The notes under the pieces are model-generated. The model searched no databases. It had not been told where the DNA came from and was given only the letters and a program-made list of their open reading frames with translations. A stretch of 64,000 nucleotides of DNA from Nannobrachium achirus (lineage: Eukaryota; Chordata; Actinopteri; Myctophiformes; Myctophidae), in NCBI GenBank assembly GCA_963921795.1, contig OY997658.1, positions 46,494,415 through 46,558,414 of the forward strand. The letters run 5' to 3'. Below are positions 1-64,000 of the stretch, piece after piece; position 1 is the stretch's first letter; every line of letters begins with the position of its first letter. A program made the position numbers and the translations under genes.

Positions 1-98
1 TAACAGCAGCTATTCTCAGAGAGAGGACGACACGGGACATCCTGACAGCCACTGACTAGAGTGATCGCTCTCATTCTCTCCCTCCATGCTTCTAACAA

Positions 99-105
<7 letters not shown>

Positions 106-149
<44 letters not shown>

Positions 150-155
150 TCTCTC
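106..155. repeat. (CT)n tract at a splice acceptor
   Basis: A run of CT dinucleotides leads directly into CTCTCAG, the acceptor of the first visible sspo exon. It serves as an unusually long polypyrimidine tract. Bases 1-105 before it look like ordinary intron with nothing recognisable. Confidence 0.85.
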
Positions 156-157
156 AG

Positions 158-218
158 GGTGAGGTCAAGGTGGAGGAACCAGGTAATTGCTGTCCAGTCT
201 GTAGGAAAGCATTTCCTG
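158..218 (+). CDS. sspo: SCO-spondin-like exon, fourth from the end (end of a VWC-type module)
   Basis: This is an internal exon of a large secreted glycoprotein, read as SCO-spondin, which forms the Reissner fibre in cerebrospinal fluid. It is bounded by CTCTCAG (AG at 156-157) and a GTAAGT donor at 219. It translates as GEVKVEEPGNCCPVCRKAFP plus one base. The CCPVC motif is the usual end of a von Willebrand factor type C or similar cysteine-rich module. The exon enters in phase 0 and leaves in phase 1; its last G joins the AT of the next exon to give Asp, and the frame then stays open through the three later exons. The family (CTCK-ending secreted protein) is clear. The choice of SCO-spondin over otogelin or a mucin rests on remembered similarity and on kcnh2 being next door. 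Confidence 0.7.
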
Positions 219-1801
219 GTAAGTCAAACACCACTATTGAATATTGTGGAACATTGATATATTCTAGTTAATGTATACATTGTGCTGTATGCAGTGAAAT
301 ATTCAAACCCTTTTTAGTTTTAATTGTTTAGTTTTAATTTATGGCATACAGCTCATGAATATAAAAAATCTAAAATCTAAAAATATTACAATATTACACA
401 AGACCACTCAAAACAAGGATTTATATACATAAATGTCAACCTTCTGAAGTCAGAGTTGCTGGATGTCCAGTGTGAAGATTCCACAGTCAGTGATGATTTG
501 GGATGCCATGGTATCTGCTGCTTTTTTACACAATATTCTATATAATATTTTTTATGGATCTGTATACCATAACTGAACAAAGCAAGAGAGCTTCAGACAT
601 TGATCATCTGTTCTTTAGGTGTCACAATGGACCAGCGCTCCACTAAATTACTGATAGCTAGCCCACTCTGCTTTGAAAGCAGAGCTCTGTCCACTCTCCA
701 TTTTCTTTTTTTTGTTGAAATAGGGAGACGCAGGAAGAAGTGTGTTTCATAAAAACCTTACAATTTACAATTTACTATTTACAATAATCCAAAGCGACTT
801 ACAATAAGAAGGTAATACATCAATATAATGGGCAAGATAATATGTCAGTACATAAACAACAATACAACAATGGTCTTTTTTAATTAAAAGTGTTCATACA
901 TAGGGATATCAATCTCTAGAAAAACAATAACATAAGTAGACCATATGACCTTCTTCACAAGTACAGTATTATTAGTGTAGGCTATTATGAACCTGGCCCG
1001 CAGTGTCAAAAGTCAATTAGTATTTTTTATAGAAATCAAACCAAATAAACAAACTAGGAATGAACAAATGAAGTCAGTATAGTGTAATGCATTTATGCAT
1101 GAGTGAGTGGATTGTTTAGTGTGGTATATATTAACACAAATGTTGGAAGGAGTGCATGTAAGGGAGGTGCAAAAGTCAGGATCTGCCAAAGGACTGGGGA
1201 GCAGGCTTTTTAAAGGGGATGTGAGCACCCAGGCCCAGGTGCTCCCTAATTAGCCTAATGACCTTCATTACACTGCCCTAGGAATCGAATCGAAACTTTT
1301 TTCAGAAGGGCAAAGCAAATACACATAACCACAGAACCGTGAAAGTGAAACGCATATAGCAACTACAACACAGTATAGGGAACCGTCACAAGGCCTATTT
1401 TATGAGTATGACAGGTTAAAATACCTAGCCTGCTGGGGGGCTAAAATATAATATAAATGGCATCGTCTGCAAGGGGACCGCGCAATGTCACTGTGTTTCC
1501 TGGAGCTCTTTATTTCACTCTCTTTCTCCTTTCTTGCACTTTCTCTGAAACATTTTCTCTTCTCTCTTGTTGATAATGCTAATTAAACCATTTTCTTCAC
1601 CATTCAATTTTCACGGTTTTGTTCATTTAAATTTCCACTTCCTACTTTTACATTCATTCTCTCTCGAGGACCACAATGGAAACAAGCCCTCAGGGCTTAT
1701 CCTTTATGGTTATCCTTTTAGCACATTATTGTATAACTGTTACCTCAATCAATCAATCAATCAATCAATCTCTTTGACCCTCTCCTCTTCCCCTCCATCA
1801 G
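219..1801 (+). other. sspo intron; L2-type 3' tail and small (TCAA)n inside
   Basis: This is AT-rich intron from GTAAGT at 219 to CCATCAG at 1795-1801. Around 770-830 the minus strand reads ATTGTAAGTCGCTTTGGAT, the conserved 3' end shared by fish L2-type LINEs and the SINEs that use them. A (TCAA)n tract lies at 1745-1770. No other coding sequence was recognised. Confidence 0.6.
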
Positions 1802-1932
1802 ATGAGGTGGAGCCATCGTGTCATCGCTACACGCAGATCAGGAACATCACCAAGGGGGACTGTCACCTGGACAATGTGGAGGTCAGCTTCTGCAAAGGAC
1901 GCTGTCTCTCCAGGACTGATGTCATCTTGGAG
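1802..1932 (+). CDS. sspo: SCO-spondin-like exon: first half of the C-terminal cystine-knot domain
   Basis: The exon runs from a CCATCAG acceptor to a GGAG|GTATGAG donor. The reading is DEVEPSCHRYTQIRN, then ITKGDCHLDNVEVSFC, then KGRCLSRTDVILE. Spacing of the four cysteines (SC, GDC, SFC, GRC) and the VEVSFCxGxC motif match the first half of a CTCK domain, used for disulfide-linked dimer or multimer formation at the end of SCO-spondin, otogelin, VWF and gel-forming mucins. Exon phase is 1 in and 0 out, which keeps the frame with both neighbours. The only oddity is a short ACGC/CA run just after the donor. Confidence 0.8.
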
Positions 1933-2568
1933 GTATGAGCAGAGGCACGCACGCACGCACACACTGAATAATGCAGATGATCCATGCTGCCTACAGAAGT
2001 TGCTATCTTCCACGCAACAATGTCATTACTATTGAAAGTGCATTCTGTAAAGTCAGTGATTCGTGCAGCATTTTGAGTCAAAATGTGCATTGCCTTCAGC
2101 CTGAACAGCAGCTGTAATCACTTGGCAAAATTTCCTGTCAAAATAAAAATGCCATCAGAGTAAATAGTATTATAACAAAAAGGTATACCACAGAAGAGTG
2201 AAGTAAAAAACATGGCCATGTACCGCTTGTCACAGCCGTTGCTGTAAACACCTGTGTTTTGTTTGCAGCACAGACAAGTTGCACTGGCAGGGCACAGCGA
2301 GGTCACTCTCCAAATAACACTAGCTGTCTCTCTTTCTGACAATTAGCTGCAGAGAGAAGAGTTTCCCCTACTGTTACCTGGCACTGCTGTACAGTACATA
2401 GCAATATTGTTTCCTGGACGTGTTGTTCTTTACAACCATGCTTGCGTGAACTGAATTCTCCTGATGATCGTTTCTGCTAACAAAGCATATCTCATCTACA
2501 CTTAAGATGTAGCACCAGTCATAATGTGAAGTACAGACTTTATAATTGCATTACATTATCTTTCATGT

Positions 2569-2629
2569 TTTTGGAGCTGTGTGGAACACAAGCTCCCTAT
2601 ACGTGGCCGTGTGTGTGGCCGTGTCTGTG

Positions 2630-2660
<31 letters not shown>

Positions 2661-2668
2661 AGCCTACA
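2569..2668 (-). repeat. Terminal part of a dispersed hairpin-ended repeat family
   Basis: Read on the minus strand, a (CAGA)n run is followed by CACGGCCACGTATAGGGAGC and a small GGAGC...GCTCC hairpin, then CCAAAAA. The same ending occurs on the plus strand near 24600-24662, 25385-25472 and 26545-26633. Sequence beyond CCAAAAA differs between these places (except within the 25-27 kb duplication), so that is probably the element end. Confidence 0.6.
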
Positions 2669-2716
2669 GGACCTTTTGTGACCACACGAGGGCGCTGTTG
2701 TTCAGGCCAGGCCAGA

Positions 2717-2719
<3 letters not shown>

Positions 2720-2796
<77 letters not shown>
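2720..2796. repeat. (CA)n microsatellite
   Basis: Uninterrupted CA dinucleotides of about 77 bases. They lie just downstream of the hairpin-ended repeat copy. Confidence 0.95.
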
Positions 2797-2797
<1 letters not shown>

Positions 2798-3970
2798 CTC
2801 CACTTCGAACAGAGGTTCGATTTTTTTTTCACCTCTTGCTTTGCAAGTTCTTTTGTGTGTTTCCTTTGTGTGCTCCAATTAAAAGTGTTCTATAGATAAT
2901 GTTCTCTCTTTGAACATTTTGACTACAAACAAGCTGTAAAACACACAATATACAACAGCTAGTTTTAACCGTGCGTTGTGATTTGCAGAGAGTCATTCAG
3001 AGCTGTGCCGTTAACCCGGTAAAAGTATCACAACTGATCGTTGTGGGCCAGCCCTGCTGGCCTTAAAATGAAATATTTTGGATTTCGGAGTGTAGAAAGC
3101 AATGCAGCCACCCTCACTGGCCTCGCACGGACACTCAACTTGCGCATGTGACAATCTTTCCCTCTCACAATAAAAGTATTCTAACAACGCTTTTTGGTGG
3201 GTTTCCAGCACTATGCTTGATTATACCACAACCAGTTTCAAACTAGCATTGTGATTGGCTGACAGGCATTGTAACGAGTGCCAACATAACACATACACAT
3301 GTTTACGATACCAGAGCGTAGCAACAGTCACTGCCAACACTCGTTTTCTTTATTTTACTTTTTTTGTTGTGCAGTAATATAGAAAAGTGTGATGCATTGC
3401 GATGCATCGTAGAATCGAATTGTTACCCAGTGAATCTTAATCGAATTTAATCGCGAGGGCAGTAACGATGCCTCTGGCTTCAACCACCTCTGGTTCCAAT
3501 GTCCTGACCTGAAAGACAAATGTCTCACTATGTTACAGTCTGCAGGCAAATAAGCCTAAAGATATCACAGAAAGAAAAACCTCATTAACTTTGATTCATT
3601 AGCAGACTAAAAATACACACAAACCTGCTGCGTATATGTGTTTCTCCCACCCTCCCTCCAGGTATTATCTAAATCTGTCCCAGCTCTATACGCACCGTGA
3701 CTTTGTTCTTTTTGCCCCTCGCTGCAGAAATAGACGCTCTCATGCCCAGAACGGGTAAAAATAAACATGGGCTCAGCTAAATGTGTCGCTACCCTGTGCG
3801 TTGCCATAGCAACAGGAATTGGGAGGCAGCAACAAAAAGCCCACCACCCCTCTCATTAGTCTTATGGAGTTGACTGACACACAACAAGAACATTCAATGG
3901 TACTTGTCTTGTTTAGACAAGTTTGTGTAAACACACACGCTCACACACAGACAATCACACACACTTACAG

Positions 3971-4289
3971 TAAAGGGATAGTTCACCCCCAAAATGACTT
4001 ATATCCTATTAATTACTCACCCCATAAGAGACTTGAGTTCACAGATATTGTTTTGTTTTTGTCGCATTCCTATGCCAATAATTTGATGACCAGCAGTGGT
4101 TCCCTATGGAGACACAAAGGAGACTCTTCGTGTCTCCTAGCGGATACATGATGGTCTTCTATTCTCCTCAAACTATTGGCTAAGTAGTGGGGACAAAAAC
4201 AAAGGAAATCACCATGAATTCTCTCCATGTCTCCATGGGGTGAGGAAATGTTAGGAAATAAGACATGTTTTAGATGAACTACTCCTTTA
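3971..4289. mobile_element. MITE with TAAAGGGATAGTTCA-type ends
   Basis: The left end reads TAAAGGGATAGTTCACCCCC. The right end, reverse-complemented, is TAAAGGAGTAGTTCATC, giving inverted termini with two mismatches in the first 15 bases. There is no coding capacity. Terminal repeats of this type are very common in fish genomes. A truncated relative lies at 58538-58612. Confidence 0.7.
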
Positions 4290-4417
4290 ACCACATGATT
4301 CTTAGCTTTCCTATTCTGGAGCGAATTAAGGGTCAATAGCACATCTAATAAGCGTCAAAGCGTGTCACACATATGTGAGGAAGAATGTAGATCGGCTATT
4401 TTCGGTGAAGAGATTTA

Positions 4418-4632
4418 AGCTGGTTGCACACTGCTGCGTTTTTCGTTGCGAAATGCGTTTTTCAGGGCAAGGAGAGAGAGAGAGATAGAGAGAGCAAGGG
4501 ACAGAGTGGTGCGCGAAACGGGCGGCAGTGTGCAAACGTGACTGACATAACGTGAGGTTGATTTTTTTATTTGCGTGCTCCGAAATTCAGTCCGATATTC
4601 GGCCCGAAAAACGCAGCAGTGTGCAACCAGCT
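4418..4632. mobile_element. Harbinger-like MITE with perfect terminal inverted repeats and TTA duplication
   Basis: Both ends carry a perfect 28-bp inverted repeat beginning AGCTGGTTGCACACTGCTGC. The element is flanked by TTA at 4415-4417 and 4633-4635, the 3-bp target duplication typical of PIF/Harbinger transposons. The 215-bp body holds a short GA-rich tract and no ORF. A longer relative sits at 40391-41190. Confidence 0.8.
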
Positions 4633-5129
4633 TTAGTGTAGAGGGGGAAAAAAGGAGGGAGCCTAGTATTATCCCTGGGTGACCCTCAGTGTTTAGGGTT
4701 CCAAGCATGTGGTTGCAGAAGCATAACTCCTCCGGTCAACTCGTCTAACTCTCATTCATTCTTCTACTTTTTGTCAATATACTCTACAGCACCCAGCAAA
4801 GTGTTAGAAGGTTTGCAGATGGACGAAGGGTCCATACTACTCCATAGATACTGAACCACACAGATTTTTCTGTGTATCTCCATAGAGTTGTGTGCTATCA
4901 CAAAGACAAAACATTGCATGCAAAAAATACATTTCGATCTTACTGTATGTGATTTGTTTTTATTGATTCGATTGTTTTGGTGTTATATGTGTTTTTGCGA
5001 CTGAGATGTTTAGTTCTGAGCTATTAGATTACTGGTTATCAACATTACTAGTTACGATACATCTTCATTAGTTACATTGCATCATCATTATTTCATTATT
5101 ACTAGTTACGTTACATCATCATGTCTCTT

Positions 5130-5578
5130 GTTATGCTGATGACACACAATTATATATTTCGTTTCAGCAAAAGGATTTAACTAAAGTCATAGTCTTGTGT
5201 GACTACATAACAGAAATTAAAATTTGGATGGCACAAAATTTCCTTCAGCTTAATGCGGACAAAACCGAAATTCTGATTATTGGTCCTGAAAATATATCAA
5301 ATGCAATTAGTCTGTCTCTGGGTTCATTGGCTTCCAATGTAACAAATATTCCTCCATTCACCGACTTCAACTAGTTCAGAACACAGCTGCCAGAATCCTC
5401 ACTAACACAAACTGCAGAGCTCATATAACATCGGTCTTGTCTGCACTTCACTGGTTGCCCATCAAATCCAGACTTGATTTTAAATGTATTTTAATAACTT
5501 ATAAAGCATTACACAGACTGCACCTTGTAACATTGTTTTGGAAGGTGCTTTATACATACTTACTTACTTACTTACTCT
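5130..5578 (+). mobile_element. L2-like LINE fragment, internally deleted
   Basis: 5132-5310 translates as YADDTQLYISF then DLTKVIVLCDYITEIKIWMA, NFLQLNADKTEILIIGP. This is reverse-transcriptase motif C and the following thumb region. After a deletion near 5320-5360 the sequence resumes with LQLVQNTAARILT and LSALHWLPIKSRLDFKCIL, the familiar C-terminus of L2/Rex-type LINEs. A 3' UTR-like TTGTAACATTGTTTTGGAAG stretch and a (TACT)n tail at 5552-5578 complete the 3' end. This is a dead fragment. Pyrimidine-rich DNA at 5580-5960 follows without recognised features. Confidence 0.8.
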
Positions 5579-5982
5579 ATGCACTACTATGTATGTATCA
5601 TTCTTATTCCTCTTACCTCCTCCTCTCTACTCCTGCCCTGCCTCTCTCTCTCCTGCTGGGATGTGTTAACATCATCCCACCTGTTTCATGTGCCCTTTTC
5701 CCCTTTCTTTCCTCTGTATTGACTCTCCCTCCCTACTTCACACACTCCTTCCACTAGCTCTTTCTTGTCTGTCTCTTAATACTAATTCCCCCCGCCTCTT
5801 TTCCTTTCTCCTCCTCCCCTTTTGTATTCTCACGTTCTTCTCATCAACATGCTGTGGTTTGGCAGCAATCTCTCCTCCTCACCTCTCCTCTTTTCTCATG
5901 GCCCCTCTCCTCACCGCTCCTCTGATCGCCGCCGTTCAATTCCTTGTACAATTCCATCCCTGTTACTACCCTTTGTCTAGGG

Positions 5983-7050
5983 CAGGGATACTCAAACTTC
6001 TGATCCAGTGGGCCACATTACAAAAATGGCAAGGGGCCGCGGGCCAGTTGATAAAATTACATTACTTGATAACTTCTCTTTTATTAGCTTTATTTCCACA
6101 TAACTTAAGACAAGTGCAAGGCATATTATGTTATAGCTTGGAATTCCATTTATATTCTGTCAGTGACACAATTTGCAATCAATGTAATTTACTGCATTTT
6201 CTCTAATTTTAATAATTCTGTTCTGGGTTGATATCTGTCTTCCTGCTATCAAGTGTGATAATATTAAAGATAGCTGAGTACATCTCACTTCACAATGTTA
6301 TTTATGACTTGGCCCACATTCAAGTTCAACGCAAATGGTGTTTTACAGGAAAAAAAAGTTAGAAAATTGATTGTTATGGCTAAGGAAAATCAAAATTAAA
6401 ATAGATTGCCCAGACTGTTTAGCTACCAAATGGCTAATGATGATGCAGTTGTTAAGTAGAGCTGTTAAGTAAAACAGAAAAGAAAACATTTCAAGATGTT
6501 TTGGGCATTATCTCGGGAACGCAAGGTCCAATCAGTTTAAAGCTTGTTGGATGCGTGACTTCGAGGACATTAAGTGGTGGGCCAGTCAAAATTGTGCAGC
6601 GGGCCGGAAGTGGCAGGGGTCTTCAACGTTTTCAGGCCAAGGACCCCTTAGTTGAGAGAGAGATGAAGCAGGGACCCCCACAGCCTGTTCATAGATTCCA
6701 TATGGTTTCATTGTTTGACAGCACAATCATTAGTGTATTTTGGATTCATGTCAATTTGTATTTTCAGATATTTAACCACTTGAACCGTCAACACTTGAAT
6801 AAACTTGACCTTTCACTATGTACTATGTCTGCTCTTTTTCCCCTCTACACCAAACCTCTTGCTGCAAGGCGTTGTGAGCTTGTAGATCGGCTATTTTTGT
6901 CTAAAGTTCTCAGAAGGATACTAGGGTTCAAGTGGTTAATATAAAAAGAAAACTGAGAAAAAGGTTTCTATCACACAAAGATTTGGAGGACCCCCTGTGG
7001 TAACTCTGAGGACCCCCTAGGGGTCCCGGACCCCCTGTTGAAGACCCCTG
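5983..7050. mobile_element. Chimeric hAT-type non-autonomous element with 8-bp target duplication
   Basis: GTCTAGGG occurs at 5975-5982 and again at 7051-7058, exactly flanking this block, as expected for hAT insertion. The left terminus is CAGGGATACTCAAACTTC. The right terminus, reverse-complemented, is CAGGGGTCTTCAACAGG. The right 437 bases (6614-7050) are a complete relative of the MITE at 32736-33193, while the left 630 bases are a different sequence with GGGCC-rich edges. No transposase ORF is present. See the finding on composite mobilisation. Confidence 0.75.
6614..7050. mobile_element. hAT MITE, copy 1 (CAGGGGTCTTCAAC ends)
   Basis: The termini CAGGGGTCTTCAAC and GTTGAAGACCCCTG are perfect 14-bp inverted repeats. 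The body matches 32736-33193 and, in inverse orientation, 48311-48690. It contains half of the palindromic motif (GGCGTTGTGAGCTTGTAGAT at 6868-6887) that is whole in the other two copies. It has no 8-bp duplication of its own; the flanking duplication encloses the larger 5983-7050 unit. Confidence 0.8.
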
Positions 7051-7177
7051 GTCTAGGGGTATAAAATCCATCTCACCTCCTAACGTCTCATCTCCTAACA
7101 TCTAATGTATCTGTATGAGTGAGAAATGAACCCTTCTTGAACTCCTCTCCTCTCGCTCTTCCTCTGTCTCCATCCAG

Positions 7178-7328
7178 GAGCCGTACCTCCAATCAGTGTG
7201 TGAGTGTTGTACTTACCGCTTGGACCCCGACACTCCAGTGCGTTTCCTGAGCCTGCAGTGTGACAGCGGGGACAGTGAGCCCGTTGTCCTGCCCGTCATC
7301 CACAGCTGCGAGTGCACAAGTTGCCAAG
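7178..7328 (+). CDS. sspo: SCO-spondin-like exon: second half of the cystine-knot domain
   Basis: The exon lies between a CATCCAG acceptor and a CCAAG|GTGGGTG donor. It encodes [40 protein letters not shown] and [10 protein letters not shown], ending one base into a Gly codon. The C-x-CC cluster, the LQC and the final CxCxxC give the remaining knot cysteines of a CTCK domain, and the EPYL start follows directly from DVILE of the previous exon. The combination CCxYRLDP...[18 protein letters not shown] is what I remember for the SCO-spondin tail. It differs from the VWF/mucin knot, where the spacing is alike but the words are not. Confidence 0.8.
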
Positions 7329-7353
7329 GTGGGTGGGTTCTGTGCATGGAGAG

Positions 7354-8501
<1,148 letters not shown>

Positions 8502-8524
8502 GAGGTGACCTGTCCAGACGCTGA
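8502..8524 (+). CDS. sspo: SCO-spondin-like terminal coding exon
   Basis: The acceptor is TTCACAG. The first two bases complete the Gly codon begun at 7328, and the reading is then GGDLSRR followed by TGA at 8522-8524. A short basic tail after CxCxxCQGG is what I recall for SCO-spondin C-termini, which helps the family call. It is the only reading that keeps frame from the three upstream exons to a stop. A (GT)n run begins about 20 bases after the stop. Confidence 0.75.
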
Positions 8525-8538
8525 GCCCAACTGTGTGC

Positions 8539-8620
<82 letters not shown>

Positions 8621-8975
8621 CTGCACATGTGTGAGTGTGCATGCGTGTGTGGCTGTCCAGGAGAGACGTAATGTGTTTGTACATGTGTGTACAATAACGT
8701 CTGTGCGTGCGCACAGACAGTTGAAAGAGAGGGGAGAGGCTGGGACCTGGACTTTTGACAGATGGACAGCAGGGTGGCCGAATGGACCAGGCGTCCTCAG
8801 ACTGCTGATGTAAACATTGTTTTGTAGTCCATAGTCATCATATGACTGGATGCTATTGTTATAATAGAGTTATTTTTCTGAAACTCTCCTATTATGCTCT
8901 ACTGTTCTGTACAGCCCTTTTCTACTATAATAAGTGTATATGTTTCTAATAAAAAAAAACAAAGTTTTATAACCT
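8525..8975 (+). other. Probable sspo 3' UTR, containing (GT)n at 8544-8619
   Basis: It runs from the stop codon to just past an AATAAA hexamer. It holds a 76-base GT microsatellite soon after the stop, then otherwise plain sequence. The UTR boundary is inferred, since no transcript evidence is visible. Confidence 0.5.
8948..8953 (+). terminator. Candidate polyadenylation signal of sspo
   Basis: AATAAA followed by an A run, 424 bases after the stop, with a T-rich stretch shortly after. It is the best-placed hexamer in the region but remains a prediction. Confidence 0.45.
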
Positions 8976-9194
8976 AAACAAGACTGCTGCTTGCTGCTTT
9001 AAATTCACACCTTGCATTTTCAAGAAAACTTTATGGGCTACAGTATATCCCCAAACGTTCGACTGCTCGGAACCTTTTGTGATTTACGTTTTCTGCTGAT
9101 AGATTGTTTCGTTTTTTGGTTTTCTTTTAGTGCGGTATATTCTGAATAAGACGCTATCGCGCGTTCATGCGAAACAGCTATAGGCTAATGTTTA

Positions 9195-12100
9195 CCCTTA
9201 CCAAAAAGTAGTATACTTACGTATACTCTGAGTATACTTGTTATGAACTAAGTATACTTTGTCTAAACTAATACTTTGGTAAGTATACTTTTCTGTTTAC
9301 TTAAAATGTACTATCAGGAATATACTTAACAAAAGTATACTTAGTTTATACTGACGAGTACACAGCAAAAGTTTAAGTATACTTTTCCTTCATTTCAAGT
9401 GCAGCCTATATTCTATAGTACTTATAGTACAAGTAAATCAAAATGTTCTACCTGCCTGCATGCAACATGGAGTGTTCTTATACAGTATCTGGCTTGTGGG
9501 TGTATACTTGTATATTTCTCACACAGGCTGCTTGAGGTAGTTGCCCTACACTGTGCACCTGTAGTGCTTATACTTGATGTATACTAGATTTATACTTGAA
9601 CTGCACTATTTTCATACATGAAGTATACCATTTATATACTCCAAACATACTATGCGTGAACTTAATGTACACTACTCTTTTACTTGCAGTGTACTTGAAT
9701 TGCACTTTTCTTATACTTGAGGGGTACCATATTTATTTACACAAAATGTATATACTACAAACATACTATGCGTGAACTTAATGTACACTACTCTTTTATT
9801 TGCAGTGTACTTGAATTGCACTTTTCTTATACTTGAGGTATACTATGGTCATACTTCAACTGCACTACTTTTAAACTTGCACCATACCGGTTATATACTC
9901 TAAACATACTGTGCGTGAACTTAATGGACACTACTCTTTTACCTGCAGTGTACTTGAATTGCACTTTTCTTATACTTGAAGAATACCAGTTATATACACA
10001 AACCATACTGTGCGTGAACTTAATGGACACTACTCTTTTACTTGCAGTGTACTTGAATTGCACTTTTCTTATACTTGAGGTGTACCATGTATTTTCACAA
10101 AACATACTATGTGTGAACGTAATGTACACTACTCTTTTGCTTGCAGGGTACTTGAATTGCACTTTAATTATGCATGACGTATACTACGATTGTACTTGAA
10201 ATGCACTATTATATACTGCAAACATACTATGCGTGAACTTAATGTAAACTTGCAGTGTAATTGAATTGCACTTTTATTATACTAGAGGTATACCATTTAT
10301 ACACAAAACATATTATGTGTGAACTTAATGTACACTACTCTTTTAATTACAGGGTAGTTAAATTGCACTTTTCTTATACTTGACGTATACTACATTTATA
10401 CTTGAATTTCACTACTTTTAAACTTGAATTGCACTTTTCTTATACATGAGGTATACTATGGTCATACTTCAACTGCACTACTTTTAAACTTGCAACATAC
10501 CAGTTATATACTCTAAACATACTGTACGTGAACTTAATGGACACTACTCTTTTACCTGCAGTGTACTTGAATTCTACTTTTCTTATACTTGAAGAATACC
10601 AGTTATATACTCAAACCATACTGTGCGTGAACTTAATGGACACTACTCTTTTACTTGCATTGTACTTGAATTGCACGTTTCTTATACTTGACGTATACTA
10701 CGTTTATATTTGAACTGCACTATTTTCATACTTGAGGTATACCATTAATATACTACAAACATACTATGCTTGAACTTAATGTACACTACTCTTGTATTTT
10801 CAGTGTACTTGAATTGCACTTTTCTTATACGTGAGGTATACTATGGTCATACTTCAACTGCACTACTTTTAAACTTGCAACATACCAGTTATATACTCTA
10901 AACATACTGTGCGTGAACTTAATGGACACTACTCTTTTACCTGCAGTGTACTTGAATTGCACTTTTCTTATACTTGAAGAATACCAGTTATATACTCAAA
11001 CCATACTGTGCGTGAACTTAATGGACACTACTCTTTTACTTGCATTGTACTTGAATTGCACGTTTCTTATACTTGACGTATACTACGTTTATATTTGAAC
11101 TGCACTATTTTCATACTTGAGGTATACCATTTATATACTACAAACATACTATGCTTGAACTTAATGTACACTACTCTTGTATTTGCAGTGTACTTGAATT
11201 GCACTTTTCTTATAATTGAAGTATACTATGGTCATACTTCAACTGCACTACTTTTAAACTTTCACCATACCGGTTATATACTCTAAACATACTGTGCGTG
11301 AACTTACTGGACACTACTCTTTTACCTGCAGTGTACTTGAATTGCACTTTTCTTATACTTAAAGAATACCAGTTATATACTCAAACCATACTGTGCGTGA
11401 ACTTAATGGACACTACTCGTTTACTTGCATTGTACTTGAATTGCACGTTTCTTATACTTGACGTATACTACGTTTATATCTGAACTGCACTATTTTCAGA
11501 CTTGAGGTATACCATTTATATACTCCAAACATACTATGCGTGAGCTTAATGTACACTACTCTTTTATTTGCAGTGTACTTGAATTGCACTTTTCTTATAC
11601 TTGACGTATACTACATTTATACTTGAATTTCACTACTTTTAAACTTGAATTGCACTTTTCTTATACGTGAGGTATACTATGGTCATACTTCAACTGCACT
11701 ACCTTTAAACTTGCACCATACCAGTTATATACTCTAAACATACTGTGTGTGAACTTAATGGACACTACTCTTTTACCTGCAGTGTACTTGAATTGCACTT
11801 TTCTTATACTTGAAGAATACCAGTTATATACTCAAACCATACTGTGCGTGAACTTAATGGACACTACTCTTTTACTTGCATTGTACTTGAATTGCACGTT
11901 TCTTATACTTGACGTATACTAAGTTTATATTTGAACTGCACTATTTTCATACTTGAGGTATACCATTTATATACTAAAAACATACTATGCGTGAACTTAA
12001 TGGACACTACTCTTTTACTTGCATTGTACTTGAATTGCACGTTTCTTATACTTGACATATACTACGTTTATAATTGAACTGCACTATTTTCAGACTTGAG

Positions 12101-13222
12101 GTATACAATTTATATACTCCAAACATACTATGCGTGAACTTAATGTACACTACTCTTTTATTTGCAGTGTACTTGAATTGCACTTTTCTTATACTTGAAG
12201 AAAACCATTTATATACTACAAACATACTATGCGTGAACTTAATGGACACTACTCTTTTATTTGCATTGTACTTGAATTGCACGTTTCTTATACTTGACGT
12301 ATACTAAGTTTATATTTGAACTGCACTATTTTCAGACTTGAGTTATACCATTTATATACTACAAACATACTATGCGTGAACTTAATGGACACTACTCTTT
12401 TACTTGCATTGTACTTGAATTGCACGTTTCTTATACTTGACGTATACTACGTTTATATTTGAACTGCCCTATTTTCATACTTGAAGTATAGCATTCATAT
12501 ACTGAAAATATACTATGTGTGAACGTAATGTACACTACTCTTTTACTTTGAATGTACTTAAATTGCACTTTTATTATACTTGAGGTATACTACGTTTATA
12601 CTTTAACGTACTATGCGTGAACTTAATGGACACTACTCTTTTACTTGAATTTCACTTTTCTTATACGTGACGTATACTACGTTTATATTTGAATTACTTT
12701 TAACCTTGAAGTATACCATTTATATACTCAAACTATACTATGCATGAACTTAATGTGCACTGCTCATTTACCTCTAGTGTACTTGAATTGCACTTTTCTT
12801 ATACATGAGGTATACTACGTTTATATTTGAGCGGCACTTTTTTCATACTTGAAGTATACCATTTATATGCTCGGAACATACTATGCATGAACTTGATGGA
12901 CACTACTCTTTTACTTGAATTGCACTATTCTTATACTTGACGTATACTACGTTTATATTTGAATTGCATTAATTTTAAACTTGAAGTATACCATTTATAT
13001 ACTCAAAACATACTATGCGTCAACTTAATGGACACTACTCTTTTACTTGCAGTGTACTTGAATTGCACTTTTTTTTAATACTTTACGTATACTACGTTTA
13101 TACTTGAACTGCACTATTTTCATACTTGAAGTATACCATTTATATATTCAAAACATACTTGAATTGCACTTTTCTTATACTTGAGGTATACTATGTTTAT
13201 ACTTGAACTGCACTATTTTCAT
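9195..13222 (+). repeat. Left outer arm: tandem array of AGTATACTT-rich repeats
   Basis: After about 400 bases of AGTATACTT-rich terminal sequence, the arm is built from variants of a 100-190-base unit. The unit contains GTGAACTTAATG(G/T)ACACTACTC, CAGTGTACTTGAATTGCAC and TTATATACTCCAAACATACT. Open frames inside the array come from the periodicity and are not taken as genes. Confidence 0.9.
10528..11682 (+). repeat. 385-bp higher-order repeat block within the left arm
   Basis: The same composite sequence starts at 10528, 10913 and 11298, spaced exactly 385 bases, and each contains subunits at about 100, 140 and 145 bases. The three copies differ by few bases, so this block was amplified later than the rest of the array. 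Confidence 0.8.
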
Positions 13223-13848
13223 TGTAGCGACGGGGTGCAACTAATTAATAAGTATTGTAATGGTTAAAGAAAGACAGAGTGTGAAATATTATAGCTTTGG
13301 AAATGGAGGACTGTATACTCTGGAGTTGAGGTTATGCCCACCACAGGGCTCCAGTCAAAGAGCAGTAATCAATGATGACACTTGATGGCGTTTTATGTGT
13401 TTTTTATAAAGGAGGTAGTTGGTGGACACAAACATACACAATGATGAATGGTATCTGAAAATATAGAAATACTACATAAGGATAAGGAGACAATAAACAA
13501 TATGCAGTAGTAACCTACACAAATTCAGCATATTACTGAAATGAGCCATGCACTCATGTGCCAGCTTAGACCCAGCATGCACTCACACACAGGTTAGACT
13601 AGGGCCTGTTAGCTTAGCCACTGAAGTTTAGCTAGCAAACACAATTACAAAAACAAACTTTTTAAACCACACACAGATCAATTCTGATACAATGACCTGT
13701 TACCACATGAACCATTATTGTTCTGCAGGACAGAAAACTCACTTTGTCAAGAACGCATTCTTATGTGCATATGTTTGTGTGTGGCTGCACTCATGCATGT
13801 AAACAGTTGGGGTCCTCTGTTCAAGTGGTGCCCAAACAACTGCCTCAA

Positions 13849-13989
13849 CTAAAGTGTCACCTGGGTCCTGATCAGAGGGTACCTGAGACATGCCTGCTCT
13901 AAATGGGGACAATAAAGGTGGTGATGGGGTTTGGTGTTGCTGAACTGTCTGTAGATTTCACTCTGAATGTGTAGACTTGCCGGTCCCAT
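13849..13989 (-). other. Short ORF in left inner arm (46 codons)
   Basis: It begins MGPASLHIQSEIYRQFSNTK and continues for 26 more residues with several His, Cys and Leu. It lies just after the minus-strand acceptor-like site. The first 20 residues are identical to the mirror-image ORF at 14623-14709. I recognise no protein family, and identity may simply reflect the inverted repeat. Confidence 0.25.
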
Positions 13990-14164
13990 TATACACCTAC
14001 AAATGAACAGATAAAGCACATTAGTTATGGGAGTCAACAGTAGTAATATACTTTGAATTGACAAGTAGAATGCCAAGATGTGTGATGATAATACCTTTGT
14101 CTGATGTTCTCCTCCTCCCAGGGTGGTGTTCGGGCAAAAGAGTTCCCCCCGGGAACACACACCC

Positions 14165-14172
14165 TATTTATA
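14165..14172 (-). promoter_or_regulatory. TATA box, left inner arm, pointing left
   Basis: On the minus strand TATAAATA follows CTCCCAGGAC. About 75 bases on, CAAAG|GTATTA could act as a donor (GT at 14094-14093). It mirrors the site at 14413-14420. Function is inferred from layout only. Confidence 0.4.
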
Positions 14173-14412
14173 GTCCTGGGAGGGTGAAACCAAGTGGGAA
14201 GTGGATAGAGGGGAGATTGAGAATGATTCTAATGCATTTAATAATACAAAAGTACTTAAAACACTAGCACATGGATATGCTCCTTTAATCCATATCTCCA
14301 ATTACCACTATGCCCACTAAATGTGTACACCCACCATACATTATTAAATGCATTAGAATCATTTTCAATCTCCCCTCTATCCACCCCCCATTTGGCTTCA
14401 CCCTCCCAGGAC

Positions 14413-14420
14413 TATAAATA
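14413..14420 (+). promoter_or_regulatory. TATA box, right inner arm, pointing right
   Basis: TATAAATA is preceded by CTCCCAGGAC. It is followed about 70 bases later by a good donor CAAAG|GTAAGG (GT at 14490) and then by TTCATTTGTAG (AG at 14614-14615). The order TATA, donor, acceptor, ATG suggests a small spliced transcription unit, unproven. Confidence 0.4.
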
Positions 14421-14622
14421 GTGTGCGTGTTCCCGGAGGGAACTCTTTTGCCCGAACACCACCCTGGGAGGAGGAGGAGACAGACAAAGGTAAGGGTTTT
14501 TACAAATAACAGCTTTACATTATCTTCACAAATCTTGAGTATTCTACTTGTCAATTCAAAGTATATTACTACTGTTGACTCCCATAACTAATGTGCTTTA
14601 TCTGTTCATTTGTAGGTGGATA

Positions 14623-14709
14623 ATGGGACCGGCAAGTCTACACATTCAGAGTGAAATCTACAGACAGTTCAGCAACACCAAACATTCCCCAAACTGTTTA
14701 CATGCATGA
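14623..14709 (+). other. Short ORF in right inner arm (28 codons, shortened copy)
   Basis: It shares the first 20 residues of the left-arm ORF, then HSPNCLHA and a stop, because the right arm has lost about 125 bases here. It is seven bases after the acceptor-like AG. No family recognised. Confidence 0.25.
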
Positions 14710-15289
14710 GTGCAGCCACACACAAACATATGCACATAAGAATGCGTTCTTGACAAAGTGAGTTCTGTCCTGCAGAGCAATAATGGTTCATGTGGTAACA
14801 GTTCATTGTGTCAGAATTGATCTGTGTGTGGTTTAAAAAGTTTGTTTTTGTAATTGTGTTTGCTAGCTAAACTTCAGTGGCTAAGCTAACAGGCCCTAGT
14901 CTAACCTGTGTGTGAGTGCATGCTGGGTCTAAGCTGGCACATGAGTGCATGGCATTTCAGTAATATGCTATGTTTGTGTAGGTTACTACTGCATATTGTT
15001 TATTGTCTCCTTATCCTTATGTATTATTTCTATATTTTCAGATACCATTCATCATTGTGTATGTTTGTGTCCGCCAACTACCTCCTTTATAAAAACCACA
15101 TAAAACACCAAGTGTCATCATTGATTACTGCTCTTTGACTGGAGCCCTGTGGTCGGCATAACCTCAACTCCAGAATATACAGTCCTCCATTTCCAAAGCT
15201 ATAATATTTCACACTCTGTCTTTCTTTAACAATTAAAATACCTATGCAGAACTGTGTTAGAATATTAATTAGTTGCACCCCGTCGCTAC

Positions 15290-18200
15290 AATGAAAATAG
15301 TGCAGTTCAAGTATAAGCATAGAATACCTCAAGTATAAGAAAAGTGCAATTCAATGTTTTGAGTATATAAATGGTATACTTCAAGCATGAAAATAGTCTA
15401 GTTCAAGTATAAACGTAGTATACGTAAAGTATAAAAAACATGCAATTCAAGTACACTGCAAGGTAAAGAGTAGTGTACATTAAGTTCATGCATAGTATGT
15501 TTTGAGTATATAAATGGTATACTTCAAGTAATAAAATAGTGCATTTCAAGTATGCAAGTAGTATACCTCACGTATAAGAAAAGTGCAATTCAAGTACACA
15601 GCAAGTGTACATTAGGTTCACGCATAGTATGTTTTGAGTATATAACTGGTATACTTCGAGTATGAAAATAGTGCAGTTCAAGTATGACCATAGTATACCT
15701 CAAGTATGAGAAAAGTGCAATTAAAGTGCACTGCAGGTAAAAGAGTAGTGAACATTAAGTTCACGCACAGTATGTGTTGAGTATATAAATGGTATACTTC
15801 GAGTATGGAAATAGTGCAGTTCAAATATAAACACAGTTTACGTCAAGTATAAGACAAGTGCACAGCAAGTAAAAGAGTAGTGTACATTAAGTTCACGCAT
15901 AGTATGTTTTGAGTATATAAATGGTATACCTCGAGTATGAAAATAGTGCAGTTCAAATATAAACGTAGTATACGTCAAATATAAAACAAGTGCAGTTCAA
16001 GTAAAAGAGTAGTGTCAATTAAGTACACGCATAGTATGTGTTGAGTATATAAATGGTATACTTCAAGTTTTAAAGTAGTGCAGTTCAAGTATGACCATAG
16101 TATACCTCAAGTAAAAGAAGAGTGCAATTCAAGTGCACTGCAGGTAAAAGAGTAGTGTACATTAAGTTCACGCACAGTATGTTTTGAGTATATAAATGTT
16201 ACTATTCAAGTTAAAAGTATTGCAGTTCAAGTATGACCATAGTATACCTCAAGTATAAGAAAAGAGTAGTTCAAGTGCACTGCAGGTAAAAGCGTAGTGA
16301 ACATTAAGTTCACGCACAGTATGTGTTGAGTATATAAATGGTATACCTCGAGTATGGAAATAGTGCAGTTCAAATATAAACGTAGTATACGTCAAATATA
16401 AAACAAGTGCAGTTCAAGTAAAAGAGTAGTGTCAGTTAAGTACACGCATAGTATGTGTTAAGTATATACATGGTATACTTCAAGTTTTAAAGTAGTGCAG
16501 TTCAAGTATGACCATAGTATACCTCAAGTAAAAGAAGAGTGCAATTCAAGTGCACTGCAGGTAAAATAGTAGTGTACATTAAGTTCACGTACAGTATGTT
16601 TTGAGTAAATAAATGGTATGATTCAAGTTTAAAAGTAGTGCAGTTCAAGTATGACCATAGTATACCTCAAGTATAAGAAAAGAGCAATTAAAGTGCTCTG
16701 CAGGTAAAAGAGTAGTGAACATTAAGTTCACGCACAGTATGTGTTGAGTATATAAATGGTATACTTCGAGTATAGAAATAGTGCAGTTCAAATATACACA
16801 TAGTATATGTCAAGTATAAGCTAAGTGCAATTCAAGTACAATGCAAGTAAAAGAGTAGTGTATTAAGTTCACGCCTAGTATGTTTTGAGTATATAACTGG
16901 TATACTTCAAGTATAAGAAACGTTCAATTCAAGTACACTGCAGGTAAAATAGTAGTGTACATTAAGTTCATGCATAGTATGTTTTGAGTATATAAATGGT
17001 ATACTTCAAGTTTAAAAGTAGTGCAGTTCAAGTATGACCATAGTATACCTCAAGTATAAGAATAGTGCAATTCAAGTAAAAGAGTAGTGTCCATGAAGTT
17101 CACGCATAGTATGTTTTGAGTATATAACTGGTATGGTTCAAGTTCAAAAGTAGTGCAGTTCAAGTATGACCATAGTATACCTCAAGTAAAAGAAGAGTGC
17201 AATTCAAGTGTACTGCAAGTAAAAGAGTAGTGTACATTAAAATCACGCATAGTATGTTTTGAGTATATAAATGGCCTACCTCGAGTATGAAAATAGTGCA
17301 GTTCAAATGTAAACGTAGTTTACGTCAAGTATAAGACAAGTGCACTGCAAGTAAAAGAGTAGTGTACATTAAGTTCACGCATAGTATGTTTTGAGTATAT
17401 AACTGGTATGGTTCAAGTTTAAAAGTAGTGCAGTTCAAGTATGACCATAGTATACCTCAAGTAAATGAAAAGTGCAATTCAAGTGCACTGCAAGTAACAG
17501 AGTAGTGTACACTAAGTTCACGCACAGTATGTTTTGAGTATATAAATGGTGTACTTCAAGTTTAAAAGTAGTGCAGTTCAATTATGACCATAGTATACCT
17601 CAAGTAAAAGAAAATTGCCATTCAAGTATGACCAAAGTCTTCCTCAAGTAAATGAAAAGTGCAATTCAAGTGCACTGCAAGTAAAAGAGTAGTGTACATC
17701 AAGTATGTTTTGAGTATATAAATGGTAACTTCAAGTTTAAAATTAATGCAATTCAAATATAAACGTAGTATACGTCAAGTATAAGAATAGTGCAATTCAA
17801 GTAAAAGAGTAGTGTCCATTAAGTCCACGCATAGTATGTTTTGAGTATATAACCGTTATACTTCAAGTATAAAATAGTACTGTTCAAATGTAAACGTAGT
17901 ACAATTCAAGTACCCTGCAGGTAAAAGAGTAGTGTACATTAAGTTCATGCATAGTATGTTCCGACTATATAAATGGTATACTTCAAGTATGAAAAAAGTG
18001 CTGTTCAAATATAAACGTAGTATACCTCATGTATAAGAAAAGTGCAATTCAAGTACACTAGAGGTAAAAGAGTAGTGCACATTAAGTTCATGCATAGTAT
18101 AGTTTGAGTATATAAATGGTATACTTCAAGGTTACAAGTAGTGCAGTTCATATGACCTTAGTATACCTCAAGTACAATAAAAGTGCTATTCAAGTACACT

Positions 18201-18703
18201 GCAGGTAAAAGAGTAGTGTACATTAAGTTCACGCATAGTATGTTTTACGTATATAAATGGTATACTTCAAATTTAAATGTAGTGCAGTTCAAGTATGACC
18301 ATAGTATACCTCTCGTATAAGAGAAGTGCAATTCAAGTAAATAAGTAGTGTACTTAAGTATACATCTGAGTATATGAATGGTTTATTTTAAGTAAGGGAA
18401 TAGCACAATTCTAGTGTATGAATACAATAATGTAAGTATACTCATATATACTTCATATATACTTTAAGTAAACTTAGAGTTTACTCGAGTATACTCAAAA
18501 GTGGGCCAATTCAGATTACTTTTAGTACGGTAGGTATACTGTAAGTATACTAACTAGTACACTAACTAGTACATTTGTTAGTATACTACTTGTACATAAA
18601 TATCAGTATACTTGTACTTAAAGTATACTTAAGAAATATACTCAAAGTTGACTTAAGTATACTTAGAAAAGTAAACTTGAAGTTTACTACTTTTTGGTAA
18701 GGG
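15290..18703 (-). repeat. Right outer arm: inverted tandem array
   Basis: This is the minus-strand version of the left array, with motifs such as GAGTAGTGTACATTAAGTTC and TATGTTTTGAGTATATAAAT repeated many times at about 100-200 base spacing. It is about 600 bases shorter than the left array and its units are more varied. It does not show the exact 385-bp period. Confidence 0.9.
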
Positions 18704-18794
18704 TAATGGATATGCCAAATGCATAAAAATGAGTGATGAGGCTGGTGGATTGATACAACACAGATAAACATCTACAGACCAGAGCTTTATCAGT

Positions 18795-18900
18795 GAGAGT
18801 GAGGGAGGGAGAGAGAGAGGGAGAGGGGAGGGGGGGATACAGTAGGGGGAGAGAAGGAGGGAGAGAGGGAGGGAGAGATGGAGTAGGGAGAGAGGCAATC
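18795..18900. repeat. Purine (GGGA/GA) tract
   Basis: Low-complexity G/A-rich DNA just outside the foldback element. Long open frames on the minus strand here are composition artefacts. Confidence 0.8.
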
Positions 18901-18994
18901 TGAGTTCCCAGAGGTAATTTTTTCCGCCACAAGGGGGCGAAAACTGAAAATTAGGAGAGGTAGAGATACAGTAGTAGGGGGAGAGAAGGAGGGA

Positions 18995-19297
18995 ATACCA
19001 GAACGCTCGCCCCAAAACACACTCGCCTCTGGCGCCTATCCGGCGGAACGGTAGAACGTTCTCTGCCTGGAATTCAGAAATGTAACTGTGATAAACTGTG
19101 CCTAAACGTTTAAACCTAACCTTATTCCTAACCTTAACCTCTATAAAACGGTGCCAAAACCTAACCTCATTCATAGCCTTATCCTCAGTCAAACAAATAC
19201 AAGAATACAAGAACTGCCCCACCGAGCGATCGGCTTGAGGTCGGCGGGAAAAAAATGAGGGCGAGCGTGTTTTAGGGCGAGAGCATTCCGGTTACCG
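18995..19297. mobile_element. MITE with CGCTCGCCC-type inverted ends
   Basis: The left end has GAACGCTCGCCCCAAAACAC. The right end has GCGTGTTTTAGGGCGAGAGC, which is its inverted match with a few differences. The body carries CCTAACCTTA-like stretches resembling telomere repeats, as does 45037-45440. No coding sequence. Confidence 0.6.
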
Positions 19298-19370
19298 AAG
19301 GAGGTAGAGTGAGGGAGGTTGTGTCTCTTGTGTGTGACGTCAGACCAGAGCTCAGTCATTGAGGTAGAAG

Positions 19371-19478
19371 CAGTGGTGTAAAGTAACTACGTACATTTAC
19401 TTAAGTGCTGTATTTAATTTTGAGGTATTTGTACTTTACTTGAGTATTTACAATTTCCAAGTACTTTTTCCACCACTG
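19371..19478. mobile_element. Short hAT-type MITE
   Basis: The ends are CAGTGGTGTAAAGTA and TTTTTCCACCACTG. It is flanked by GGTAGAAG (19363-19370) and GGTAGAGG (19479-19486), a 7/8 match as expected for an aged 8-bp hAT duplication. The body matches a repeat very common in fish genomes (AAGTAACT..GTACATTTACT..AAGT). Confidence 0.75.
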
Positions 19479-19528
19479 GGTAGAGGTAGACAGACAGAGA
19501 GGGGGAGTGGGGAGGCTGTTTACTTTGA

Positions 19529-19632
19529 ACCATGCAATAACCTGGCCAACAGGATAGGTGGTCAAAGGCTCAATGTGTAAACCATGCAATAACCTGGCCA
19601 ACAGGATAGGTGGTCAAAGGCTCAATGGGTAA
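19529..19632. repeat. Two tandem copies of a 52-bp unit
   Basis: ACCATGCAATAACCTGGCCA with its continuation occurs at 19529 and again 52 bases later, nearly identical. The second copy runs into the SINE-like head, so the duplication includes its 5' part. Confidence 0.8.
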
Positions 19633-19690
19633 AGAAGTTAAGCCTGGAAACAGAAGGTCCCTGGTTTGATTCCCGGCAATCAGCTGGGTG
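19610..19690 (+). mobile_element. tRNA-derived SINE head (Pol III box A/B)
   Basis: GGCTCAATGGGTAAAG resembles box A, and GGTTTGATTCCCGGC about 35 bases on is a good box B. The following DNA is AT-rich with no recognised SINE body. This is a SINE remnant, not a functional tRNA, since no acceptor stem closes. Confidence 0.4.
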
Positions 19691-21356
<1,666 letters not shown>

Positions 21357-21404
21357 AACCCCGCACACTCCGGGTGACGTAGTTGTTGCTGTTGGTGTGT
21401 GAAG

Positions 21405-21584
21405 CAGAGGCGTCAATTGGGTATGGCAAGCTATGGCAGCTGCCATACCTTGGCTACAGGGGAAAATAACTAAATGTACTGTAATCGTGCCCGTTGCTAA
21501 GGTATGGCAACATGACTGGTGTCTGCGCGTGCAAGACACCAGTCATGTTGCCATACCTTAGCTTTGTCTGATCTGACGCCGCTG
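21405..21584. mobile_element. hAT MITE with perfect 8-bp target duplication and a 29-bp-arm hairpin
   Basis: GTGTGAAG occurs at 21397-21404 and 21585-21592, exactly around the element. The ends are CAGAGGCGTCA and TGACGCCGCTG. Inside, 21496-21524 and 21534-21562 are perfect inverted repeats (GCTAAGGTATGGCAACATGA...) with a 9-base loop. At 180 bp it is non-autonomous. The perfect duplication suggests a fairly recent insertion. Confidence 0.9.
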
Positions 21585-21713
21585 GTGTGAAGTGAAGGCA
21601 GAGCTGCTGCTGCTGGATGGGTGAATCCTCATCCTCTACCCGCAAAGAACACAAAGCAACACTAGAATGCCCTCCTTTCCTTAAACCAACGCAGCTTTCA
21701 TATGACTTGAAAA

Positions 21714-22088
21714 GGTGAGTTTTCACATTAAAGACAAAACAAGGGAGGTTTGGCTATTTCGGCAGACTATAGCCTATTTTCGATACTAATAGGCTAATAA
21801 GGTAATAAACTAGACGTGTTATGTTCTAAATAGAGTGGAGTCTGTCTGGCTACTAGTAGAAACCATTTACGAGGATCAGTTTTCACTCCTTTAAATTTAG
21901 ACCTATATGACTGGTGAGTTTTCACATTAAAGACAAAACAAGGGAGGTTTTGCTATATCAGCAGACTATATTTCGATACTATTACCCTGCAATAAGGTAC
22001 GCTGGGCATGTTCTGTTCTAAAGAGAGTCAGGGGAGTCTGTCTGGCTACTATAGTAGAAACCATTTACGAGGATCAGCTTTCACTCGC
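21714..22088 (+). repeat. Tandem duplication of a ~175-bp segment beginning with a donor-like site
   Basis: Units 21714-21889 and 21913-22088 both start GGTGAGTTTTCACATTAAAG and end near ACCATTTACGAGGATCAG, with small indels between. Each start is a good splice donor context (AAAAG|GTGAGT, CTG|GTGAGT). The block lies 1.5 kb upstream of the kcnh2 ATG, so an untranslated exon is conceivable but unsupported. Confidence 0.7.
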
Positions 22089-22778
22089 TTCTTTGACTCA
22101 TAAGCGTGAGACCGCAATCACCTGCTCGCAGCAGGTGTCTCTCGTATCGAATCAGCGGTTTTTAGCAGCGCCTGCTGCTCTGCCCCGCTTTTGTCTAGTT
22201 TGTTCCAAAACATGTTCCTGACCGTCTGACTGCAATGCATATGGGGTTATCATCATCCTTGTACCTGTAACCTGACACACCCCAGTCTGAACTATACGGT
22301 CTAGTAGTGTGTAATCATGATGGATGGATGATGGAGAGACTATAGTGGTGCTGACGTTGCGCTTTATGTCCACTTTGTCATCCTTTTTCGGGTTACACAT
22401 CGCCATTCAGAAGATTGTTTAGTAGTGAGCAGCAGCGGTGGAGGAAAGAAAGGGTTAAAGCTGACATAATAGTGGCTGAGTGGCGCCGGTGGGGTGTGAC
22501 CAAAATAAATTAGACGTCACGTTTGCTATTTTCACTACTTAAACATTTGTTTTCTAATTTATGGAAATTTTCCTTTATTTATTACTGAAATTAGCCTACC
22601 CCTTTCTCGTGAAAATCTCATCTTTTGGTGTAATGTTTATTAAAAACAAAATGTGGGAAACATAAAAATGTGTCCGCGAGACCGTGACCCACAAACGGCC
22701 CCCGCACCACTGCTTGGGAACCACTGCTTCCAGTCAGAGCGCACAGTGAGGAGAGAGAGACACCCGCAGAGAGCTGCC

Positions 22779-22783
<5 letters not shown>
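22089..22783. other. Upstream intergenic DNA, nothing recognised
   Basis: Mixed-composition DNA, with a short AAACATAAAAATGTG... segment near 22650. No gene or clear repeat found. Confidence 0.5.

Positions 22784-22841
<58 letters not shown>
22784..22841. repeat. (GA)n microsatellite upstream of kcnh2
   Basis: GA run of about 58 bases, 780 bases before the kcnh2 start codon. GA tracts are frequent near promoters, but function is unknown here. Confidence 0.95.
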
Positions 22842-22844
<3 letters not shown>

Positions 22845-22929
22845 GGAAAAGCGCACCTCACCATCCACCTCAGGCTCAGAGGCGTTTTTACTTTCCACTG
22901 CTGTTCTGTGTTCCACACTGTTTAGTTGT

Positions 22930-23620
22930 GTGTTGTTGTTCAACAGGAGGACAGGTCTGGTGGAGAAGAAAGAAAGAAAGGTGGAACGAGAGAGGACCGA
23001 GATAAGGCAGTAAAGAAGACAGAAAACAGAAGAATAAACGCGCGACGAGCGTCTCTCAACTCAACTATGGCTGATGGAACGAGGCTCTTGTTCGGCAGGC
23101 TTCTGGCGCACTGCTCCCCCTCCCCGGAGCGGACTCTTCTCGGTGTTGTTGTTGTGCGGGGATGAGAAGTCAGTGTGGCTGCTGACTGACTGACTGACTG
23201 CTGCTGCTGCTGCTGCTGTTGTGGTGGTCTCCTTCGGAGCTTCTGCACTTCTGTCTTCTGACGCCCCCCGCGGGGACAGTGTAACCAGACACGGGCTCTT
23301 CTCCCGGCTTTCATCCTGGACACTGGAAACTTTAGTGTCCATCGAACCCCTGTTGTAACGGCTGTTTTCTAGAACCCTCCTCCTCCCTCTAGTTATACGT
23401 CCTCCTCTCTATCTCCCTTCCCCTCCACCACCGGCCAAGTTGGCCAAACTTTGGTCGGGAAGCAGGCTATTGGGGATTTATACATCTTGGTCCACTCCGC
23501 TCCTCATAACAGAGAGCACAAGCGCAGTAAACGCCGGGCAAACGACTTGAAGCGCACAGACATTATAGACCTAGTTGACATTTTACTACAATAAAAGTTT
23601 AAAAGGTTACCGCTGCAACC
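22930..23620 (+). promoter_or_regulatory. Probable kcnh2 promoter / 5' leader
   Basis: Base composition rises in GC and CpG relative to surroundings (for example around 23040-23130 and 23255-23320), with a (CTG)6 run at about 23200-23217. No clear TATA box is placed near the start. It is assigned because it directly precedes the first coding exon. The transcription start and any upstream intron cannot be fixed from sequence alone. Confidence 0.4.
23067..23165 (+). other. Candidate upstream ORF in the kcnh2 leader (32 codons)
   Basis: ATGG in a reasonable context (ACTATGG) opens a frame starting MADGTRLLFGRLLAHC and stops at TGA 23163-23165. It is not in frame with the channel ORF. If transcription starts upstream of it, it could lower translation of kcnh2. 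No family resemblance. Confidence 0.25.
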
Positions 23621-23696
23621 ATGCCGGTGCGGAGGGGGCACGTGGCTCCGCAGAACACCTTCCTGGACACCATCATCAGAAAGTTCGACAGTCAAT
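23621..23696 (+). CDS. kcnh2: ERG-type potassium channel, first coding exon
   Basis: This is the start of a voltage-gated potassium channel of the ether-a-go-go-related (ERG, Kv11) family, which carries the rapid delayed rectifier current that repolarises heart muscle. The exon reads [18 protein letters not shown], then IRKFDSQ and one base, followed by GTAAGT at 23697. This is the N-terminal cap before the PAS domain. It matches human KCNH2 at all but two positions (FEGQ there, FDSQ here). The 76 coding bases equal my recollection of the KCNH2 exon 1 boundary. ERG3 (KCNH7) has Gly where Asp follows FL, and ERG2 (KCNH6) has Tyr for Phe before it, so KCNH2 fits best; which fish duplicate (a or b) cannot be told. 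The start is fixed by the family. It is too short to show in a simple long-ORF scan. Confidence 0.88.
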
Positions 23697-24219
23697 GTAA
23701 GTAAATGACTTATTATTTTGCCTGATGATGAGTGACTACTATGGCTTATGTAGTTGTGTTTCTTTACTTCCACCAAGGCCTAATTGTTTCCAAACAGGTC
23801 AATCCTTAGGACAATCTAGTCTTAATTAAAAGTATGATTTGTGATATTCCTTTGTTAAAAGAAGTCTTAAATAGCTCTATATTTTGATAGCAATCATTGC
23901 TACTGTAGAGAGTGTTTTTTTTAAATAACAGGGTCCCTGACTCCCTGTCTCTCCAGCTCTTTCATACACAAGCAGCAATTAGCAATTAAGTAGCAATTGT
24001 ATCCAATCAGGAGAGAGGATACATACAGGATAAACAAGTCAAGTGAATTTGGAAGTGATGACACAAAGAAATGAGCAGGCAAAATTGGGACCAGAACAAT
24101 ATGCTGATGAATAGGTAGCCTTTGCAACCCACCTGAAAATAGATGGTAGGCATGTTATTGAATAAACAAGCAATGCATGCTAGTATCAAATAGTGCTTTA
24201 ACCTTTTAACAGAAAAAAA

Positions 24220-24680
24220 GAGTTCAAGAGTTACAGGCCAAAACGTAAAGTGGGGTGTTATGGCGCCACCATGCGGCCAAATGACACAATTATTTTTTAT
24301 TTAATCCTTGAAATCATTATGAACCTCCTCTCCAAGTCTTGAAACTCTAGCCCCTATGGTTTGCGAGAGACAAATAATTGAATGTGAGTTTTTGCGATTC
24401 CCATTATAAGTCAATGGGGAAAATTAATTCACTAATAAATTAATATCAATTAAACTATTGAACCTTTCTCTTAGCAAGTTACTAGCCCACGATTCCCGAG
24501 TAAGCCGGTCGATTTGACATATGGCGCGAGTGTGTGGTGGCAAAACTGTGGGACTAGTAGCGTGCCGAAGTTTAGGAAGTTCAGGCTACATACAGACACA
24601 CAGACACACAGACAGACCCACACGGCCACGTATAGGGAGCCTGTGCTTCACACAGCTCCAAAAATCACTTACCCTACCTA
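24220..24680 (+). repeat. Partial copy of the 25-27 kb dispersed repeat
   Basis: From GTTCAAGAGTTACAGGCCAA through TTTGACATATGGCGCGAGTG to GCTTCACACAGCTCCAAAAA it matches 25017-25474 and 26177-26635 closely. The copy ends at the CCAAAAA border. 23700-24219 before it has no recognised features. Confidence 0.85.
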
Positions 24681-24759
24681 ATGATATAGTAAAAACAAGG
24701 AAAAGAATCACTTACCCTACCTAATGATATAGTAAAAATCACACCCGTGTGAAGTGGAG

Positions 24760-24829
<70 letters not shown>

Positions 24830-24939
24830 ATCATGTGTACCGATTTTTGTGACATTTGAAGGAAATATGTAGGAAAAGGAGCAAAAAGTGTGTTTTGGAG
24901 AAAATTCAAGATGGCGGAAAATCTATCATGGCGCAAATG
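24681..24939. other. Spacer with direct repeat and (GT)n at 24761-24828
   Basis: ATCACTTACCCTACCTAATG occurs twice (24665 and 24708), followed by a GT microsatellite of 68 bases. Confidence 0.7.
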
Positions 24940-27260
24940 GGCGTGGCCTATATGGGGAGATGCGTCATGACCCAAGGAATCCAGGGAAAAAATATTTTTA
25001 ATTTTCCGACCTACGGTTCAAGAGTTACAGGCCAAAACGTAAAGTGGGGTGTTATGGCGCCACCATGCGGCCAAATGACACAATTATTTTTTATTTAATC
25101 CTTGAAATCATTATGAACCTCCTCTCCAAGTCTTGAAACTCTAGCCCCTATGGTTTGCGAGAGACAAATAATTGAATGTGAGTTTTTGCGATTCCCATTA
25201 TAAGTCAATGGGGAAAATTAATTCACTAATAAATTAATATCAATTAAACTATAGAACCTTTCTCTTAGAAAAGTAATAGCCCACGATTCCCGAGTAAGCC
25301 GTTCGATTTGACATATGGCGCGAGTGTGTGGTGGCAAAACTGTGGGACTAGTGGCGTGCCGAAGTTTAGGAAGTTCAGGCTACATACAGACACACACACA
25401 GACAGACACACAGACAGACAGACAGACCCACACGGCCACGTATAGGGAGCCTGTGCTTCACACAGCTCCAAAAACTAGGAAAAGAAAGTTACAGCTTATA
25501 TTGTAACTTGTAAGTGGAGGCCCATGCTTTAAGTTAATGTGACTACAAGTTTTCCATGTAAAACATCAATGAAATGAAAAGAGTAAAAAGATTGTTTTTC
25601 AGCTCTGCTTCGAGGGAGGGAATTTGATACACATTGTGACAGTTGTAGTTGAATTAGCCCTAGAATGGCTGCGATGTTACAGGATGAATTCCAGATTAGC
25701 CTACATGTATCTGGAATACTAGGACTACAGTTTAATAACCTGCAATCTGAAATAAATAATACATTTTTCAGCCTCAAGGCTCATGCGGCCGCTTTTCAGC
25801 ATTTCAAAATGGATGTCCTTCAGTATAGACATATTCTATCCCCCGTGGCAGTGTTATCTTTGATGCAAATCATCCACTCATGTTTTCCATCTCCCTGGAC
25901 GTGATGTGTGCCTAGTGCCTAGACTTGAGAATCATTGTGTCATCATGACCGGTGCTGATGTGAGCTAAATGGGAGGCAAGGTGGGGTTGCCTCCCTGGTG
26001 GCCAAATGGTTGGTGTATGTGATGCCAAGGTGTTATAGAGCAATGATGATAAAAACCGAAAGATTAGAATCCAAATTTGGCCTTTCGCTTGATTAGCCTG
26101 TCCCCATATAGGCGTGGCCTATATGGGGAGATGCGTCATGACCCAAGGAATCCAGGGAAAAAATATTTTTAATTTTCCGACCTACGGTTCAAGAGTTACA
26201 GGCCAAAACGTAAAGTGGGGTGTTATGGCGCCACCATGCGGCCAAATGACACAATTATTTTTTATTTAATCCTTGAAATCATTATGAACCTCCTCTCCAA
26301 GTCTTGAAACTCTAGCCCCTATGGTTTGCGAGAGACAAATAATTGAATGTGAGTTTTTGCGATTCCCATTATAAGTCAATGGGGAAAACTAATTCACTAA
26401 TAAATTAATATCAATTAAACTATAGAACCTTTCTCTTAGAAAAGTAATAGCCCACGATTCCCGAGTAAGCCGTTCGATTTGACATATGGCGCGAGTGTGT
26501 GGTGGCAAAACTGTGGGACTAGTGGCGTGCCGAAGTTCAGGCTACATACAGACACACACACAGACAGACACACAGACAGACAGACCCACACGGCCACGTA
26601 TAGGGAGCCTGTGCTTCACACAGCTCCAAAAACTAGGAAAAGAAAGTTACAGCTTATATTGTAACTTGTAAGTGGAGGCCCATGCTTTAAGTTAATGTGA
26701 CTACAAGTTTTCCATGTAAAACATCAATGAAATGAAAAGAGTAAAAAGATTGTTTTTCAGCTCTGCTTCGAGGGAGGGAATTTGATACACATTGTGACAG
26801 TTGTAGTTGAATTAGCCCTAGAATGGCTGCGATGTTACAGGATGAATTCCAGATTAGCCTACATGTATCTGGAATACTAGGACTACAGTTTAATAACCTG
26901 CAATCTGAAATAAATAATACATTTTTCAGCCTCAAGGCTCATGCGGCCGCTTTTCAGCATTTCAAAATGGATGTCCTTCACTATAGACATATTCTATCCC
27001 CCGTGGCAGTGTTATCTTTGATGCAAATCATCCACTCATGTTTTCCATCTCCCTGGACGTGATGTGTGCCTAGTGCCTAGACTTGAGAATCATTGTGTCA
27101 TCATGACCGGTGCTGATGTGAGCTAAATGGGAGGCAAGGTGGGGTTGCCTCCCTGGTGGCCAAATGGTTGGTGTATGTGATGCCAAGGTGTTATAGAGCA
27201 ATGATGATAAAAACCGAAAGATTAGAATCCAAATTTGGCCTTTCGCTTGATTAGCCTGTC
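24940..27260 (+). repeat. 1.16-1.17-kb tandem duplication
   Basis: Copy 1 (24940-26102) and copy 2 (26111-27260) match end to end with few substitutions and small indels in the (CAGA)n stretch. Each contains the hairpin-ended repeat and a downstream piece with an intact 79-codon frame (25665 and 26823). That frame differs at one residue between copies and resembles no protein I know. High similarity implies recent duplication or an assembly duplication. Confidence 0.9.
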
Positions 27261-27291
27261 TTTATTTTGCAATTATTTTGTGAACTTCAAT

Positions 27292-27419
27292 GGGCCCGAT
27301 TCATCAAGCCCTTTACGACCACACACATATTTTGATCTTACCGGCATTCAGGACGATTCCCATGTTGTTTAGTCACTTCATTTACACTATATTTATGACC
27401 AGATTGATGAATCGGGCCC
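27292..27419. mobile_element. 128-bp MITE with GGGCCCGATTCATCAA ends
   Basis: Perfect 16-bp inverted ends (GGGCCCGATTCATCAA / TTGATGAATCGGGCCC), flanked by AAT on both sides. The 3-bp duplication and GGGCC ends suggest a PIF/Harbinger type; there is no ORF. Confidence 0.75.
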
Positions 27420-27445
27420 AATGTATTTATGTTGCCAGTAATTTC

Positions 27446-28805
27446 GCGATTTCGCGCTAATCAGTCTAAAAGTGCAACATTTTGCACAGATGTAGCTCAG
27501 AGCATGCTCTAATGATTTAGGTAGGGCGCCCGACTCCCGAGTCGGCGACCTTCAGGGTCGCCACAGCGGCCAAATCAAGTTGGGCTCCCAGCCTCCCATT
27601 GACTTTCTATACAGGAGGAAATTACCCAGAAAAACTTTTTTTTTCTGGGTATTTAAGTAGGATGTGAGGGGTCTAACCTGGGGTTTGTCATGATGCTGAA
27701 TCCAATGCAAGCAGTTGTTTTGCACAAAAAACATTCCTTGGGCTAGAAATGGCCTCAGAAAACGATGCATGTATGGGTGAGCATTCATGTTAGTCGGAGG
27801 CCTTAGGTTTTTTTGTTCTCGTGCTAATCAGTCTAAAAGCGCCACATTTTGCACAGATGTAGCCCAGGGCATGCTCTAATGATTTAGCTAGGGCGCCCGA
27901 GTCGGCGACCTTCGGGGTCGCCACAGCTCCAGAAAACACCCACAAAACTCTGAAAAGTGATGACTCATCACTTTTCATCACTAAACCATCGTTTTCTGGG
28001 GCCATTTGTAGCCCAAGGAATGTTTTTTGTGCAAAACAAATGCTTGCAATGGATTCAGCATCATGACAAACCCCTAGTTAGACCCCTCACATCCTACTTA
28101 AAGCCATACTGTGTAAGTTGCTCACCTAGTGGTCATTAGCCCTATAGCGAACCGCGGTCGCGTCCGCGTCTTTCGGCCGTTTTTCGTACCTTCAGACCCC
28201 CGCGTCTGCCTCCACCTCGCTGAGATCTATCTTTGGAGGGGTCCCTTGTTCCTGTGCGTTCAGTAATTCCAGAGATACACTCCTTCACCCTGCCTGGTAG
28301 GCGAAATTACCTAGAGACTGGATGGTACAAACCGGCGACAACAAAATGGCGACCCCACTTCAAGATGCGATGTGATTGGCCGGCAGTTGTATAACCCTCG
28401 CTGTGATTGGCCGGTAGTGTGATGACGCAATTTTGGCGCGAGATCCGGTCCACGGCAAGGATCTCAGTTTACATATAGAGAAGGCTTTACAGGCTGAAAT
28501 TCACGGCGCGGATCTTCTAAAACTTTTGTGTTTTAATAGTTAGGAGAATTTTAAGATTTGTTTTATAAAAAAAGTTACATAGTACAACTTTAAATACCCA
28601 GAAAAAAAGTGTTTTTCTGGGTATTTTCCTCCTGTATAGAAAGTCGATGGGAGCCCAACTTGATGTGGCCGCTGTGGCGACCCCGAATGTCGCAGACTCG
28701 GGCGCCCTAGCTAAATCATTAGAGCATGCCCTGGGCTACATCTGTGCAAAATTTGGCGCTTTTAGACTGATTAGCACGAAATTTACTCTCCCTAACGCCC
28801 CCGAC
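27446..28805. mobile_element. Foldback element A (rearranged), central palindrome at 27953-27975
   Basis: The centre is AAAAGTGATGA-C-TCATCACTTTT. Outward on both sides come inverted copies of GCAATGGATTCAGCATCATG, CCTACTTAAATACCCAG, ATAGAAAGTCGATGGGAGCC and GCTAAATCATTAGAGCATGC. The right end is GCCCCCGAC followed by TA; the left end is degraded. The left arm carries an extra copy of the outer segment (27819-27928), so this member is a recombinant. A TTAA-flanked MITE (28102-28589) splits the right arm. Confidence 0.8.
28102..28589. mobile_element. TTAA-flanked MITE nested in foldback A
   Basis: TTAA at 28098-28101 and 28590-28593 flank inverted ends AGCCATACTGTGTAAGTT and (reverse complement) AGTTGTACTATGTAACTT. 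Removing the block and one TTAA restores the arm sequence CCTACTTAAATACCC seen in the opposite arm, which proves insertion. TTAA targets point to piggyBac- or Kolobok-type transposases. The body is GC-rich and non-coding. Confidence 0.85.
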
Positions 28806-30277
28806 TAACTGGACCGATAAGCATCAAGCTTTGCATGCTTTCTCTCAGTAGGGCAAGGAAGACACTCCACCCAATATCTCTAAAATTGGCCTCATGGTGG
28901 CGCACTGGCACAATATCAGTCAGCTTTGTGTTTTTTACCCTATAACTGGTTTTTAACCACTTTCTATTTTGTACTTTCGCATGAAGGTGTCTACAAGCTC
29001 ACAACGCATCGTGATGCATTATAAGCTTGTAGATGAGCTATTTGTGAAAATTATTGGAAATGTTTTCAGTGCTGGCTTTTCTGTCCAACCATCATAGATA
29101 TTGAAAACATCACCTCTTCTTATGTTTTGGATATACATTCGATGTGCATTTGCAAAGAGTTGTTACTTCATTTCAATATACAGCCTTTTTTCTAGTCAGT
29201 TAACCAAAGAATTGACAGTTAAACCAGTATACTACAAACCCATAACAATGGTCGCAGACTTAACAAGAGCACCCCATATGCTTGCCAAGGGTTCTAAAGG
29301 GCAAGTACAGACAGTACATCTACATCCACAGCAAAACATTGATTATGAATAATTTATATCAAAGGTGAATAATTGACAGTAATCCTACTATGAATGTTGT
29401 TTTGTTGTAGTAATTGTAGGAGGGTTTAGCCTGTTGGTAATAGTAGTAATTCTACTACATACTGAAAGGCTTCTGTATGCTCCTTCGTCGTGACATGCTG
29501 AATGTATTTGTCTCTCAAGACACGCTTCCCCCCTCCCCAAAAAGTAGCTTATAGCAAAAGACGGCAAAATGATTTGAATAGATTAGAAGCATTTTCAGGC
29601 TTATTTATGGTCATGCAAATATGTCTCAATGTGCCATGTTTTTGAGCGATGCACACCGCTCCGAGGCTTGATTTAGTATGTAACTATGTATGTAGCATAA
29701 TGTATCTACGTATGAGTATGAGCTGCAATACCGCTGGGTGACCAGTGGAGGCCTGGGTGACCAAGTGGCGCTGTTGAGCAGCTGAGACGCACGCACGCAC
29801 GCACGCACGCACGCACAGAGGGTATGGAATGAACTGCTCAAATGCACCGCTCACTTCAAACTGGATTTCATTTCATTCGGCTATCCTAGTACATGCTATT
29901 CTGTTTTGCACCCCTTTTAAATGCCTAGAGAACATAAGTGGTATGTGGCATCAGGCTACAATTGGCCACCAGTATTAATGACACTTAAGTCCTCAGAATA
30001 ACTTGAGAAACCATTTCATCCGCGTTGCAACCTACCTTTTGTGTCTAGACAAAACACTGCTCCGGATTACTGAAACCTGACCCCAAACCTCTCATGTTAT
30101 CTGTTTAGTGTGATCTTCCTCACAATGTCTGCAGGGCAGTCCAAATGTATTCCTTTTCCTTTAACATTAGTTTATCCTTGCCCTGATGGGAGAAGGTTGA
30201 TTTAACTGGGGCAATAATCGGAATAAAAATGTGAACGTTTTTTAATCATCTGTGCGTTGTCATGTTATCATCATCTA
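28806..30277. other. Intronic DNA with palindromic motif and (ACGC)n
   Basis: Mostly unassigned AT-rich DNA. 28988-29044 is an imperfect palindrome (CTACAAGCTCACAACGCATC / GATGCATTATAAGCTTGTAG) of the recurrent motif described in findings. (ACGC)n lies at about 29787-29815. Confidence 0.6.
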
Positions 30278-31321
30278 TCTATAAATGCGAGAAGTCTCTG
30301 CGTGTCTGTCTGTCTGTGTGTCTGTAATCCGCGTATCTCGAGAACCGTTCGTCCCACCGGCTTCAGATTCGGCACGCGCGTTCCCCGCCGCGGCACGGAG
30401 TGCAGTGCCGGGTCTCGACCTGACCCGACGCGCGGTTTTCCCGAACCGGCGCGAAACGTTCGGAATCTCCTTATGCGGGGTTGATTGTTGACATCAGGCT
30501 GTTCCGGAGGAAATCGGCGAAAGCTCTGACTCATTGTGACATCACTTCATAAAAGGCTCTGACATCACGTACGCCACATGAGTCAACAAAAAATCTCTGT
30601 GAGTGTGTATGTAATCCGCGTATCTCGAGAACCGTTCGTCCCACGGGCACGCGCGTTCTCCATATATGGGCGTTCGTCCCACGGGCACGCGCGTTCTCCA
30701 TATATGGGCATAAAATGAATGCCCCCATATATGGGCATAAAATGGATTGCAGACAGACAGATACAGATATCTCCATATATGGACATAAATGGACAGAGGC
30801 AAACAGATGGTCAAAGATCTCCATATATGGGCATAAAATGGACGCAGACAGACAGATACAGATATCTCCATATATGGGCATAAATGGACACAGGCAAACA
30901 GATGTTCAAAACGGGTCCTATGACAAGAGGTATAATGAGGTTTGCATTAAAGGGGGAACCGGCACTGTGTCTGCAACACAGTTGGAGGCACAGACAGATA
31001 CTCCATATATGGGCATAAAATGGACGCAGATAGACACATATCTCCATATATGGGCATAAAATGGACCCAGAACTATAACTGCAGTGATCTCCATATATGG
31101 ACATAAAATGGACGCCGACAGACAGACAGACAGATACAGATATCTCCATATATGGGCATAAATGGACACAGGCAGACAGATGGTCAAAACGGGTCCTATG
31201 AAAACAGGTATAATGGGGTTTGCATTAAAGGGCGGGGCATTCATTCCCTATTTACATTGTTCCGAGTTGGCCAGGTCGCCGACTAGACGCTGGGCCGCCC
31301 GAAGGGCGGCCCAGCTTCTAG
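30278..31321 (+). mobile_element. Helitron-like non-autonomous element
   Basis: The 5' end is A|TCTATAAATGCGAG followed by a (CTGT)n-like run. The 3' end is a GC-rich hairpin followed by TTCTAG|T, fitting the Helitron rules (insertion between A and T, 5' TC, 3' hairpin then CTRR). The segment CGCGTATCTCGAGAACCGTT recurs at about 30326 and 30617. No Rep/helicase ORF is present. Assignment rests on termini only; there are no target duplications to test. Confidence 0.55.
30656..31170 (+). repeat. Array of CTCCATATATGGGCATAAA units
   Basis: About a dozen copies of a short palindromic core (CCATATATGG) plus GCATAAAATGGAC, separated by variable CAGACAGA-rich spacers of 20-90 bases. Spacing is irregular and units are interrupted, so it is not a CRISPR array or a simple satellite. 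Loose relatives lie at 34685-34810 and 42765-42875. Confidence 0.85.
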
Positions 31322-31322
31322 T
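31282..31322 (+). repeat. 19-bp-arm hairpin at the Helitron-like 3' end
   Basis: ACTAGACGCTGGGCCGCCC, loop GAA, then the inverted arm to TCTAGT, with one mismatched pair. Its position just before CTAG|T is the main support for the Helitron call. Confidence 0.85.
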
Positions 31323-32735
31323 GTTAATAATAATACTAATACCTGGAATTTATACAGCGCTTTTCTAAGTACTCAAAGTCTTATCTGCTACAGGCACCAA
31401 GAAAGCACAATAATCAAAAAGTTATTGTCCAAGTTAAAAATTCAACCATGAACCAATGCAAGATGGTTGAATGTTCAATAGGTCAATAATTAAAAGGAGA
31501 ATTGTAAGGTTTTGGGATTATTTGTGCATTATCTATTGTCTGTTATTGTTGCCTGTATTATTAGAGCCATCCAAAGTTCTATAAAAGTTCACATATACAA
31601 TGACAAATAAAGTAACCAAACAATTGAACCAACCTGTCAACCAAACAATCGAGCAATGTTGCTGTACAAGTGTTGAAGCATTTGTCTGAAATTTCTGCAG
31701 AATGGAACCATCTATACTATTATCTTTTGTCAGTCATACAGTTGTCAGTCAGTGGTTGACTCTGTCCTGCACCTTCAAACATCACACACCTCTCTAGATT
31801 GCTATATGGATGGATAGACGCTATAGGGCAGCAGAGTGTCTGATTCAATGTCTTGATTAAGGCTCATGTCGCTTCACCTCACTGTTGGAGAGCATGAGAG
31901 AGAGAGAGACATGGGGCTTCTATATGTGATGTGAGGATGTTTAAGTTGACTAGAAGAATCAGACCATGCTGAATCCAGCTCTAAGCTCACCATTTAAAAA
32001 CAGAATTCCACTTCAGTAGAAAACCTGTATTTGAACTGTTGGTCAGACACCAATACTGTCTGCTATGGGGATCAGTAATAACCACAGCCCCACTGTCATT
32101 TATAAACACAAATATGAAATGTATACTAAAGGCTGTTTAATGAGTGGTCAAGGCTGTTGTCTATTTATATTATGTATGTAAGTGTGTACCACTGTGTACT
32201 GTTGTGAATAGAATTGGTCAAGAGCATGTTTGCATGCATTGCTGATGGTCGGTAAGTCAGTAGGGTAACCATCAATGGAAAGAATTTGGTGTGTTGTATG
32301 GGTTGATTTGCGATGGTCTCGTGTTATGTAGTACATTCATAATAGATTTGATCCAGACTCTCTGCTGTAGGAGTAGTTTGTATCTCAAACACATACCTGT
32401 CAAGTTCAGGCTGTGTTTTTAATATGCTATGCTCTCTTCTGTTTCCTTTCAATTTTCATTACCTACTGTATGTATTATACAGGACTGGAGCAACTTAAAG
32501 CCCAGCTGCAATGTCTTTTTTGCAAACTTCATTGCTAAAAATAGTAAAGCATTGTCTGGTTCTGGTAACTTGTGTCTAAATCAATTGCAGCCCCATAATG
32601 ACAATACGGTGCATGTTGAAGATTATTGATTTATGGGAATCACATAGGTGGATTATGATTCCGTGATAATCATCACATGTGAAAAAATATATATATATTT
32701 TAATTTCAGCTCATCACTTTCACCATACCCTAAAC
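31323..32735. other. Intronic DNA with a SINE-like tail at 31325-31385
   Basis: AATAATACTAATACCTGGAA followed by TTTATACAGCGCTTTTCTAA resembles the reversed 3' end of common fish SINEs. The remaining 1.3 kb shows nothing recognisable. Confidence 0.45.
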
Positions 32736-33193
32736 CAGGGGTCTTCAACATTTTCAGGCCAAGGACCCCTTAGTTGAGAGAGAGATGAAGCAAGGACCCC
32801 CACAACCTTCTCATAGATTCCATATAGTTTCTTCGTTTGACAGCACAATAATCAGTGTATTTTGGATTCATGTCAATCTGTGTTTTCAGATATTTAACCA
32901 CTTGAACCGTCAATACTTCATAAACTTGACCTTTCACTCTGTAATTAGTCTGTTCTTTTTCCCATCTACACCAAACCTCTTTGCCGAAAATAGCCGATCT
33001 ACAAGCTCACAACGCCTCGCAACATTGTGAGTTTGTAGATCTGCTATTTTTGGCTTAAGTTAAATATGGACACTAGGGTTCAAGCGGTTCATATAAAAAA
33101 AAGAGAAAAAAAATCACACAACAATTTGGATGACCCCCTGTAGTAACTCTGAGGACCCCCTAGGGGTCCCGGACCTCCTGTTGAAGACCCCTG
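32736..33193. mobile_element. hAT MITE, copy 2 (most complete)
   Basis: The ends CAGGGGTCTTCAAC / GTTGAAGACCCCTG are flanked by CCCTAAAC (32728-32735) and TCCTAAAC (33194-33201), a 7/8 match. The interior has an imperfect long palindrome at 32983-33054 containing GATCTACAAGCTCACAACGC. At 458 bp it is non-coding and serves as reference for copies at 6614 and 48311. Confidence 0.85.
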
Positions 33194-33460
33194 TCCTAAA
33201 CACTGTATTGTTTTGGACTCTGAGAGACCACTTCCTTTTTTGTCTCCTCCCCTTTCAACTCGCTTGCCTTATGGCTCTCTCGCCGGTGCCTCTAGTGGCT
33301 CAAGTCCGCTTCAGACGGCGCACCTCCGTGGTCGTAAATGTTATTTATTTGTTTATGTTTCGCCTAACTACTTCCTGTGTGGTGATAGTTGACTGATCTT
33401 GACATTGTGGGAACAGTAGTTACATAAATTTTAAACTAATCTCTTTTGAAATCTGTTAGG

Positions 33461-33717
33461 GCGGCAGTGGCTCAGGGGTAGAGTGGCCGGTAGAGGTGCC
33501 GGATGAGAAATGTAAGTTTCCAGTTCGCTCACGGGCTCCCCCAGAGTTAGTGTCCTTGAGTAAGACTCTGTCTGAACCCCTAGTTGCTCCCGATGAGCAG
33601 GTTGGTGTCTAGCATGGTTTCCTCCGCCACCTGTGTATGAATTTGTGTATGAATGGGTGAATGTAATGCACACTATGTAAAGCGTTTTGGATAAAAAGCA
33701 CTATATAATCCAGCATT
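33461..33717 (+). mobile_element. tRNA-derived SINE
   Basis: The head GCGGCAGTGGCTCAGGGGTA (box A) and TTCCAGTTCGCTCACGG (box B) are followed by the conserved body GTGTCCTTGAGTAAGACTCT and CCTAGTTGCTCCCGATGAGC. The tail GAATGGGTGAATGTAATGCA ends in AAGCACTATATAA. This is a widespread fish SINE; a second copy lies at 37715-38000. Confidence 0.85.
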
Positions 33718-34554
33718 TGAACCGTGCATACTGCATGAAGTCAGTGCAAGATGTAATCATGTGGTCAGAACTGGTCACTTGGAGTTGGCTAATGTATGTA
33801 AACTTGGCAATGTAGTAACAGTCGTTACATAACATTCAAAACAAGCCACAACTTAAGTCAGTGTGCACACATAGGTGCATGAGGCATGTTGTCCTTTGTG
33901 TGGAAGAAACTGAGATAAATTGACATATTGTGTGGACAAACTAGTAACTAGTTAACCTCCATGAATGTTACGGTAACAAATCTCTCAAAACAAAGATACA
34001 GAAAAAACAAAACTGTCCTGTACCACATAGTAGCAGGCCTACTACTGCCTTAGAGCTATTCCACAGGCAGGAAATGGGAAATATTTGTGGATTCAAAAAG
34101 AACAAAGTCTTCCTAACCTTTTAACGTGCAAGAAAATGAATTCCTTTGCCTGGCAAGAAAAATGACTTATGTGGACTTTATACATATCAGTATAGCAAAG
34201 CCCTGGTGTTATTGTAAAAATTGAACTTTAGAGTTTGGTCTAGTTTCTCCATCTCTTCCTGCTCAGCCTTTTATTTCTTTTATTGTACATCAGTGCAACA
34301 TCACAGATTTTTAGGGAATAACCTCTCAGCTATGACCCATTCTATTCAATGTTCACTAATGCACTCTCAACTGTCGCAGTGCTTTACATTCACCAAAACA
34401 CTGGGACTGATCTATCAATTGCTTGTGCTTGATATGCCGCTTGGTGCAAACGGAAGCCAGGGTTGGTTATTTAGTGTGGTTGCCCTACCACACTTTGTAA
34501 TAGTACTTGTTCGACTTTCTTCTTTACAGATAAACTTTATTTTGCTGCACTTCA
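33718..34554. other. Intronic DNA, nothing recognised
   Basis: AT-rich with no clear repeats. Open frames near 34221 show no family resemblance and run into the following repeat copy. Confidence 0.5.
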
Positions 34555-34865
34555 CAGTTTTGGTGGCACGCACTCAAGCCATATTCTGTATCAATCGACC
34601 AGATTTATCGGGAATGGTGTGCTTCCAAGAGATACGTTACATTTTCTACGTTGACTTGAATGGGAAAATGCCAATTCAACCAGTTTGTCCATATATGGGC
34701 ATTCCAAGATATGGGATTAATATTGGTCACATCAGGGATGTCAATATATGTCTCCATGTATAGGCATAAAAGGGACAAGGACTGACACAGAAATCTCCAT
34801 ATATGGCCATTAATTTATTAGTGAATTAATTTTCCCCATTGACTTGAATGGGGAAAATACACATT
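34555..34865 (-). repeat. Minus-strand relative of the 24-27 kb repeat plus CCATATATGG units
   Basis: GGTGGCACGCACTCAAGCCA and ATCAATCGACCAGATTTATC are diverged inverse matches to the CATATGGCGCGAGTGTGTGG block. Then come two or three CCATATATGG-type units and CCCCATTGACTTGAATGGGG. It links the array motif to that family. Confidence 0.6.
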
Positions 34866-35247
34866 TTCCGGAATTCATTTGCAAATGTGTCTCACATCAC
34901 GGCCACCACACATCTTTCTAGTTAATGCAAAGTTGGGGGCAGGGTGTAAGTATGATTATTGATACAATATGTGGTTAGGGTACCTTACATTCTCCCACAT
35001 ATTTCTGCTGCCTTCACAAGGTCTCCTTTGAAATTGTAAGATTAAAGATTTTATTTGTTACATTTTAGGTATATGCTACACAAATGTAGAATTTAGGTTC
35101 CTCAACATTGTAGCAACAAAAGACGTCAAGTAACAACAAAAGAAGGTTGCTGCAAGATAAAAACAAAGCAATTTAGGATGTATGATACTTGACCTTATAA
35201 TGCTTGAGTTTAAAAGTCACCATAATGTATTATGCTTATTGTTAATA

Positions 35248-36374
35248 GTCATGGGCCCCAGGGATATTTTGGTTCAGATTCTCGCAAATTCACCAAATTT
35301 GGCACAGATGTTGTCCATAACATACTTAATCATTTTAAGATGGGTGCCAAGATGGGCACCCCATGGTACTGCCATAATTGAGCAATGCAATTGGTGTCCC
35401 ATTAACTTAACACATATGGTGCCAACCCCGAGTTTCCCGAGTTTGTATTGGTACTAGTGCTGTGCCAACCCCGAGTTTCCCGAGTTTGGGCCGTTTTTGA
35501 AAAAAAAAACTTTTTTTTTTTTTTTCAAAATTTTTTTTTTTAAATTTTTTTTTGGACCTCCAGAAATGTATTAGGCATGATCGCGATCGCGAAATTGCAT
35601 GTTTAACCCCCATACCAACCCATTCTTTCAAACATGGCAGCCATGTTTGTTTACATCTGAAGAAAACATAATGGCTGATAAATCATGAATGCCTGAACGG
35701 ATTTCCAAGCGGATTTTTTTGTTTGAAAGCTGTGAACAGCATCTACACACGTGGTGCATCATCTAGGCATGGGCGTGCACTTTTTACACACTTGCACAAT
35801 TACATGGAAGTCTATGGTAACCATGGCAACGCGAGACATTGAAGAGAAAAAATCATTGCAACATAACATTACAGGGAAAAAAAAGCAAAAAAAGAATCTG
35901 CTTTAAGTAGCATATAACTGGTCAAACTAGGGGGTTTTCATGATGCTGAATCCATTGCAAGCATCCGTTTTGCACAAAAAACATTCCTTGGGCTAAAAAA
36001 CTGCCCTACAAGACTATGGTTTAGTGATGAAAAGTGATGAGTCATCACTTTTAACACTTTCGTGGTGGCCGTTTTAGCCCAATGAATGTTTTTTTTATGC
36101 AAAACGGATGTTTGCAATGGATTCAGCATCATGAAAACCCCCTAGTTTGACCAGTTATATGCTACTTAAAGCAGATTATTTTTTTGCTTTTTTTTCCTGT
36201 AATGTAAAGTTAATGGGACAATTGCATTGCTCAATTATGGCAGTACCATGGGGTTCCCATCTTGGCACCCATCTTAAAATGATTAAGTATGTTATGGACA
36301 ACATCTGTGCCAAATTTGGCGAATTTGCGAGAATCTGAACCAAACGGTCCTTTTATTGCCCTGGGGCCACCGAC
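35248..36374. mobile_element. Foldback element B, centre near 36041
   Basis: Flanked by TA on both sides. The ends are GTCATGGGCCCCAGGG and (reverse complement) GTCGGTGGCCCCAGGG. The arms are inverted copies from both ends to the centre AAAAGTGATGA-G-TCATCACTTTT. The core half (GCAATGGATTCAGCATCATG, AACATTCCTTGGGCTA) is shared with A, C and D, but the outer arms (GGGTGCCAAGATGGG, GGTACTGCCATAATTGAGCA) are its own. About 450 bases (35410-35864), with TTT/AAA-rich low-complexity sequence, have been inserted in the left arm only. Confidence 0.85.
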
Positions 36375-36579
36375 TATAAAGCATTATGAGTAGTTTGTTG
36401 TAGATGTGAAAGCAGCATATGCCCCAGGCTGGCATGGACCTTAGCCATTATGTGTTTCCTAACAAAGCCACTTGAGGGTTCCCGATAGCTTAGTTAAGCC
36501 GTTTAGATTTATCTCCTTTTAGTCATGCCTTGCCAGTGATTTCGTTTTTCTAACGCCAGCCATGCAGAGCAGGAATAAC

Positions 36580-37495
36580 TAGAAGCAGTGCTCTTCCGAG
36601 CACAGGTCTAAGCTGCGTTGATGATTTGAAGCATTTTTTTCAAAAACTGAGCAATCCTGCAAACTTTGGAAGCTAATATTAGCCAATCAGGATGGAATAT
36701 GAAATATCAGACGGATCGGACTTGATCACATGACTATAGAGATACTGTGTACCGATTTGCGTGATTTTTGGATAAAATCTCAAGGAGTAATATCCAAAAA
36801 TGTGTTTTACATAAGTCGGCCCAAAGGTGGCGCTATAAAAGGCTGATGTGAAAAATGCAGGGCAAAGGTTTATCCTTAGACTCTAGGGAGTGCGCTTACA
36901 AAGTTTGAAACTGATCGGTGGAGTTATAGGTAAAACCACAAATCGGCCTGTTATAGCGCCACCATGAGGCTGATTTAAAAAAATAAATAAGTGGCATTTC
37001 TTCCTCGGCCTAGTGGGAACGTGTGTGCGCGATTTCATGATAATTGCACTTTGCGTTTGGGATTTGAGGCATTTTGTTCAAAACGGCTCAATCCGACAAA
37101 CTTTGGAAGCCAATCTTAGCCAATCAGGATGGAATATGCAAAATCGGACAGATCCGTGTCGATCACATGACTGTCGAGATACTGCCTACCGATTTGTAGG
37201 ATTTTTGGACAAAATCTGTAAGAGTAGTGCACAGAAATGTGTTTTGCGAACATCGGCCACTAGGTGGCGCTAGAAAAGGCCCATTTGAAAGATTTAGGGC
37301 AGAGGTTCTAGATTGGCATCCAGGGAATGTGTGTGCTCACTTTGGCAGCGACCGGGCCAACGGCGACTGAGATTAGCTGCACACAAAACTGCGAGGACAC
37401 ACGGACGGACGCACGGACGGACACACGGACACACGGACGGACGAAGGGGAAAACATACTCTCCCCCAAGCCTTCGGCTGGTGGAGACAATGATGA
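36580..37495 (+). repeat. Diverged tandem repeat, period ~438 bp, ending in (GGACG)n and a hairpin
   Basis: GCCAATCAGGATGGAATATG occurs in both units (about 36693 and 37130), along with matching GTACCGATTTG, GTGGCGCTA and other blocks. The second unit ends in an ACACGGACGGAC-type run and the hairpin CTCCCCCAAGCC-TTC-GGCTGGTGGAG. Non-coding. Confidence 0.75.
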
Positions 37496-37714
37496 CAGAA
37501 GACCCACATGCTTGCTGTTCTGCATCACTCACTCAGGGAATAGTTTAGAACATGCTGCCAGCTACTGTATACCAAGCTGTTCCAGAGTTCTTTAGAAACC
37601 AGGACAAAATGTATTTAAATTGTGAAATATTCTAATGTAGATCAGTAGATGAGAAGTCTCAGCAGCCACTGTTTTTACACATGGGAGACTATAACAACTT
37701 CGAAACATCAGTTC

Positions 37715-38000
37715 TGGGGCAGCTTTGGCTCAGGGGTAGAGAAACCGTCATTAGAACACAGAGTGTTCCCGAAGGGTTCCCAGTTCGACTCCGGGCTCCC
37801 CCTTAGAGTTTGTGTCGAGCAAGCAAGACTTGTGTTGAGGAAGACTCTGAACCCCTAGTTGCTCCCGGTGAGCAGGTTGGTGCCTTGCATGGTTTCCTCA
37901 TCGGTGTATGAATGTGTGTGTGAATGGGTGAATGTAATGCGCAGTCTATGTAAAGTGCCTATAAAAGCGCTATACAAATGCACCATTTACCATTTACCAT
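37715..38000 (+). mobile_element. tRNA-derived SINE, second copy
   Basis: GGGGCAGCTTTGGCTCAGGG (box A), CCCAGTTCGACTCCGGGCTC (box B), the same body CCTAGTTGCTCCCGGTGAGC and the tail TGAATGGGTGAATGTAATGC as the 33461 copy. It ends at ACCATTTACCATTTACC, a short tail repeat. Confidence 0.85.
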
Positions 38001-38317
38001 CAGATGTAGGGAAAATACTGTATATGTACTACTACTATCTGTACCGCTAGGATAGGTTTACTTAAGTATAAAGGAATACAGTATGCAGGACAGCATAGGG
38101 GATATTTCAGGGGTTTAGCATTGTTATTCCTCTGTTTTACATGGAGGGTGTAAAACTGGATAGTAATTGCGGATAAAGATCGCACTTTAATGGTGTGAAT
38201 TCGCTCCACTTAGACGGTTTCTCTTTCTCTATAAACACACTTCCCTGGCTCTCCCCTCTGTTCTTTGTCTAATTTGACAACCTAAGCAGACAGACAGAGC
38301 TTGCTAACAGACACAGT

Positions 38318-38319
<2 letters not shown>

Positions 38320-38391
<72 letters not shown>
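38320..38391. repeat. (CA)n microsatellite
   Basis: Uninterrupted CA run of about 72 bases. Confidence 0.95.
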
Positions 38392-38393
<2 letters not shown>

Positions 38394-40390
38394 CTCTGCA
38401 AAGAAATATTTGTATTGAGATCAGATGAGCTCTGTCTGTCTGTTAGCAGCAGACTCGCATTGCATTATGTTAAGTGGAGTACAGCTGGTCAATAGGTGCA
38501 GCATCCTTTTTTCTTATTTTTGTAATTTTTTATCCACGATTTTGTAACCCATTTTTTCCCCAGCGACAATTACCTAAACTGTAATCCTGGGTGCTACTCT
38601 GCCAACCAGGGGAGAGCCCCGAACTGAGCTCATGCTTCCTCCAATGCATGAGCAGTGAGCAGGCCGCTTCTTATCACCTGACAGGGGGAGTTTCCCCGGT
38701 AGGATGTAGCATGTGGAAGGAACACGTTATTCCAACCAGTTCCTTTCCCCCCATCAGGTGCCTCGGCTGACCGGGGGAGGCAGTATAGAGACCATGATTA
38801 CTGCATGTTTATTTTTTGTGAGAATACCTACCCAAGGGAACACAGAGAGAACATGCAAACTCCACACAGAAAGGCCCTTTTGCCAACCCCACCTAAGGTA
38901 TTGAGGTGCATCATCTTGAGCACTTTATTATACATTGGTGTATAATATTCTTTGTATGCCCACACAGCAAAACAAGTTTTAATTGAACTCTGTCCATTTT
39001 CATTTAAATTGACACTGAAGTTTTATATAGTCAGAAGGTTGGAGGTTTGATCCGCAGTAACTGCTGTTGGGCAAAATGCGTCAAAAGGTTTCCCTTTTAT
39101 AGTAACTTTATAAAACAGAAACTGTAATCACTAAAGGCTTTAATGTTTGTATGCAGAAACATGCTTCTTAAAGATGAAACATCAGATAAGAGCATATTTA
39201 ATGTACAGAAAGGGGGGAATTGTCTTGGGAATGAAAAGCAGTGTAATTTCATCATGATTAAATTTATACCAAATAATGCAGCACAATCAGGCCGTTTCTG
39301 TGTTTGGTCGTGTCAAGGATGGGCTGTCCCCAACTACTGCTGCTTGCGAGACTCCCACAACCCTTTGAAGTACATTCAAAAGTAACTTTGAAACAGTGTT
39401 GTATAAAATGCTTGAACTTGATGGCAACATCCCTCAAAGTCTTAAAGTAGCTCACATTAAATTAACGTATAGTATATAGTAATCAAAAGTATCTGATGTT
39501 AAAATTACTTAAATGAGCATGAAACTCAAAGTGGATTTGGCATGTGCCGTTTTGTGACATTCTGGAACGGCTCCCTGTTTCCTGTATATCTACACTGATC
39601 TATCAAAGTAAAGCAGAAATGCAAAAGAATCTGCAGGCTACTAAGCAACGCAGTTGTATGCAAATTCCTGCACACTGGCACACCTTGAACACCCAATAAT
39701 TTTATTGGCTGCATTTGCGTAGTTTACATTACACATAAATCATCCTACGCAGACTGCCTTGATTTTACCCTTTTAACCTGAACTGGAAAACAAAATGTAG
39801 CCTAGACCTTTTCATGCCCCTTACGTATTAACTATCAATGGTAAAAGTATGAGAATACAAATTTACATAGTACAAAGAAACAAACCGCCAAATGTTTTTC
39901 TCTCCAAGCTTTATTAACCGATATGAACATTTTGCCCTACACCCTGTATAATTAGTACCGTTCTTTCAGGTGAAAGATCTCACAAATGCAGTCAGAAATA
40001 TTGGGAGCTGAGCTAAACATTCAAATGACGTTCTAATGAATACTCACAATGGCTACTATCTACTGAAAGCAGTCGATTGTGCTGGTACAATTCATTTCAC
40101 AGGCTTGCCTTACACCCGAAAGATGCAAATGTATGTAAAATGATTCACCAGTGTTGGACGAGGCGTTCATGGTGTCGTGTTTGAGGCTGGTTCAATATGC
40201 AAATCAACTTGTCTTGACGACACAGTTTCCCCGGTTGTTCTTGTGCAACGGTGGACGCTTAGCTAATCAGCTTAATCAAATGAACAACAAATTCATATTT
40301 TATTTTGTAGTGAGTAAAGTCTAATTTAATGAAGTAAAAGGGAAAATACCAAATAGTGATGAATATAAAAACTCAAGTAAAGTATAGGTT
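38392..40390. other. Intronic DNA, nothing recognised
   Basis: About 2 kb of mixed AT-rich sequence. I see no coding exon, SINE or clear inverted repeat. Confidence 0.5.
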
Positions 40391-41190
40391 GTCCTTGCAC
40401 ACTGCTGAATTTTTCGTTGCGTTTTCAAAATCCGAAATCAAAATCCGAAATCTGCAAAAAAAAATAATGTAGGCCTATTAACCCATTTGTAGCCAATCCC
40501 GAGAATACTCGTGAAAAATACTCGAGTACTCGGAGTGCCGATCCCGAGGATACTCGCGAAATATACTGTATATACAGTAAAGCTGGCAAGCTTACCGTAC
40601 GGTCCGTTGGAAAGTCCTGGCACGATTGGACTCGCCGATTCATCATCATCGCGGATCCACGTGCACAAAATAGTGATTCCTTAACATGGAGGCCGATGGT
40701 CTATCTCATCTTTAATGTCCATTTTCTCCAAAAAACACTTTTGAAGCCAAGGATGGCATTAGATTCTCGCTATAATAACACAAGTTGAAAGGCAACGATC
40801 CTCCATTACTACACCCGCATGTGATGATGATCACTTCCGGTGAATGACGTCATGGCGGCAAAAAGGAAATGTTTGCGCAATCGACTTCTGGCCTTCAAAA
40901 TAAGAGACTGGCCGCGGACGGAGCAGGCGAACGGCGCGCTGGACATTTAACCCGTTCATGTCTGGAGCACAAAATGAGTTAAGGACCTATTGCTGAGAGA
41001 GAGAGAAAGCAGGATCCCACCTGGGACTCGACCCTGGTCCGGAAAAAAAATATACGGACGAAATAACGCATGGTGGCGTGCAAACGTGATTGACATAAAG
41101 TGAGGTCGTTTTTTTTTTCTTCTTTTACGTGTTCCGAAATTTTCTCCGATATTCGGCCAAAGAAAAACGCAGCAATGTGCAAGCAAGGAC
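40391..41190. mobile_element. Longer relative of the Harbinger-like MITE, split by a TTAA element
   Basis: The ends GTCCTTGCACACTGCTGAAT and (reverse complement) GTCCTTGCTTGCACATTGCT share the TTGCACA(C/T)TGCTG core of 4418-4632. The interior right side (GTGCAAACGTGATTGACATA, CCGATATTCGGCC) also matches that MITE. A 497-bp block at 40482-40978 is inserted. Confidence 0.75.
40482..40978. mobile_element. TTAA-flanked MITE nested in the Harbinger-like element
   Basis: TTAA at 40478-40481 and 40979-40982. The ends CCCATTTGTAGCC and (reverse complement) CTCATTTTGTGCTCC are similar but imperfect. The interior has a palindrome-rich ACTCGAGTACTCGG stretch. No ORF of interest. Confidence 0.65.
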
Positions 41191-42404
41191 TGTGACAAAG
41201 TACTTGTATTTTGCTTAGAACATTTAGTATTTAAAATCAGTGCTTATGTTCGAGGTTATGCAATGAGGGAGAGATGAGCTCCATTGAGAGCTATCTCGCT
41301 TTCCATCGTTGGCTTTAATTGCGGCTGCTGTTTCAAAAATGTGAACCCCAAAGACTACAGCATCAAACACTGCATCTCCGCCTGGTGCGATTAAAAGGAT
41401 GAGATGAGATGGTGTGCATGAACGCAGCTCACACACACAGATGCCACAGTAACACCATTTCGGTGTCTGTGTTCCTCTGCTTTATATGCTGCGGTAGATG
41501 AAAGAGATTATGTATAACTTTGTGTGAAAACGGATGTATGGTAAAGCAGAATATTTGTACCTCAAAAATAGACATACTGATCAGGGTTGTGTCAAACTGG
41601 ACTCAATTGTGCAATTGTGTAGCCTACATGCATAATTTGTTTTATTATTTTTACATATGTGTCTGGTACATAAGATTTCAAATGGTTTGTTAATGGTAGA
41701 CCTTTTTCACATTCAGTATCACAACTTTGTTGTAGCCCAAAGATCCTTACACACAGGGAGCATGACAAATAAAACCATGCAAATAGTTCACATTGATTAA
41801 TAATGTGTTTCAAAAAATAATTGTAGCTTTATGAACTCGTTTTTTAAGTGTTTTGGGGATGTCCTCAAGTCAAAACAGCAAATAAATGAATGTGAACAAA
41901 TCACAATAAATGAACACTTCCGGTGTGTAAGGACCTTAGACTGATCATAAAAGTAATGCTTGCTAGGTAACAATCTTCTTCTTAAGTAACAAGTGTGTTT
42001 ACGGGTGCATGACCTGCATGAAGTCATATTTTCCAGTCCGGCCTTTGAACTAAAATGAGTCCCCCCCCCCCCCCCCCCCCGCTATAGATTATTTCCCAGC
42101 CAGTTATCCCTGTCCTAGCTCATCCAACCGACGGCAGGCTTATTATTATTAAGAATATATCATTTATAAATATCTATCACATACCATTTGAGTGATATAT
42201 GGACAGAGAGCCCTGCCCATCCCTCGATGACCACACATGAAGCTAGATAGGCTTTTCTCTTTTTTTAGGTTTTTAGACATTTTTAGAAGATCGGTGCGTG
42301 GTCTACCTATGTTATTATTTTTTTCTAGATTGATATCCCTATGCATTTGTTGTATCGTTTTTGATGTACTTACATATTAACTTGCTTATTATATTGATGT
42401 TTTA
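41191..42404. other. Intronic DNA with poly-C at 42061-42080
   Basis: No gene or clear element apart from a run of 20 C. Poly-C runs of exactly this length also occur at 50220. Confidence 0.55.
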
Positions 42405-42465
42405 CCTGCTTATTGTAAGTCGCGTTGGATTAAAAGCGTCTGCTAAATGCCTAAACTGTAAACTG
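42405..42465 (+). mobile_element. L2-type 3' tail (LINE or SINE remnant)
   Basis: ATTGTAAGTCGCGTTGGATT followed by AAAAGCGTCTGCTAAATGCC is the conserved 3' end of fish L2-type elements and their SINEs. The rest upstream is unrecognisable. Confidence 0.7.
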
Positions 42466-42759
42466 TAGAGAGGATGAAACGTTTTATGAGCACAGCTAAA
42501 TTGCCATTGCACGCTGAACTGTCATTATGCAGCTGCAGACTAAAGAATGTACTTTTATTATGCTATACAGAATCCCCTGATTTAATTGTCTGTAGTTGTA
42601 TGTGTGAAATACAGCACATTCCTAATTGTACGATTGAAAAATATTGTTACAATAATCACTCATACGTTTTTTGTTTCAAGTGAACTGAAATACAGTGAAA
42701 AAATAAAATAATTCTGGGAAATTGCAAGTGTGGTTGCTGTGACGCAAGTCACACTTGCA

Positions 42760-43095
42760 AATGAATTCCCATATATGGAGATCACTGATGTCATCAATAT
42801 TAAACCCATATCTTGGAATGCCCATATATGGACCTACTGTGTCAGTCTCATGTGGTCTATGTCAGTAATCTCCATATCTGGGAAAAGTTTCATTTTTGCA
42901 TTTTCCCATTCAAGTCAATGGAGAAAATACATTCACGAATAAATGAATATAAATTAAACAATGTAACATATCTCTTAGCAAAGTCCTGATGAAGCCGGTC
43001 GATTTGACATATGGCCCAAGTGCGTGCCACCAAAACTGTAGGAGGAATAGCGTGACAAAGATTATGCGGAAAGAACGAAAGAAAGTCAGCCAAGT
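42760..43095 (+). repeat. Diverged copy of the 24-27 kb repeat with CCATATATGG units
   Basis: CCCATATATGGA occurs at 42768 and 42820. Then come CCCATTCAAGTCAATGGAGA, AAGCCGGTCGATTTGACATA and GTGCGTGCCACCAAAACTGT, all matching the order in the 24.4-24.6 kb copy. Confidence 0.7.
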
Positions 43096-44918
43096 ACTAT
43101 AGTCTGGCAGAACCAGACTAATAAACCACTCGTTTAGCAGGCAAGGGACCCCTCATGTAACCCCCTAAGGAGCCGTGGCGGCCCCTGAACCCCACTTTGT
43201 AAACCACTTTGTTTTTGATCAAATGCTATTTTGTTGTTGGCACCCAACATTTGTCATTTGCCCGGCTGTTGGAGTTGTCTGAAATGTTGATATCCACAGA
43301 GAAAAGTAGATAATATTTTATACGATACAAATATTGTTGACTAGCAGGCTGTAGCAGCACTCTCTCAGTTCAGCTCCTTGTTTGACTCCAGCCTCCTCCC
43401 CTCAGCGCTCTGCCTGTAGGCTACCTATCTGTCTGTCCTCTCTCCTTCGTCCTCCCATTCATCAAACCTCTTCTCTCTGCATTGCTAAAACTTCATCTCC
43501 AGTCTCTCTGTCTTGGTCTCCCTCTGTCTTCGTGTTCATTCATTGTGACTGGTCATGCCGTAGAAAAAGGACAGCTAGCCAGCCTTACGGACCCTGGAGT
43601 CCCCGGTGTCCTGGGGATTAGCGCTCATTTGCATACATCTGCATAACCTCGTTAAGACAGCGGGAGACACTGTACACACTGTAGCCGTGGACACTTCAGA
43701 GCGAAACGGTCCATTAAGGATTGCAATGATTATGGGATTATCACTCTTAACGACTTTGTGTGTACATTCTGAAAAGTGCCAAAGCCAACAATTGATTCCC
43801 AAGTCACGCACAACGTCAGTTGCCCTATGATCTTGCTTCCATTTATAGTATTACTATTGTGATTAATCATTTATGAATGCACCTGGCCTATATCCATGTG
43901 CAGTTAACGTAATAGTGCTATGAGTATTATTTTTATGCCTCACACATTCATAAATCAACATTTCACAGTACCCGTTGACAGCAATAACAGAGAATTTCAC
44001 TAAAGTGGCCAGAGCTAATATTAAAAAGCAAGCAAAATTCTGTACCATTAACTTTTATGATCTAGTCAAGTGTAGTGCCACACAACCAATATCCACTTTG
44101 CTGCAATGTTGGCCAGCAGCAATACATTTGGAACTAAATAAATTAGGCAATTAGGCTATGTTCACAGTGGCAGCCCAAATCCAATTTCTATCCATATTGG
44201 AAGCAGATTGGTTGCAGAAAGTCCTAACAAAAGAAATGTCATTATTACCTCAGCAACAAATCAGATTGTCCTGCAGTCTGAACAAATTTGCCTTAGTTTG
44301 GTCGATGATATGCACAGGAGTGAATTGTGGTACACAGTTTGGAAACTGCTATATAAAGCACTTAATTATATCTTTGGCTGTCAAAATGGAACAGCATGTC
44401 CCTCCCCTTCCAGGTACTGAAACTGTCACATATGCCACTTTGCAGCATGAGCAGTTATGTCCAGTGAACAGACTGTCCAGCTAACTATAATGAGGGGAGT
44501 GACAGTTCTGTGTGGTGAACATACTGTCCAGCTAACACCTATAATGAGTGTGAAAAATGTGATGGAGTGGCAGCACCTTCTCACAGGGCCGGACTGGGAC
44601 AGAAATTCGGCCCTGGCATCTTGGCCCAGACCGGCGCAAACCGAACATAGAAGATCTACAAGCCCACAACGTGTCAGGGCAGCGATGCGTTGTGGGCTTG
44701 AATCAGCTGTTAAATGTTTGGGTGGGACTCCTGGGCCACAGTAGCCTGTGATTGGGCTACTAGGCCAGTATTCAGATGATAGACAAGCCAGTGGGCCAAC
44801 CATGCGATGTTTCTCTGCTCTGTGGGCTGGTGCTACTGAAAGATTAGCCCTCTCCACCTAGTAGCCGCCCAGCCCAAAAATGACTAATAACTAGTAACTA
44901 TCCTAAAATGGTAGCTAT
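43096..44918. other. Intronic DNA with a palindromic motif at 44652-44700
   Basis: Unassigned except for AGATCTACAAGCCCACAACG ... CGTTGTGGGCTTG, an imperfect inverted pair, next to a GGGCCGGACTGGGACAGAAA segment typical of a fish MITE. No exon recognised. Confidence 0.5.
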
Positions 44919-44977
44919 ATATATGTATGTATGTGTATGTATGTATGTATGTATGTATGTATGTATGTATGTATGTA
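44919..44977. repeat. (ATGT)n microsatellite
   Basis: Nearly perfect tetranucleotide array. Confidence 0.95.
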
Positions 44978-45036
44978 TACTCTGTATATATATGTATATG
45001 TTACAATTAGATTGGGTAACTCAGTTAGATCGTGGT

Positions 45037-45440
45037 AAGAGCGCTCGTTTTGTCGTTCACCACACACCCCTACCACCACCTGGATCAATTCACTTTGATA
45101 GTCTCTTATCAGCGCACCTGTGTAATTCTGCGTAGTCACCATGAGATGGCGACAACAGCCATTCACTTGTGTAGTCGCCCGACGTCACTCGTCTGCGACC
45201 CTTCTCTGTTGTTTACTAGCAGCCTAGCTCAGCTGTAGTTAGCCATTAGCTTACTATGCCTAACTCTAACCCTAACCCTAACCTTAACCTCAGTAAAACT
45301 ATGCCTAACCCTAACCCTAACCATAACCTCCGTGGGGTGAGGCGCTATCATTCCTGCCGACGCTGTTGTCGTTGTCATTGTTGTGGATCAAAGCGACCGC
45401 AATTGTTCCACCCCGCGCCGCACGACGAGCGCTCCGTTTC
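45037..45440. mobile_element. MITE candidate with GAGCGCTCGT ends and telomere-like core
   Basis: AGAGCGCTCGTTTTGTCG near 45037 is inverted as GCACGACGAGCGCTCCG near 45420. Between them are CCCTAACCCTAACC-type stretches at 45258-45332. The combination of inverted ends and CCTAACC core recalls 18995-19297. Confidence 0.45.
45258..45332. repeat. Interstitial telomere-like (CCCTAA)n, degenerate
   Basis: Two short blocks of CCCTAA (about 2-3 perfect units each) with CCTTAACCTC variants between. Too short and degenerate for a chromosome end. Confidence 0.6.
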
Positions 45441-47150
45441 TCGATCTAACCGTTTCTCGATCTAACGGTGACATATATATATATAAAAATAGGCCCACTT
45501 GTATAATTGTATGTTCTGGTATGCCAAACGCCCAGTCCACCCCTGCCTTCTCAACTGGTGAATTATGTGTGGAAATGTAGCTAAGCCAAGCAACCAGAGC
45601 AGAACAGACTATATATGATTATTTTTGGTTAGGTGTTTTATAGATACCCGATTCATTCTAACACCGATTCATTCTAACACATCCAGGAACGTGATAGGAA
45701 TTACCGCGGTGCTATGTCACGGCCTGTTTTCAGGGACGTGTTAGCTGGTGGTAACCAGGAAAACGGGTGCTACGGCGGTGGCTGGTGAGCGAAAAAACAT
45801 TCTGTGTGAAAGTAAACACCCCGGTCTCTACATCTGGGTTTAGTGAATTTCCACAACATGGACACGATCGTGGCTTCCGAGGCTCTTAAAAATAAAGCGC
45901 AGTGAATGGCGGCACTGTGTATCCAAAGAATTACAAAAATAATGGCATCCCAAGCGTTGATGTAGAATTTCAGATTTTGAATGTTTCGTGCCAATAATAG
46001 TCTCTCAAGAGAGATTCCACTATCACCGGAATATGTTGGTACCACCACTGCATTAAACATGTAGCTGAAAAAAATTATAATATAATTTCTTTCAGCTACA
46101 TTCAAAAAAATATATATATTATATATTTCTTTTTACTGAATGAGTTCCTAGATTGCCTGCAAATAAACCTGTTTTCTGTGAGCAGAAAAAAAAATAGATT
46201 TCAGTTTTCCCTTTAGGTGAAAGCTGAAACTCCAACCAGGATAGAGTGGGGGCCTTCCTCCAATCATGAGACCTTATATGGAACTCTATAGGCCTAGTAA
46301 CTAGTACATATTTGAATTAAATGAAATCACTTACCCTACCTTTAATACGGTGTGTGCCATTTCATGAATCATGAAATAAATTAGGAATCGTAAAGTTTTT
46401 AACTCTGGATCATTCAGTGCAACATTCACTTGCTAATTCACATAGCCTATATTAAAGAGTCAACAGGCCAGCCAAATGAAAAACAACCTCTGTGATTTTG
46501 ATGCTTTGATTTTGTATTAATAGAGAATTGTGTTATTTATTTTACTTAACTCATTGTGTCTAGTAATCCAGTAGTTTATTTATTATGTTGCCTGCGTGAG
46601 TTGACAATTATTCCATAGAATAATTTATTTTACTCTTGCAACTTGAATAAATGATAGTAAGTAGTAATACTTTAGTAGTAATAGTAGGTGGATGCTATTT
46701 TGGTAATTATGGTGTTTCCAAGTTGGCGGTTGCTAGGACATTCTTGTCCAAGACTGTTAAGTGTCCATATGTGTTTACTATATTACAATACAGGTTCCTG
46801 TTCAAACCAGATGCAGCTGCTAAATATGCTAAATACCAGATGCACCTGCTGAATATTATAAAGCTTATTTGTATGTCCCACACCCTGTAAAGGCTCTTAC
46901 TAGTTGAGTGATTATTTACCATATTCGCACGGAGATGTTGAATGGAACAACTTTGTATTTACGCATAGGTTGAAGACGCCTTGGAAACGAGTAAGACAAT
47001 GAAAACAAGATGTAAGCTTTTTTGCGTTATCTAGCCATCCTAATAGAGAAGGTCGTACTTTGTTTATCCGTTTGCCTCCTACTAGCACACCAGTAGTGGC
47101 ATTGCCTCCAAACTATAGGCATAACCTCTAGTCCTTTAGATTATGGTGGG
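45441..47150. other. Intronic DNA, nothing recognised
   Basis: AT-rich, with short (TA)n near 45474 and 46110. No ORF or element identified. Confidence 0.5.
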
Positions 47151-47354
47151 TAGGGCTGGGTGCAATAACTGCAATACCGCGGTTTGCAGTGTCGAGTTCA
47201 TAGCTGTGATTATACCGTGATTATTATTTTATTTTATTTTAAATGTATTAAAAAAATTACTAATTCAAAACGTACTTGGGGAGATACTGCCATACCGTTG
47301 GTAAACAGTGCCTTATTACTGCGAAAACTAAAAATCCTTACCGCCCCAGCCCTA
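47151..47354. mobile_element. MITE with TAGGGCTGGG ends
   Basis: TAGGGCTGGG at the left and CCCCAGCCCTA at the right, with GCAATACCGCGG and CATACCGTTGGT inside. This is a layout seen in common fish hAT-type MITEs. I could not find a convincing target duplication. Confidence 0.6.
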
Positions 47355-47876
47355 ATGGTTTTCAGATGTATGTTGTATGTGATGTATGTTTTATTTCATG
47401 ATCAATACATGTATCAATCAATCAATCAATCAATCAATCAAGCAATCAATCAGAATTCTGACAAATTCTGGGTCAATTTCCACTGATTGCTGATTGGCTG
47501 TCCTCTATCTTAAGAATGGCGTGAAGGCTACCAAACTGAGTTGTAATTTAGTTTTGTGTTATTCAAGAGTTCAGTCTGTGTAATGTCAGATATCTCCACC
47601 ATGTTTCCATTCCCACCATGTTTTCATGGTGATTGCTTGCCTTACACTTACTGTAAATTATTTTTATTTTTAAATCGGAAAGTCAAAATATTTATTGTCT
47701 CCACCAGGCCACAGGCTAATGTCAGTCCATCATGACTCACTGTATCTCTTCATCCAGCTCACTCTTGCCTTCTGTCTCGCTGCTAGCAGGCTGATTCAGA
47801 CACACAGATGGGCTTGATTCAGACACACACATGGGCTTTCCTCCTCTGCCTACGCATTGTGCTTGGAGATTCCCAG

Positions 47877-47946
<70 letters not shown>

Positions 47947-48310
47947 CAGACACTGCAGAGCCTCCAAGGCCTGGATTTGGTGAATTATTCAGACTGCGTT
48001 GGTGGTGTTCTACTGTGCAGTATGCGTCTCAGGCATCATATTTTATTTTGCATAATGTGTGTGTGATCCGCGCGTGTATTCATATGTGAATGTGTACGGC
48101 TGTACGCATCTGTGTGTGTATGCATGTGTCTGTCTGTGTGCACTGCGCATACATCTGTATATGTATACATGTGTGTGACTAGTCAACGTGCACGTGTCTG
48201 CTGCACTGTGCATGAGTAGGAATAAGAAATGCTTTTCCGAGCAGCACCACTTGTTCTTTCATCAGTGCTCGCTGTGCCTCCTGTTCGCTGGTTTCACAGT
48301 CTTGTTAGAG
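47355..48310. other. Intronic DNA with (ATCA)n at 47412-47453 and (CA)n at 47880-47943
   Basis: Two microsatellites in otherwise plain sequence. TG-rich degenerate DNA at 48050-48180. Confidence 0.7.
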
Positions 48311-48690
48311 CAGGGGTCTTCAACAGGGGGTCCGGGACCCCTAGGGGGTCCTCAGAGTTACTACAGGGGGGCCTCCAAATCCTCGCGTGATAGGATAAGT
48401 CTTTTACATTAACAACTTGAACCTTCGCATCCTTATTCTAATGAGAACTTTGGACAAAAATAGCCAATCTACAAGCTCACAACGCCTCACACTGTGAGGC
48501 GTTGTGAGCTTGTAGATTGGCTATTTTTGGCATAGAGGTTTGATGTAGAGGGGGAAAGAGCAGACCGAGTACAGAGTGAAATGTCAAGTTAATTAAGTAT
48601 TGACGCTTCAAGTTGTTAAATATCTGAAAACACAAATTGTCATGAATCCAAAATACACTGATGATTGTGCTGTCAAACGATGAAACTATG
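48311..48690. mobile_element. hAT MITE, copy 3 (inverse orientation, truncated)
   Basis: It starts CAGGGGTCTTCAACAGGGGG and follows the reverse complement of 32736-33193 until GAAACTATG at 48690, where homology stops. The terminal 45 or so bases and the second inverted repeat are missing. It carries the best-preserved internal palindrome. Confidence 0.8.
48455..48529. repeat. Perfect palindrome, 37-bp arms, 1-base centre
   Basis: The left arm contains AGCCAATCTACAAGCTCACA and the right arm is its exact reverse complement; the axis is C48492. Relatives elsewhere in the window are imperfect, so this one is young, gene-converted, or maintained. Confidence 0.95.
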
Positions 48691-49099
48691 TATTTCACTA
48701 GAAACTGACTCATGACATGGGTTGGGGCACATTCTACCATGGTATGCAACAGGTCGCCTGTGGGCCAGATAATGTCTGGCCCAGCAAGTTATTTTGTAAA
48801 TAATTCACAATATCTGACTGACAGTCCCACATACTGTATGCTGTTACGCTATAAGTAAGTATATAACTAGAGGTGACATTACGCAGTGACAGCATTATGG
48901 TGTCAGCTCTCTTACATTTCCAAACTTAGAGTAGGACCAAGGTTCGTGAGACTTTAGTGGAGTCAAAGACAGACCGTGAAGTTCCAGGAAGACAACAAGC
49001 CAAGAAGACCGGTTCCTCACCCTTGCTTCACAGAGGAACTATAGTCTTTTTTCCACAGATTTACAGGCAATATTTGCACAACGCCACCACAGACTGATC

Positions 49100-49520
49100 T
49101 TTGGGGGGTGCTCCGGTCCAGAGCGTTAGCGAGGTCTCGCTAACACTCTGCCAGGAAGCTGGCTCAAATACAGGGACCACACACTCCCTAGAGATCTTGT
49201 CAATACCAATTGACCATAATCTTTAGGGGGCACTGTGGAGTAAAACTAAATAATTTCCGTCTGGCGGACATGTTTTATTTTCTGCTCAAAAAGTGTATTT
49301 TTGAGAGTGGGTGGGGTGCTGAGAGGTTTCCTACCAGGGAGAATAGACTTTCAACCACACAAAACTGCCTTTGTTTAGGTGAGTAGTGAGCAATGTAGCT
49401 TTGTTTATTTTTTACTGAAGTCGAGCCTGAAATACTGAAGTCCTGGTCCTGTGTCTGAGCCGGCTTCCTGGCAGAGAATTAGAGAGACCTTGCTAACGCT
49501 CTGGACCAGAGCTACTGTAG
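49100..49520. mobile_element. MITE with ~65-bp inverted ends
   Basis: GTCCAGAGCGTTAGCGAGGT...CTGCCAGGAAGCTGGCTCA at 49115-49166 pairs with the inverse at 49456-49507 with a handful of differences. The region between is unique and non-coding. The DNA at 48691-49099 has no recognised features. Confidence 0.75.
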
Positions 49521-49936
49521 GGTGCTACCCACACGTTTAGCTGAGTTGCTCATTCCACTATTGCACGATCCTTACAAGTTCTACATTGTTTTTGTACATT
49601 GTTGGGGGAAATAATCGACCGCAGTTACATTTCTGTCTTGGTGAAGTAGAAATAATGCCCCTTGACAGTAGTTTACTCCTTTGTTTGTGCGTGCATGCGC
49701 GTGTGCCGTGCGTGTCTCACATTCAAACTGTGTGCACACAGTCACCATCAGAAAGATCCTTATCCGTCTGAACTCTGCGATCAGCAACACCTGACAAAGA
49801 CACCCATTACTGTGAAAATGGAAACCAACAACACTGGTATACATGACTGTCAACCATTTGAGATAACATAATGATAAAAAACGTTATTGATCCCCAGGGT
49901 GATTATAGGCCGCAGCATATGGAATAGCTGTAATAG

Positions 49937-50047
<111 letters not shown>

Positions 50048-50218
50048 TATTACTCGATGCTCACCTCGGCCAGACTAAGCCATCAAGCTTTATGAGCCTC
50101 CGAGGGCCGCCGTTGCCTTTTGATTCATGAAAGCAAGCTATCGAGCCGCAGCCTCAGCACCCACATCCATACTACTGATGGTCTACTGTTTCCATGCATA
50201 GCTGAACAGCCCCTTCTA

Positions 50219-50239
50219 CCCCCCCCCCCCCCCCCCCCC
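50219..50239. repeat. Poly-C run
   Basis: About 21 consecutive C, interrupting otherwise ordinary sequence. Confidence 0.9.
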
Positions 50240-51664
50240 GACCCTCTTTATGTCTCCCATGAGGACAGCCTGTTGAAGCCAGCAGGCTGGGCACCACTTT
50301 GATGGATGTTAGGAGTGCTTTATGGAGGCAAAAAGCAGGGGTTTGTAATTGTGTGTGAATAATGCAGGGAGACAATTGAGACCCAAGTGTGCTTTGTTTT
50401 TTAGACCCTTGGAGCCACGGACCTATGCTTCATAAGGGGAGCAAATAGTCAAACTTGGGTTATTTTTGAGACATGATACTGATTGTGTACCTTTAGATTA
50501 TATATTATTATTATTATTATTCATCCATAAAATTCTCAAACTGAGGTCTGATTTGGGGGGTAAATTGGAACTTTCTGTTTGATTTTGGCAACGTGACTTT
50601 GCTGCAGTCAAATTATTGAGTGAGTGTGAGAGGTATGGTTTGTTAGGTGATTTGCAGTGGGGATGGCTTTGATAGATTGTGCTATACAAGGGAGGAATAA
50701 GTGACGTCTTTTTCTCAGGAGGCCCTAACTGTGATCGCTCTGTGGGCAAGAAAGGGGCGACGTCTGACCTAGGAGGACCGGCTTTGATTGATTGGAATGT
50801 AGTGTTGGAGAAATGCAGAAATCCTTGTGGTCTTAGAGGCATGGGTTTGATAAATGTGCCTGAGTGGGGAATAGACAGCCTTACCCTTTCACACACTGTA
50901 CCTGTATGTGAGAGATGGGAGAAGACATGGTGGAGTTGACTTGATTTGTAGGCATAGCTTTGAGAGAACTGCAATTTGCATGAAGGAAACAGTGCTTAGA
51001 TCTTTGACTATTACACTATGTTTGTGGTCTTACATATTTATCAGCACATTTTCTGAATGGTCTTTCATATGTATCAGCACATTTTCTGCATGTATGAAAT
51101 GTTTTGCACACATCTACATATGGCAAAGTAGTCCATTTTTAATGGTTCTTTTTAGCCACACTCGCAGTGGATGGCAAGTTCGGTCCATCTCTCCAACACT
51201 GGTCCCAAGCAAGATATCTTGAAAAAGATTTCTGTGGAACTTTCTGTGTACCGGCTTCAGGCACCCCAGAGGTTGAATCTGAACAAATTGCTTCTTGGTT
51301 CTTAGTCCATGTTTTAAACATAAGCCACATTTTAACAGCTTGTAAGGTACATTACATGCTGTGTATAATTGTCTAGGCAGTTTAACTTAAAGATTCAGCC
51401 AGGTGCAGAGTATTGAGTGTTGTCTATCAGCAGGTGAGTTGGAAGTGAAATGAAGTGTGCAGAATCACCTGCTGGGCTGGGTCACTTATCTGCACCAGCA
51501 CCAGATAATTATGGTATATTCCTACTTGTTGGAATTAGAACAAAAAGTATGTTTTTTTTAAAAGGAAACTGGCACCATTTATTCTTCATTCCTCTCCTTT
51601 TGTTGAAGGACAATTCAAGATATGACATGCTTCATTAGAGCTTCTGGTACTTTTTTATGTACTA
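50240..51664. other. Intronic DNA, nothing recognised
   Basis: Includes a 158-codon minus-strand frame (50498-50974) that ends in a low-complexity Asn run and shows no family resemblance, so it is not annotated as a gene. Confidence 0.5.
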
Positions 51665-52329
51665 GCCGGGGAACCACTGTGCCAAAATGAGAGAAGACTT
51701 GTGATGTCATGACATACTCAAAAATGTTGTTTTTCCTATTAATTTGGTCATTAAGGTACACAGAATGAGAGGCCTGCTCTGCCGGAAACATTGCGAAAAA
51801 AAGTTTCCCATTGACTTCACTATACTGGAAAAAACACACAAAAAAAAATATGCTTTAAGTAGCATGTGAGGGGTCAAACTAAGGGTTCTTCATGATTCTG
51901 AATCCATTGCAAGCATTTGTTTTGCATGAAAAACATTCCTTGGGCTAGATTTCAGCCTCTCAAACCTGTGAAAAGAGATGAGTCATCACTTTTCACCGTT
52001 ATTTTGGTCCGTTTTCTAGCGCAAGGAATGTTTTTCATGCAAAACAAATGCTTGCAATGGATTCAGAATCATCAAGAACCCCTAGTTTGACCCCTCACAT
52101 GCTACTTAAAGCATATTTATGTTGGTGTGTTTCTTTCCTGTATAGTGAAGTCAATGGAGTGAATATACAAATGGCCATAACATTTTTTCGCAATGTTTCC
52201 GGCAGAGCAGGCCTCTCATTCTGTGTACCTTAATGACCAAATGAATAGAAAAAACAAAAATAAAAAGTATGTCATGACGTCACAGGTAAAACCCTATTCT
52301 TTGAGCTTTTGGGCCTGTGGCTCCCCGGC
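51665..52329. mobile_element. Foldback element C, uninterrupted
   Basis: Flanked by TA on both sides. The ends are GCCGGGGAACCACTG and (reverse complement) GCCGGGGAGCCACAG. The arms pair to the centre AAAAGAGATGA-G-TCATCACTTTT at 51982. The core half matches A, B and D (GCAATGGATTCAGAATCAT, AAGGAATGTTTTTCATGCAA). The outer arms (TACACAGAATGAGAGGCCTG, TGACATACT) are unlike those of A, B and D. It is the simplest complete member at 665 bp. Confidence 0.88.
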
Positions 52330-52822
52330 TATACCACATTTTATTTTGACCAATTTGTATGCTTGAGTGTGTTAATACAATAAGGCTCACTGGTAATAAA
52401 TACTGTCTAGATTTGAATCCCATGAACTATGTGAATTTTATAGATTTGTCTTATAGTGTTTTTCTGTAAGAGCGGGCTCCCCGTCTCTCCAGCTCTTTAG
52501 TAAACAGAAAATACATTTTCATGTCGGGATACACATTTCATTCAATCAGAGGAGAGAGAGAGAGAGCTCATGATGGGCTCTCAAATGGGTTCTCTCTCCA
52601 TTGGATGAAATTTGTTGATGCACATGAAAATGTATTATCTGTTTATTAAAGAACTGGAGCGATGGGGAGACCCCTGTTACCGAACAAACACTCTATAGCA
52701 AAGATTCCTATCATAATATTCAGTTGAGCTTTAATTTTCTTTTTATACAATATCACTTACAGCACCATTAATAATGTTAATTTGGATCAACATGAAAACA
52801 CACCAGGGATGGGTGGGTGGGC
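52330..52822. other. Intronic DNA with an imperfect inverted pair
   Basis: CAGCTCTTTAGTAAACAGAA...ATTTTCATG and CATGAAAATGTATTATCTGT...AAAGAACTGG (about 52489-52525 and 52622-52660) form an inverted pair with a GA-rich centre, likely a small MITE. Confidence 0.45.
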
Positions 52823-53377
52823 TGCGTGATATCTAAAAGTAACGGGATTCGGGCAAGTCCCGGAGAAGACACGCTGTGATTGGCCAGGAGTCATTTGAGT
52901 GCCACCCGCGCGAGGCTCCACCCCTACGTGAGGGTTTTCCTTCCATACTAAATTTACAGACCGAATGCCCCTTCCTAGCACTGGCCTCAGTGGCTTACTG
53001 GAATAGTCACGGCGCTCCGAATTGATGCACCCTGGGTTCGCATCCAGCTTGTGCCACTTTTTTCCGCCACCGTGGACAACTTTTCTTTTGTGGCGATAAA
53101 GTTTAATTATTATCCATGACGGAGGTGTGCCGTCTCAGGCGACCTTGAGCCCCGTGAGACACCGCCGAGCGAGCGAGTGGCCGTGTCGAGCAGTGCGAAG
53201 GTCGCATGAGTCGGCTCAGCGCCGTTACCGAATGATGTGCCGTAATAGTAAATATTGACCGGGGGACTGCTTCTGCGTCCGAATGCGGTTCAAAGGGACT
53301 GTACTGCGTTGGAGAGTTTCAGCCAATCACACGCTGACAGGGTGGGGTTTGCCCGAATCCCGAAAAAGAATCACGCG
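52823..53377. mobile_element. MITE with GCGTGAT...CGGGATTCGGGCAA ends
   Basis: The left end has GCGTGATATCTAAAAGTAAC then GGGATTCGGGCAA; the right end is the inverse with a few changes. Inside, GTGGCTTACTGG and GGGTTCGCATCCAGC resemble Pol III boxes A and B, but no cloverleaf closes. GC-rich for this region. Confidence 0.65.
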
Positions 53378-54843
53378 GGTGGGCTAGTTCGAGAAGTCAG
53401 TTTCCTCTTAGCCGTCTGTGTGAGATTTGATATCCTGCTGTGATTAAGGACATGCATGGGGAAAATCTCAAAATGTCAATTATTTTCAGCAAAATGGAAT
53501 GGAATTTACCAGGTAGATAATAAGACCTTTATTGATTCCACGAGAGATAGCCAGCCACAAAGCTTATGTTCACCGCTGCATTCAGAAAGAGATCCTGCAA
53601 ACCTTCACTCCAATAATTGCTGCTATAGCTCCTCCAACTAAAGGCAAAAATTACAATATTTTTATAAGCTATGTAATTAAGCATCAAGATGGCCACAGGC
53701 AGAGTGTGACTAAGTGACTTTCTCCAATTCAGGTAACGTGGCACTGAATAATTAGAGAGAAAAGTTTATTTTTGTCTCCCCAAGCAATTCGCACCCTCTT
53801 CTTTCGTGCTGCCTTCCCCCCATTTTCCTCCCCTCCATCATAATTCCCGATCCCTCCCTCTTTCTTTCCTGTATTACCTTTCTCCTTCTCTTCTCCTCCC
53901 ATTTCATGATTGTCACTTCAATTGTTCTCCTCCCGGTGCCTTCACTTATCTTCCTCCATCCTACACTCATTCTCTCATTTAATTTCTCCCTCATTCAATG
54001 TATTGTACTCTCCTTCCTTGTCTGCTACACCAGCCTTCCCACGGTCTCTCTATGTCATACAACAAATGTCACAAACATAACATCCAGATTTGATTGGCCA
54101 AGCTTTGTGTGTGCTTTGATGATCTGTAAAATATTTTCTGACTGTGGACGTGAAGCAGCCAGAAAATATAGGATGAGTATAATAAGAGTATGAGAGAATA
54201 ATATCGAGTGGCAGATAGAACTAAAGAGGCAGTGTGGCAAGCAGTGTGTGGTGTGGGAGTTTGATGTGTGTGAGACACAGGCTCTTAGAGTCCATTAAAA
54301 TCATCCTTTGACACTGAACAGAGGCTGTACAGCTAAATGTCTTCAGTAAATGGTTTAGATTGCGTAAGTCACTGTGCTATCTACTAGGAGCAAAAGGTCT
54401 GTGACAGCCTTGTTTTCTGGGAAAAGCATTTGACTGGATTCTTAAAGAGGCGGTGCCATAGTTTTGTACTTTTTCAGTTTTTCATGTGTCTAGGAGGTTG
54501 ATAGGACTTCATTAGACCCCCTGGTGTGGTTGTTATGAGCAATTATGTATTTCCTTTGTATTGGGGTTTCTTCCTGGAGTCTGACACCTTGTGAGTCAAA
54601 AGTGCCGGTCCAAAAACACAGATACAATTACATTACAACACCTCCCCCTTTACCATTCACCCAACACTGTGGGCTAATGAACTGGTGGGTGTGGCCACAT
54701 AAGAACCTAATTTTAAACTCTTTCTTTACACTTTTTGGGAAAGATTCTTCCTCCTAGTATAATCATCATAGCTGATAATCATGTTTCAGAGGGGGGAAAA
54801 TCATGGCACCCCATCTTTAACTGTTTGTGCTTTGGACCTATTA
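53378..54843. other. Intronic DNA with pyrimidine-rich stretch
   Basis: CT-rich sequence at about 53800-54040 and plain sequence elsewhere. No gene identified. Confidence 0.5.
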
Positions 54844-55202
54844 GTCCGGGAGCCAAATGGTGATTTTTGGCTGAACGTGGATTCGCCTGTAAAAGTTTTT
54901 TTCTCAACTGATTCTTGTAGCTTGGGGTCACCTCTTAAGGATTCAAGATGATGACCAGTGATATCCATTGAGCATTTTTTATTATTAACCCCTTAATGCC
55001 TGAAACACAAGAAATCCACCCAGGAGGAAAATACCCAGAAAAAATTTTTTTTTCTGGATATTTAAGGAGGATCTGAGGGGTCTAACTAGGGGTTTGTCAT
55101 GATGCTGAATCCATTGCAGACATTTGTTTTTCACAAAAAAACATTCCGTGGGCTAGAAATGGCCTCAGAAAACAATACACGTATGGGTGAGTATTCATGT
55201 TA

Positions 55203-55537
55203 GTCGGAGGCCTTAGGGTTTTCTTTCTCGTGCTAATCAGTCTAAAAGTGCAAAATTTTGCACAGATGTAGCTCAGGGCATGCTCTATTGATTTAGCTAG
55301 GGCGCCCGAGTCTGCGACATTCGGGGTCGCCACAGCGGCCAAATCAAGTTGGGCTCCCATCGACTTTAGTGATGAAAAGTGATGAGTCAAGAGTTTTGTG
55401 GGTGCTGTGGTGACCCCGAAGGTCGCCGACTCGGGCGCCCTAGCTAAATCATTAGAGCATGCCCTGAGCTACATCTGTGCAAAATGTTGCACTTTTAGAC
55501 TGATTAGCACGAGAAAAAAAACCCTAAGGCCTCCGAC
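55203..55537. mobile_element. Inner foldback nested at the centre of D
   Basis: The ends GTCGGAGGCCTTAGGG and CCCTAAGGCCTCCGAC are perfect inverted repeats, flanked by TA (55201-55202, 55538-55539), inside the outer palindromic target CATGT/ACATG. Its own arms (GCTAATCAGTCTAAAAGTGC and inverse) meet at AAAAGTGATGAGTCAAGAG, where the central palindrome is damaged on the right. The same inner unit, half lost, is seen in element A at 27791. Confidence 0.85.
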
Positions 55538-55804
55538 TAACATGAATACTCACTCATACGTGTATTGTTTTCTGAGGCCATTTCTAGCCCACAGAATGTT
55601 TTTTGTGCAAAACAAATGCCTGCAATGGATTCAGCATCATGACAAACCCCTAGTTAGACCCCTCAGATCCTCCTTAAATACCCAGAAAAAAAATCTTTTT
55701 CTGGGTATTTTCCTCCTGGGTGCATTTCTTGTGTTTCAGGCATTAAGGGGTTAATAATAAAAAATGCTCAATGGATATCACTGGTCATCATCTTGAATCC
55801 TTAA

Positions 55805-56618
55805 CTCAGTGAATGCCACCCTTTATTCAAAATCTACAAAACTGGTGCCAGCCATTTTGCTTAATTTTGCCTTTTTATGGGGGCCAAAATCATATTTTGT
55901 ACTTAAATTACATATATAAATCTATGCTTCTATCGAAAGCCACACTACCCCTCTTACAAAGGAAAACATGTATATTTATATATATATATCCTATCATTAG
56001 ATTTGGGCTTCAATAGAACATGTGTAAGATGTCTTGATCATCATCATAATGTGTGCTGTGATGGGCCCTGTATGCAATCTGGAGTGCAATACCATTTGAA
56101 AACCACCAGAGGGTGGTCTCCTACTATCTGATCAACTAACAGAAGAAGGAAGAAGACGTCCATGTTTTTTTTGGTTTGGGCCTGTTGTTTACATTTTGGC
56201 CAGGCCTTTTAGCTAGCATGCTAACACACTTCGGAACCCTGGCGATCGCGATCAAGGATAGGTAGAGAAGAATGGATGGCACCGCTGGAATCCTGAGAAT
56301 TTTCTGCGTTTTTTGAGTACTTATAGTTCGTCAGGGATGCACGGGAAAGTGTATAAACGAACGTTTTAGATAACATTTAAACGGCCGGAACCAATCTTCG
56401 GCTATACCGATTTTCCGCCGGACTGTGTTACACTGGTGCTACAGTCAAATCGGCCGTATCGCTCAGGTCACGGAGGCATATGGCCAACTTCTAGAGCGAT
56501 TTTTTTGAAATTACAATTATGAAAAAATGATAAAACTTTTGATTAATTAAAAAGACGTAAAAGACGTTTATGGCACCGAGGTCCAAAGACGTATAAGACG
56601 TTTATGGCGTTCAGTGAG
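55805..56618. mobile_element. TTAA-flanked MITE nested in foldback D
   Basis: TTAA at 55801-55804 and 56619-56622. The ends CTCAGTGAATGCCA and (reverse complement) CTCACTGAACGCCA differ at two positions. Excision on paper restores GAATCCTTAAGAGGTGACC, the sequence of the opposite arm. 814 bp, no ORF recognised. Confidence 0.85.
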
Positions 56619-57039
56619 TTAAGAGGTGACCCCAAGCTACAAGAATCAGTTGAGAAAAAAACTTTTACAGGCGAATCCACGTTCACCCCCTTGGCTCCCG
56701 GACTATATTAGAGACAACATATTAAGCTGTATATAGGGAATGTGTGGTTGAATCCAACTTTTAAAGACGGGGTGCCATGATTTCTTTCCCCTCTGAAATA
56801 TGATCATCACTCAGGTATTATGATTATACTAAGAGGATGGTTTATTTTCTTCAAAAAAGTGTACAGCATGTACAATTATGTTTTTATATGGCCACACTCA
56901 CCTGTTCATTAAGTATACCTGATTTTCGCCTTAGCACCACCCACCTGAAGTTATCCACGCCCACAGCTGTTGTGGTATGATAACTAGACCAGGTCACCTG
57001 GTTCTGCCAGACCCGCAATGAAAATCAGAATGCAAGGAA

Positions 57040-57055
57040 GGGGGGGGGGGGGGGG
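57040..57055. repeat. Poly-G run
   Basis: Sixteen G in a row, in a region of G-rich and CAGACAGA-rich low complexity. 57215-57305 holds two copies of a ~47-bp ACAGGACAGTGACAGTCAGA unit. Confidence 0.9.
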
Positions 57056-57302
57056 TGGATCAATCTTAGTCTGGCCTCTCTCCTTTGACCTGTCCGGCAA
57101 GCGTGACGCTGGCAGGAGTGCAAGACTCCAGCTGGTATAGCTCGTGGGATCCTTAAGGCACGCAAACCTCCCCACCACGATAAGGTGTTGATCCATGGGG
57201 AAGGGGGGGGGGTGATAGACAGACAGAGGACAGAGACAGGACAGTGACAGTCAGACAGACAGAGGACTAAAACAGGACAGTGACAGTCAGACAGGCAGAG
57301 GA

Positions 57303-57614
57303 CTAAGACTTGGCATCTTCCTGTGCTCCTGCATACTTTCTCCCTACACACTGACCCACCACCTTCCTCAGCACTGCCAGAGACACAGTCCCCCCCCCTG
57401 TAGTCTGAAGGACTCTTTTAAATTCATTAGTGACAGGCTTGTTTACCAGATCTGAATCATGCAACTTAAGGAAGTATTCCTTAGTGGATGTGAAAGCCAT
57501 TAGAGCCTGCACAGGGCTATTGACGAAACAAAGGTTGCACTCATCAGGAGAGCCTGTATTGTTAACAAATTTAAGGGGAACTCTGACAGAGTTGGGGCGG
57601 AACATTTTCAACAC
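57303..57614 (-). pseudogene. Ubiquitin-protease (USP)-like fragment
   Basis: The minus-strand frame reads ...VPLKFVNNTGSPDECNLC, FVNSPVQALMAFTSTKEYFL, then VTNEFKRVLQTTGGG and AGAQEDAKS. The CNLCFVNSPVQAL motif resembles the catalytic Cys box of ubiquitin-specific proteases (GNTCFxNSxxQxL), and QEDA resembles their QQDAHEF box at about the right distance. Only about 100 residues exist; the His box is absent and the frame ends at QEDAKS. The isolated fragment in an intron suggests cargo of a transposon or a decayed retrocopy. The family call is from motif similarity only. Confidence 0.4.
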
Positions 57615-59099
57615 TTAATAGCAAGAGCTTGTAGATCGGCTGTTTTCACTAGTATGGCACTGAACTAACACATGAACACACAGGATTGTATAGGCTGAGC
57701 AGCTGCATGTTTCTGAGCTTGTAGATGGGCTGAGGAATTTATAGTGTCAGCAGCTCGTCAGCCAACTCAACTCAGCTGGTCCTGTACAGGTGACGGCACT
57801 CAAGGCAATCAGCCGAGCAAGGGAAGGGAGGGGCAGATGAGCAGTCAGAGGCAAACACAGGCACACTGAGGAAAAGAGGGACCGACCGACCGACCGACCG
57901 ACCGACAGACCGACAAAGCCTTTTGTAGGCCGACCCCCTGGGTCTGGCAATAAGAGGAGGGGATGATTTTGGTGTGTCACTAAAGCAGTGTATTTCGATT
58001 GGGCCTTTTGACTCAGAGGCTTTCAACTTTCAGGAAGAAACCAAAAATACACAGGGAAGACATATTTGGTTATTATTAAAAAATTGCCCTCAGCTGATTT
58101 GGTCTGGCACCTCTCAGTTGTGATTGGATTTCACTCCCGCCGAAGTAGTGAGGGACCAATCAGGGCCCAGCATGTAAATGTGTGGCAGGTTTATCACCGG
58201 AGGAATTTTTTTTATTGGGACCTTGGAAATGCAGGTTTAGTAATAGTAGTAGTTTATTAGAGTACAGTCTAATATCTACGCAGTGATATTTGTCTGGCCA
58301 TGCCAGGCTACATTCATGTATGTGCTGCAGAGGGGATTATGCTACACCCTTTTTTTATTTAAATCCTTGCTTTGATATTATATTGGAATATATTTGATAT
58401 CATGTGTTATGTGTATATTTTCAGACGTATTTAAATAATTCTACCATGAAACAATAAATTGGCATAACTCTGAAGACCCCTGGCTTGTGGACTCCCTTTT
58501 GAATTCCCATGCTGTAGTGTAGAGATCATCTGTATTAAAAGGAGTAGTTAGCCCCCAAAATGACTTTTCTTTCTTCTATTGATTACTCACGCCATTGAGA
58601 CTTGAGACTTGATTATAGTACATTTATCCCCATTGATTCAGGTTGGTTCCGGTTTCGGGCCACCGGCCATGATCGTGCGAGTGGATACAAACTATCCAAC
58701 TACGGTTCTTTGATATGGTGAAAATTATAGTTTATGAGAGGCTTGCCCTCAGGTCTTGGCCACTTGCCCCCCCCCCACACACACACACCAAAACATACAA
58801 TTTTGCTTGTTTCTCTCTCACAAACTCTCTTTTACAGTCTATGAGCCACTGGCTGGCTGCACGTTAGTTCAGTGTTCCTAGACGCGTCGCTCCTTGAGGG
58901 CAGACGTGTCCAGTGTATGCTCCTGCAGTTTCTTCCTTCTTTTTCTTTTTTTCTTCTTTTTACGTGTTTCTTTCCTTCTGTGTGACCCTTCTTCACACGG
59001 GCCAGACCTGGCATTTGTCTGGTGGTCTTTTTATTGTTTTTATTTCTGTTTTAGTGTTTACGTGTTTTTATCCGTGTTTTTATTTTTTCATTGTTCTGA
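57615..59099. other. Intronic DNA with (CCGA)n at 57881-57914 and a MITE piece at 58538-58612
   Basis: AAAAGGAGTAGTTAGCCCCC at 58538 is a relative of the left half of the 3971-4289 MITE. Half-copies of the recurrent motif, GAGCTTGTAGATCGGCTGTT (57625) and GAGCTTGTAGATGGGCTGAG (57716), flank a ~90-base interval. T-rich sequence at 58920-59095 may be LINE 5' UTR. Confidence 0.5.
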
Positions 59100-59455
59100 C
59101 CGGCTGGTCAGCGACCGTGAACAATGAACCTCTAGGCCCAGCCTGTTTAGCGCACGGTGTACCCGAACGGTGCCGTGTTTTTTTTACCCTATAAAGGAGT
59201 GAGTCGGGCCGTACACGGCTCTCGGTGCCGTGAATCGACCGGTGTGGGTCGTTGGATTCGATCCGCGACGGCCGGTTGGGCTGGAACAGACCGGGAGTTT
59301 AAGGACACGATCACCGCTGGGACTACTTTTACGCGCGGACTTGCGGATGTAGCCGTTTGTTTTTTGTTTTTTGTTTTTTTCTTTTTCTTTTTAAAGACGT
59401 GGAACTGGACTGTTACAAGGTACACGGTGCACGCTTTCGGTTCACGGAGTGAACC

Positions 59456-60505
59456 ATGGACATGAACATTATCGCGGGAGACAAGGAGCCGCGGAGCGAG
59501 GCGTTGTGGACGGATAGGACCGTCGTGACACACGGGGCGCAGACGGCGCATGGATACGTACAACAACAACCGGCGCACGGAGACGCTCGCTTACAGTACA
59601 GTCGTGAGAAACTTCTCTCACTCAAGGATCAATACTCTTTACCCAGTAAAGACATTATCCCTTACCTGAGGACTGGAGGTAGGAGGAAGACTGGAGGTAG
59701 GAGGAAGAGTAATGGAAGGAGGAAGAGCAGTGGAATTCACAAAGGGAAAAAGCGAGCCCTGTGGAGAATCAAAAACCCCTCTAGCTCCCCTCCCCTCCCC
59801 CCCTCTTCTACACAGCACTGTCTCCCTTCTGTTGTTTTGGGGAATGTTAGATCAGTTCAGGATATTGATAAAGCGGACGAACTGGTAACTCTCATGTTAT
59901 CTCAGAGTGAATACAAAAATGCCAACATTATCTGTCTTACAGAATCATGGCTGAACAGTTCATGTCCAGATAACTCTATCTCTGTAGATGGTTTTTGTAT
60001 GATAAGAGCAGATCGAGAGATAGTGAAAAACAATGGCAAAATGAAAAGAGCGGGTGGGATACTTGTTTACTTTAGTAAGACCTGGTGCAGGGAAGAACAC
60101 GCCACAGTGAAAAAGGTAATTTGTAACCCAGACATCGAACTACTGGGGGTCGTTTTGAGACCAATTTATCTACCACGGGAATTCGCGTGCGTCGTCCTGT
60201 TGACCGTGTACTGTCCACCTAGTGGCAATGCAGCGGTAGCTCGGGACACTATTTTTTCAACTGTGGCCAGTTTTCAAACGCACTACCCTAGCTCCCTTAT
60301 TCTGCTGAACGGGGACTTAAACCAGGTGAATGTTGCGAAGGGCCTGTCTGATTTCTCCCAGTATGTCACTTGCAAAACAAGAGGTGAGAATACTCTTGAC
60401 CTCCTGTATGCTAATGTTAGGAACGCATACAGTTGCGTCTCCCTCCCCCCTGTGTGTGGCTCTGATCACGGTGAAAACTGGAGCCCTCGTATCTTCCTGT
60501 CGTGA
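59456..60505 (+). pseudogene. LINE ORF: basic N-terminus plus apurinic endonuclease domain
   Basis: A 349-codon frame. The first 100 residues are Arg/Lys-rich (repeated GGRRK). The endonuclease then follows with its usual motifs: GNVRS (about residue 120), CLTESWL with the catalytic Glu, GGILVYFSKTW, VYCPPSG, LNGDLN, TRGENTLDLLYAN and GSDHG. The domain nicks target DNA for target-primed reverse transcription. After SDHG the frame runs out into unrelated residues and stops, while the continuation lies in the frame starting at 60502, so a frameshift sits near 60470-60500. Confidence 0.8.
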
Positions 60506-60897
60506 AGAGAGTGCTTCCATTCATCAGGGAAGTTCTGTGTTGGACGGGGGAGGCGGAGGAGAGACTCAGATTTGATTTTGAAATGACAGACTGGGAATCA
60601 TTTTTCATTGAACATGGGGATGATGTAGATAGCCTTTGTCAGGTTATCACTGACTATATCTGCTTCTGCGAGAAGGTGTGTGTTCCTACTAAGAAGGTTC
60701 GCTGCTTCTTTAACAACAAGCGGTGGATGACAAAAGAAATCATTCACCTCCTTAAGAGGAAAAGGGATCTGTTCCATGCAGGTGACTCGGAGGGCGTGAG
60801 GGTGGTGGTGGAGGAGCTTAAAACAGTCAAGGCTCAGGCAAAAGGGAGCTACAAAGCTAAGCTGGAGAACTCTCTCAGTCAGAATTATGTTTTTTGA
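60502..60897 (+). pseudogene. LINE ORF continuation: endonuclease-RT linker
   Basis: RVLPFIREVLCWTGEAEERL, then WESFFIEHGDDVDSLC, CFCEKVCVPTKKVRCFFNNK, RWMTKEIIHLLKRKRDLFHA and YKAKLENSLSQN. This is the linker of fish LINE ORFs (W...I..L...R...F). It ends where the sequence jumps to RT motif A, so the connecting segment and the RT fingers are deleted. The junction also changes frame. Confidence 0.75.
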
Positions 60898-61879
60898 CTT
60901 CTCCAGTGCTTTCAACACTATCCAACCATCTCTGCTTGCGGAGAAGCTTACGCTGATGGGGGTGGACAAGGGCTTTGTGGCATGGATCACAGACTACCTT
61001 TCAGAAAGACCACAGTCTGTGAGACTGCAGGGCTGTCGGTCCGATGTGCTGGTGAGCAACACGGGGGCCCCTCAAGGAACTGTGCTCTCACCCTTCCTGT
61101 TCACTCTCTATACATCGGACTTCAACTCCAAGACCTGTCATCTGCAGAAGTTCTCAGATGATACCGTAGTGATCAGCAAGATCTCGGGTGACAACACGGC
61201 TGAGCACGATGGTGTGGTTAGGGACTTTGTGCAGTGGAGCGAGGACAACCATCTCAAGCTCAACGCAAGCAAGACTAAGGAGATGGTGGTGGACTTCCGC
61301 ACCTCCAAGAGAGTCCCCCCGGTGCCAAGCACCATTAACGGTGAGGTGGTTGAGCTCGTGGATAACTACAAATTCCTCGGAGTACACCTGAATAGTTCAC
61401 TGGACTGGTCGGACAACGCGCAGGCGATTCACAGCAAGGGGAAAAGCAGGCTGTTCCTCCTGAGAAGACTGAGATCGTTTGGGGTGTGCAATAGGATGCT
61501 ACAGATGTTCTATCAGTCTGTCATGGCAAGTGTCCTCTTTTTTGGTATAACATGCTGGGGTGGCAACAACAGAGCAGGTGACACGTTTAACCTAAACAGA
61601 CTGGTGAAGAAAGCAGGCTCTGTCGTTGGGTCCTCTCTGCAGGGGGTGGAGGAAGTAACCAGGGTGCGCACTGCGAAGAAGCTAGATTCCATCTTGGAGA
61701 ACTCCTCCCACCCCCTCCATCTAGAGATCACCAGTTACTGGAGTAAGAGAGGAAACGACCGCTTTACCTACCCAGTACGGAGATGTGAGAGATTAGGAAA
61801 ATCTTTTGTACCGGCTGCCCTTAAGCTGTACAACGAGACACATAACGGACGCTTGAAAAGGTCTCCCTTCCTAACTTAG
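60887..61879 (+). pseudogene. LINE reverse transcriptase, N-terminal part missing
   Basis: Begins MFFDFSSAFNTIQPSLLAEK (motif A), then GAPQGTVLSPFLFTLYTSDF (motif B), FSDDTVV (motif C, catalytic DD intact, Ser in place of the common Ala), NASKTKEMVVDF (D), YKFLGVHL (E), then the C-terminal FYQSVMASVLFFGITCWGGN and KSFVPAALKLYNE typical of this group. The conserved blocks before motif A (fingers) are absent. The 330-codon frame is otherwise open, so the deletion is probably recent or occurred at insertion. Confidence 0.85.
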
Positions 61880-62349
61880 ACTTACGGAACCATTGCTGTA
61901 TTGACTTTGACCTCTAAGGAACTATTGCTGTATTGACTTTGACCTCTAAGGACCTTCCAGGAAGAGTGCTCATGTGCGCCTTGCGGTGACATGCTTCCTA
62001 GTTTCTTCTTTTTTCGCACTGATTTTTGACACTGCACTATTAGGTTGTTAGTGTTGGTAGTTTCTGAGTATTTTTGCTTTGTTTAACAATGACAGTGAGA
62101 TACTTGTTTGCACTAACTAGCATTGACTGCTATGGTCTCTTTTGCAAGACACTTTATGTATATATACTTATATATTATTCGCCCCCTCTATTGATGCACC
62201 TTCTCTTTATTGGTACTGTACTGCTCTTGTCTTTGTTTTGTTTTTCTCCCTCTTATCTATCTTTTCTTACATCACTGTAACTTTGTAAATAACTGTATAC
62301 TGCTGTGCTACTACTGGACAACTGAATTTCCCCCTTGGGATAATAAAGG

Positions 62350-62879
<530 letters not shown>

Positions 62880-63640
62880 GTTGGCGGGTTAGCAGTGATT
62901 GGCCAAATCACTACCCCTCTCATCCAGGCTTCCAGCTATTGTCCTCTCTTTTATGCCAGAGCCAACAGGAGGCTCTCTCTGCCGCTTCTCCCAGCCTACT
63001 AACGGCTGTTTTCCACAAGTGGCCTCTCAATCCGACCTTTGTCAACAGATTCCACACTGGAATCCTCGACATCCAACTTCCACTGTCATCAGCCATGATG
63101 TCCACCCCTTGTCCCGGCAGTCCTGGAAAAGCTGTTGGTACTTGGTTTTCTTTCTCTCTGCCGCTTCCTCGCAGCCCTCCTCCCACGGGACGGTTAGTTC
63201 CACCAGGATGATCTTCTTTCCCTCTGGAGACCACATAATTATGTCGGGTCTCCGTTTGGTGGACAGTACCGCCTCTGGGAAGTGGAGATTCCTCCCCAGG
63301 TTGACCCCCATCTCTCAACTCTGGGCCGACTGCAGGAGGTTTTGCTTGGCTTGGCCTTGGACGACTGGTCTATGACCCTCTCTCACGAAGGTTATGTTGC
63401 TCGGCAGTGGTCTAGTTTTGCCTGGATGTTTCTTTCTCCGCTCTTGCTCCAAGATGTCTGCGAGCAGTGCCAACACCTCGTCATGGCGCCACCTATATCT
63501 TCCCTGGGTCAATGCTGTTTTGCACCCGGAAAGACGTTTGTGCATTTATGGCATATAAAACCATTGTTAAAGGAAGTTTTGTGCGTTTTTGGCAGTAAGA
63601 GAGTCCAGCTTGTCACACCTGGGTTATGAAGTTGGTCTGA
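62880..63640 (-). pseudogene. Eroded non-LTR retrotransposon C-terminus on the minus strand
   Basis: Frames on the minus strand read GCKTALTQGRYRWRHDEVLA, then (shifted) NLGRNLHFPEAV, RRPDIIMWSPEGKKIILVEL, TVPWEEGCEEAAERKK, VEVGCRGF, then (shifted) KVGLRGHLWKTAVSRLGEAA, ERASCWLWHKREDNSWKPG. This order (YRWRHDxVL, RPDxxxW...ELTVPWE, EVGCRGF, AERASCWLW) is one I know from the C-termini of fish reverse-transcriptase ORFs. RPD...E-L-T recalls a PD-(D/E)XK nuclease core. At least two frameshifts; no RT core is in the window. Confidence 0.6.
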
Positions 63641-64000
63641 ACAAACCTCGTTGCCCATCCCTTCAATGGAGACAGGGTGGAGGCCTGGACTTCTGACAGT
63701 CCACCACCACCTCCTAGGTCATGGAAGTGTTCCGTTGGAGCTGTCTTGCACCAACCACGTCCTCAAGCAGGCCCCTGTACTCCCCTTTCTGCCCAGTTGT
63801 GCATGTGACATGACTCAGAGTTATAATTGATGTGTGAGATGTACTGTATAGTGTGAGCAGCAAGGAGAGGATGGTCCCCTGTGAGGCCTGGGATTACTCA
63901 CCACTGTCGGAGGCATGCACAGTCACACAACCTTAAAGGGCAACTTTGGTTTTTTACAACAAGGGTTCATATTTGAGGTTGTAATTAGAGAAAAGAAAAG
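63641..64000. other. Intron end of window; possible element start near 63934
   Basis: TTAAAGGGCAACTTTGGTTT at 63934 looks like the terminal repeat of another MITE that continues past the window. Otherwise nothing recognised. Confidence 0.4.

Follow-up and report, generated by a model that had tools for sequence, protein, structure and literature searches.

A young family of giant non-autonomous foldback transposons in the genome of the fish Nannobrachium achirus

A published account of one foldback element, Tetris, lists insects, plants and a sea urchin as hosts of such elements (PMC4079207), and the one mention of 'foldback' in the available part of a review on giant eukaryotic transposons refers to Drosophila (PMC6431247). 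Galileo is a Drosophila element of the P superfamily with internally repetitive inverted repeats of up to about 1.26 kb, a 7-bp target duplication, a known transposase and chimeric copies flanked by mismatched duplications (PMC3573991); its repeated binding sites have been proposed to build a multi-site synaptic complex (PMC3688188). Tetris, a Drosophila foldback element, is non-autonomous, with inverted repeats of up to 1,735 bp that are organised in domains, one of them a tandem array of ~220-bp units; it generates 8–10 bp duplications, is known from three complete copies and has ends in common with a shorter relative (PMC4079207). Repeats also occur in the soybean CACTA/EnSpm elements Tgmt*, which combine a short terminal inverted repeat and a short (3 bp) duplication with many subterminal motifs (covering 159 and 732 bp), can reach 20.5 kb, encode their own proteins and have CACTA ends (PMC2613891).

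The element considered here lies at 9195–18703 of the window, by which we mean the whole 64,000-nucleotide stretch of DNA analysed (Table 1). A preliminary description had proposed a 9.5-kb foldback element that is an inverted repeat over its whole length. The ends proved exact, the element opening with CCCTTACCAAAAAGTAGTA and closing with the reverse complement of CCCTTACCAAAAAGTAGTA, and the two halves do align in inverted orientation, the best piece in self-comparison pairing element bases 1192–4618 with 9180–5494 (78.7% over 3739 columns). Between the left and right arrays the five best inverted pieces are 73–76% alike; there is no match in direct orientation and none to a right array reversed without complementing. 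The inverted alignment between the two termini stops beyond 19–25 bp, however, and the outermost ~370 bp on the left and ~285 bp on the right are two different ends, so that the words 'whole length' need correcting. The outer arms had also been said to consist of AGTATACTT-type repeats in opposite orientation: the arms are indeed inverted, but AGTATACTT-type repeats occupy only the outer few hundred base pairs and the bulk is an array in 11-bp register. The inner inverted repeat with its short spacer is present as described (13229–15294) and is better conserved than the outer one.

Table 1. Features of the window copy (positions are those of the window)
Feature	Position	Strand	Basis
Left 2-bp target duplication (TA)	9193..9194		sequence, flank comparison
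Left 19-bp terminus CCCTTACCAAAAAGTAGTA	9195..9213	+	sequence, end search
Left (L-type) end region, AGTATACTT-like repeats	9195..9570	+	comparison of full copies
Left array, 11-bp register; higher-order periods 22, 99, 143, 242, 385	9571..13228	+	period analysis
Inverted core, left arm	13229..14246	-	self-comparison, copies
TATAAATA of left core arm, facing left (outward)	14165..14172	-	putative promoter, read from sequence
Core central spacer, about 95 bp	14247..14341		sequence
Inverted core, right arm	14342..15294	+	self-comparison, copies
TATAAATA of right core arm, facing right (outward)	14413..14420	+	putative promoter, read from sequence
Intron-like stretch GTAAGG...TTTGTAG, then ATG at 14623	14490..14615	+	read from sequence, putative splicing
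Right array, 11-bp register, opposite in orientation to left array	15295..18420	-	period analysis, alignment
Right (R-type) end region	18421..18703	-	comparison of full copies
Right 19-bp terminus	18685..18703	-	sequence, end search
Right 2-bp target duplication (TA)	18704..18705		sequence, flank comparison

Further copies with identical ends, a check suggested at the outset, were found in number in the fish's own genome (1.66 Gb). The 19-mer end occurs 86 + 96 times at up to two mismatches, compared with 7 + 8 for a backwards control, and a 32-bp left-end pattern has 36 + 39 matches at up to three mismatches (61 of them exact), compared with 0 + 0. The 100 places listed, from 182 in all, comprise 40 inward-facing end pairs (80 places) and 20 single ends. 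With the window copy there are at least 41 complete copies, spanning 6,878–18,764 bp (median 10,715); 15 of these, the window copy included, were read from end to end, and for the other 26 the ends were read. In every one of the 15 full copies the 19-bp inverted terminus, the pair of unlike ends, the 11-bp-register arrays and the inverted core are present. The L-type end continues past base 60 in 14 of them, and its first ~220 bp are nearly identical in the same number, the exception (C15_13286) having an interruption near base 60; four copies have, and ten lack, a 49-bp piece deeper in this end. The R-type end is found in all 15, nearly identical throughout apart from small deletions in two. 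What appears to be an older end sequence of the family reads CCCTTACCAAAAACTAGTATACTTAAGTATAC. Core sequence likewise occurs in 15 of 15, with a shortened left core arm in C5_16325, and 40 of 40 scored candidates (of 178) are full-length matches to the right core arm of the window copy, at 97–100%.

The window copy and that at C13:61620527–61630771 match at 9490 of 9506 aligned bases (16 mismatches, 99.83% identity), apart from a 730-bp indel in the array and some small gaps, and the two lie on different contigs with different flanks and different duplications (TA and TT respectively). Pairwise core differences among 11 of the 15 full copies (the other four, in which a core end had no exact match, were skipped) range from 0.1 to 1.3%, with a tight group of seven at 0.2–0.6%. 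The two core arms of the window copy differ from each other by 4–13% in aligned pieces, with indels, which would place the formation of the palindrome before the burst that multiplied it.

An exact 2-bp target duplication flanks 34 of the 41 complete copies, compared with 9.6% when flanks of different copies are paired. A 3-bp match is found in none of the 41 and a 4-bp match in one (C15_13286). The duplications comprise eleven sequences (TA 7, TT 6, AA 5, CA 4, AT 3, AC, GT and CT 2 each, TC, GA and GG 1 each): the flanking TA noted earlier is real and is the duplication of the window copy, but other copies have other dinucleotides, and the TA-specific transposase that had been suggested is at odds with TA in only 7 of the 34 exact duplications. 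Tc1/mariner elements duplicate TA and piggyBac elements TTAA, and piggyBac was rejected because no copy is flanked by TTAA on both sides. Among the 34 copies with exact duplications there is a weak flank bias on both sides towards CATGNY-WW-RNCATG, and a weight matrix built from left flanks scores the right flanks higher than all 5000 permutations; single target sites are no more symmetric than chance (2.21 versus 2.25 matches). The seven copies that lack a 2-bp duplication include C12_62074, whose junction is unlike the unoccupied window paralogues. By analogy with the chimeric copies of Galileo, the mismatched duplications in these seven may have been made by recombination.

When the flanks of each copy were joined, 13 of the 41 copies yielded 34 alignments across the junction; several of these, being self-matches, tandem neighbours or gapped palindromes, were left out of the count of empty sites. 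The joined flanks of the copy at C6:185884 (C6_185) match an empty site within the window itself (57776–57882), ungapped over 107 bp at 99.1%. Those of C16_2393 match two empty sites, ungapped, at 84–85%, and those of C6_36778 two unoccupied sites with distant gaps; for C2_6916, C6_1645 and C14_17548 the match is weaker and is a tandem neighbour in the copy's own locus. No excision was seen. Given the shared 19-bp terminus, the two fixed ends, the 2-bp duplications, the few empty sites, the near-identical copy elsewhere and the lack of a transposase in the copies read (see below), we consider it highly probable that 9195–18703 belongs to a young family of non-autonomous DNA transposons of the cut-and-paste type with foldback architecture, as the earlier suggestion of a giant non-autonomous foldback family had anticipated.

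In the two arrays the 11-bp register is strict. Multiples of 11 account for all 25 of the strongest autocorrelation lags up to 699 in the left array and for 24 of 25 in the right, and no 11-bp period is detected in the core by autocorrelation. The same register is apparent when successive motif spacings of up to 66 bp are measured, for which the chance expectation is about 1/11: spacings are multiples of 11 for ATAC in the left array (130/135), GTAT in the right array (98/107), CACT (50/54) and AGTG (58/59) and, more loosely, TACTT (55/66) and AAGTA (32/50). A tandem-repeat finder gave, in addition, a few periods outside the multiples of 11 (206 and 225 are examples). As 11 bp is close to, but not exactly, a helical turn, phasing drifts across several units. 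Array lengths vary far more than the core across copies, the left array ranging from 0.87 kb (C6_1645) to 6.57 kb (C2_6916) among copies without an evident nested insert.

The core arms, as read in the window copy and in a shorter relative on C16 (below), each contain an outward-facing TATAAATA, a first-exon-like stretch, an intron-like stretch (GTAAG...TTTGTAG) and an ATG, the last two being affected by deletions in some arms. This ATG lies within stop-to-stop frames of 161 and 163 amino acids in two of the stretches read (L030 and L034), and the longest reading frame inside the window element is 120 amino acids. Two interpretations of the core were rejected: that it is a protein gene, five core translations having no Pfam match, and that it is an independent insertion, there being no duplication around it and the array flipping at that point. 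No Rfam family reaches its gathering score in 9000–18900. Extra DNA in the cores of the copies at C19:58452729 and C12:216112 resembles, by eye, other repeats; the C19:58452729 stretch includes a 200-base run of N.

Two relatives bear on the origin of the palindrome. The first, at C16:10639256–10641711, is a 2,456-bp inverted repeat over its length, both of its ends being L-type (93% and 96% identical to the window left end); it retains the TATA/exon/intron part of the core, and its flanks show no 2-bp duplication. The second, at C7:71653130, is probably an ~820-bp R–R palindrome, with an R-type end on either side; it encloses an unrelated stretch, its second terminus is one base off, and 4–8 kb further in are pieces of other elements with Pfam matches (SCAN/integrase, BED finger). 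Each copy of the amplified family has one L-type and one R-type end, which, set beside one L–L and one probable R–R relative, would suggest that the amplified family has hybrid ends. Symmetric palindromes may arise from one half, and the L–R hybrid may have formed, ahead of the burst, through recombination or an exchange of ends, both proposals resting on these two relatives, which is thin evidence.

A transposase was looked for in the copies read, in the nested inserts examined and beside the solo ends read, and none was recognised; many of the smaller frames were assessed by eye, and seven of the 20 solo ends were read in depth. The long copies were considered as autonomous versions and rejected, no transposase being seen in seven stretches from six copies of 13.9–18.8 kb. 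A Pfam scan of the largest frames identified a 2021-amino acid Pao-type retroelement frame in C15_13286 and a 1007-amino acid reverse-transcriptase/endonuclease frame in C10_18971, and frames of 298 (C6_36778), 297 (C8_35485) and 372 amino acids (C10_18971) have no Pfam match. Solo ends were likewise rejected as autonomous copies: among the 20 listed, seven have a full core nearby, three pair with a variant L-end, and the core is found in four of six further ends read. Those at C10:19800253, C15:34687616 and C16:16211168 are R-type ends with arrays (2 kb read). Three solo ends have no core in the sequence read, namely C7:71653130, C9:15450370 and C9:22265360; at the latter two, both L-type, neither a second terminus (up to one mismatch in 13 bases) within 8–9 kb nor a transposase was recognised. 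The best lead to a possible autonomous partner is a promoter-like stretch that adjoins the L-type end at C9:15450370.

What kind of transposase might move the element? An enzyme of the CMC (CACTA/EnSpm-Mirage-Chapaev) type is a reasonable candidate, though we would put it at somewhat less than an even chance. CCCTTACC resembles what we take to be the CACTACC ends of fish EnSpm repeats; a scan of the window for ends of that type found none. Duplications in the CMCT clade, at 2–5 bp, are compatible with the 2 bp seen here (PMC12730594), and CACTA elements have repeated subterminal motifs that are bound by a DNA-binding protein (PMC2613891). Against this, no transposase was found and the termini are CCC..GGG rather than the usual CA..TG, which the source gives for most, not all, cases (PMC12730594); 34 of the 41 duplications lie directly outside the CCC..GGG terminus, in copies that were selected by that terminus. 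Transposases of the CMC type contain C(2)C and H(3-4)H motifs, and no coding copy in which to look for them was found. A PIF/Harbinger-ISL2EU-Spy (PHIS) transposase is an unlikely but not negligible alternative, the duplications of 0, 2 or 3 bp described for Harbinger-related transposons (PMC12730594) being compatible with 2 bp.

Membership of the Galileo/Tetris/FB foldback group, with a P- or Mutator-type transposase, is very improbable, despite an architecture that is the same in its long inverted repeats with tandem repeats, non-coding middle and length-variable arms. FB has been assigned to a Mutator-type transposase. Chimeric copies without matching duplications have been described for Galileo also (PMC3573991), but its duplication is 7 bp (PMC3573991) and that of Tetris 8–10 bp (PMC4079207), and it is for this reason that the present family is kept apart from both; its own 2-bp duplication counts against membership of that group and against TA specificity alike. 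That the element is of the Tc1/mariner type and targets TA is more improbable still, since 27 of the 34 exact duplications are not TA, even if TA is the commonest single one. Finally, in-place expansion of a satellite or palindrome, as the preliminary description had allowed, or a hairpin-read artefact of assembly is barely credible in the face of dozens of fixed-end copies, 34 of 41 with target duplications, empty sites, two different ends and arrays only 73–76% alike, for all that the arrays change length quickly.

Returning to the non-autonomous foldback family, we envisage that an autonomous relative, itself unseen, would provide a DDE-type transposase in trans, and that this enzyme would act at CCCTTACC...GGTAAGGG and insert the element with a 2-bp stagger at sites tending to CATGNY-WW-RNCATG. 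The arrays may offer the transposase or a helper protein many binding sites that share nearly one helical phase, a role read from the sequence and modelled on proposals for the THAP sites of Galileo and the subterminal repeats of En/Spm. The inverted core might comprise a promoter/first-exon unit present twice, each facing outward; such a unit would be left over from the autonomous element or from a captured gene and would have been duplicated as the palindrome arose. Taken as a whole, the idea of a new kind of foldback transposon is tentative and on balance doubtful: its palindrome would have been rebuilt from half-elements (L–L, probable R–R and the amplified L–R hybrid), with hundreds of 11-bp units per arm as a helically phased multi-protein transposition scaffold and a divergent promoter pair in the middle, and it would be moved by an uncharacterised transposase whose stagger is 2 bp and whose target is a palindromic CATG.

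The family had been called undescribed at the outset, and text searches of the open-access literature on giant foldback elements, on vertebrate foldback elements and on the end sequence itself returned no description of it. The giant foldback transposon family is real, young and non-autonomous, and its long inverted repeats may endanger chromosome stability and hamper assembly. From the published accounts available, its working anatomy is closest to Galileo and Tetris. With Galileo it shares long, internally repetitive inverted repeats and copies with mismatched duplications, but here an arm (array plus core arm) measures several kilobases, 2 bp are duplicated and the search for a transposase found none. 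Like Tetris it is non-autonomous, has inverted repeats built of domains and shares its ends with a shorter relative, but it differs in its 11-bp register, its 2-bp duplication and its at least 41 complete copies. With Tgmt* it has in common a short terminal inverted repeat, many subterminal motifs, a short duplication and large size, the repeats extending over kilobases here. The inverted repeats of Galileo and Tetris are shorter than 2 kb, whereas here a recent burst of ~10-kb palindromes coexists with shorter symmetric relatives in one genome, and because of this two questions can be tested from sequence: how a foldback palindrome gets built, and what part a kilobase-long array in strict 11-bp register plays in transposition.

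The window holds, at 57776-57882, a repeat copy that is the empty counterpart of the insertion site of the foldback family member C6:185884-196598, elsewhere in the same genome; the two (the latter taken as its joined flanks) agree at 99.1% over 107 bp. Other repeats of the window are listed in the table. The second of its LINE-like frames (60800-61879) has a Pfam match to the reverse transcriptase RVT_1 (E=1e-20), and a Pfam scan of the first returned no match. Words resembling the minisatellite also adjoin the solo end in the stretch L091.

Repeats in the window and sites of the ACTAG variant
Feature	Position	Detail
Near-complete palindromes, three besides the foldback element	window 54935-55804, 51663-52331, 35860-36211	350-870 bp
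Direct duplication	window 24934-26102 and 26105-27260	1.16 kb, 98.5% alike, nearly head to tail
Minisatellite-like repeats	window 30633-31232	unit based on CCATATATGGGCATAAA; tandem-repeat finder
LINE-like frames	window 59453-61879	
ACTAG-variant sites	C3:191265, C4:76516847, C6:232784, C8:70014828, C12:205792, C14:65308174	

Elsewhere in the genome, the right array of the copy at C15:13286830-13304316 holds a Pao-type retroelement (L014:1003-7065) with an open 2021-aa frame and Pfam matches to Peptidase_A17 and DUF5641. At C9:15450370, the first 350 bases inside the solo end (L090, rc) run from an L-type end into unique sequence that resembles a promoter (ACTTTATAAACGACACACCC), and the sequence inside this end is broken by another repeat. 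It is possible that this stretch represents the edge of an autonomous relative of the family.

Searching the genome with the left-end pattern also identified a family variant, an older form, with ACTAG in its left terminus. Its sites lie on six large contigs, each at most ~0.25 Mb from a contig end, and the cores are near-identical among the three copies read (L029, L030, L034). Judging from this location and the likeness of the cores, subtelomeric duplications probably carry the variant.
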